From Actinomycetota bacterium (lineage in GTDB: Bacteria > Actinomycetota > Actinomycetes > Actinomycetales > Kineosporiaceae), in contig JACRAB010000277.1 of assembly GCA_016213575.1 (NCBI GenBank), positions 1 to 38,486 of the forward strand: DNA of 38,486 nt. Reading direction: 5' to 3'. Under the pieces are notes generated by a model, which was not told where the DNA came from, searched no databases, and saw only the letters and a list, made by a program, of their open reading frames with translations. Shown piece by piece: positions 1 to 38,486 of this stretch. Numbering within the stretch: the stretch's first letter is position 1; every line of letters begins with the position of its first letter. Both the position numbers and the translations under genes were made by a program.

Positions 1-27
1 CCCGCCGCCCCCCCCCCCCCCCACGAC

Positions 28-1464
28 TCAGCCGACGTCGAAAGTGATCTGCTTCTGGTTGGTGAAGGACGTCGGCGACGCCACTCCGAGGATGCGACCG
101 ATGCCCGACTTCTTCATGCCGCCGAAGGGAGCCAGCAGCTCCCAGTGGTTCGTCGTCCCGTTGACGTGCATGGTGCCGCAGTCGATGCCCTCGGCGAGCT
201 TCCACGCCGTGGGGATGGACGAGGTGAACACCGCGCCCTGCAGGCCGTACGGGGTCTCGTTGGCGATCTCGACGGCCTCGTCGACGGACCGGAAGGTCAT
301 GATCGGCACGACGGGTCCGAAGGTCTCCTCCTGCGCGATGAGCATGTCGGAGGTGACGCCGGTGATGACCGTCGGCTCGTGGTACAGGCCCTCGAAGCCG
401 CCTCCGAACACGATCGTGGCACCCTTCGCGACGGCGTCGTCGAGGTGCTGGCGGGTCTTGTCGAAGCTGCCCGCGAAGCACATCGGCCCCATCGTGGTGC
501 CGGGGTGCAGCGGGTCGCCCCCGACGACCTGCTTGCTCAAGTCCACCACGCGCGCGACGAAGTCGTCGAGCACGGCCTCGTGCACCAGGACCCGCTCGCT
601 GGCGGTGCAGACCTGGCCGCTGACGTAGTACGCGGAGTAGGTCGTCGCCGAGGCGGCCGCGTCGAGGTCGGCGTCGTCCATGACGACCACGGGCCCGTTG
701 CCGCCGAGCTCCAGCAGGAGCTTCTTGACGCCGGCGCCGCGCGCGATGGCCTCGCCGGTGGCGGTGCTGCCGACGAAGCCGAACATGTCGACGAGCGGGC
801 TGCTCACCAGGTGCGCACCGATGTCGCCGCGCCCGTGGAGCACGTTGATGACGCCCGGCGGGAGCGCCTCGGCGAGGCACTCGGCGAGCAGGTGGCCCGA
901 GCCCGGCGCGACCTCGCTCGGCTTCCAGACGACGGTGTTGCCGGTCGCCAGGGCGGGACCGAGGAGCTCGCACGGGATCGCGACCGGGAAGTTCCACGGC
1001 GTGGACAGCCCGACGACCCCGACCGGCACGTTCTGCACCAGCACCCGCTTGGGGTTGTCCGTCTCGGAGGACGTGCCCTGGACGGTCTGGCCCAGCAGGC
1101 GCAGGGCGTCGTCGGCGCCCATCTTCAGGTCGTGGACGGCGTAGTCGACATCCTCGTAGGACTCGGCGAGCGTCTTGCCCATCTCGCGGGTGATCAGGCG
1201 TGCCACCTCGTCCCGGCGCGCGTGCATAAGGTCTCCGGCCTTGTGGACGGCGTGGTTCCGGGCCAGCGGCGAGGCCGCCCCCCAGGCCCGCCGGGCCCGC
1301 GCCGCGGCGTCGATCGCGGCGTCGGCCTGCTCGATCGTGACCGCGGCGGCCGACGACACGAGCTCGTCGTTGTACGGGTTGCGGCGCGTGATGTCGGCTC
1401 CGGCGCCGTCGACCCACTGGCCGTCGATGAGCGCGCGTCCTCTGATCTGCTGGTCCTCGGGCAT
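28..1464 (-). CDS. NAD(P)-dependent aldehyde dehydrogenase
   Basis: Oxidises an aldehyde to its carboxylate with NAD(P)+ in the cytoplasm. The 478 residues cover the full ALDH fold: the N158-containing TPWNFP motif, cofactor-binding K181 (WKPSE), GSTATG at about 232-237, general base E252 in LELGG, catalytic C286 in GQVCTAS, and the C-terminal EETFGPV and PFGG blocks. Length is normal for succinate-semialdehyde or benzaldehyde dehydrogenase-like members. The start has AGGAG a few bases upstream. It is the last gene after the SDR at 1591-2343, separated by 126 bp that contain a strong hairpin, so it may be partly uncoupled from that gene. By context it would oxidise an aldehyde released by amine oxidation or by an alcohol dehydrogenase of the same regulon. 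The family call is firm; the substrate is unknown. Confidence 0.93.
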   Translation of the reverse strand: MPEDQQIRGRALIDGQWVDGAGADITRRNPYNDELVSSAAAVTIEQADAAIDAAARARRAWGAASPLARNHAVHKAGDLMHARRDEVARLITREMGKTLAESYEDVDYAVHDLKMGADDALRLLGQTVQGTSSETDNPKRVLVQNVPVGVVGLSTPWNFPVAIPCELLGPALATGNTVVWKPSEVAPGSGHLLAECLAEALPPGVINVLHGRGDIGAHLVSSPLVDMFGFVGSTATGEAIARGAGVKKLLLELGGNGPVVVMDDADLDAAASATTYSAYYVSGQVCTASERVLVHEAVLDDFVARVVDLSKQVVGGDPLHPGTTMGPMCFAGSFDKTRQHLDDAVAKGATIVFGGGFEGLYHEPTVITGVTSDMLIAQEETFGPVVPIMTFRSVDEAVEIANETPYGLQGAVFTSSIPTAWKLAEGIDCGTMHVNGTTNHWELLAPFGGMKKSGIGRILGVASPTSFTNQKQITFDVG

Positions 1465-1549
1465 CTCGCCTGCTCCTGTTCTGTCCTGACATCTGTGCGT
1501 GCGCGTACGGGTTCGAGTGGGTTCGAGTGGTGGGGTGGAGACCGGTCCG

Positions 1550-1574
1550 GTCCCGGGCCCTGCCGGCCCGGGAC
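1550..1574 (-). terminator. GC-rich hairpin between SDR and ALDH genes
   Basis: GTCCCGGGCC and GGCCCGGGAC form a perfect 10-bp stem with a 5-nt loop, just after the SDR stop codon on the minus strand. There is no clear T-run after it, so it could be a weak terminator, an attenuator or an RNA-stabilising hairpin that lowers ALDH expression relative to SDR. Confidence 0.45.
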
Positions 1575-1590
1575 GTCGCCGGGCGACGGC

Positions 1591-2343
1591 CTACACGATG
1601 GTCCAGCCGCCGTCGACGACCAGGGTGTGCCCCGTCATGTAGCTCGAGGCGTCGCTGGCGAGGAACAGCAGCGGGCCGTCGAGCTCGTGGGGATGACCGC
1701 CGCGCTTCATGGGCAGGCGGCGGAAGTAGCGTGCGTGCTCGGGCTCGAACAGGGAGGCGGTCATCTCCGAGGGGAAGTAGCCGGGCGCCAGGGCGTTGAC
1801 CCGCACACCGCGGGCCGACCACTGCGCCGCCAGCTCGCGGGTCAGGCTCGACACCGCGCCCTTGCTCGCGACGTACCCCGCCTCGGGGATCGCGCCGCTG
1901 GCCACCAACGCATTGATGGAGGAGATGTTCACGATCGAGCCGGAGCCCCGCTCCAGCATCGACCGCCCCACCAGCCGGCAGCAGCGGAACAGACCGGTCA
2001 CGTTCACCTCGAGCACGCGGGCGAAGGCGGCGCCGTCCTCGTCCTCGGCCGCCTCCACGTGGGTCGTACCGGCGTTGTTGACCAGGATGTCCAGCGATCC
2101 GCCCCACCGGTACGCCTGCTCCACCGCCGCCGCGACGTCATCCTCGTCGGTCACGTCACCGACGACCGGCAGGATCGCATCCGGGTACGCGCTCTCGAGC
2201 TCCTTGAGCCGGTCCGCACGGCGGGCGAGGACGACGACCTTCGCGCCGCGGCCCGCCAGCGTCGCGGCGAACCGCCTCCCCAGCCCGGACGAGGCGCCGG
2301 TGACGACGGCCACCTTGCCGACGACCGAGAACAGCTCAGACAC
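1591..2343 (-). CDS. SDR family oxidoreductase (FabG-like)
   Basis: Classical short-chain dehydrogenase of 250 residues, expected to interconvert a secondary alcohol and a ketone with NAD(P)H. Visible motifs are TGASSGLG at 15-22 (cofactor binding), NNAG at about 88, the active-site Ser in VNISS, YVASK as the Y-x3-K pair, and a C-terminal DGGWTIV typical of FabG-like enzymes. It is the first gene of a minus-strand unit with the ALDH. A promoter-like pair and a TetR-type palindrome lie just upstream (2383-2429), next to the TetR gene at 2461-3186. In the proposed pathway it could oxidise a beta-hydroxy acid or an alcohol ahead of the ALDH. Family certain, substrate unknown. Confidence 0.93.
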   Translation of the reverse strand: MSELFSVVGKVAVVTGASSGLGRRFAATLAGRGAKVVVLARRADRLKELESAYPDAILPVVGDVTDEDDVAAAVEQAYRWGGSLDILVNNAGTTHVEAAEDEDGAAFARVLEVNVTGLFRCCRLVGRSMLERGSGSIVNISSINALVASGAIPEAGYVASKGAVSSLTRELAAQWSARGVRVNALAPGYFPSEMTASLFEPEHARYFRRLPMKRGGHPHELDGPLLFLASDASSYMTGHTLVVDGGWTIV

Positions 2344-2382
2344 AGCGACCTCGACTCCCTGGTGGTACCGACCGGCACTGAC

Positions 2383-2429
2383 TTATCGAATGTTCATTAA
2401 AGACTAGGGCGAGTGGATCGAAGCGTCTA
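2383..2429 (-). promoter_or_regulatory. Promoter with TetR-type operator upstream of SDR
   Basis: Reading the minus strand, TAGACG (2429-2424) is followed after 17 nt by TAGTCT (2406-2401), a plausible -35/-10 pair. It runs directly into the imperfect palindrome TTAATGAACATTCGATAA (2400-2383; 6 of 8 arm positions pair). The operator would cover the transcription start, fitting repression by the TetR protein encoded next door. Related sites stand at 3282, 4612, 12835 and 15697. Confidence 0.6.
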
Positions 2430-2460
2430 GACCCCTCGTCGGGAGTGGCGCCTCGCCAGG

Positions 2461-3186
2461 TCAGGACGGGCGGCGGGTCCGGGTCCGGGCGGTGCCCTGG
2501 GCGCCCTGGGCGACGTGGGCCACGGGGGCGGCGGGGGCGGCGGGGGCGGCGGGGGCGCCGGCCTGGGCCATCGCAAGGGCCAGCCGTTCGTACCTGTTGG
2601 CCACCGCCTCCACCGACAGAGGGCCGTCGGGGTTGAACCAGGTGTGCACGTACTCGCACATCGTGATGATGGCGAAGGCGGTCGTGGTCACGTCCGCGAC
2701 CTGGAAGTGGCCCGTGTCGCCGCCGCTGCGAAGGATCTCCCGGACGTCGTCGAGGTACTCCCGCTCCATCGACCGGATCTCGCGGGCGCGGTCCTCCGGA
2801 AGGTGCTGCGAGAGCGCGCCCATGGTGAAGGCGAAGGCGCGCGCGACATCCGCCTGGTTGAGCTGCCAGGTCACATGGGCCCGCACCACCTGGCTGAGGT
2901 GGGTGACCGGGTCGTCAGCCGTCACGGACTTGCGCACGTACTCGAGGAAGTCGCGCATGGCCGTCTCGATGACGACGGCGTAGATCTCTTCCTTGGAGGG
3001 GAAATACCAGTAGAGCGCCGGCGCCGAGATGTCGAGCTCTTGCGCGATCATCTTCAGGCTCGTGCCGGCGTAGCCGTGCTGCAGGAACAGCTGCCCGGCC
3101 ATCTCCAGGACCCGCTCACGGGTGACCGAGTCGCCCGTGTCCACGGGCCGACCACGCCGTCGCGTCTTGCGCGCCACTTCTGCCAT
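2461..3186 (-). CDS. TetR family transcriptional regulator
   Basis: DNA-binding repressor of 241 residues. The N-terminal TetR_N domain holds the helix-turn-helix around SLKMIAQELDISAPALYWYFPSKEEI (about 42-66), and the rest is a helical ligand-binding domain. The start has AGGAGCGG upstream. The last 35 residues are low-complexity Ala/Pro/Val/Gly, encoded by a GGGGGCGGC-type tandem repeat, and then end in an Arg-rich tail; this extension is unlikely to be part of the TetR fold. It lies between the SDR/ALDH unit and the divergent saccharopine-dehydrogenase-like gene, both preceded by related palindromes, so it probably represses them. The ligand may be the catabolic substrate or an acyl-CoA intermediate (inference). 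Confidence 0.92.
   Translation of the reverse strand: MAEVARKTRRRGRPVDTGDSVTRERVLEMAGQLFLQHGYAGTSLKMIAQELDISAPALYWYFPSKEEIYAVVIETAMRDFLEYVRKSVTADDPVTHLSQVVRAHVTWQLNQADVARAFAFTMGALSQHLPEDRAREIRSMEREYLDDVREILRSGGDTGHFQVADVTTTAFAIITMCEYVHTWFNPDGPLSVEAVANRYERLALAMAQAGAPAAPAAPAAPVAHVAQGAQGTARTRTRRPS
2521..2565. repeat. Short tandem repeat GGGGGCGGC within TetR gene
   Basis: About three and a half copies of the 9-bp unit GGGGGCGGC encode the Ala-Ala-Pro repeats in the C-terminal tail of the TetR protein. Unit length is a multiple of three, so copy-number changes would keep the frame. Confidence 0.7.
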
Positions 3187-3281
3187 CGTCGCCGCTCCTG
3201 GACGTCAGGGGTCACAACAGTTTCCCGCGTTGGCCCGCAACGCGCTCGCCCCTACCGGGGTGGCCGTTCATGTGAGCATAC

Positions 3282-3295
3282 TGAATGTCCATTCA
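3282..3295. promoter_or_regulatory. Palindromic operator between TetR and saccharopine-dehydrogenase-like genes
   Basis: TGAATG-TC-CATTCA is a perfect inverted repeat with 6-bp arms and a 2-bp spacer, in the 126-bp divergent intergenic region. It lies 17 bp before the GTG start at 3313, just upstream of the AGGAGGT ribosome binding site (3303-3309). Position and similarity to the site at 2383-2400 suggest a TetR operator serving both directions. Confidence 0.6.
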
Positions 3296-3312
3296 TTTAA
3301 CTAGGAGGTCGC

Positions 3313-4470
3313 GTGGCCAAGGTCGTGGTGGTCGGTGGTGCCGGCGAGGTCGGCCAGTGGGTCGTCCGGGATCTCGCGTCGAGAGCGTCCATCACCGAGG
3401 TGGTGGTGGCCGATGTGGCACGCGACAAGGGACTGGCACTGGCCGGGGAGCTGGGCGCCGGCGTCCGGTTCCTCGACGTCTCCGAGGACCGCAGCCGGGT
3501 GGTCGCCGAGCTGGCCTCGGCCAGCCTGATGATGAACTGCACAAGTCACGTCTTCTTCGACGATATCTTCCCGTTGGCGTTGGAGGCGCGGGTCAACTAT
3601 GCCGACCTGATCTCCGAGCCGACCAGCGAGCAGCGCAGGCAGACGCAGGAGGCAGGGATCCTCGCGGTGTCGGGGCTGGGGATCAGCCCCGGGGTGACGC
3701 AGGTCCTGGTGCGGCAGGCCGTCGAGGACCTCGACCAGGTCGACGAGGTACACGTCTCGGGGGTGTCGTGGCGCACGATCGCTCCGTCCCTGGGAGGCCT
3801 GGAGACGGTGCTGTGGGAGCTGGCCGAGACGACACCGACCCGGCAGTTCTTCCAGGGCGGGAAGTACCGCCGGGCGGGCGGCCTGGAGGGCAGCCGATGG
3901 GTGGACTTCCTCGAGCCGGTGGGCCGTCATCGCGTCTACTACGTGCCGCACCCCGAGACGACGTCCCTGGTGCGCAGCTTCCCGCAGCTGTCGTACTGCG
4001 CGACGCGGGTCAGCTGGCGGGACGAGATCATGGACGACGTGCGCGTGCTCAACAAGTACGGCCTCCTCGACGACGCCCTGGTCAAGGGCGCTGACGGGCT
4101 CACCATCCGGGAGGCGGTCCGGGACCGGATCTGGGAGGTCAAGGGCGGGGAGCGGGACGACTGCGGCTGGGCCCTCATGTGCACCGTGGAGATCGTGGGG
4201 GTGCACGACGGGCGGCCGCATGTGCGGACCTACCAGACGGGTCACCCGGCGTGGGGTCATGACGTCACGGGACGGGTGACCGGGGTCAGCGCGGCCGTGG
4301 GGGCCGAGCTGCTGGCGCTGGCGCCGCCGGTCGCGACCGGCTGGGTGGATCCCGAGCTCGCCTTCGCGCCCGGTCCCTTCCTGGCCGCACTGGCCGAGCG
4401 GGGCACGATTCCCATCGTGCAGAACGACCAGGCTCTCGATGGGCGCGCCCTCGCCCGGGACCACGCATGA
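3313..4470 (+). CDS. Saccharopine dehydrogenase-like NAD(P)-binding oxidoreductase
   Basis: A 385-residue protein with an N-terminal Rossmann motif (VVVVGGAGEVGQW) and the organisation of the saccharopine dehydrogenase/reductase (Lys9-like) superfamily: NAD(P) domain, then a GLGISPGVTQVL segment where the catalytic domain begins. Relatives reversibly form or cleave a C-N bond of an opine-type secondary amine, but many members have other roles. GTG start with an excellent AGGAGGT ribosome site. It is divergent from tetR and followed 319 bp later by the flavoprotein gene. A paralogue lies at 11319-12503 with matching GxSPGxT blocks, which suggests two related steps or two substrates in one pathway. 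The exact reaction cannot be assigned. Confidence 0.85.
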   Translation: MAKVVVVGGAGEVGQWVVRDLASRASITEVVVADVARDKGLALAGELGAGVRFLDVSEDRSRVVAELASASLMMNCTSHVFFDDIFPLALEARVNYADLISEPTSEQRRQTQEAGILAVSGLGISPGVTQVLVRQAVEDLDQVDEVHVSGVSWRTIAPSLGGLETVLWELAETTPTRQFFQGGKYRRAGGLEGSRWVDFLEPVGRHRVYYVPHPETTSLVRSFPQLSYCATRVSWRDEIMDDVRVLNKYGLLDDALVKGADGLTIREAVRDRIWEVKGGERDDCGWALMCTVEIVGVHDGRPHVRTYQTGHPAWGHDVTGRVTGVSAAVGAELLALAPPVATGWVDPELAFAPGPFLAALAERGTIPIVQNDQALDGRALARDHA

Positions 4471-4568
4471 GCACGGCTGCCGCGCCGGAGCGGGGCGGGG
4501 GGCCGCGGCGACACGGTGTGAGCCAGGTGGCCGGGCGCGACAAGCGCTCGGCCCCTCCCGACGGGACC

Positions 4569-4632
4569 TTGACACCTCTCGGCCCCCCTCTTATCTTCGT
4601 CACTAAATTATCGCTCATTAATGAGCGTTCAC
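4569..4632 (+). promoter_or_regulatory. Promoter and palindromic operator of flavoprotein gene
   Basis: A consensus TTGACA (4569-4574) and TTATCT/TATCTT (4591-4597) with 16-17 nt spacing form a clear sigma70-like promoter. About 15 bp downstream is the perfect 16-bp palindrome CGCTCATTAATGAGCG (4612-4627), overlapping AATGAGCGTTCA, which resembles the AATGAACGTTCA core seen elsewhere. The 319-bp gap 4471-4789 holds no other feature I can support; the 5' leader before the ATG at 4790 would be about 185 nt. Confidence 0.65.
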
Positions 4633-4789
4633 AGGGGTTCGGGTGCGACGAGTCAGGGTCGGAGCCGGCACGCACGCCGGTGGCTCTGGGGGCTCCGCGC
4701 GACCCGGGCACCTGACATAGCTGGCGTTCGACGCGGCCGAGGAGCCGCCCCGCAGCGCGCTCCACCGAGCCGCCCTCCCAAGGAGTGAC

Positions 4790-6928
4790 ATGCCCAGCAA
4801 TCCCAGGCACGACGTCCTCTTCGAGCCGATCAGCATCGGGCCGAAGGTCGCGCGCAACCGGTTCTGGCAGCCGCCGCAGTGCAACGGTGCCGGCACCGAG
4901 AGCCCCGGCTTCAACGCCCAGCACCGGGGGATGAAGGCCGAGGGCGGCTTCGGCGTCGTCTTCACCGAGCTCATCGACATCGCGCCGGAGTGCGCCTGCG
5001 ACCCCTACGTGCTGCCGGACCTGTGGGACGACGACGACGTCCTCAACCTACGTCTGGCCACGGACGCCATCCACGCCGGTGGCGCGCTGGCCGGGGCGGA
5101 GCTCGGGTACTACAAGGTCACCGGCGGCAACCCGATGTCGCGCAAGGCCGCGTTCGGGGTCACCCAGACCAACAGCGACTGGGTCACCGTCCAGCACGGG
5201 GCCTCGCACAAGCAGTTCGAGGCGGAGGACGTCGACGAGATCGTCCGGATCCACGCCGACGCCGTCCGTAGGTCCATCGCCGCCGGTTACGACCTGGTGT
5301 CGCTGCAGATGGCGCACGCGGCGACGATCGCCATCCGTTCCCTCATGCGCTACTACAACAAGCGGACCGACGAGTACGGCGGGTCGTTCGAGAACCGCAT
5401 CCGCCTCACCCGCCAGATCCTCACGGGGATGCGGGAGGCCGCGGACGGCAAGGTTGCCCTCGGCTGCCGGTTCCACGTCAACACCCTCGACTTCCCCTTC
5501 GGCCTCGGGCCGGACGGGATCACCCGCGAGGAGGGGTACGCGACCCTCGAGGCACTCGACGACCTCGTCGACTTCTGGGACCTCACCGTGGGCGGCGGCG
5601 CGTGGGGCGAGGACGCCGGCTCGTCGCGCACGCACCGCGAGAACCACCAGGCGGAGTACATCAGGGGAGTCAAGGACCACACGACCAAGCCCGTCGCCAA
5701 CGTCGGCCGCTTCACCAACCCCGACACGATGGTGGACGCGATCCGCTCCAACCAGTGCGACTTCATCGCCATGGCACGGCCGTCGATCTCCGACCCGTTC
5801 CTGCCGAAGAAGATCGACGAGGGGCGCCTCGAGGACATCCGCGAGTGCATCGGCTGCAACATCTGCGCCTCGACCTGGGAGCGCGGGGTCAGGATCGTCT
5901 GCACCCAGAACGCCACCGCCGGCGAGGAGTTCCGCCGCGGCTGGCACCCGGAGCTGTTCACCCGTGCAACGAACAGCGAGCAGAGCGTCCTGGTCGTGGG
6001 GGCGGGGCCGGCCGGGATGGAGTGCGCCCGCGTCCTCGGCGAGCGCGGCATGGCCAACGTGCACCTCGTCGACGCCGGCGACGACCTCGGCGGCTCCCTG
6101 CGCTGGATCTCCAAGCTGCCGGGCCGCGGCGAGTGGGGCCGGGTCATCGACTACCGCAAGATCCAGCTGGGCAAGCTCAAGAACGTCCAGGTCATCCTCA
6201 AGACGACGATGACCGCCCAGGACGTCCTCGAGTACGGCGCCGACCTGGTCGTCATCGCGACCGGCTCGAGCTGGGACGCCGAGGGCGTGAGCTGGTACAG
6301 CCAGAGCCCCCTGCCGCTCACGGACGAGGCGCGCGCTCGCGTGCTCACGCCGGAGGACATCATGGTCAAGGAGGTGACTCCCGGCCAGCGGGTCGTGCTC
6401 TTCGACGCGGACAACTACTACATGGGTCACGGTCTCGCCGAGAAGCTCGCGAAGGCCGGGCACTCGGTGACCATGGTGACCGAGTCCGACACCATCGCCT
6501 CGTTCACGGCCTTCACGCTGGAGCACCCGCGTGTCCTGGCGGACCTGCGCAACGCGGGCGTGGAGATGATCGTCCGTGCGGAGGTCTCCGAGGTCGGCGA
6601 CGGTCGGATGACGCTGGCTCACGGGATCAACGGCGAGGAGCGGGTCCTCGACTTCGACAGCCTCGTCGTGGTCTCGCAGCGCTGGTCGAACAACGCGCTC
6701 TACCAGGAGCTGCGTCGGATGCCCGACGCGCTGGCGTCGAACGAGGTCAGCGGGCTGTACCTCATCGGCGACGCGGAGGCGCCGGCGCTCATCGCCGACG
6801 CCGTGTTCTCGGGCCACCGTCTCGCGCGGGAGATCGACTCGCCCAACCCGGCCGAGCCGCTGCCCTTCATCCGCGAGCGGCGCGTCGTGGGGCGCGGCGA
6901 CGAGGCGTACAAGCTGCCGGCCAGGTGA
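4790..6928 (+). CDS. Trimethylamine dehydrogenase-like FMN/4Fe-4S flavoprotein
   Basis: A 712-residue iron-sulfur flavoprotein matching trimethylamine dehydrogenase (TMADH) end to end: an FMN-binding TIM barrel (1-350), a 4Fe-4S motif C353-x2-C356-x2-C359-x11-C371, and a C-terminal dinucleotide-binding region (GAGPAG at 404-409). C31 (PPQCNGAG) aligns with TMADH Cys30, which carries 6-S-cysteinyl FMN, so covalent flavin is predicted. From memory of the TMADH sequence, catalytic Arg222, His172 and Asp267 correspond to R227, H176 and D275, and bowl Trp264 and Trp355 to W272 and W363. Tyr60 and Tyr169 are replaced by L61 and Q173. It probably oxidises a C-N bond of an amine, releasing an aldehyde and passing electrons to ETF, but probably not TMA itself. 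The predicted operator upstream places it in the TetR regulon. Confidence 0.93.
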   Translation: MPSNPRHDVLFEPISIGPKVARNRFWQPPQCNGAGTESPGFNAQHRGMKAEGGFGVVFTELIDIAPECACDPYVLPDLWDDDDVLNLRLATDAIHAGGALAGAELGYYKVTGGNPMSRKAAFGVTQTNSDWVTVQHGASHKQFEAEDVDEIVRIHADAVRRSIAAGYDLVSLQMAHAATIAIRSLMRYYNKRTDEYGGSFENRIRLTRQILTGMREAADGKVALGCRFHVNTLDFPFGLGPDGITREEGYATLEALDDLVDFWDLTVGGGAWGEDAGSSRTHRENHQAEYIRGVKDHTTKPVANVGRFTNPDTMVDAIRSNQCDFIAMARPSISDPFLPKKIDEGRLEDIRECIGCNICASTWERGVRIVCTQNATAGEEFRRGWHPELFTRATNSEQSVLVVGAGPAGMECARVLGERGMANVHLVDAGDDLGGSLRWISKLPGRGEWGRVIDYRKIQLGKLKNVQVILKTTMTAQDVLEYGADLVVIATGSSWDAEGVSWYSQSPLPLTDEARARVLTPEDIMVKEVTPGQRVVLFDADNYYMGHGLAEKLAKAGHSVTMVTESDTIASFTAFTLEHPRVLADLRNAGVEMIVRAEVSEVGDGRMTLAHGINGEERVLDFDSLVVVSQRWSNNALYQELRRMPDALASNEVSGLYLIGDAEAPALIADAVFSGHRLAREIDSPNPAEPLPFIRERRVVGRGDEAYKLPAR

Positions 6929-6944
6929 CCTGACCTACCGCGCC

Positions 6945-6980
6945 GAAGGGCCCCGTTGCCGAGAGGCAGCGGGGCCCTTC
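6945..6980. terminator. Bidirectional intrinsic terminator
   Basis: GAAGGGCCCCGTTGCC and GGCAGCGGGGCCCTTC pair over 16 bp (one G-T pair) around a GAGA loop, between the convergent ends of the flavoprotein gene (stop 6928) and the CoA-transferase operon (stop 7044). The outer AAGGG/CCCTT arms give a short T-containing flank on each strand. Confidence 0.85.
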
Positions 6981-7043
6981 TCCTGCGTCTGACGGGCCGG
7001 CGGACGAGGCGACGAACGAGGCCGGCGCCGTCGGTGACGACGG

Positions 7044-7706
7044 TCAGACCGCGACGGCGATCTCGGCGACGTCGGCCGGCACCTCGATCGGTGCGCCGGA
7101 CGCGGCGAGGACGTCGTCCGTCGTGACGCCGGGGGCGACCTCGCGCAGGACGAAGCCGGACGGCGCGACGTCGAGGACCGCGAGGTCGGTGATGACCCGG
7201 TCGACGACGCCGCTGCCGGTGAGCGGCAGCGAGCACCGGTCGAGGACCTTGTGGGTGCCGTCCCTGGCGACGTGCTCCATGAGGACGACGACCCGCTTCG
7301 CGCCGTGGACGAGGTCCATCGCGCCGCCCATGCCCTTGACCATCTTCCCGGGGATCATCCAGTTCGCGATGTCGCCACCCGACGACACCTGCATCGCGCC
7401 GAGGATCGCGGCGTCGACCTTGCCGCCGCGGATCATCCCGAACGACGTCGCGGAGTCGAAGAACGACGCCCCGGGCCGCAGCGTGACGGTCTCCTTGCCG
7501 GCGTTGATGAGGTCCGGGTCCTCCTCGCCCTCGAACGGGTAGGCCCCGAAGCCGAGGATGCCGTTCTCGGACTGCAGGACGAGCTCGACCCCCTCGGGCA
7601 CGTAGTTCGGCACGAGGGTCGGCAGGCCGATGCCGAGGTTGACGTACGAGCCGTCGGACAGCTCCGCGGCGGCCCGGGCCGCCATCTGCTCACGGGTGAG
7701 CGCCAT
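7044..7706 (-). CDS. scoB: 3-oxoacid CoA-transferase subunit B
   Basis: Beta subunit of a succinyl-CoA:3-ketoacid-type CoA-transferase, which moves CoA from a donor (typically succinyl-CoA) to acetoacetate or another 3-oxo acid. The 220 residues include the GIGLPT glycine loop (about 25-30) and SENGILG with E47, the expected covalent catalytic glutamate. [10 protein letters not shown] and the C-terminal APSGFVL block are also family hallmarks. It begins 1 bp after the scoA stop, so the two are translationally coupled. In context it would activate acetoacetate released by the BKACE encoded upstream in the same direction, feeding thiolysis to acetyl-CoA. Substrate range is not certain. Confidence 0.95.
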
Positions 7707-7707
7707 G

Positions 7708-8517
7708 TCAGGCCTCCTGGCCGGTCGCGGTGGGACGGGGACGCACGGTGCGCTTCTCGATCTTCTTGTCGGCGGCCTGTTCCGGGGTCAGCGGGACGAT
7801 CCGCTGCACGTAGATCCCCGGCAGGTGGACGGCGTCCGCGTCGAGCTCGCCGGGCTCGACGAGCTCCTCGACCTCGGCGATCGCGACCCGGGCGGCCATC
7901 GCGGTGAGCGGGTTGAAGTTGCGGGCGCTCTCGTGGAAGACGAGGTTGCCGTGCCGGTCGCCCTTCCAGGCCCGGACCAGCCCGAAGTCGGTGACGATCG
8001 CGTGCTCCAGCACGAAGGCCTTCTCGACCGTTCCACCAGCACCGTCCGCGTTGGCGAACGGGCGGGTCTCCTTCGCCGGCGACGCGACGAGCACGGACCC
8101 GTCGGCGGCGTACCGCCACGGCAGCCCGCCGTCGGCGACCTGGGTGCCGACGCCGGTCGCGGTGTAGAACGCCGGGATGCCCGAGCCGCCGGCGCGCAGC
8201 CGCTCGGCGAGGGTGCCCTGCGGGGTCAGCTCGACCTCGAGCTCGCCGTCGAGGTACTGCCGGGCGAACTCCTTGTTCTCCCCGACGTACGAGGCGACGA
8301 CGCGGCGGATCCGGCCGGCGCCGAGCAGGATGCCCAGCCCCGCGCCGTCCACGCCGCAGTTGTTCGAGACGACCTCGAGGTCCTTGGCGCCCTGCTCGTG
8401 GAGCGCCGCGATGAGGACCGACGGGATCCCGCAGAGGCCGAAGCCCCCCACCGCCAGCGACGACCCGTCGCCGATGTCGGCGACCGCTGCCGCCGCGTCC
8501 CGGACCAGCTTGTCCAT
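7708..8517 (-). CDS. scoA: 3-oxoacid CoA-transferase subunit A
   Basis: Alpha subunit of the same CoA-transferase, 269 residues. It shows the subunit A signature GGFGLCGIP near residue 25, the [11 protein letters not shown] block at about 52, YVGENKEF, and [18 protein letters not shown]. Alone it is not catalytic; it pairs with ScoB to form the active enzyme. There are 110 bp between the preceding SDR stop (8628) and this ATG, with no clear hairpin, so read-through from the BKACE operon is likely, although a separate promoter cannot be excluded. Pairing a BKACE with ScoAB is functionally sensible because BKACE enzymes release acetoacetate. Confidence 0.95.
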
Positions 8518-8627
8518 GCTCGATCACGTCCTTCGATCTGGGTCGCGCCCTGGGCGGCCTGGGCGCCTCGGCGGACGGGATGGTGCTGCCGTCGAGGAAC
8601 CGGGCGCGTCTGCGGGTCCTGCTTGGG

Positions 8628-9416
8628 TCAGGCTGGTCGGTAGTAGCCGGCCGTCGCGCCTCCGTCGATGGCGTAGACCAGACCGTTGGTGTACGACGCC
8701 TCCTCGCTGAGCAGGTGGGCGACGGCGCGCGCGACCTCGTCCGGCATGGCGAAGCGTCCCAGGGGGACACTCGCCCGGTAGAAGTCCGCCTCGCCCTCCG
8801 GCGAGTCCTGGAAGATCCGTTGCGCCATGGGGGTCTCGACGAACGCCGGAGCGACGGCGTTGGACCGCACCCCGTGCGGGCCGAAGTCCAGGGCGAGGCA
8901 GCGCACGAGCCCGACGACCGCGTGCTTGGACGCCGTGTAGGCGGAGTACCCCTGGGCGCCGGTGGTCCCGGCGTCCGAGGCGACGGCGACGAACGCTCCA
9001 CGGGTGTCGATCAGCGACGCCATCGTGGCCTTGGCGACGTTGAAGACGCCGGTGGCGTTGACGTCGAGCGCCCGCTGCCACTCCTCGGGGGCGAGGTCGA
9101 GGACCGACCCGAGCACCTCGATCCCCGCGCAGGCCGCGACACCCGCGAGCCGGCCGTACATCGACTCGGCCCGCCCGACGACGTCACGCAGACCCTGCAG
9201 GTCCGTCACGTCACACGGGGTGGCGAGCACCTGGGCGCCGGCTGCGGCCAGGGTGGCCGCCGCCGCCTCGACGCCCGCGCTGTCACGGTCGACGAGTGTC
9301 ACGGCGCGGCCGTCGCGGGCGAGCCGGGTGGCCACGGCGAGACCGATGCCGGAGGCGGCGCCGGTGACGAGGGCCGGCCCGGGACCGGGGTCCGGGCTCG
9401 TGCCGTCCGTGCTCAT
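8628..9416 (-). CDS. SDR family oxidoreductase
   Basis: Classical SDR of 262 residues starting MSTDG; the longer ORF start is ignored because this ATG overlaps the upstream BKACE stop as ATGA. Motifs: TGAASGIG for NAD(P), a variant ACAG where NNAG is usual, YTASK for the catalytic Tyr/Lys, and a C-terminal DGGATAGYY. Likely a 3-hydroxyacid or alcohol dehydrogenase. It sits between the BKACE gene and scoAB in a tightly spaced operon, so a role in making a beta-keto acid for BKACE or in reducing a product is plausible. It is one of three SDRs in the regulon. Confidence 0.92.
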   Translation of the reverse strand: MSTDGTSPDPGPGPALVTGAASGIGLAVATRLARDGRAVTLVDRDSAGVEAAAATLAAAGAQVLATPCDVTDLQGLRDVVGRAESMYGRLAGVAACAGIEVLGSVLDLAPEEWQRALDVNATGVFNVAKATMASLIDTRGAFVAVASDAGTTGAQGYSAYTASKHAVVGLVRCLALDFGPHGVRSNAVAPAFVETPMAQRIFQDSPEGEADFYRASVPLGRFAMPDEVARAVAHLLSEEASYTNGLVYAIDGGATAGYYRPA

Positions 9417-10432
9417 GCTGTCTGCACCTGACGGACCCCGAGACCCAACAGCTGGCGGTACTCGGCGGGGGTGGCGATGGGGCGTCCGAGGGCGTCGGCG
9501 ATCGAGTGCGCGAGCCGCAGCGCTTCGGCGTTGGACTCGAGGCGGTCCTCGCGGTGCGGCCACTTGAAGTACGTGTCCTCCATCCCGACGCGGACGTGGA
9601 CGCCGAGGGTGGCGGCGAGGGTGGCCAGGTGCATGGAGGCCCGGCCTGCGGCCGAGACGAGGATGATGCCGTTGGGGTCGACGTCGCGGATGAGTCCGAT
9701 GTTGCGGGTCAGGCCCTCGACCATCTGGCGGGGGTTGTCCATCGGGGAGCAGCCCGGGAGCGCCGGCAGGATCACCCAGACCGCGCCTGGTGCCACCAGG
9801 CCGCTGCGCAGCAGGTAGCGGTCGGCGTTGGAGACGTCGGCGTCGGTGTATACGGCGATCTCGGGCTTGGCGCCGGACTCGACGATGAGGCGGGTCTTCT
9901 CAAGCAGGATCGGGGTCGGCTTCACGAACAGGGAGTCGCCGATGTACGTCGCCGTGGAGTTGACCGGGGCGGCGTCGAGCAGCCCGGAGTCCAGCACGCG
10001 CCTCATCTCGTCCCACTCGCCGTCGAGCGCGGGCACCAGGCAGCCGTCGACGACCAGGTCGGGGTACTCGGCGTGCAGCGGCTCGATGACCTGGGCGAAG
10101 CGCTCCAGGGACAGCGTGTTGTAGCCGTTGTCGTCGCGGACGTGGATGTGGACGGTGCTGGCACCCGCCTCGACGACGGAGCGCGCAGCGTCGAGGATCT
10201 CCTGGGTGGTGACGGGCTGCCCAGGGTTCTGAGACTTCTGGAAGAACGCGCCGGTGATGGTGACGGAGACGGCGAGCCGGTCGGGCAGGTCCCACGCCTC
10301 GGAGATCGGGGCGTCGTGGTAGGCCGTGTTCTCCAGGTCGAGGATCGTCGGCAGACCGTAAGGCCGCCAGATCATCTTCTGGCGCTCGCGCTCGACACCC
10401 TTGCGGACGCGGTCCCAGTCGATCGTGGTCAT
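9413..10432 (-). CDS. Beta-keto acid cleavage enzyme (BKACE, DUF849 family)
   Basis: Metal-dependent TIM-barrel enzyme related to 3-keto-5-aminohexanoate cleavage enzyme (Kce). Such enzymes react a beta-keto acid with acetyl-CoA to give acetoacetate and a new acyl-CoA. The 339 residues include TITGAF and the metal-binding H95-x-H97 in VHIHVRD, plus the late VGMEDT acid. Compared with Kce it has an N-terminal extension of about 50 residues, and the usual glycine-rich strand after the barrel's second metal segment reads DGCLVPALDG, so it is a divergent subgroup. The start at 10432 overlaps the upstream SDR stop (ATGA) and its own stop overlaps the next SDR start, giving two coupled junctions. 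The reported BKACE range includes aminated and quaternary-ammonium keto acids such as dehydrocarnitine; the actual substrate here is unknown. Confidence 0.9.
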   Translation of the reverse strand: MTTIDWDRVRKGVERERQKMIWRPYGLPTILDLENTAYHDAPISEAWDLPDRLAVSVTITGAFFQKSQNPGQPVTTQEILDAARSVVEAGASTVHIHVRDDNGYNTLSLERFAQVIEPLHAEYPDLVVDGCLVPALDGEWDEMRRVLDSGLLDAAPVNSTATYIGDSLFVKPTPILLEKTRLIVESGAKPEIAVYTDADVSNADRYLLRSGLVAPGAVWVILPALPGCSPMDNPRQMVEGLTRNIGLIRDVDPNGIILVSAAGRASMHLATLAATLGVHVRVGMEDTYFKWPHREDRLESNAEALRLAHSIADALGRPIATPAEYRQLLGLGVRQVQTA

Positions 10433-11271
10433 GAGGTGGACTCCTTGTGGTCGGTGGGGGTGTGTTCTCCGAGGCCGGGTTCCCAGGTGGGTTCGTTGAA
10501 GGTGTGCCGGCGCTGCCGCATCCACTGCGGCTGGCCGTACAGCGACTGGCCGCCGTCGACGCCGAGAGTCGCTCCGCTCACCCAGGCAGCGTCGGCGGAG
10601 GCGAGGAACGCGACTGCGGCAGCGATGTCCTGTGGCGCCCCCAGGCGTCGCAGGGGGGTGCGGTCGACGAGGTCGTCACGGACGCCGGGTGCGGCGAGCA
10701 TCCCGTGGGTCATTCCGGTCTCGACGACGCCGGGCAGGACGGCGTTGACGCGGATGCCGTGGACGCCGAGCTCGGCGGCCATCGAGCGGGTCAGGTCGAG
10801 CAGGGCGCTCTTGGTGACGCAGTAGGGGCCGACCTGGTCGGCATGGGTGAGCGCAAGGCTGGAGGAGATGACGACCAGGCTGCCGCCGCGGCCGGCCTCG
10901 GCCATCCGTCGGGCCGCGGCCTGCAGCACGTGGAAGGTGCCGACGAGGTTGACCGAGACGTGCCGCTCGAACGTCCTGGCATCCAGGTCGAGCCAGCTGC
11001 CGAACTTGGCGTACCCGGCGTTCGCGACGACGACGTCCAGAGGTCCGTGCTGCGAGGTCAGGGCGAGCAGCGCCTCGTCGACTGCGGTGCGCTCGGTCTG
11101 GTCGGCGACCGTCCAAGCCCGGAAGGGACCGAGGTCGGCGGGGGCTGGCGCCCGGTCCAGGCCGACCACGGTGTAGCCGTCGGCATGGAGCCGGTCGGCG
11201 ATGCCACGCCCCAGTTCTCCGGCGGCGCCCGTGACCAAGGCGACGCCGGCCCCACCGGTCGCGCGGGTCAC
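10429..11271 (-). CDS. SDR family oxidoreductase
   Basis: Short-chain dehydrogenase of 280 residues with TGAAGELGRG at about 15-24, ANAGYAKF, the SSS active-site serine region, YCVTK as Y-x3-K and a DGGQSLYG tail. It is longer than a typical FabG by about 30 residues at the C-terminus (FNEPTWEPG region), which could cover the active site or aid oligomerisation. GTG start. Its TGA overlaps the BKACE ATG, so the two products are probably made together; that pairing suggests it oxidises a beta-hydroxy acid to the beta-keto acid that BKACE cleaves (inference). It lies 47 bp after the saccharopine-dehydrogenase-like gene. Confidence 0.92.
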   Translation of the reverse strand: MTRATGGAGVALVTGAAGELGRGIADRLHADGYTVVGLDRAPAPADLGPFRAWTVADQTERTAVDEALLALTSQHGPLDVVVANAGYAKFGSWLDLDARTFERHVSVNLVGTFHVLQAAARRMAEAGRGGSLVVISSSLALTHADQVGPYCVTKSALLDLTRSMAAELGVHGIRVNAVLPGVVETGMTHGMLAAPGVRDDLVDRTPLRRLGAPQDIAAAVAFLASADAAWVSGATLGVDGGQSLYGQPQWMRQRRHTFNEPTWEPGLGEHTPTDHKESTS

Positions 11272-11318
11272 TGGGCGGCCTGCAGGGAGCGACGCGAGCG
11301 CATCTGGGCTGCCATGTC

Positions 11319-12503
11319 TCAGGCCTGCGCTCGGGCCGGCGCGGCGATGAGGTCGCGGATGCGCACCCGTTCGGTGGCGACCCCGTTCTCGAGGCGGTGC
11401 AGCTGCAGTCCGCCGCCGCCGCGGCTGACGGTGCGCAGGCTGGCGAAGAAGTCGGCAGGCCGCAGGTGCTCTGGTGAGCGGATCCCGGGGTCGGCGAAGC
11501 GGCCGTCGGCGAGCAGCAGCAGCCCCGCGGCGGCCGGGATCCCGGTGGCCTCGGCCATCTCGGTCTCGGCGCCGGAGGAGTACCGCAACCCGTTGCCGTC
11601 GGTGTGGATGTCGATGACCAGGCCACTGCCGACGCGCCCGGTGTCAGGGCGGGAGTCGCGGTAGGCGGCGAAGACGTCGACGGCCTTGCCCGTGACGTCC
11701 TCGAGCGCGTCGCCGCCCTCGTGGCGGTCCGGGGCGACGGCGTAGGCCAGGCTCCAGGCGACGCGCATGGCGTCGTCCGGGGTGATCGACCCGTAGTTGC
11801 GGCTGTTTTTCACCGGCAGGAACCGCGGCACGGTGAGGGGCTCGGGGTGGGCCAGGCGGACGACCTCCCGCGGCCCGACGCTGCCCGGGAAGTCGATCAC
11901 GACACGGTCCAGGTCGTCCCACGAGGGAACGGGGTGGCTGGTGCCATCGGCGTCCACGAGGTTGAAGCAGTGCCAGAAGTGCCGGACCGCGGCAGGGGTC
12001 ATGTCGCCGATGTCGACGGTCCAGTAGATGTCGACGGAGTCGGCCTGGCCGAGGTAGTCCACGGCGGCGCGAATGAGGACGTTCGTCGTCCCCGGGGAGG
12101 AGCCCATGCCCACCAGGGCGGTGATGCCGGCATTCCGGGCCTGCTCGTCGTACCCGAGCAGACCGAGGACGGCGTCGGCGTCGTCGCAGATGTCGAGGTA
12201 GTCCGTTCCCGCGGCGATGGCGGCGGTCAGGACCGCTGAACCGGTGCGGTAGTAGGGACCCGCGAGGTTCGCAACCACCCGCGCGTCGGCCAGGATCGAG
12301 GCGAGCCGGTCCGGTTCCTCGAACAGGTCCAGGGTCTGGCGCGGCATGCCGAGAGCATCCAGGGCCGCGGCCGCCTCCGGGCGCCAAGCCCGGTCCAGGG
12401 CCAGCCACGACGTGAGCGGTGTGGCTCGGGCGGCACCTTCGATCATCGCCTGCGCCTGGGAGCCACCGGCCCCGATCACGACAACGTCCCACTGACGACT
12501 CAT
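11319..12503 (-). CDS. Saccharopine dehydrogenase-like oxidoreductase (second copy)
   Basis: A 394-residue paralogue of the 3313-4470 product. It opens with the Rossmann stretch VVVIGAGGSQAQ and carries the same GSSPGTTNVLIRAAVDYL block at the start of the second domain. I chose MSRQW at 12503 rather than the longer ORF because it has GGAGAAG upstream and directly precedes the Rossmann fold. It is the first well-supported gene of the BKACE/CoA-transferase operon. The family forms or cleaves C-N bonds in opine-like compounds or acts as an oxidoreductase; with a TMADH-like enzyme nearby, handling of an amine or imine intermediate is reasonable. Reaction not assignable. Confidence 0.86.
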   Translation of the reverse strand: MSRQWDVVVIGAGGSQAQAMIEGAARATPLTSWLALDRAWRPEAAAALDALGMPRQTLDLFEEPDRLASILADARVVANLAGPYYRTGSAVLTAAIAAGTDYLDICDDADAVLGLLGYDEQARNAGITALVGMGSSPGTTNVLIRAAVDYLGQADSVDIYWTVDIGDMTPAAVRHFWHCFNLVDADGTSHPVPSWDDLDRVVIDFPGSVGPREVVRLAHPEPLTVPRFLPVKNSRNYGSITPDDAMRVAWSLAYAVAPDRHEGGDALEDVTGKAVDVFAAYRDSRPDTGRVGSGLVIDIHTDGNGLRYSSGAETEMAEATGIPAAAGLLLLADGRFADPGIRSPEHLRPADFFASLRTVSRGGGGLQLHRLENGVATERVRIRDLIAAPARAQA

Positions 12504-12835
12504 GTGAGGTCTTCTCCCTGTGCGGTCGCGGATGGCGGGTGCTGGATGTTCGACGGTTCGAGGTGCGTCGCGAGGCGGGTCGCGAGGCCACGGCGCTCGA
12601 ACTCGCCGCTGGCTGTGCGGGCAGCCGTGTGCAACGCACAGAGGCGTTCGTGGCCCACGGCATCCGGCGACGCGGGGACGAGGGGCATGGCTGCACCGGC
12701 GCGGTCGGCGCGGCAGGCGCGCGGTCGACGACCGGCGCGGCAGGGCCCTCCCGAGCGTCGGGCAGGAACGGCCTCGCACCGCTCCCCAGGCTCCCTAGCC
12801 CCGACAAGGGTGACTCGCGCCACGACCACCTCCAT
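12500..12835 (-). CDS. Possible small operon-leader protein, 111 aa
   Basis: An uninterrupted ORF begins at an ATG only about 9 nt after the predicted transcription start of the operon promoter (TTGACG at 12879-12874) and ends with a TGA that overlaps the ATG of the saccharopine-dehydrogenase-like gene (ATGA). G/C at third codon positions is high. The protein is Arg/Ala-rich with no recognisable domain, membrane segment or signal peptide, and chance ORFs are common in such DNA. A shorter version from the internal Met at 12688 is also possible. If not coding, this is a 330-nt 5' leader. Confidence 0.3.
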   Translation of the reverse strand: MEVVVARVTLVGAREPGERCEAVPARRSGGPCRAGRRPRACRADRAGAAMPLVPASPDAVGHERLCALHTAARTASGEFERRGLATRLATHLEPSNIQHPPSATAQGEDLT

Positions 12836-12879
12836 AAATGAACGTTCATAAACGTGGCAGGAAGTCGCGGTATCGTCAA
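12835..12879 (-). promoter_or_regulatory. Promoter and TetR operator of BKACE operon
   Basis: On the minus strand TTGACG (12879-12874) is followed after exactly 21 nt by TTTATGAACGTTCATTTA, whose core ATGAACGTTCAT (12838-12849) is a perfect 12-bp palindrome. The -10 (CACGTT at 17-nt spacing) is weak. The same TTGACG-21 nt-TTTATGAACGTTC layout recurs upstream of the hydrolase gene (15697-15741), which suggests one regulator controls both. Confidence 0.7.
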
Positions 12880-12932
12880 CCCCATGCAGCCTGGGATCTC
12901 ACCCAAGACAGCCGGGCCGCTTGTCTCCACCT

Positions 12933-12955
12933 ACGTTAACGTGCGTTAATTAACC
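12933..12955. promoter_or_regulatory. Palindromic operator upstream of second TetR gene
   Basis: TTAACG-TG-CGTTAA (12936-12949) is a perfect inverted repeat, overlapped by the palindrome ACGTTAACGT and followed by TTAATTAA. It lies about 125 bp before the TetR start at 13075 and about 85 bp from the BKACE-operon operator. It may be an autoregulatory site of the TetR protein, with a sequence somewhat different from the GAACGTTC sites. Confidence 0.5.
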
Positions 12956-13074
12956 AGGCAATGCTCGATCCACGTCGATAGAGACCCGGCTGCACACCCC
13001 GACGCCCGCCACCGCGAGGACAGCCGGCGGTGGCCGTGATTCCATCGGCTCAGGACAGGGAGGGCCGACCGGGC

Positions 13075-13719
13075 ATGGCAGCAAGTACGCAGACACGCAC
13101 GCACGACACCGCCACAGCTCGGCGGTCCGACACGAGGGACCGGCTCCTCGCGGTCGCCATCGAGATGTTCGGCAGCCGTGGGTACGACTCCACCAGTCTT
13201 CGCGACATCGCCTCCGCCGTAGGCATCAAGCCGCCGGCGGTGTACAACCACTTCGAGTCCAAGGAACAGCTGCTCGGCGAGGCGGTTTCATGGATGATCG
13301 CCGACTTCATGACCTGCGTGGTCACGCCGGACGATCCGACCGCGGACGCCATGGTCCGCCTGCGCGGGCTGATGACTCGTCACGTGCACTATCAGCTCGA
13401 GAAGGGCGCCCTGGCCCGCGCGAACGACCTCATGATGGAGTCCGAGGCCCTGCGGCACACCATGCCCGAGGACGCAGCAGCACGCGTCCGGCGAGACATG
13501 CGCAGCTACATCGACCTGCTCACGGATCTGGTCGCCCAGGTGCGCGCCAAGGGTGGCGCAGGTCGGAAGGCCACCTCCGCGAGAGTCGTGGCGTTCGGGA
13601 TCGTCAGCATGTGCGACCGGGTCCAGACCTGGTGGCGACCAGACGGTCCGATGACGCCGACCCAGATCGCTGACGAGTTCTGGGCGTTCGCTGCGGAGGG
13701 CCTAGGAGTGCAGGCCTGA
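13075..13719 (+). CDS. TetR family transcriptional regulator
   Basis: A 214-residue TetR repressor from the ATG at 13075; an in-frame GTG at 13030 would add 15 residues, but AGGGAGGG favours the later start. The helix-turn-helix is TSLRDIASAVGIKPPAVYNHFESKEQL, very typical of the TetR_N domain, followed by a helical C-terminal domain rich in Met and Arg. It resembles the first TetR protein, including the late CxxVxTWxxPDGP block (CDRVQTWWRPDGP here, CEYVHTWFNPDGP there), so the two may sense related ligands. Divergent from the BKACE operon, with two palindromes between them. Likely represses that operon and the hydrolase at 14434-15381. Confidence 0.93.
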   Translation: MAASTQTRTHDTATARRSDTRDRLLAVAIEMFGSRGYDSTSLRDIASAVGIKPPAVYNHFESKEQLLGEAVSWMIADFMTCVVTPDDPTADAMVRLRGLMTRHVHYQLEKGALARANDLMMESEALRHTMPEDAAARVRRDMRSYIDLLTDLVAQVRAKGGAGRKATSARVVAFGIVSMCDRVQTWWRPDGPMTPTQIADEFWAFAAEGLGVQA

Positions 13720-13819
13720 CACCTGCCGGGCACGCGGAGTCTGAAGCGAACACCCCAGCGCCCTGACCTCACGGGCCCAGCCGGCACGGCGATGCATGCC
13801 GCCCTTGCGCAGAGGTCGC

Positions 13820-14236
13820 CTACCTCGAGGCGTCCACGAAGCGGTAGGCCAGCTCTCCGCGACTCAGGCATCCCGCATGGGCGTCCGAGAGGGTCAGCGC
13901 CAGAACCAGCTCCGTCGGCGTCGCGCTGTCGACAGCCACCGCCACGACCACCGGGCTCGAGGACAGCACAGGGCGGATCACGTGCACGGAGCTTCGGGCC
14001 AGCTCCAACTTCTCCCCGTCGCGAACGAACGGACTGGCCGTGAGTCCGTTCGCGGAGATCGCCGCGTGAGCGGCCTGCAAGAACCACCCCAGGATGTGAC
14101 GACTGTCGACGGGACCGAGGCGACCGAACTCGGGCTTGCGCGGCGACACGACGAACTCGAAGGGCCAGCCATCGTTCCCTAGCGCGAGCACAGCCGACCG
14201 GTCGGTCGGAGATGGCTGGGAGATGTCGTTCTCCAT
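13820..14236 (-). CDS. Hypothetical protein, 138 aa
   Basis: Not recognised. The start at 14236 is chosen because GGGAGGA stands 8 nt upstream; the ORF track shows it only as the tail of a longer spurious ORF. The protein is soluble-looking and opens with MENDISQPS. A central region (WFLQAAHAAISANGL) is followed by an alternating hydrophobic stretch (PVVVAVAVDSATPTELVLALTL) that looks like beta strands rather than a membrane helix. No Cys clusters or catalytic motif. It is convergent with tetR (100 bp gap) and lies 197 bp downstream of the alpha/beta hydrolase in the same direction, so it may be cotranscribed with it. Confidence 0.6.
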   Translation of the reverse strand: MENDISQPSPTDRSAVLALGNDGWPFEFVVSPRKPEFGRLGPVDSRHILGWFLQAAHAAISANGLTASPFVRDGEKLELARSSVHVIRPVLSSSPVVVAVAVDSATPTELVLALTLSDAHAGCLSRGELAYRFVDASR

Positions 14237-14433
14237 GGAACTGATCCTCCCGCAACCGTGCCCGCCAAGCCATGACCGCTCGGCCCTTGCACGACGTCGC
14301 GCCCTGGGCGTCCGGACTTGATGACGACTGGGCCATTGCGGGCCCCGGCGGACCCTCCCTCCAGGTGACACGACAGCAGGGCAGGATGCATCTGTCGTAC
14401 CTGCCTGAGCACGACGAGGCCGATCGTCGTCCG

Positions 14434-15381
14434 TCACCGAAAGGCCGCAGCTTCGCTTTCCGAGCTCCGTAGTCCGAGGTGCCTGCCGAGGAACGCAAGC
14501 TGGACGTGGATGACCCCGTCGAACGCCTTGCCGTAGGCGTCGAAGTGCCCGCCCTCGAACAGATGCAGCTCCTTGGGCTCGAGCGCCGATTCGAAACTCT
14601 CCACGGCCAGGCGCGTCGGGGTCACCCAGTCCTCGGTGGCTACGCACATCAGAAGCGGGGTAGGTGAGATCAGGCGCACGTAGGCACCGGGCAGGTACTC
14701 GGAGAAGCGCTCGGCGCTGCGCAGAGTGCACTGGTTCACAAACGCCGGCGCCCCTGCGGCCGAGGTCTCGCTGAACCAGGCCCACGCGTCGGGAGTCGGC
14801 AGGACTGCAGGAGCGGTGGGATCGGGGTCGACGACCTTGACGCGACGCGGCGGGTGACCGGCAGCCCGCGACCTCCGGTCGGCCTCGAACGATCGCTTCG
14901 CACGACCGACGCGGTCAGCGCGGACCATGTGCCTGAAGTTCGCATCAACGTTGACGACAGGGACCTGCGCCAGAACGCACTTGACCCGACGGTCCTGCGC
15001 TCCGACGACGAGGACGTGGCCTCCCGAATAGCTGGATCCCCACACGGCCACCCTGTCAGCGTCGACGCCCGGCAGGGCTTCGGCGAATGTGATGGCGTTG
15101 CGCATGTCGTCGACCTGCTGCCACGGGTTGAGGTCACCGCGCGGTTCGCCGTCCGAGGCACCCAGGCCGCGATTGTCGTAGCACAGCACGTGGCAGCCGG
15201 CCGAGGCGAAGGCCTCGGCGTACCTGTCGAGACACATCTCCTTCACGGCCGCGAACCCGTGGCACATGACAACGATGGGGGCTCGAGCCTGCAAGCCGGC
15301 GGGCGCATAGTGCCATCCGCGCAGCGTCACGCCGTCGGAATCGAACTCCACATCGTCACGCCTGTGCGGCATGCCCGTCAC
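14434..15381 (-). CDS. Alpha/beta hydrolase
   Basis: Serine hydrolase of about 315 residues with the oxyanion-hole region VMCHGFAAVKE, DNRGLGASDGEPRG, nucleophile elbow GSSYSGG, an acid in VATEDWVTP and a late catalytic His in EGGHFDAYG. Close in organisation to dienelactone hydrolase/X-Pro dipeptidyl-peptidase-like alpha/beta hydrolases of unknown substrate. Of several starts I prefer the GTG at 15381, with GGAGG 5 nt away; GTG 15399 and ATG 15372 are alternatives. A TetR-type promoter/operator lies about 320 bp upstream, with the same layout as that of the BKACE operon. It could hydrolyse an ester, amide or lactone form of the growth substrate, but this is inference. Confidence 0.88.
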   Translation of the reverse strand: MTGMPHRRDDVEFDSDGVTLRGWHYAPAGLQARAPIVVMCHGFAAVKEMCLDRYAEAFASAGCHVLCYDNRGLGASDGEPRGDLNPWQQVDDMRNAITFAEALPGVDADRVAVWGSSYSGGHVLVVGAQDRRVKCVLAQVPVVNVDANFRHMVRADRVGRAKRSFEADRRSRAAGHPPRRVKVVDPDPTAPAVLPTPDAWAWFSETSAAGAPAFVNQCTLRSAERFSEYLPGAYVRLISPTPLLMCVATEDWVTPTRLAVESFESALEPKELHLFEGGHFDAYGKAFDGVIHVQLAFLGRHLGLRSSESEAAAFR

Positions 15382-15696
15382 CGTGGCCTCCTTCGGCACC
15401 CGATGCCCGCAGGAGCATGTCGTGCGACCGCTCCTTCGGGCGACGCCTGCTTCAGCACCTCACCGACCTCCATGTTCGGCAACGCCTTGGCAGGGCGAAC
15501 TGATGGGCATCCCGCGATCTCGCGATGCACCGCCTGGCAGACGGACGAGCGGGCGGCCGACGAACTCCCGACTGACCCGCGGTTGCGGCCAACCGGAGTT
15601 TCCTTGCGCCAACGAACTGGGAACACCGCCCTGCCCGTTCAGTGATCCAGACCGCGCCGACGCCACGACCACGATTCACGCCGCACGATTCCTGAA

Positions 15697-15741
15697 TTAA
15701 CGAACGTTCATAAATGTACGGGCAGCGCCGAGGTTCGTCAA
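15697..15741 (-). promoter_or_regulatory. Promoter and TetR operator upstream of alpha/beta hydrolase
   Basis: On the minus strand TTGACG (15741-15736) and TACATT (17-nt spacing) form a good promoter, and TTTATGAACGTTCGTTAA (15714-15697) overlaps its start region. Distance from TTGACG to TTTATGAACGTTC is 21 nt, identical to the BKACE operon promoter. The rest of the 599-bp gap 15382-15980 shows only short ORFs without support, so the hydrolase mRNA probably has a long leader. Confidence 0.65.
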
Positions 15742-15980
15742 GGACGGGCTCGAGCCACCGTGCCCGGGTCATTCGTTTCGCTCTCAGCAAGAAGGTCGAC
15801 GGCACGGCGGGCAACGGTGTGGCGGGTCACCGGGGCGCCTGACGCTCAGCCGGCCACACCGATCACCCCAAACCCCACCACCCCATGGACTCACGACCTT
15901 CGAGAGAGACCTTCGAGGTGGGGGACGAGTCCCCGGCGATGCCGGACGCGAGCACGGACCCCGTCGAGGCCGCTGTGGCG

Positions 15981-17042
15981 TCAGGCCCCCGTGGCGCGGT
16001 AGGTCGGCGCGGGCAGGTCGAGGACCGTGGACCTGACGAGGCGCCACGCCAGGTAGGCGATCCCGAGGCGGACCTTTCCCATGCCGTCATAGGGGTCGAA
16101 GCCGAGCGCGGCGGTGATCGTGTCGAGGCGGGCCTGCATCGTGCTGTGGTGGATCGAGAGGGCACGGGCCGCCTGCCGCGCGGACCCGGACGTGATGACC
16201 GCATCGAGAGTGTCCTGCCCCCAGGTCTGGGCGGTCACCTGCTCGATGAGGCCCAGGTCCGGGTACTGCGCGTCCGCAGGTGCATCGGCGAAGATGTCGA
16301 CCAGACCCGGGTAGTCCTCCGCAGTCACACGGGGCGTCTTGGGTGGGCGGCTCAGCCGCAGCGCCACCAGGCTCGTGCGGAACGAGTGGTGAAGGAGTTC
16401 CGGCTGGGTCGCGCTGCCGATCCCGCACGGGCTCGCCCGGACGTCGTCGACGGGCGCCTCCGCCGGGACGACGAGTGCGTGGATCGGCCCGTACCGCGTG
16501 GGGACGACGTCCTCGGGGCCCTGCGGCCGTCCTGTCCAGACGGCGAACAGGGGTGCTGCGGCGACCCTGTAGCGGCCGCCGGGAGCGAGTCCCAGGGCCG
16601 CGGCGGCGAGCCTGCGGTCCTCCGCCGGGACCGTCTGGTCGAGCAGCAGCCCCAGGTCGCGCCGGTTGTCGTCGCCGCTGCGGCCGCGGCCGTGGCGGAT
16701 CCGGACGGCGAGGGCGAGACGCTCGAGGATGATGGCGTCGTTGGCGCCCGGCTCGCCCTCCCTCTCGAGCCACACGACGAGGCCGTCGGACGCCTCCGCC
16801 CCGGTCCGGCGAACGGGCTCCCCGACGGCCTGTTCTCCCGCAGGTGTCACCCGTAGCACCCGGTGCGGGCGGTCCTGCTCGAACCCGGCGACACAGCCGG
16901 CCAACGAAGCAGCCGCGCTGAGCAGCGCACGGGTGTTGACGTTCCCGACCACGAGCTCGTCGAAGCACGCGATGACCCGCAGCCCGAGGCTCGCGGTCGG
17001 GTCGAGTCGGGAGATCCGGCCCAGCAGTTCCTGCACCGTCAC
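15981..17042 (-). CDS. PucR family transcriptional regulator
   Basis: A 353-residue regulator whose C-terminus carries the PucR-type helix-turn-helix: ARALSIHHSTMQARLDTI followed by LGFDPYDGMGKVRLGIAYLAWRL (about 290-335). The preceding region is a divergent, GGDEF-like middle domain as in CdaR/PucR proteins, with no recognisable N-terminal GAF or purine-sensing domain. It is the third gene in the same direction after the serine hydrolase and HSL hydrolase, 63 bp from the latter, so it probably regulates that pair. No operator is obvious. PucR/CdaR proteins are often activators responding to a small catabolic substrate. Confidence 0.85.
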   Translation of the reverse strand: MTVQELLGRISRLDPTASLGLRVIACFDELVVGNVNTRALLSAAASLAGCVAGFEQDRPHRVLRVTPAGEQAVGEPVRRTGAEASDGLVVWLEREGEPGANDAIILERLALAVRIRHGRGRSGDDNRRDLGLLLDQTVPAEDRRLAAAALGLAPGGRYRVAAAPLFAVWTGRPQGPEDVVPTRYGPIHALVVPAEAPVDDVRASPCGIGSATQPELLHHSFRTSLVALRLSRPPKTPRVTAEDYPGLVDIFADAPADAQYPDLGLIEQVTAQTWGQDTLDAVITSGSARQAARALSIHHSTMQARLDTITAALGFDPYDGMGKVRLGIAYLAWRLVRSTVLDLPAPTYRATGA

Positions 17043-17105
17043 CCACCTCCAGCGCCGAGTGGGTCCGAGAGTATGTCCGGGCGTTGCGCGCCGCCAGAGC
17101 TTGCC

Positions 17106-18071
17106 TCAGTCACCGATCATCTTCTCGACCCACGCGTTCCGGGTCTTGATCATGGAGCGTGAGACGGTGGCGTGCGGCGCGAAGATGTCGCAGGCGTGGA
17201 AGGCGCCGCCCCAGACGTGCAGGTCGGCGTCACCGCCGGCGCGCCAGATGCCGTCGGCGTACGCGACGGCCTCGTCCCGGAAGATCTCGGCGGCACCGAC
17301 GTCGATGAAGGCGGGCGGCAGGCCGGACAGGTCCTCGGCCCGGGCTGGTGCTGCGTAGGGAGACACGTCCGGCCCGCCCCGCAAGCCGCCGAGCAGCGCC
17401 GTCCAGCCGGTGACGTTGCTGACCCGGTCCCACACGCCGACCCCGTCGAACTGCCCCGTGGACGCCGTGACCCCTCGGTCGTCGAGCATCGGGTAGTCGA
17501 GCACCTGACCGCGCAACGCCGGCCCGCCCCGGTCCCGCGCCGCCAACGCGAGCCCGGCCGCCAGGCCGCCACCTGCGCTCGCGCCGCAGACGAGGAGCCG
17601 ATCGCGGCGGATGCCGAGAAGCGCGGCATTCTGCGCAGTCCACTCCAGAACGGCGTACACGTCCTCGCGGGGGAAGGGATCCGGGAACTCCGGTGCCAGC
17701 CGGTAGTCCATCGCGACGAGGACGGCACCCAGTCGGTCGACCCAGTCCAGGACGAGGTCGACCCCGCTGAACCGGTCACCGAACATGAGGCCGCCCGAGT
17801 GGACGAAGACGACACCGGGCCGCTCGTGGACGTCAGCGGCCGGGCTGAGGACCGACACGCCGACGGGGTCACCGCGATGGCCGGGGACCACGTGGTCCTC
17901 CTGGTGGATCCCCCGCTCGCACAGCGTGTCCGCCAGCGGGGGCGAGGCGTACGAGACCCGCATGAAGTCGATGAGCTCCGGGGTGATCGTGGGCGGGAAC
18001 ATGCCACCCACGACGGCCAGGCCCGCCTTCAGCTCCGGGTCGAAGTCGGGCCGTGCCGTCGGGCTGGTCAC
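17106..18071 (-). CDS. HSL-type alpha/beta hydrolase (esterase)
   Basis: A 321-residue carboxylesterase of the hormone-sensitive-lipase group. The oxyanion motif is HSGG (VFVHSGGLMFG) instead of the canonical HGGG. The nucleophile elbow is CGASAGGG, DYRLAPEFPDPFP is the usual following block, and the late His sits in GAFHACDIF. GTG start at 18071 with GGAGGA 5 nt upstream; the longer ORF to 18770 is antisense-frame noise over the neighbouring gene. It lies 70 bp after a beta-lactamase-family hydrolase, an arrangement mirrored by the pair at 20985-23101. Probably hydrolyses a small ester or lactone intracellularly; no signal peptide is seen. Confidence 0.9.
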   Translation of the reverse strand: MTSPTARPDFDPELKAGLAVVGGMFPPTITPELIDFMRVSYASPPLADTLCERGIHQEDHVVPGHRGDPVGVSVLSPAADVHERPGVVFVHSGGLMFGDRFSGVDLVLDWVDRLGAVLVAMDYRLAPEFPDPFPREDVYAVLEWTAQNAALLGIRRDRLLVCGASAGGGLAAGLALAARDRGGPALRGQVLDYPMLDDRGVTASTGQFDGVGVWDRVSNVTGWTALLGGLRGGPDVSPYAAPARAEDLSGLPPAFIDVGAAEIFRDEAVAYADGIWRAGGDADLHVWGGAFHACDIFAPHATVSRSMIKTRNAWVEKMIGD

Positions 18072-18089
18072 CGGTGTCCTCCACGAGGT

Positions 18090-18121
18090 CGTCCACGGGG
18101 CCGGCGCCGGCCGCCTGGACG
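18090..18121 (-). other. GC-rich palindromic hairpin between hydrolase genes
   Basis: CGTCCA and TGGACG flank the perfect 14-bp palindrome GGCCGGCGCCGGCC (18099-18112). It lies between the serine hydrolase stop (18142) and the ribosome site of the HSL hydrolase, so it could modulate translation or mRNA stability at this junction. No T-run for termination. Confidence 0.35.
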
Positions 18122-18141
18122 GGCGACCGGCGCGGAGGCGC

Positions 18142-19314
18142 TCAGAGGGAGGCGTACAGGGCTTCCTCGAAGTCCCCGTACATCTTCCACGCCTGGTCCC
18201 TCGTGATGAAGGGCAGCGAGTTGGTGTAGATCGACGCGCAGATCCCCGTCGTCCTGTCGATGAAGAAGTGGGTGTTGAACAGGCCCGCCCAGGCGCCCGT
18301 GCCGGCGCGGCGACGTCCAGGGACGTCGGCGCTGTTGAGCAGCAGCCCGTACCCCCACTTGTAGCCCGGCCCGACCGACAGGGTGTCGGTGATCGGCGGG
18401 TCGGCCGTCGGGATCTCGGCCGGAACGTCGAGGTCGCCGATCTGGTTCGTGAACGCGGCGTCCACGGTGGCCTGGCCGAGGATCCGCTCGCCGTCGAGCT
18501 CGCCGCCCCGCAGGAGGGCACGCTCGAAGCGGATGTAGTCGCGGGGCGTCGAGTAGAGGCCGTGGCCGCCGGCCCACCACTCCGGCTGCTGGTTGAGGAG
18601 CTCGCCGGCCGACGTCCAGCCGCCGTCCTCACCGGGTACGTGGACGGTGACGGCGTTCTCCCGGCGAGCGTCGTCGAGCAGGAACATGGTGTCGTCCATG
18701 CGCAACGGGCCGGTGATGCCCTCCTTGACGACGACGTCCAGCCCCCGGCCGGTGACGGCCTCCACGACACGGCCCAGCCAGTCGGTGTTGATGCCGTACT
18801 CGAACCGGGTGCCGGGATCGGCCACGAGCGGCGCCTTCAGTGCCTCGAGGCGGCCGGGGACGACGTTCGGGAGTCCGGTGACCGCCTCGTACTTCACGAG
18901 ATCCGCGTTCCAGAACCAGTACGTCAGGCCGCTCGTGTGCGTGACGAGCTGCTTCACCGTGGCCCGGGAGGCCGGCGGGCGCAGGCGCGGCGTGTCACCG
19001 TCGAAGCCGTCCAGCACCTGCAGGTCGCCGAAGTCGGGACAGTACTGCTCGACCGGCGCGTCGAGGTCGAGCGCGCCGCTCTCCACCTGCTGCAGCGCGG
19101 CCGCGGTGACCACCATCTTGGTCATCGACATGATGCGGAACTGCGTGGCAGCAGTCACCGGGTCGTTCCCGCCGGCCACGCGGACGCCGGCCGCGCCCTC
19201 GTAGACCACGCCGTCCCGATCGGCGGCGATCGCCACCACGTGCGGCACCGCCCCGCCCTCCACAGCCTGCGCGAGCACGGTGTCGATCCTGCCCCCGTCG
19301 ATCTGCTGACCCAT
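18142..19314 (-). CDS. Beta-lactamase-family serine hydrolase
   Basis: A 390-residue class C beta-lactamase/DD-peptidase-fold hydrolase. It has the S-x-x-K nucleophile motif (SMTK, about residue 63), THTSGLTYW, and YGIN (Y-x-N) about 120 residues later. No secretion signal is present, so it is probably a cytoplasmic esterase (family VIII/EstB-like or 6-aminohexanoate-dimer-hydrolase-like) and not a resistance enzyme. It is the first gene of a minus-strand unit with the HSL hydrolase and PucR regulator. Upstream is an 807-bp gap containing an aldehyde dehydrogenase remnant. Substrate unknown; esters, lactones or amides are possible. Confidence 0.9.
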   Translation of the reverse strand: MGQQIDGGRIDTVLAQAVEGGAVPHVVAIAADRDGVVYEGAAGVRVAGGNDPVTAATQFRIMSMTKMVVTAAALQQVESGALDLDAPVEQYCPDFGDLQVLDGFDGDTPRLRPPASRATVKQLVTHTSGLTYWFWNADLVKYEAVTGLPNVVPGRLEALKAPLVADPGTRFEYGINTDWLGRVVEAVTGRGLDVVVKEGITGPLRMDDTMFLLDDARRENAVTVHVPGEDGGWTSAGELLNQQPEWWAGGHGLYSTPRDYIRFERALLRGGELDGERILGQATVDAAFTNQIGDLDVPAEIPTADPPITDTLSVGPGYKWGYGLLLNSADVPGRRRAGTGAWAGLFNTHFFIDRTTGICASIYTNSLPFITRDQAWKMYGDFEEALYASL

Positions 19315-19485
19315 GACTACCTCCGGCGTATCCCCGCGACCGGCCTCGTCGCCGGCCCGTCAGGGCTGCCCAAGCGTCGTCCGCCGCGACCATGACGGGA
19401 ACCGTCAAGGTGACGCAGATCACCGACCCTAGCCCGCCATCTGGCGGTCTGCCGCGTCACTGACCTCCAGGGCCAGCCCGCGACC

Positions 19486-19705
19486 TCAGCACCGACGGCG
19501 CGCGGCCGTTAGGCCGCGTGCCGCGAGCCCGATGCCTGCGCCTTTGATCTCCACCGGATCCGTGCGGGTTCGGGTGGCGACGGCCAGGCCCCGCTTGCGA
19601 TCGCTGGTGTAGGCGGCGCCGCCGAGCCCGTAGGGTCTGTCGTTGGCGATTCGCCACGGCCTCGTCGTCGTCCCGGTAGGCGATCAGGGCGAGGACCGGC
19701 GTGTC
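19486..19705 (-). pseudogene. Aldehyde dehydrogenase C-terminal remnant
   Basis: On the minus strand, the frame DTPVLALIAYRDDDEAVA shifts by one base near 19650 into IANDRPYGLGGAAYTSD and continues to a TGA at 19486. Together these match the ALDH block around FGPV...DEAV-IANDSPYGL-GAVWT. The extra A in GCGAATCGCC explains the shift. The N-terminal three quarters, the catalytic Cys/Glu blocks and the final PFGG block are absent or unrecognisable. The sequence upstream (to about 20121) and downstream (19315-19485) has no other gene I can support. It is a fossil of a once-larger catabolic cluster, unrelated in frame to the intact ALDH at 28-1464. Confidence 0.65.
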
Positions 19706-20121
19706 AGGCCGACCCTCGCCCACCGTTCGTCTGGCACTCCCGACTCTGGTGGAGGCTGCGCCCTTGCAGCAAGTGATCGCCCCGGGCCGCGAGTCGACGT
19801 TTCGGATCCGGCAGGCCCCGAAAAGCTCATGCCCGGACGGACCGCCGAAGTCTGCCTCGAACGGCGCGGGCGACTGAGACACCCCTCGTCCTACGCCCTG
19901 CTGGGCGGCGACATCGTCGACACCTCGCCGCCGCTGGGGCGATCTGCCGACACCCATCCTGGACGGATCCAGCCAATCCGATGTAGGCAAGGGTTGTCGG
20001 CAGGCACGACTGGCAGCCTCCTCACGCGTACCCGTGACAGAGAGTCGAGCGTGTGCTCTGCTGGCGCCTCCAACGCTCGGTCGCACCGGATTCTCTGAAT
20101 CTGCTGGGACGGCAACCGCGG

Positions 20122-20988
20122 TCAAGCGGTCTCCTCCTGGGCCCACTCGTCGCGTGTCACATCGCGTGACACCAACAGGACGCGACCTCCAGGCAGTTGT
20201 CGTGCCGCAACGTCACGCGCGTCCAGCACCCGCCCGGCGTCGTCGCGGAGTACTCCTCGCGCGCTCGTCTCGTCTTGTGTTCGCAAGGCCCGCAGGATCA
20301 GCTCGCCCAGCCAGAGGGCCGCCTCCGGACCGATCAACTCGTCCAGCCACCGGTCGGAGGCTAGGGCAGCTGAGATGCCGAGCGCATCGGCGGCGGTCTG
20401 GTTCACGAAGACCAGCCGGGCGCGAGCCGCCCTGGCCGCAGTGGCGTGACTGATCACCGCCAGGTCGTTGGCCGTTCCTCCGTCGGGGCGCACCACGACC
20501 ACCGCGTCGCTCAACGCATCGAGCACGGTTCTCAAGTCGTCGAGGGCTTCGCTGCGGGTGCGTAGCGTGTCTTCCAGAACGTGCTCGGCGACGACGTGTT
20601 CGGTGATGTCCCGCCAGGTGGACAGCAGATGGTCGTGGTCCAGGCGCACCACAAGCGAGTCCGTCAGCCCGGCGGCAGCGCTGCCAGAGAGTGTCGTTCG
20701 CAGGCGCTGCCGCTGGCCGGTCTGGGCGCACCGCCGGAACGCGTGGATCAGCTGCGCACTGCTGGGGCCGAGCGGTTCGGTCACGTCCGCACCGATGAGG
20801 TGGTCCGGGTCGGAGGTGAACGGCGCGGCACCGGATGCGTTGGTCAGCTCCAGGAGGAACGACTGCGGTCGCCCAGCAGCGTCGCGGACGACACGGTGAA
20901 CGTCGAACCCGTCCGGTGAGGCGTCCAGCGCTGAACGCAGCAGGTCCCAGGCGTCCAACCCGGTGCCGGCGGTGTCAGGGTCGGTCAT
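20122..20988 (-). CDS. PAS-domain protein without output domain
   Basis: A 288-residue protein starting MTDPD. An N-terminal PAS-like region (about 15-120, ending in the typical WRDITEHVVAEHVLEDTL exit) is joined by a coiled-coil linker (about 125-155) to a second PAS-like domain ending LVSRDVTRDEWAQ near the C-terminus. No GGDEF, EAL, kinase, phosphatase or HTH follows, and no membrane segment is present; the next sequence does not encode one in another frame. Its ATG overlaps the stop of the upstream serine hydrolase (ATGA), so it is coupled to the sugar-transport/esterase operon. It may be a ligand sensor acting with a separate partner, or a truncated signalling protein. Confidence 0.75.
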   Translation of the reverse strand: MTDPDTAGTGLDAWDLLRSALDASPDGFDVHRVVRDAAGRPQSFLLELTNASGAAPFTSDPDHLIGADVTEPLGPSSAQLIHAFRRCAQTGQRQRLRTTLSGSAAAGLTDSLVVRLDHDHLLSTWRDITEHVVAEHVLEDTLRTRSEALDDLRTVLDALSDAVVVVRPDGGTANDLAVISHATAARAARARLVFVNQTAADALGISAALASDRWLDELIGPEAALWLGELILRALRTQDETSARGVLRDDAGRVLDARDVAARQLPGGRVLLVSRDVTRDEWAQEETA

Positions 20989-22208
20989 CCGACGCTCCGA
21001 TCGGTGGGCGATGGTTCCGGCGTGCCAAGGCAACGTCCGAGAGCGCGGGTGAGCTCGTTGGCACGGTGATCAATCACCGGGCCCATCTGACAGCTCAGGT
21101 AGGCGAACCCCACGCCAAGGTCGGGATCCGCGAAGGCGAGCTGCCCACCGGCTCCATCGTGCCCGAAGCTACGCGGCCCGAGCATGGGCCGGCTGGGCGG
21201 CGAGGAGATCATGAACCCGGTGCCCCAGCGTTGCCCGAGGTCCGGGTCGCCCAGCAACATCTGTCCCCAGGATCGTGGGACGAGCGCGTCCTCGACGGAC
21301 TGCGGCGTGAGCAGGGCCGGCCCGTCGATGTCGCTGACGCAGCCTGCGTAGAGCCGGGCCATGGACGGCGCACTCGCGAAACCGTTGATGCCCGGCAGCT
21401 CCGCAGCTTGGAGCTGCGGATCGTTGAGGGTGACGACGCCGCTGTCGGTGGGGAACGGCAGTGCACTTCCCATGGTCATTGCGCGGTGCACGATCGCAGT
21501 CGACTGGACCTCGGCGGTCCGCCGGACCACCGCGCTGTCGTCGTCCGGCAGCGGAGCCTCCATCCACGCGACCGCGTCCCGGGCGTTCCAGGGAACTCCG
21601 ATCCAGACGTCGAGGCCACGCGGCGAGGCGACGCGCCGGCTGAAGAAGGTCCCGGGGAGGACACCCGTGACGCGGCGGACGACTTCACCGACGAGCCAGC
21701 CCAGGGTGACCGGGTGGTAGGAGTGCGCGGACCCGGGTGGCCACAGCGGGGTCTGCTGCTCCAGGGCCTGCACCGCGGGGAACCACGCGCACACCTCGTC
21801 GCGGGTCATCGGGCTTTCGACTGCGGGCAGCCCGGCTCGGTGCGCGAGCACCTCGCGCACGGTGACCCGGTCCTTGCCGTGGGCGGCGAACTCGGGCCAG
21901 TACCGCGCCACGGGGCGGTCGAGGTCCAGCAGGCCGTCCTGCACCAGCAGGTACGCGATCAGCGCCAGCAGGCCCTTGGAGCAGGAGAACAGCGCCGCGG
22001 CGGTGCCGTGCTGCCACGGTCGGGATGACCTTGAGTCCTGCTCGCCAGCCCATACGTCGACCACGGCACGTCCGTCCACGAAGACCGTGCAGCCTGCGCC
22101 GCGGTCGCCGCGCAGCCGGAAGTTGTCGACGAAGGCGTCGACGACGGCTCCGAAGCCGTCCTCCGCGCCACCGTGGACCTCTGGCAGGTCGGAGTCCTGC
22201 GCAGGCAT
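20985..22208 (-). CDS. Beta-lactamase-family serine hydrolase (EstB-like)
   Basis: A 407-residue class C beta-lactamase-fold hydrolase with nucleophile motif SCSK (FSCSKGLL, about residue 80), Y-x-x-V-T-L-G (SYHPVTLGWL), and a late HDGAGG in place of the KTG motif. This combination is typical of family VIII carboxylesterases and LACTB-like proteins and not of true beta-lactamases. No signal peptide. The start MPAQD at 22208 overlaps the upstream HSL hydrolase stop (ATGA), and its own stop overlaps the PAS gene start. It shares an operon with a LacI-regulated carbohydrate ABC transporter, so a role in deacylating or opening an imported ester or lactone is plausible. Confidence 0.92.
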   Translation of the reverse strand: MPAQDSDLPEVHGGAEDGFGAVVDAFVDNFRLRGDRGAGCTVFVDGRAVVDVWAGEQDSRSSRPWQHGTAAALFSCSKGLLALIAYLLVQDGLLDLDRPVARYWPEFAAHGKDRVTVREVLAHRAGLPAVESPMTRDEVCAWFPAVQALEQQTPLWPPGSAHSYHPVTLGWLVGEVVRRVTGVLPGTFFSRRVASPRGLDVWIGVPWNARDAVAWMEAPLPDDDSAVVRRTAEVQSTAIVHRAMTMGSALPFPTDSGVVTLNDPQLQAAELPGINGFASAPSMARLYAGCVSDIDGPALLTPQSVEDALVPRSWGQMLLGDPDLGQRWGTGFMISSPPSRPMLGPRSFGHDGAGGQLAFADPDLGVGFAYLSCQMGPVIDHRANELTRALGRCLGTPEPSPTDRSVG

Positions 22209-23101
22209 CAGGCGAGGTGGCGGCGCAGGAAGTCGGCGATGCGTCGCCAGGCCTCGCGTGCCTGATCGGGTGGGCCGATGTGGGTGAAGCCGTGCTGACA
22301 TCCGGTGAACATGACGTGCTCGGTCGGCACGCCGGCCTGCTCCAGCATCTTCGCGTAGCGGTCGGCCTCGGCGCGCAGGATGTCGAGCTCGGCGGTGATG
22401 ACCAGGGCGGGGGGAAGCCCCGTCAGGTCCGTCGCGCACACCGGTGACACCAGAGGGTTGCTGCGTTCGGCCGCATCGGGCACGTACCAGTTGTCGAACT
22501 TCTCCGCGCTCGCCAGGAGGAACGCCAGGAGCTCGGGTGGGATGGACGGGTCCGGGTTCGGCTTGGCGGACGGGCTGGTGACGAGATCCATGGGTGGGTA
22601 GTCAAGGATCTGGCCGCGGAGGGCGACACCGCCCCGCTCGGCGTTGAGCAGGCAGACGGCAGCGCTGAGGTTGCCCCCGGCGCTGTGCCCACCGATCACC
22701 ATCCGGGTCGCGTCCAGGCCGTACCCGGCACCGTGCTCGGTCAGCCACACCAGCAGGGCGTGGACCTGTTCGACAGCGCCTGGGAAAGGGTGTTCAGGCG
22801 CCAGGACGTAGTCCATGTTGACGACCGCGCATCCTGCCTGGTCCGCGAGCAGCCGGCAGTACGGATCGTCCGCCTCCCAGTGGCCGAGCACGAACCCGCC
22901 GCCGTGCAGGTTCACGTACACCGGATGGGGAGCAGCGACACCCGCGGGCCGGTAGAGCATCAGGTCCGTCACCGGCGCCTGGTGCAGGGCAATGGTCTCG
23001 AAGGTGCCGTACGACAGGTCGGTCAGGGCCGGCGGAAAGTCTGCAGCTTGTGCACGTGCACGCTCGCGGAACTCAGCGACCTCGACAGCAGGGATACTCA
23101 T
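22208..23101 (-). CDS. HSL-type alpha/beta hydrolase (esterase)
   Basis: A 297-residue carboxylesterase of the hormone-sensitive-lipase group, with the canonical oxyanion motif LHGGGFVLG (about 70-78), the nucleophile in GGHSAGGN, an acid in ITAELDILRAEAD and a catalytic His in CQHGFTH. Start MSIPA at 23101 with AAGGAA upstream; the ORF-track start 9 codons earlier is less likely. It lies 77 bp after the permease gene and overlaps the next serine hydrolase by ATGA. With the neighbouring transporter it may hydrolyse an ester or glycoside-linked acyl group after import (inference). Confidence 0.92.
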   Translation of the reverse strand: MSIPAVEVAEFRERARAQAADFPPALTDLSYGTFETIALHQAPVTDLMLYRPAGVAAPHPVYVNLHGGGFVLGHWEADDPYCRLLADQAGCAVVNMDYVLAPEHPFPGAVEQVHALLVWLTEHGAGYGLDATRMVIGGHSAGGNLSAAVCLLNAERGGVALRGQILDYPPMDLVTSPSAKPNPDPSIPPELLAFLLASAEKFDNWYVPDAAERSNPLVSPVCATDLTGLPPALVITAELDILRAEADRYAKMLEQAGVPTEHVMFTGCQHGFTHIGPPDQAREAWRRIADFLRRHLA

Positions 23102-23178
23102 GGGTTCCTTCTCGTTCGGTCCGGTCAAGGTGCTTCCGGTGAGGATTGGCTCCCGGGCAGGGCTCGGCCCGGTCGGGC

Positions 23179-24066
23179 CTACTTCAGTGCGCCGGCAACC
23201 ATTCCCTGGATCACATGGCGCTGGATGAAGACGTAGATCACGAAGACCGGCAGCATGCCCAGCAGTAGGGCGGCCATGGTCGGCCCGTACTCCGTGGTGT
23301 GGCTCTGGACGAAGGCGAGGGTGGACAGCGTCAACGTCCGCTGCTCGGGTCTGCGCAGCACGAGGAACGGCAGCAGGAAGTCGTTCCAGAACATCAGGAC
23401 GTCGAGGATGGCGATCGTCAGTGTCACTGGTCGCAACAAGGGGAAGATCACGTAGAAGAAGGTCTGGAGTCGCGAGCAGCCGTCGAGCGTGGCGGCCTCG
23501 TCGAGCTCGTGCGGGATGGACCTGATGAAGCCGGCGTACAGGAAGACGGCGAGCGGGACGCCCGACGCGAAGTACACGTAGACGATGATCCAGCTGTACC
23601 GCAGGAGGCCCAGGTCCCCGAGGATCTTGATCATGGGGATCATCAGCACCTGGAAGGGCACCATCATGGAGAGGACCATCAGGTAGAAGGTGGCGGTGTT
23701 CGGCGCCCAGCGCACCCGGGTGAGGAAGTAGGCGGTCATCGACCCGAAGAAGCAGATGACGACCACGCTGCTGATGGTGATAACCGCGGTGTTGATGAGG
23801 CTGCCGAGGAAGTTCATCCGGTCGTAGGCGTCGACGTAGTTCTGCAGCGTGGGTCGCGTGGGCGGGGCCAACGGGTTGCCGATGATGTCGGCGCTCGGCT
23901 TGAACGAGTTGCCGATCACCAGGAGCACCGGGGCGATGTAGGCCAGCAGGACGACGAACATCCCCAGCGTGGACGCCCGGCTCGCCCTGTCCCCGCGGAG
24001 CAGGGCGGGGGCCCGCAGCCCGCTGGTGGCGGCGACCCTGGGTCCCGGAGTGGCCGCGACGCTCAT
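23179..24066 (-). CDS. Carbohydrate ABC transporter permease, MalG type
   Basis: A 295-residue inner-membrane permease with six predicted transmembrane segments and the MalG-type EAA loop (DEAATLDGCSRLQTFFYVIFPLLRP), which contacts the ATPase. The start MSVAATPG at 24066 overlaps the stop of the MalF-type gene (ATGA), so the much longer ORF in the track is not real upstream. It would form the translocation pore with the 24063-24938 product for a sugar or sugar-like solute delivered by the lipoprotein at 25038-26345. No ATPase gene is present; in actinomycetes a shared MsiK-type ATPase commonly serves such systems. Confidence 0.95.
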   Translation of the reverse strand: MSVAATPGPRVAATSGLRAPALLRGDRASRASTLGMFVVLLAYIAPVLLVIGNSFKPSADIIGNPLAPPTRPTLQNYVDAYDRMNFLGSLINTAVITISSVVVICFFGSMTAYFLTRVRWAPNTATFYLMVLSMMVPFQVLMIPMIKILGDLGLLRYSWIIVYVYFASGVPLAVFLYAGFIRSIPHELDEAATLDGCSRLQTFFYVIFPLLRPVTLTIAILDVLMFWNDFLLPFLVLRRPEQRTLTLSTLAFVQSHTTEYGPTMAALLLGMLPVFVIYVFIQRHVIQGMVAGALK

Positions 24067-24938
24067 AGGTCGACCTCTCCTCTGCGGGACAGTGAGACCT
24101 GGACGGCCGAGATCACCGCCACGATCAGGAACAGCAGCAGCGCCTGAGCCTGGCCGGTGCCGAACTCCTGGTAGACGAAGGCCTTCTGGTAGACGTGCAT
24201 GGCGACCATCTCCGTCGAGCCGTACGGCCCGCCGTTGGTGAGGGTCAGGTTCACGTCGTAGGTCATGAAGGACCGGCCCATGGCCAGGAAGACGCAGATC
24301 GTGATGGACGGGCGTACCAGGGGCAGAGTGACGAGGCGCAGTTTGGTGAGCCCCGAAGCGCCGTCGATGTCGGCCGCCTCCAGCACGTCTCTGGGCAGGG
24401 TGCTCAGGCCAGCCATGTAGATGATGGTGAGGAAGCCCACCAGCTGCCACACGCTGGTGATCACCAGCGCCCAGAACGCCTGGCTCGGCGAGGCCAACCA
24501 GGACGAGGACAACGCCTCGAGCCCGAGAGCTTCGCCGACCGCGACCAGCCCCTGGGTGAAGATGAAGTACCAGATGAAGCCGAGCACGACCCCACCGATG
24601 AGGTTCGGTGTGAAGTACCCCGCACGGAGCAGGCCCTTGCCCCTGATCTTTCCGGAGAGCCCGAGCGCCAGGAGGAACGCCAAGACGTTGGACAGCAGCA
24701 CGACGAAGAGGACGTAGCGGCCGGTCATCGCCAAGGACGCCCAGAACGCGCTGTCGGCGGCCGCCGCTCGGTAGTTGTCGAGCCCGGCGAAGGACAGGGA
24801 CGTGCTCAGCCCGTCCCAGTTGGTGAATGTGAGCACCACGCCGGCGACGAACGAGACGATGGTGACGGAGCCGAAGGCGAATGTCGAAGGACCTGAGAAC
24901 ATCAGGTAGCCGCCGGCGTTGCGCCAGTGACGACTCAT
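24063..24938 (-). CDS. Carbohydrate ABC transporter permease, MalF type
   Basis: A 291-residue sugar permease (UgpA/MalF group) with about six membrane segments and the EAA motif in LEAADIDGASGLTKLRLVTLPLVRP. The N-terminus (MSRHWRNAGGYLMFSGPSTF) is the usual short cytoplasmic tail. It is the second gene of the LacI-controlled operon, 99 bp after the binding-protein gene, with a strong hairpin in that gap. Partner of the MalG-type permease, whose start overlaps its stop. Substrate not inferable from the permease alone. Confidence 0.95.
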   Translation of the reverse strand: MSRHWRNAGGYLMFSGPSTFAFGSVTIVSFVAGVVLTFTNWDGLSTSLSFAGLDNYRAAAADSAFWASLAMTGRYVLFVVLLSNVLAFLLALGLSGKIRGKGLLRAGYFTPNLIGGVVLGFIWYFIFTQGLVAVGEALGLEALSSSWLASPSQAFWALVITSVWQLVGFLTIIYMAGLSTLPRDVLEAADIDGASGLTKLRLVTLPLVRPSITICVFLAMGRSFMTYDVNLTLTNGGPYGSTEMVAMHVYQKAFVYQEFGTGQAQALLLFLIVAVISAVQVSLSRRGEVDL

Positions 24939-24980
24939 GCGTGAACCCCTTAGGGCTGGGCGGGGTGGGTGAACTGCGGA

Positions 24981-25029
24981 GCGGAACCGTGACCGGACGC
25001 CGGGAGGTGTTGTCCGGCCACGGTTCCGC
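24981..25029 (-). terminator. Intercistronic hairpin after binding-protein gene
   Basis: GCGGAACCGTG and CACGGTTCCGC (11 bp) plus inner CCGGAC/GTCCGG (6 bp) form a long stem with a single mismatch and a 13-nt loop, starting 9 bp after the binding-protein stop codon. Similar hairpins in binding-protein operons attenuate transcription or protect the upstream mRNA, giving more binding protein than permease. Confidence 0.7.
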
Positions 25030-25037
25030 GCCTGCGG

Positions 25038-26345
25038 CTACTTCGCCGACGTCCAGTAGGCCTGGATCGCCTTGGCGACAGCGGCGCGGTCGAGCTTGCC
25101 GTCGAGGTACTTGACCATGATGTCGCCGACCACGGGCAGATGGTCGGCCGGCAGGTCGAGGACCGGGCTGTACGTGCCGCCGGAGCTGACATCGGCGGCG
25201 ACGGCGCGCCCGAGCGGGTTGCTCGGCGGCAGCTTCACGTTCGAGTACGCGGGTACCTGACCGGCCTTGGTGACCATGTAGTCCTGGCCGCTGGGACTGG
25301 TGATGTACCAGTTGAGGTAGGCCTTGGCCGCTGCCTGCTGCTCGGGGGTGCTGACGGTCTTGTCGATGCAGAGCATGAAGGACGACGAGGCCATCAGTTT
25401 CTGGTTCCAGGGGTCCGTGGGGTCGTTGCTCACCGGGACCGGCAGGATCCCGTAGTCGTCGGACGCCGGGTCGAGCCCGAGCGCCTGCAGCACCGGCCAC
25501 TGGAAGTCACCCATGAACCAGAACGCCACCTTGCCGTCCGCGAAGGCCTTGGAGTCGGTGTCGATGGTGCCGGTCAGCGGCTTGGCTGCATTCAGGTTGT
25601 AGGTGCGCATCAGGTCGAGCGTGTCCATCAGGCCGTTGAACACGGCGTTGGACATCAGGTCGACCTTCCCGGCGCGCAGGTCGGCGAGGAACTTCGCGCG
25701 CGCGGCGTCGTCCCCCTGGGCGTCGTACAACTTGCCCATGTACTGCGCGCCCAGCGACCAGTTGAGCGGGGAGACCTGCGTGGCGGCGGCCACCCCGGAG
25801 GACTTCACCGTGGCGAACAAACGCTCGAGGTCAGTCCTCGTCCTGACGGTCGCCGGGTCGAAAGGGCCACCGATGGCCTTCTCGACCAGCTTCTTGTTGT
25901 ACAGGAACCCGATGGCGGTGACACTCGCCGGCACACCGAGCACCTTGCCGTCGATGGTGCCTTGCGCCTTCGCCCACGGGTAGGCGTTGTCCACCCAGGG
26001 CTCACCTGACAGATCGAGCAGCTTGTCGGACACCAGATGGACCGACGAGGTGTCCAGGACGAAGACGGTTGGCACGTTGCCGGCGGCGTACATGGCGGTC
26101 AACTGCTGCAGCGGCGGCTGGTTCAGCTGGCCCTGGACGAACGTCATCTTGTACTTCGGGTTCTCGGTGTTGAACACCTTGATGGCGTCCTCTGTCTGGG
26201 TGAGGATTCCGGGCCCTCCGACAAACCCGGAGAACTCCACCGGAGCGGCACCGTTCGCGCCATCACCCGTTGAGGAACCCGCCGCACTGCAGCCCCCTAC
26301 GAGCAGCGCCGCGACGGCCACCAGAGCCGCTGACTTCCTGCGCAT
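25038..26345 (-). CDS. Sugar ABC transporter substrate-binding lipoprotein
   Basis: A 435-residue family 1 extracellular solute-binding protein. The N-terminus MRRKSAALVAVAALLVGGC is a lipoprotein signal peptide with lipobox LVGGC and lipidated C19, so the protein is anchored outside the membrane. The mature part shows the expected two-lobe pattern, with GVPASVTAIGFLYNKKL and VAFWFMGDFQWPV blocks. First gene of the operon; two LacI-type operators lie between it and the divergent regulator. Ligand unknown; a carbohydrate or glycoside is the usual case for this family. Confidence 0.95.
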   Translation of the reverse strand: MRRKSAALVAVAALLVGGCSAAGSSTGDGANGAAPVEFSGFVGGPGILTQTEDAIKVFNTENPKYKMTFVQGQLNQPPLQQLTAMYAAGNVPTVFVLDTSSVHLVSDKLLDLSGEPWVDNAYPWAKAQGTIDGKVLGVPASVTAIGFLYNKKLVEKAIGGPFDPATVRTRTDLERLFATVKSSGVAAATQVSPLNWSLGAQYMGKLYDAQGDDAARAKFLADLRAGKVDLMSNAVFNGLMDTLDLMRTYNLNAAKPLTGTIDTDSKAFADGKVAFWFMGDFQWPVLQALGLDPASDDYGILPVPVSNDPTDPWNQKLMASSSFMLCIDKTVSTPEQQAAAKAYLNWYITSPSGQDYMVTKAGQVPAYSNVKLPPSNPLGRAVAADVSSGGTYSPVLDLPADHLPVVGDIMVKYLDGKLDRAAVAKAIQAYWTSAK

Positions 26346-26377
26346 CGACCCACACTCCCTCGTGCCTCATGGTCATT

Positions 26378-26391
26378 TGGAACCGATTCCA
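26378..26391. promoter_or_regulatory. LacI-type operator O1
   Basis: TGGAACCGATTCCA is a near-perfect palindrome with the central CG typical of LacI/GalR operators, 33 bp upstream of the binding-protein start on the minus strand. It differs from O2 at one base. Centre-to-centre spacing from O2 is 60 bp. Confidence 0.8.
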
Positions 26392-26437
26392 GGAGGGAGT
26401 ACGCTAGCATCGCAACTCGCTGACCAGCAAGTATACG

Positions 26438-26451
26438 TGGAATCGATTCCA
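26438..26451. promoter_or_regulatory. LacI-type operator O2
   Basis: TGGAATCGATTCCA is a perfect 14-bp palindrome with central CG, 42 bp upstream of the lacI-type GTG start. With O1 it frames the divergent promoter region, allowing repression of the transport operon and autoregulation, possibly by looping. Confidence 0.85.
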
Positions 26452-26492
26452 GTTCAGTTAGCATCTGGGGCACGCGCGGACATTGGAGGAAC

Positions 26493-27572
26493 GTGGTCGC
26501 CACCATCGCCGACGTCGCCCGGCTCGCCGGAGTGGGCGTCGGCACTGTCAGCCGTGTCCTGAATGGGCGCCCCAACGTCGGTGCGTCCACCCGGGCGCGC
26601 GTGCTTGCGGTCATCACCGAGCTCGACTACGTCCCCAACGCCACCGCGCGGAGTCTGTCCTCCGGACGCACCCGGACCATCGCCGTCGTCTGCATCCACT
26701 TCATCATTCCGTCGGTGATCGAGCGGATCCACGGTGCGGAACGAACGCTCACCGACGCCGGGTTCGACCTGATCATCCGCAACGTCGAGACCGCTGAACG
26801 CCGCGACCAGGCCCTGCGCGACCTGACACATGCCGAACGTGTCGACGGTGCCATCCTCATCTCTGTCACGCCGAACGAGCAGGACTACCAGCACATCCGC
26901 GCCGCAGGCCTACCCGTCGTTCTCGTCGACGCTTCGCACCGCAGCATGGCCCGGTTCGTCTGCGACGACGTCGAGGGTGGCGCAACGGCAGGCAGACACC
27001 TGCTGTCCCTGGGACACAGGCGGATCGGCTTCGTCGGAGACCCGCCCCGCCCTTCGCTCGGCGTCCCGTCCAGCCGCTCCCGCCTTCGTGGGCTGCGTGA
27101 GGCGCTGGCCGAGCAAGGGCTCGACGTGGCGCCGCACCATCTCGCCGAGGGTGAGCACTTCCGCGCCGGAGGCTACGAGTCGGCCCTTCGCATCCTGAAG
27201 CTCAAGGACCGCCCGACAGCAGTGTTCGCCGCCAACGACACCCTGGCGTTCGGCGTCCTCCAAGCCGCTCGAGAGCTCGGACTCCGGGTACCGACCGACC
27301 TCTCGGTGATCGGATACGACGACATCGACGCCGCCGACCTGGTCGGCATGACGACGGTTCATCAGCCGCTCTACGACTCGGGAGCCGCAGCCGCCGCCCG
27401 CCTGCTCCGACTGCTCAACGGGCAGGACCACGGCCCGCTGAGGACCGTCATGCCGACACGGCTGACCGTGCGTGAGACGACCGCGCCGCCGAATACCGGA
27501 ACGGCTCCGGTCAAATCCATTCACGGATCATCGGCGCCCGTGTCGTCCAGCAATCATCACCGGGTCCGGTGA
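26493..27572 (+). CDS. LacI family transcriptional regulator
   Basis: A 359-residue repressor. The N-terminal HTH and hinge read TIADVARLAGVGVGTVSRVLNGRPNV, continuing to NATARSLSSGRTRTIAVV, followed by a periplasmic-binding-protein-like sensor domain with the late FAANDTLAFGVLQAARELGLRVPTDLSVIGYDD block. GTG start with GGAGGA 2 nt before it. Divergent from the ABC transporter/esterase operon, with two matching operators in between, so it very likely represses that operon until the imported sugar or its metabolite binds. Confidence 0.96.
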   Translation: MVATIADVARLAGVGVGTVSRVLNGRPNVGASTRARVLAVITELDYVPNATARSLSSGRTRTIAVVCIHFIIPSVIERIHGAERTLTDAGFDLIIRNVETAERRDQALRDLTHAERVDGAILISVTPNEQDYQHIRAAGLPVVLVDASHRSMARFVCDDVEGGATAGRHLLSLGHRRIGFVGDPPRPSLGVPSSRSRLRGLREALAEQGLDVAPHHLAEGEHFRAGGYESALRILKLKDRPTAVFAANDTLAFGVLQAARELGLRVPTDLSVIGYDDIDAADLVGMTTVHQPLYDSGAAAAARLLRLLNGQDHGPLRTVMPTRLTVRETTAPPNTGTAPVKSIHGSSAPVSSSNHHRVR

Positions 27573-27671
27573 CGGCCGAGTCACGGAGCGACCGCCGACT
27601 CCTGCACCGGCCACACGGCAGTAGGGACACCTCATGGCCTTCGTGTTCTGACGACGATCCTGATCCGGACC

Positions 27672-28154
27672 TTGCCTTTGCCGTTGGAAGAGGCGAAGCA
27701 GGGAGCGGTGGCACCGGTGCCGGGCGGCACCTATGCGGTCCGGCGCTGCTCGCTACCCGTCCGGCTCGAGAGCGGCAACGTCGCGGTCGTCGCCGATGCC
27801 TGGATGGTGGACCACTCGTCCACGTCGCCCAAGCCGGAGCAACGCCCAGCGTCCGTGGGTGGCGAAGACCGCAAGGGCAGGGGGATCGGGGCCATCACCT
27901 TCGCGCGACGCGGCGGATGGTCGGCAGCTCCGGGCTTCCGGAGTTCCGTCCGGGACTACTGGCCGACATGGGCCCATGCCAGGGCGCTGGGGGAAGTCCA
28001 GGCAGGGCCGTCCAGACAGTGCCCGGCGGGAGCCAAGATGACCATAGTGACCGACCGTACGGGCAGCCGCCTCCGTGACATGTGCTCGCCGAGCGTGCGC
28101 GACCTTGTCGCGTCAGGAGCCGCCGCGACAAGGTCGTCATCGCGCTGGATGTAG
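27672..28154 (+). CDS. Doubtful hypothetical ORF downstream of lacI
   Basis: A TTG-started ORF of 160 residues, listed because its first 60 or so codons (EEAKQGAVAP to STSPKPE) show strong G/C third-position bias. I recognise no family; a central VVADAWMVDH stretch looks protein-like, but the C-terminal third (after AKM) looks random. No good ribosome site. It may be a decayed gene. The rest of the 853-bp gap 27573-28425 holds only conflicting short ORFs on both strands and the hairpin at 28100-28136. Confidence 0.22.
   Translation: MPLPLEEAKQGAVAPVPGGTYAVRRCSLPVRLESGNVAVVADAWMVDHSSTSPKPEQRPASVGGEDRKGRGIGAITFARRGGWSAAPGFRSSVRDYWPTWAHARALGEVQAGPSRQCPAGAKMTIVTDRTGSRLRDMCSPSVRDLVASGAAATRSSSRWM
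28100..28136. repeat. Perfect 13-bp inverted repeat (hairpin)
   Basis: CGACCTTGTCGCG and CGCGACAAGGTCG flank an 11-nt loop. The stem is perfect, but no T-run follows on either strand. It is in a region without a confident gene, between lacI (plus, ends 27572) and the alpha/beta hydrolase (minus, ends 28426), so it could be a bidirectional terminator for these convergent genes, or an element end. Confidence 0.55.
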
Positions 28155-28425
28155 CCGTGGACACGCGCAACCCGTTGGCCTCCGAAAGGAGGGCCTTCGG
28201 AACTTGCACGTCGTCCGGCGCGTCGGCACCATCCGCCTTGCCCGTCGCGGCCGGTGCCTCGTCCCACCAGGGTCCGGGGGCAACGCGGCCGCGTGGCGCT
28301 GTGGGTCGTCGGTTCGGTCAAGGGCCGCCAACCGCGAGTCACCGTTTGCGGGGCGGCATGCGGCGACAGAACGGCCGGCCGACGCCGCGGGCCCTTCAAC
28401 CGGACTCAGTCGCGGGACGCGGTGG

Positions 28426-29277
28426 TCACACCGCCAGGACTGCGTCGACGATTGCGCTCGGTACCTCGTCAACGGCCAGGTGACCAGTACGCGGCAGAAC
28501 CGTGACGGCAGCACCCATCGTGTCCTGCGCGACCCGTCGGACGGCGTCCGGCGGGAAGAAGCAGTCCCGCTCGCCGACCAGCACGATGACGTCGCGTCCT
28601 CGCCACCGGGCGAGAGCCGTCCTCCCGAGCGGACCGGGCGCCCCGCTGGTCCGGGTGTGCCGGGCGACCGCGGCCATCCAGCTGACCGCGTCCGGGTGAG
28701 GCCGCCGACCTGGGCCGGACATCGCTGCGAGCAGCCTGGCCGCCGTGCGCTCGGACGGACGCACGAGCCACGGCAGCGTCGCCGCCAGGACCCGGACACC
28801 GACCTTGACGCCGATCAGGCCCGCAGGCGAGACGAAGACGAGGCGGTCCACGAGGTCCGGTGACGCGCTCGCGGCCGCCGCGGCACCGCGCGAGTGACCG
28901 GCCACCACGACCCGAGCACCGGGACCACTCGTCCGAACCCGGCCCAGCACCTCGTTGATCCACGCCGCGAACGCCGGCTCCTCGTCCTGCGGGCGGGCCG
29001 GGTCGCTCAACCCGGGCTGGCCCGGCAGGTCGACCGCGACCACACGGCAGCGTTCGGCGAGCGCGGTGAGCACCGGGAGGCTCGTCGCCGCGTTGAAGCT
29101 CGTGCCCGGCAGGTAGACGCAGACCGTACTCCCCGCGCCGGCCTCCACGAGGTGCGTCGACCCGAGGGACGTCTCGACCGTCGTCGACGTGTGCAGGGCC
29201 GCCCAGTCGTTCAGCCGCTGTCGACACATGGCCCGCACCTGGTCGCGCCCGGCGGTGGAACGGTAGAGCGGCTGCAT
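28426..29277 (-). CDS. Alpha/beta hydrolase
   Basis: A 283-residue alpha/beta hydrolase of the fold_6 type. Seen are VCVYLPGTSFNAATSLPV (oxyanion region), VDLPGQPGLSDPARPQ, nucleophile elbow VAGHSRGAAAA, an acid in LVGERDCFFPPD and a C-terminal His in RTGHLAVDEVP. Length is complete. No clear operon partner: 651 bp without a supported gene lies upstream and 853 bp downstream. The substrate could be an ester, lactone or other small molecule; no further assignment is possible. Confidence 0.85.
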   Translation of the reverse strand: MQPLYRSTAGRDQVRAMCRQRLNDWAALHTSTTVETSLGSTHLVEAGAGSTVCVYLPGTSFNAATSLPVLTALAERCRVVAVDLPGQPGLSDPARPQDEEPAFAAWINEVLGRVRTSGPGARVVVAGHSRGAAAAASASPDLVDRLVFVSPAGLIGVKVGVRVLAATLPWLVRPSERTAARLLAAMSGPGRRPHPDAVSWMAAVARHTRTSGAPGPLGRTALARWRGRDVIVLVGERDCFFPPDAVRRVAQDTMGAAVTVLPRTGHLAVDEVPSAIVDAVLAV

Positions 29278-29928
29278 CCGACCATCCCCCTATCCCTTCG
29301 TCGCGATCATTCCTCATATGGCTGCACGCCCGGAAGATCAGCGGCCAGAACGACATGGAGCGCGCCCGGCTGCTCATGTCTACCCGGCACCAGCCGCACC
29401 TGTGGCTGCCAGCAACTCGCGCACAAGCGGCCGACCTCGACGCCTGCCCCCGCCCACCCGCGATCGGTGATGGTTCCGTTGACAGCACGGGTGACAGCAA
29501 CGAGGCTGAATCCGGGCACACTGTGTGGGACGTCCCAAGGGCAAATCCCCTGATCAGAGGCTTCTGCCACACCGTGGTGGACGATCCTGAACGCGAAATC
29601 GGAAGACCCAGTCCGTCTGCTGCCGGATACTGCCGGCTGCTCCGCGTGGGTGCCAGCACAGCACACCGAGGAGAACCGCCTGCGTCCCGCGGACAAGCGC
29701 GCTTGTCGCACTGCAGGTGACGGCCGCCGACGTAGCGCGCCCTATCGGCAAGCACCCTGGGTGATTCTGGAACGGCGTCTCAGGAGCCCACTGCGTTGCG
29801 ACCATCCAGGGCGCGCGTCCGGCCAACGCGCGCGGCCCTGAGCAGCACGTCGTCGAAGCCGAGCATCTGGGGCAGCGGTAGGTCCGGGGGCGGTCTCCTC
29901 GGCGAACGGCTGAGCCGACCGGGCCGGG
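29278..29928. other. Intergenic stretch without a supported gene
   Basis: Only short ORFs with conflicting frames are present on both strands. G/C third-position bias is not maintained, no family is recognised, and base composition is less GC-rich around 29480-29600 than in the neighbouring genes. It may hold promoter sequence for the hydrolase ending at 28426 and decayed gene remains. Confidence 0.5.
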
Positions 29929-30819
29929 TCACGCCTCCGGGATCGGACGGCCGTAGGCCTCGAGGGTGATGGCGTCGGGCTCGGGGCCGCCACGCCTGCC
30001 GGTGTCGAGGGTGTCGACGGCGGCGAGCTCGTCGGCGGTGAGGTCGAACCCGAAGACGTCGAAGTTCTCCGCGATCCGCGCCGGCTTGGTGGACTTCGGG
30101 ATCACCGAGCGTCCCTGCTGCAGGTGCCAGCGCAGCATGACCTGCGCCGGGGTGCGGCCGTGCGCCTGCGCGACGGCCACGATCGTGGGGTCCTGCAGGG
30201 TGCTGCTGTGCGTGCCCTCCCGGTAGAACGTGATGCCGCCGATCGGGGACCACGCCTGCGTCAGGATGCCGTGCTCGGCCCCGAACGCCTGCACCTGCGA
30301 CTGCTGGAAGTACGGGTGCACCTCGATCTGGTTCACGGTCGGCACCACGGTGGCCCTGTCGAGCAGGCGGGTGAGGTGCTCGACCATGAAGTTGCTGACC
30401 CCGATCGCGCGCACCTTGCCGTCGGCGTACAGCCTCTCCAGCGCCCGGTACGCCTCCAGCGTCCGGTCGAACGCTGTCGGCAGCGCCTGGTGCAGGATCA
30501 GCAGGTCGAGCCGGTCGACCCCGAGCTTCGCGGCGCTCTTGTCGAAGGCGTGGAGCGTCTCGTCGTAGCCGTAGTCGCTGATCCAGATCTTCGTCTCGAG
30601 GAAGACCTCGGCCCGCTCGAGGCCCGAGGCCCGCACCGCTTCCCCGACCTGCCGCTCGTTGCCGTACGCCGCGGCGGTGTCGATGTGCCGGTAACCGGCC
30701 GCCAGCGCCGCCGTCACGGCGTCCCGGGTCTCGTCCGGCGGGGTCTGGAAGACACCCAGCCCGATCGCCGGGATCGTCGCTGCGTTGTTCAGCTCGAGCT
30801 GGGGGACGTCGTTGCTCAT
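29929..30819 (-). CDS. Aldo/keto reductase (2,5-diketogluconate reductase-like)
   Basis: A 296-residue AKR barrel that reduces a carbonyl with NADPH. The catalytic tetrad is recognisable: D in GYRHIDTAAAYGNE with Y a few residues on, K in LETKIWISDYG, and H in LLILHQALP (usual form LLIHWP). The C-terminal SVIPKSTKPARIAEN is the NADPH phosphate-binding loop. Last of three genes on the minus strand (alcohol dehydrogenase, DUF2255, AKR) sharing the MmyB-type element at 32449. A short hairpin (CTGCCGCC/GGCGGCAG, 30859-30883) precedes its start. Reduction of reactive aldehydes, ketones or quinones is the likely theme. Confidence 0.94.
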   Translation of the reverse strand: MSNDVPQLELNNAATIPAIGLGVFQTPPDETRDAVTAALAAGYRHIDTAAAYGNERQVGEAVRASGLERAEVFLETKIWISDYGYDETLHAFDKSAAKLGVDRLDLLILHQALPTAFDRTLEAYRALERLYADGKVRAIGVSNFMVEHLTRLLDRATVVPTVNQIEVHPYFQQSQVQAFGAEHGILTQAWSPIGGITFYREGTHSSTLQDPTIVAVAQAHGRTPAQVMLRWHLQQGRSVIPKSTKPARIAENFDVFGFDLTADELAAVDTLDTGRRGGPEPDAITLEAYGRPIPEA

Positions 30820-30930
30820 CGGGGTACTTCTCCTGTCGGATCGGTCGTCTGGTGGAGCCTGCCGCCGGGTGCCGCGGCGGCAGCGCCAAGAAGGTCGGGC
30901 GGGCGGGGCCCGGGACCGCGTAGGGGCGCC

Positions 30931-31308
30931 TCAGCCGCGGGGTAGGACCCGCAGGGTGGTCCGTGCAACGTCGGCGCCGGTGACGGCGCCGACGGGTCCG
31001 GGGCCGTAGCGGTCGTACTTGGCCTGGTAAGCAGCCGTGACGTCGAGGTTCACGTCCGGCGGGGCGGGCGCGAAGGTGACGTCCTTCTGCACGCCGCCGG
31101 AGCTGATCCGGCCGGTCCCGGTGGCGACCGCCCGCCGGAACCAGGTGTTCTCCGGTCCGTGCGCCGACCGGATGTAGACGGCGTCCCCGACGACGACCTG
31201 CCAGATCGGGATTCCGCGTCGCAGGGTCCCGTCCATCCGCGCGGTCGAGACGGCCAGCTCGACCGCCGCGCCGATCCGGCGCAGCTCGTCCTGCGTCCAC
31301 CCGGTCAT
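30931..31308 (-). CDS. DUF2255 family protein
   Basis: A 125-residue protein matching the DUF2255 pattern: RRGIPIWQVVVGDAVYIRSAHGPENTWFRRAV, then SGGVQKDVTF and DVTAAYQAKYDRYGP. The fold resembles small flavin/nitroreductase-like split barrels, but no function is established. The start at MTGWTQ (31308) is chosen over the long ORF, as it lies 32 bp after the alcohol dehydrogenase stop in the same direction. DUF2255 genes commonly neighbour oxidoreductases, as here. Confidence 0.88.
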   Translation of the reverse strand: MTGWTQDELRRIGAAVELAVSTARMDGTLRRGIPIWQVVVGDAVYIRSAHGPENTWFRRAVATGTGRISSGGVQKDVTFAPAPPDVNLDVTAAYQAKYDRYGPGPVGAVTGADVARTTLRVLPRG

Positions 31309-31340
31309 GACTGCTCCCTCGCCTTCCTGCGTCGTCCGGG

Positions 31341-32402
31341 TCACGGCCGGATCATCACCTTGAGCGCCTCGCGGGCGTCCATCGCCGCGTACCCCTTGGG
31401 GGTGTCCTCGAGCGCGACCGTGGTGTCGAACACCCGGCCCGGCCGGACCGACCCGTCGAGCACCGCGGGCAGCAGGTCCTCGATGTAGGCCCGGACCGGG
31501 GCCGGGCCGCCGGTGAGGGTCACGTTGCGTCCGAACAGCGACCCGAAGCCGACCGGCGCCTGCTCGTACTGCGGGACACCGACTTTGGCGATCACCCCGC
31601 CGGCGCGGACCACGCCGACCGCCTGCTCGTAGGCGGGCAGGTGCCCGACGGCCTCCAGGACGACGGGGCTGCCGCCGTCCGTGAGGTCCTGGACCGCAGC
31701 GATGCCCGCTTCGCCGCGCTTGGCGACGACGTCGGTGGCCCCGAACTCTCGGCCGAGGTCCGTCCGAGCGCTGTGCCGGCCCATGAGGACGATCCGTTCC
31801 GCGCCGAGCCGTCGCGCCGACAGGACGGCCATGAGACCGACTGCGCCGTCGCCGATGACCGTGACGGTGCTGCCGGTGGTGACACCGCCCCGGACGGCGG
31901 CGTGCCAGCCGGTGCCGTAGACGTCGGTCAGCGTGAGCAGGGACGCCAGCAGGTCCTCGTCGGCGTCCCGCAGGCCGTCCCCGGACAGCTCCGGGACCGT
32001 GACCAAGGTGCTGTCGGCGAGCGGGACCCGCACCGCCTCGGCCTGCCCACCGGCGGTCCCGAGCCGGGCGTCGTTCCAGAAACCGCCCACCCCGCAGGAC
32101 GTCTGCAGCCCGGCCCGGCAGAACTCGCAGCGACCGCAGGAGACCGCGAACGGGGCGATGACGAAGTCCCCCGGACGCAACCTCCTCACCTCGGCGCCGA
32201 CCTCCTGGACGACGCCGACGAACTCGTGCCCGATGGACGAGCCGTGCTCGGAGGCGGGCCGGGAGTGGTACGGGTGCAGGTCGCTGCCGCACACGCAGGC
32301 GCGGCTCACCCGCACCACGACGTCCGTGGGCTGCTCGATGGTCGGGTCGGGGGCGTCGACGACGCGGACGTCGCCCGCGCCGAACAGGTAGATCGCTCTC
32401 AT
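31341..32402 (-). CDS. Zinc-dependent alcohol dehydrogenase (MDR family)
   Basis: A 353-residue medium-chain dehydrogenase. It shows catalytic zinc ligands in CVCGSDLH and GHEFVGVV, a structural zinc site C-x2-C-x2-C-x7-C in CGRCEFCRAGLQTSC, and a Rossmann motif VIGDGAVGLMAV for NAD(P). Oxidises an alcohol or reduces the matching carbonyl. First gene of a minus-strand unit with DUF2255 and AKR; a 16-bp element shared with the MFS promoter lies 47 bp upstream, suggesting control by the XRE/MmyB-type regulator. Confidence 0.95.
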   Translation of the reverse strand: MRAIYLFGAGDVRVVDAPDPTIEQPTDVVVRVSRACVCGSDLHPYHSRPASEHGSSIGHEFVGVVQEVGAEVRRLRPGDFVIAPFAVSCGRCEFCRAGLQTSCGVGGFWNDARLGTAGGQAEAVRVPLADSTLVTVPELSGDGLRDADEDLLASLLTLTDVYGTGWHAAVRGGVTTGSTVTVIGDGAVGLMAVLSARRLGAERIVLMGRHSARTDLGREFGATDVVAKRGEAGIAAVQDLTDGGSPVVLEAVGHLPAYEQAVGVVRAGGVIAKVGVPQYEQAPVGFGSLFGRNVTLTGGPAPVRAYIEDLLPAVLDGSVRPGRVFDTTVALEDTPKGYAAMDAREALKVMIRP

Positions 32403-32448
32403 ACCGGCCAGTCAACCCCTGTCGTGCAGCGCGTGGGAGGACCGGCCT

Positions 32449-32464
32449 TTCCAGGTACTGACAG
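32449..32464. promoter_or_regulatory. Candidate MmyB-regulator site upstream of alcohol dehydrogenase
   Basis: TTCCAGGTACTGACAG matches the element at 34494-34509 in 15 of 16 bases, and the match extends upstream (GGACCG in both). The core CAGGTACTG is a near palindrome. Both copies lie about 45-50 bp before their genes in the same orientation. Confidence 0.6.
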
Positions 32465-32517
32465 ACCCCGTCTCGTCACCGCAGCGCGCCCCGGGGTGCG
32501 GCCCCCGGCGTGGCGTG

Positions 32518-32970
32518 TCATCCGTGGCACTCCTCGTCGGTGACGTGCTGCAGCCAGGACGTCGTGCCGGCGGGGTCGTCGGCACTGTCCAGCATCGCGA
32601 GGTGCTCCATGAAGGAGTCCGGGGCCGCGCCGTGCCAGTGCTCCTCGCCGGGCGGGCAGTAGAGCGTCTGCCCGGCGTGCGCCTCGACCTTGGCCTGCCC
32701 GCGGGACTGCACCCAGGCGACGCCCTGCGTCACGTGCAGGGTCTGGCCCAGTGCGTGGGAGTGCCAGGCGGTCCGGGCACCGGGCGCGAACCGCACCCTG
32801 GCGACCACCATCCGCTGTCCAGGGTGACGAGGGGACGCGATCGGGTCGAGCCAGACGTCACCGGTGAACTGCTCGGGCGGGTTCTTCGTCGTGGGTGTGC
32901 GCGGGTCGATCTGCACGAGAGCTCCTCCAGGGCGGCTGCTCCCGGACGGTCCGGGGGCAGGGGCGGTCAT
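32518..32970 (-). CDS. Cupin protein (hydroxynitrile-lyase-like)
   Basis: A 150-residue single-domain cupin with metal motif HSHALGQ (H-x-H-x3-Q) and PGEEHWHGAAP, like the small Mn-dependent cupins that include bacterial hydroxynitrile lyases, though most relatives in this context have no proven reaction. The start MTAPAP at 32970 overlaps the MFS stop (ATGA); an internal GTG-like start nearer the conserved PPEQFTG is possible. Coupled to the exporter and close to AKR and carboxymuconolactone-decarboxylase-family genes, a combination often seen together in actinobacteria. Confidence 0.9.
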   Translation of the reverse strand: MTAPAPGPSGSSRPGGALVQIDPRTPTTKNPPEQFTGDVWLDPIASPRHPGQRMVVARVRFAPGARTAWHSHALGQTLHVTQGVAWVQSRGQAKVEAHAGQTLYCPPGEEHWHGAAPDSFMEHLAMLDSADDPAGTTSWLQHVTDEECHG

Positions 32971-34448
32971 GAGTGGGCGCGTCGGGCGGGCAGCAGGACG
33001 CCGACGGCGACGAGGAGACAGGCGGCGAGCAGCGCCGAGGCACCGGTGAGGGCGGTGCCGAACCGGGCGGCGACGGCGGCGGCGCTCGTGGCCGCGCCGG
33101 AGCCGGCGTGCGCCGAGAGCGTCACGAGGACGCCGAGGCCGAGCGCCATCCCGATCTGGTGGGCGGTGTTGAGCAGACCGGACGCCGCGCCGGCGTCCTG
33201 CGGTGACACCCCGGCGATGCCGGCGGCGGTCAGGGGCGCGAACGCCATGCCCTGGCCGATCCCGACGAGTACCATCGGCGCCGCGACCGCGCCGAGGTAG
33301 GACGCGTCGGCGCCGGCCCGGCTCAGCCACACCATGCCTGCGAGGGTCAGCGCGACACCGCCGGTGAGCAGCACGGCGTTGCCGACCCGCGCGACGAGCC
33401 GCGGCACGGCCATCGCGACGGCGAAGTTCACCAGGGACATCGGCAGGAAGCCGAGCCCGGCCTGGAGCGGCGTGAAGCCGAACGCGTCCTGCATGAGCTG
33501 CGTGGTGAAGTAGAAGAAGCCGATCATCGCGCCCATGTAGAGCATCCGGGCCGCGTAGGCACCGCTGCGCTCCCGGCTGCGGAACAGGCGCAGCGGCATG
33601 ACCGGCTGCTCGACCCGGGCCTCGTTGACGACGAGCGCGGCGAGCAGGGCGATGCCGGCGGTGAGCGCGACGACGACACGCGGTGAGGTCCAGCCGGACC
33701 CGGCGGACTCGATGATCGCGAAGACGAGCGCTCCGGTGCCCGCGGTCGCGCACAGGGCGCCGACGACGTCGAACCGGCCGCGGATCCGCGGGGTCTCGGG
33801 CAGGACCCGGCGGGCCCCGATGATCATGGCCACGGCGATGGGTACGTTCATCCCGAACGCGGCGCGCCACGAGAGCAGGTCGGTGACGGCACCGCCGACG
33901 AGCAGCCCGAGGCTGGCACCCAGGCCGGCGGTGGCGCCGTACCAGGCGACCGCGCGGCTGCGGGCCTCGCCCTGGAACGTCGCGGTGATGAGGGCCAGCG
34001 AGGTCGGGGCGACGATCGCCGCACCCACCCCCTGCAGGGCGCGGGCGGCGATCGCCCACCAGCCGGCCGGCGCGACCGCGATGAGCAGGGAGGCGGTGCC
34101 GAAGACGGCCAGCCCGACGACGAACAGCCGGCGGCGGCCGAGGATGTCGCCGGCCCGGGCGGCGAGCAGGAGCAGGCCGCCGAAGACGAGGGTGTAGGCG
34201 TCCTGCACCCAGGACAGCGCGGCCGGCGACAGGTCGAGCCCCGCGCGGATGCTCGGCAGCCCGGTGAAGATCACCGAGTTGTCGAGCAGGATCATGAAGT
34301 ACGCGACGAGGATGATCGCCAGGACGGGACCGGTCCGGGGGCGCGCCGGTGGCCGCGCCGCGGAGGTGTCCGTCGCGCGCGCGGGGGCGCCGGTCGTGGG
34401 TTCGGGGTCGTCGGTCGTGGAGACGTGAAGCGGGTGGATCGCTGTCAT
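32967..34448 (-). CDS. MFS transporter, DHA2 (EmrB/QacA) type
   Basis: A 493-residue proton-coupled exporter with about 14 transmembrane helices, starting after a 40-residue cytoplasmic tail. Family marks: LDNSVIFTGLPSIRAGL in helix 1, the GDILGRRRLF loop between helices 2 and 3, and WRAAFGMNVPIA in helix 6. Members export drugs, dyes or toxic metabolites. Divergent from the XRE/MmyB-type regulator, with the 16-bp element at 34494 between them; the cupin is coupled downstream. Confidence 0.95.
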   Translation of the reverse strand: MTAIHPLHVSTTDDPEPTTGAPARATDTSAARPPARPRTGPVLAIILVAYFMILLDNSVIFTGLPSIRAGLDLSPAALSWVQDAYTLVFGGLLLLAARAGDILGRRRLFVVGLAVFGTASLLIAVAPAGWWAIAARALQGVGAAIVAPTSLALITATFQGEARSRAVAWYGATAGLGASLGLLVGGAVTDLLSWRAAFGMNVPIAVAMIIGARRVLPETPRIRGRFDVVGALCATAGTGALVFAIIESAGSGWTSPRVVVALTAGIALLAALVVNEARVEQPVMPLRLFRSRERSGAYAARMLYMGAMIGFFYFTTQLMQDAFGFTPLQAGLGFLPMSLVNFAVAMAVPRLVARVGNAVLLTGGVALTLAGMVWLSRAGADASYLGAVAAPMVLVGIGQGMAFAPLTAAGIAGVSPQDAGAASGLLNTAHQIGMALGLGVLVTLSAHAGSGAATSAAAVAARFGTALTGASALLAACLLVAVGVLLPARRAHS

Positions 34449-34493
34449 GGGTCCAGTCCAGCGTTGATCCCGCGCTGGCGGCAGGACCGCTCG

Positions 34494-34509
34494 TTCCAGG
34501 TACTGGCAG
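34494..34509. promoter_or_regulatory. Candidate MmyB-regulator site between MFS and regulator
   Basis: TTCCAGGTACTGGCAG, the second copy of the element at 32449-32464. It lies in the 110-bp divergent region, 46 bp before the MFS start and 50 bp before the regulator start, so it could serve both. Confidence 0.6.
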
Positions 34510-34558
34510 TGCCTGCCTCATCTGCGGCGGCCCGGCCTACGGTGGAGACGTGGAGCAG

Positions 34559-35461
34559 ATGGACGTGCCGGCGCAGATCCGGGAGTACCTGAGCTCGCGC
34601 CGTGCGCGGTTGTCGCCCGAGCAGGCGGGGCTGCCGGCGTACGGCGGCAACCGGCGGGTCAAGGGGTTGCGTCGCGAGGAGGTCGCGATGCTCGCCGGGG
34701 TCTCGGTCGACTACTACGTGCGGATGGAGCGGGGGAACCTCGCCGGCGCCTCCGACAGCGTGCTCGACGCCCTCGCCACCGCGTTGCAGCTCGACGACGC
34801 CGAACGCGACCACCTGTACGCACTGGCCCGCGCCAGCGCCCCCACCTCCGGTGCCGCCCGGCGACGCCGCTCGACACCGGCGACGGTCCGGCCCGCCGTC
34901 CAGCAGGTCCTCGACGCAATCACCGGTGCGCCCGCGTGGGTGCGGAACGGACGGCACGACATCGTCGCGATGAACGCCCTCGCCCGGGCCCTGTACGCCC
35001 CGGTCCTGGAGTTCGCCGCGGCCGACGACCCGCGCCGGCCGGCGAACACCGCCCGGTTCGTGTACCTCGCCGCGGACGCCGCCCGAGACCTGTTCGTCGA
35101 CTACGACCAGATCGCCCGGGACGCAGCCGCGATCCTGCGCCTCGAGGCCGGCCGCAGCCCGCACGACAAGGCCCTCGTCGCTCTCGTCGGAGAGCTGTCC
35201 ACCCGCAGCGAGCTGTTCCGCCGGCACTGGGCGTCGCAAGACGTCCGCTACCACCGCAGCGGCCGCAAGCGGCTCCAGCACCCCGTCGTCGGGCTCCTCG
35301 ACCTCGACTTCGAGGCCATGGCGCTCGCCTCCGGACCCGGGCTGCAGCTCAACATCTACACCGCCCCGGACGGGACACCGACCGCGGATGCACTCAGGAT
35401 GCTCGCGTCTTGGGCCGCGACCCACGACACCGTGCCCGGCGGGCAGACCCCCGCCGGCTGA
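34559..35461 (+). CDS. XRE family regulator with MmyB-like domain
   Basis: About 300 residues from the ATG at 34559 (a GTG three codons earlier is equally possible). The N-terminal helix-turn-helix contains [29 protein letters not shown], the hallmark of this XRE subgroup. The C-terminal MmyB-like ligand-binding domain has [48 protein letters not shown], then [14 protein letters not shown]. Such proteins typically regulate adjacent oxidoreductase or MFS genes. Here it separates the MFS/cupin unit from the AKR and carboxymuconolactone-decarboxylase-family genes. Confidence 0.94.
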
Positions 35462-35508
35462 CCCTTCGATCACGTCGGCCCCTCGAGCACGACGACAGGG
35501 AGAGACCA

Positions 35509-36475
35509 GTGGAGTACGGGCGGCTCGGTGCGTCCAGGCTCAGGGTCAGCAGGATCGCGTTCGGGTGCATGAGCTTCGGCGACACCTCGCGCGGGTTCGC
35601 CGAGTGGGCGCTCGGCGAGGACGCCGCGCAGCCGTTCTTCCAGCAGGCCGTCGAGCTCGGCATCACGTTCTGGGACACCGCGAACGTCTACTGCTACGGG
35701 TCGTCCGAGGAGATCACCGGACGCGCACTGCGCCGGTACTCGCGTCGCGAGGACGTGGTCCTCGCGACGAAGCTGCACTTCCCCATGCACGACGGCCCCG
35801 GCGGGAAAGGGTTGTCCCGCAAGGCCGTCATGAGCAGATCGACGCCTCCCTGACCCGGCTCGGCACCGACTACATCGACCTCTACCAGATCCACCGGTTC
35901 GACCCCGACACCCCGGTCGAGGAGACCATGGAGGCCCTCCACGACGTCGTCAAGGCCGGCAAGGCCCGCTACCTCGGGGCATCCTCGATGTGGCCCGGCA
36001 GTTCTCCAAGATGCAGCACACCGCGACCCTGCACGGCTGGACCCGGTTCGTGTCCATGCAGGACCAGTACAAACTCCTCATGCGCGAGGAGGAGCGGGAG
36101 ATGTTCGGCCTGCTCGCAGACCAGGGCGTGGCGTCGATCCCCTACTCCCCGCTGGCGAAGGGCCGGGTGTGCCGGCCGTGGGGCGAGAGGACGGCGCGGA
36201 TGGACGCCGACCCCGTCGGCCGCCGGTTCGACCTCGACGACGACGCCCCGATCGTCGACGCCGTCCAGCGGATCGCCGAGCAGCGTGGCGCCCCGATGGC
36301 GCAGGTCGCGCTCGCCTGGGTGCTGCGCAACCCGGTCGTGACCGCGCCGATCGTCGGCGCCACCAGACCGCACCACCTCGCGGACGCCGTCGCCGCCCTC
36401 GACGTGCGGCTCACCGACGACGAGGCCGCCGCGCTCGAGGAGCACTACCGGCCGCGCCTGCCCAGCGCCTTCTGA
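35509..36475 (+). pseudogene. Aldo/keto reductase with two frameshifts
   Basis: GTG start 47 bp after the regulator. Three consecutive frames together give a full AKR of the YdhF/voltage-channel-beta-like group: [20 protein letters not shown] in frame 1 to about 35835, [24 protein letters not shown] to about 35993, then [23 protein letters not shown] to the TGA at 36475. Each break is a one-base loss (a C before AGATCGAC near 35836; a G after TGG near 35993), and all surrounding residues fit the family. It is either a recent pseudogene or carries sequencing errors. Confidence 0.85.
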
Positions 36476-36560
36476 CGCAGCACCTTCCGACACGCATTCC
36501 GACGCAGCCTTCCGAGACCTCCTCTTCCCGACCACCGCCCGAACGGACCCGACGAGCCCT

Positions 36561-37362
36561 ATGACGACCCCGCCCACCACCCCGCAGACACCCCCGCAGA
36601 CCCAGATCAGTGCTGCTGCGCACGAGTACCACGGGAGCCTGTTCCCCGGCCGCGTCTCGACGCTCGCCGTGACCGACCCGGAGTTCGTCGCGGTCTTCGA
36701 CAGCTTCGCCTTCGACGAGGTCGTCGCGCACGACGTCCTGGACACGCCTCAGCGGCTGCGGGTCACGCTCGCCGCTCTCATCGCGCTCGGCGCCGTCCGC
36801 GAGTACACCGTCATCCTCGGCGCCGCCCTGAACATCGGGGTCACCCCCGTCGAGGCCAAGGAGATCGTCTACCACGCGGTCCCCTACGTCGGGCAGGGCC
36901 GCGTCTTCGACGTCCTGCACACGACGAACGAGGTGCTCGTCGCGCGCGGGATCGCGCTGCCCGCTGCCCGGCCAGGCGACCACCACCCCCGCGACGCGCC
37001 GCGAGACCGGCCTGGCCCTGCGGCGGGAGATCTTCGGCGCGCAGGCCACCGACGCGGCGTACACCGGCGCACCCGCCGGCCAGGAGCACATCCAGCACTT
37101 CCTGTCCGCCAACTGCTTCGGCGACCACTGGACGCGCACCGGTCTCGACGTGCCCACCCGCGAGCTGCTCACCGTCGCGATGCTCGCCGCCCTCGGCGGC
37201 TGCGAGGCCCAGCTGCGCGGCCACGTGCAGGGCAACGCCAACGTCGGCAACGACAGGACCGTCCTGGTCGCTCTCGTCACCCAACTCGTCCCCTGGATCG
37301 GCTACCCCCGTGCCCTCAACGCCCTCACGGTCGTCAACGAGGTACTGGCGGAGGGGCGGTGA
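36561..37362 (+). pseudogene. Carboxymuconolactone decarboxylase-family protein, frameshifted
   Basis: Two CMD-type domains are encoded. The first (LAALIALGAVREYTVILGAALNIGVTPVEAKEIVYHAVPYVG) is in the starting frame, and the second (RELLTVAMLAALGGCEAQLRGHVQGNANVGNDRTVLVALVTQ) is in the next frame. An extra G near 36963 in CTGCCCGCTGCCCGG breaks it; removing it restores the LPLPGQ linker usual for this family. No Cys-x-x-Cys pair is seen. Function unknown; relatives neighbour AKR and cupin genes. ATG at 36561 lacks a ribosome site. Confidence 0.83.
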
Positions 37363-37486
37363 CCGCAAGCCTCGCCCCTACGCGCCGAACGGGCAGGCTC
37401 GGTGGAGTCGTACACGATGACGGCCACCGCGGATCAGCGCACGTGTGGTCACCGCTCGCAACGTTCGATCGGCTGCAGCTCGTCGG

Positions 37487-37698
37487 CTACTCGTTAGGCC
37501 GGCAGATCCCGGCCGCCGAACACGCGGCGTCGATGGCGCGCAACGTCGCCACGGTGGCCGCCATCGGCCTCAGGGGCGTCTCGAGGTGACCTTGGGCGAC
37601 GTGATCCGCTGGATGGTGCCGGCGCGGACGGCGCGGATGAAGCGGTCCGCGATGCGGCCCGTGCCCATCACACCCCCACGCAGGGTCGGCGCAGTCAT
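37487..37698 (-). pseudogene. Gfo/Idh/MocA oxidoreductase remnant with internal deletion
   Basis: The 5' part encodes a Gfo/Idh/MocA-type start (MTAPTLRGGVMGTGRIADRF to TIQRI); after about 33 codons the sequence switches frame to a typical C-terminal end (ETPLRPMAATVATLRAID to CRPNE and TAG at 37487). About 250 internal codons, including the catalytic Lys region, are missing, so the product cannot be active. It lies 41 bp after the PhyH-like gene in the same direction. Confidence 0.65.
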
Positions 37699-37739
37699 CG
37701 GGTCGGGCGCGCGCGCCGCGATGCTGTGAGGTAGCGGCG

Positions 37740-38486
37740 TCATGGGTTCGAGGTGGTGGAGCGTCGTCGAGCGTGGGCGTCGAGCCGTTCGGCGAGGGTC
37801 GGTGCAGGTGCGCCCTCGGCGAGCGCGCCGAGGACGAGGTCGGCCTGGGTGGGGGGTGCCAGGCCGCCGACGGGTGCGTCGAGGTCGAGGTTGGCCATCC
37901 GGCGGACGTCGGTGGTGCGGTTGGTTCCGGCGGCATGCAGAAGGGCTGGGTTGAAGAAGACGGCGTCGCCCTTGGCCAGCGGCAGTTGGACGTGGCGCGC
38001 CTCGAAGAGTGCGGTGAACTCCGGCCGGTGGGAGGCCACGTAGCCGGGCAGGTACTTTCTGCGAGTGGGGCAGGTACATCGTCGGCCCGGTCTCGACGGG
38101 CATGTCGCAGTGGGCGACCGCGCCCTGCAGGGTCATGAGCGGAGACAACCGGTGGATGTGGGCAGCGTAGGCGGCACTGCGGGCCCCGCTCATGAATCCG
38201 AGGTGGTAGTCGCGGTGGGCGACCTGGGCCGCACCGCTGGGGTTGACCACGTTGACCTGGCTGGTCATCTGGTACCCCGGCCCGAGCCAGGCCTCGCAGA
38301 CCAGGGCGACGGCGTCGTTCGCGTAGTACGCGGCGAACGCAGCAGGATCGCGTAGTGCGAGCTTGTCCAGGGCTCGCCAGACACGGTCGTTGGCGCCTGG
38401 CCGGGCGAAGTGGTCCCCGCGTGCGGTCCCGGCGGCCTTCTCCTGCTCGATGAGCGCCTCGAAGACGGTGGTCACGGTGTCGACGA
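37740..38486 (-). pseudogene. Phytanoyl-CoA dioxygenase-family protein, frameshifted and partial
   Basis: Fe(II)/2-oxoglutarate-dependent oxygenase of the PhyH family. The first part (VFEALIEQEKAAG to TMYLPHSQK) has the iron site H-x-D in AHRDYHLGF. One extra base in AAA at 38056-38058 shifts the frame, after which PGYVASHRPEF to FFNPALLHAAGTNRT supplies the distal His and the 2-oxoglutarate-binding Arg. The reading frame is open to the window edge, so the N-terminus may be outside. Without the extra base the gene looks intact. Confidence 0.82.

Follow-up and report, generated by a model that had tools for sequence, protein, structure and literature searches.

An alpha/beta hydrolase gene in the window analysed here (the whole stretch of 38,486 nucleotides) is preceded by a promoter-like sequence whose layout recurs in front of an operon encoding a beta-keto acid cleavage enzyme (BKACE). 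This raises the questions of whether the two promoters are under selected co-regulation, which regulator would exert it, and whether the hydrolase belongs to the BKACE pathway, as the original prediction had proposed from a conserved layout with unrelated spacers.

The shared promoter pattern

The pattern TTGACG-N21-TTTATGAACGTTC was found exactly at two places in the window, 12840-12879 and 15702-15741, both on the minus strand, as originally described. Across the 566 contigs of the own genome (5.9 Mb), a search allowing up to three mismatches recovered only these two sites, a looser version of the pattern returned the same two matches and no more, and the reversed control pattern had none. 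With no matches in 100 dinucleotide shuffles of the window and no third copy in 5.9 Mb, chance resemblance of promoter-like sequence, for which only the general abundance of short motifs speaks, has practically no probability, and the composite was confirmed as real and non-random.

The claim of unrelated spacers stood only in part, because the 21 nt do not separate a -35 from a -10 element and the layout had to be read anew: both promoters have TTGACGA at the 5' end of the pattern and AC[AG]TTTATGAACGTTC at its 3' end, while the 15 nt between these blocks are indeed unrelated, as are the flanks. The only 12-mers in common were those in the operator described below and in one short motif of the leaders. 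If one promoter had recently been duplicated, without selection on co-regulation, this would account for the exactness of the two shared blocks but not for the unrelated 15 nt and flanks; moreover, rhizobia have the same layout and can hardly have copied it from this genome. As no extended identity was detected between the two regions or their flanks, duplication was rejected as very improbable.

Promoter elements and leaders

A sigma-70 consensus scan of positions 12400-16000 detected a single promoter-like site, TTGACG-17-TACATT at 15741-15713, which places the -35 element of the hydrolase promoter at 15736-15741 (also recovered by pattern search) and its -10 element, 17 nt away, at 15713-15718, both on the minus strand. 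In the BKACE-operon promoter, TTGACG lies at 12874-12879 (minus strand, pattern search), and a weak -10 element, CACGTT at 12856-12851, was recognised by reading at the offset equivalent to that of TACATT, also 17 nt from its -35 element and under the threshold of the sigma-70 scan. TTTATG at 21 nt was rejected as -10 element, since this spacing is too long and the 17-nt pair fits instead, and the promoter elements thus needed re-assignment. Judged by its sequence, TTTATGAACGTTC is not a promoter box but the larger part of a putative 18-bp operator dyad, namely TTTATGAACGTTCATTTA at 12852-12835 and TTTATGAACGTTCGTTAA at 15714-15697. Both dyads overlap the -10/+1 region of their promoters, as expected for the palindromic operator of a TetR-controlled promoter, and the dyad centre would lie near the transcription start, which is predicted at about 15706 for the hydrolase gene and about 12844 for the BKACE operon. 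The 21-nt layout holds as a distance from the -35 element to the operator, constant from TTGACG to the TTTATG motif presumably because the operator has a fixed position with respect to the promoter, and does not hold as a spacing of promoter boxes.

Both leaders are about 315-330 nt long. A structured or riboswitch leader was rejected, as Rfam yielded no match and the z-scores for folding were 0.83 and -0.02. A 111-aa leader frame (12500-12835, minus strand), which starts at the edge of the operator and whose end overlaps the 12503 start as ATGA, was likewise rejected as a gene, with no Pfam match, no plasmid homolog and an atypical codon-position GC. The 12-mer GTGGTCGTGGCG occurs in both leaders (12818-12829 and 15661-15672) at differing distances to the operator; by a rough estimate, this would arise by chance with a probability of about 3%.

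Genes behind the two promoters

The start codons named earlier (GTG 15381, ATG 12503 and ATG 13075) are plausible. The hydrolase gene (14434-15381, minus strand) encodes 315 aa from its GTG start and is UilS/GrgF-like by sequence. The first gene of the BKACE operon, with its start at 12503, is saccharopine-dehydrogenase-like (11319-12503), and BKACE itself comes third: an SDR oxidoreductase gene (10429-11271) is followed by the BKACE gene (about 9413-10432, with homology starting near 10432 and an open frame to 10525), a further SDR oxidoreductase gene with approximate start (8628-9400) and the genes for CoA transferase subunits A (7708-8517) and B (7044-7706), all on the minus strand. The BKACE domain PF05853 (DUF849) was detected with E=1.6e-46, and the protein scored below every specific NCBIfam BKACE cut-off. 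Elsewhere in the window, the product of 4790-6928 is of the OYE type by profile, and close in sequence to the trimethylamine dehydrogenase and histamine dehydrogenase of known structure (phmmer E 1.7e-185), and beta-lactamase-fold esterase-like genes are present at 18142-19314 and 20985-22439, the first of which resembles the methyl acetate hydrolase AcmB (326 bits vs a cut-off of 550).

Operator-like sites in the genome

The genome was scanned with the 18-bp palindromic consensus TTWAYGAACGTTCRTWAA, and the best matches in the own genome were six places of the window: the candidate operators of the BKACE-operon promoter (TAAATGAACGTTCATAAA, 12835-12852) and of the hydrolase promoter (TTAACGAACGTTCATAAA, 15697-15714); the operator-like site TTATCGAATGTTCATTAA at 2383-2400, upstream of an SDR gene (1591-2343, minus strand); two overlapping operator-like sites (4604/4618, spanning 4604-4635) upstream of the trimethylamine-dehydrogenase-like gene 4790-6928; one at 3282-3299, between a TetR-family gene (T1, 2461-3186, minus strand) and a second saccharopine-dehydrogenase-like gene (3313-4470, plus strand); and a weaker candidate, TTAACGTGCGTTAATTAA at 12936-12953, upstream of the TetR-family gene starting at 13075 (T2), where it may serve autoregulation. 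No operator matches were found in shuffled windows. The genes around the operator-like sites encode ALDH, SDR, T1, a saccharopine-dehydrogenase-like protein, the trimethylamine/histamine-dehydrogenase-like protein and CoA transferase A/B, and further two SDRs, BKACE, another saccharopine-dehydrogenase-like protein, T2 and the alpha/beta hydrolase.

Other good matches were located on contig C541 of the same genome (2572-2589 and 7388-7405), in front of the genes for an amino-acid permease and for a dimethylglycine/sarcosine-dehydrogenase-like protein. This contig also holds genes for ETF beta/alpha and an AMP-ligase, and its sites probably belong to the same regulon as those of the window. In the 5.9 Mb genome the operator is thus nearly confined to this locus and one functionally linked contig. 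The core TGAACGTTCA has two occurrences in the own genome; a perfect TGAACGTTCA at C139:13015, within an ORF and without AT-rich arms, was taken as chance. The exact operator core was absent from 394 other genomes of the class, and a literature search for the core or for a BKACE TetR operator returned nothing relevant.

The candidate repressor

T2 (13075-13719, plus strand) combines a TetR_N helix-turn-helix (PF00440, E=1.6e-16, over the gathering score) with a C-terminal TetR_C_24 domain (PF17932, E=1.1e-16) and falls in no named equivalog (SACE_7040, FasR, MftR and others), the best score being 75 bits vs a cut-off of 250. A scan of bacterial genomes detected no close relatives of T2, only HTH-level ones, which then served to compare operators. 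The reading heads of T2 and of the TetR of the rhizobial clusters described below are nearly alike (VGIK.PAVYNH), that of T1 being LDISAPALYWY; over the 50-residue DNA-binding region, the TetR of a Rhizobium cluster (L205) shares about 72% identity with T2 and about 44% with T1, as counted from pairwise alignments. In other phyla, TetRs whose recognition helix resembles that of T2 are closely preceded by CTAACGAACGTTAGTTAG-type dyads (TAAC-GAACGTT-type palindromes). Distant TetRs with such heads, among them those of Bacillota and Deltaproteobacteria, show dyads of the type CTAACGAACG(T/G)TAGTTAG directly in front of their genes. When upstream dyads were compared with the loci's own flanks, p<=0.05 was reached at 17 of 105 loci, about 5 being expected. 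Owing to the match of its reading head with the rhizobial TetR and to the dyads of T2-like TetRs, T2 appears as the likeliest repressor of both promoters.

T1, which likewise carries TetR_C_24, could instead control both promoters, or could do so together with T2 by cross-talk, as master of the window. It is a paralog of T2 (about 36% identical), lies like T2 divergent from a saccharopine-dehydrogenase-like gene, and has operator-like sites flanking its divergon and nearby genes. However, most of these sites combine the half-site TTAATGA with GAGCG or GAATG as core, whereas the two promoters share TTTATGAACGTTC; furthermore, T1-like TetRs elsewhere are accompanied by TTAGCGAGCGCT-type dyads, and the rhizobial reading head is much nearer to T2. 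Control of both promoters by T1 is hence considered unlikely, while T1 may possibly act at the sites adjacent to the T1 gene.

Related clusters in other bacteria

Plasmid clusters in Rhizobium and Sinorhizobium (NZ_CP099402.1, NZ_CP144207.1, NZ_CP013052.1 and NZ_CP013536.1 were compared) contain BKACE, CoA transferase, two saccharopine-dehydrogenase-like genes and the TetR with the near-identical reading head. Orthologs of the 11319-12503 product on Rhizobium, Sinorhizobium and Sphingobium plasmids are 57-58% identical to it, BKACE of the rhizobial clusters is 43-44% and that of Sphingobium 66% identical to the window protein, and the single cluster TetR of Rhizobium and Sphingobium is 40-42% identical to T2. 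Each rhizobial cluster (31-35 kb) holds 5-7 operator matches vs a shuffled mean of 0.7-1.4, and none occurred in 49 kb of one cluster plasmid taken as a control; in the Sphingobium cluster, operator matches were weak or missing.

Most of the rhizobial operators follow TTGAC[AGT] at a distance of 18-22 nt: TTGACG-N21 or N22 precedes the first saccharopine-dehydrogenase-like gene in three clusters (L205, L207 and L208), the permease promoter has TTGACA or TTGACT-N22 to the operator, and the promoter of the ALDH run has TTGACT-N18. As these operators sit in promoters in the same manner, the promoter layout is a regulon feature of distant bacteria. An operator-like site was also observed upstream of a methyl-accepting chemotaxis protein gene (L205, 23536-23553; L204, 25774-25791), which suggests that chemotaxis to the substrate may be part of the rhizobial regulon. 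Footprinting of the two promoters in close relatives was impossible, because the genus relatives checked are without the leading saccharopine-dehydrogenase-like gene of the BKACE operon.

In four rhizobial clusters, an operator-driven gene run (ALDH - kinase - saccharopine-DH - SDR - FAD oxidoreductase - SurE - SDR - SDR - ETF) ends with an alpha/beta hydrolase gene of the window family, whose products are 45-47% identical to the window hydrolase. Since these clusters share pathway genes, operators, their placement and the hydrolase family with the window, co-regulation is well supported, and the selection on it that had been proposed is further borne out by the near-confinement of the operator to the locus and by the similar dyads of T2-like TetRs.

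The place of the hydrolase in the pathway is supported less directly. The shared operator might have captured the hydrolase gene without a shared pathway, or the hydrolase might serve detoxification or ester uptake, since its family is large (thousands of plasmid records) and its paralogs in the genus sit among unrelated genes. Paralogs in the genus at 52% identity are without the operator, which speaks against the regulon reading. In the hydrolase tree, the window gene did not group with the rhizobial cluster hydrolases and was not placed as their ortholog; either a true orthology is therefore hidden, or recruitment from this family took place on two occasions. Against this, hydrolases of the same family are found within BKACE clusters of Rhizobium, Sinorhizobium and Agrobacterium and near a Streptomyces BKACE, so that a hydrolase unconnected to the pathway seems doubtful. 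The pathway membership originally proposed is supported by the operator-driven rhizobial runs and limited by the tree.

Discussion

Taken together, both promoters quite probably form one local TetR-type regulon with T2 as the most likely repressor, in which the hydrolase gene and the BKACE operon would be switched together. Each promoter consists of TTGACG, 17 nt, the -10 element and an 18-bp TTWAYGAACGTTCRTWAA operator overlapping the -10 end and centred on the predicted start. We infer repression and not activation: a dimeric TetR, most likely the 13075-13719 product, would occupy the operator and block RNA polymerase, and a ligand derived from the pathway would release it. The operon for saccharopine-dehydrogenase-like protein, SDR, BKACE, SDR and CoA transferase and the hydrolase gene would then be turned on together.

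With regard to the substrate, BKACE has been linked to 3-dehydrocarnitine, and in Pseudomonas operons convert carnitine via 3-dehydrocarnitine to betainyl-CoA (PMC12482172). BKACE, the trimethylamine-dehydrogenase-like protein and the C541 genes suggest a carnitine-like or N-methyl amine chemistry. Tentatively, the window, C541 and the rhizobial and Sphingobium clusters could represent a single pathway, not described so far, for the catabolism of a nitrogenous plant or soil compound, perhaps N-methylated or opine-like, in which paired saccharopine-dehydrogenase-like enzymes, BKACE, CoA transferase and the hydrolase spread between distant bacteria along with the TetR and its operator grammar. 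In this way, one pattern leads to a testable regulon that would comprise a TetR, an operator of 18 bp and two or more target promoters, together with similar operators throughout a BKACE pathway that is uncharacterised. As the operator grammar is common to this genome and to rhizobial plasmids, it could be used to list pathway members and so to narrow the range of substrates.

Like local repressors of the TetR/AcrR type, T2 combines an N-terminal HTH with a C-terminal ligand domain (PF00440 and PF17932), a divergent operon as its putative target, a candidate palindromic operator (about 18 bp) that covers the promoter and a likely autoregulatory site; the literature searched held no TetR with this exact operator sequence, and the window differs in carrying two paralogous TetRs. 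Compared with the carnitine BKACE operons (PMC12482172), BKACE is likewise combined with CoA transferase and dehydrogenases, and genes for N-methyl-amine oxidation (trimethylamine-dehydrogenase-like and dimethylglycine-dehydrogenase-like) are found nearby, whereas the two saccharopine-dehydrogenase-like genes and the alpha/beta hydrolase set the window apart. With the rhizobial BKACE clusters, the window shares saccharopine-dehydrogenase-like proteins, BKACE, TetR, CoA transferase, SDRs, ETF, the hydrolase family and the operator family. The rhizobial clusters have one TetR in contrast to two in the window, and possess in addition an APH-like kinase, SurE and a chemotaxis receptor; their leaders are short and their hydrolase gene closes a long gene run, whereas in the window the leaders are long and the hydrolase gene has a promoter of its own.
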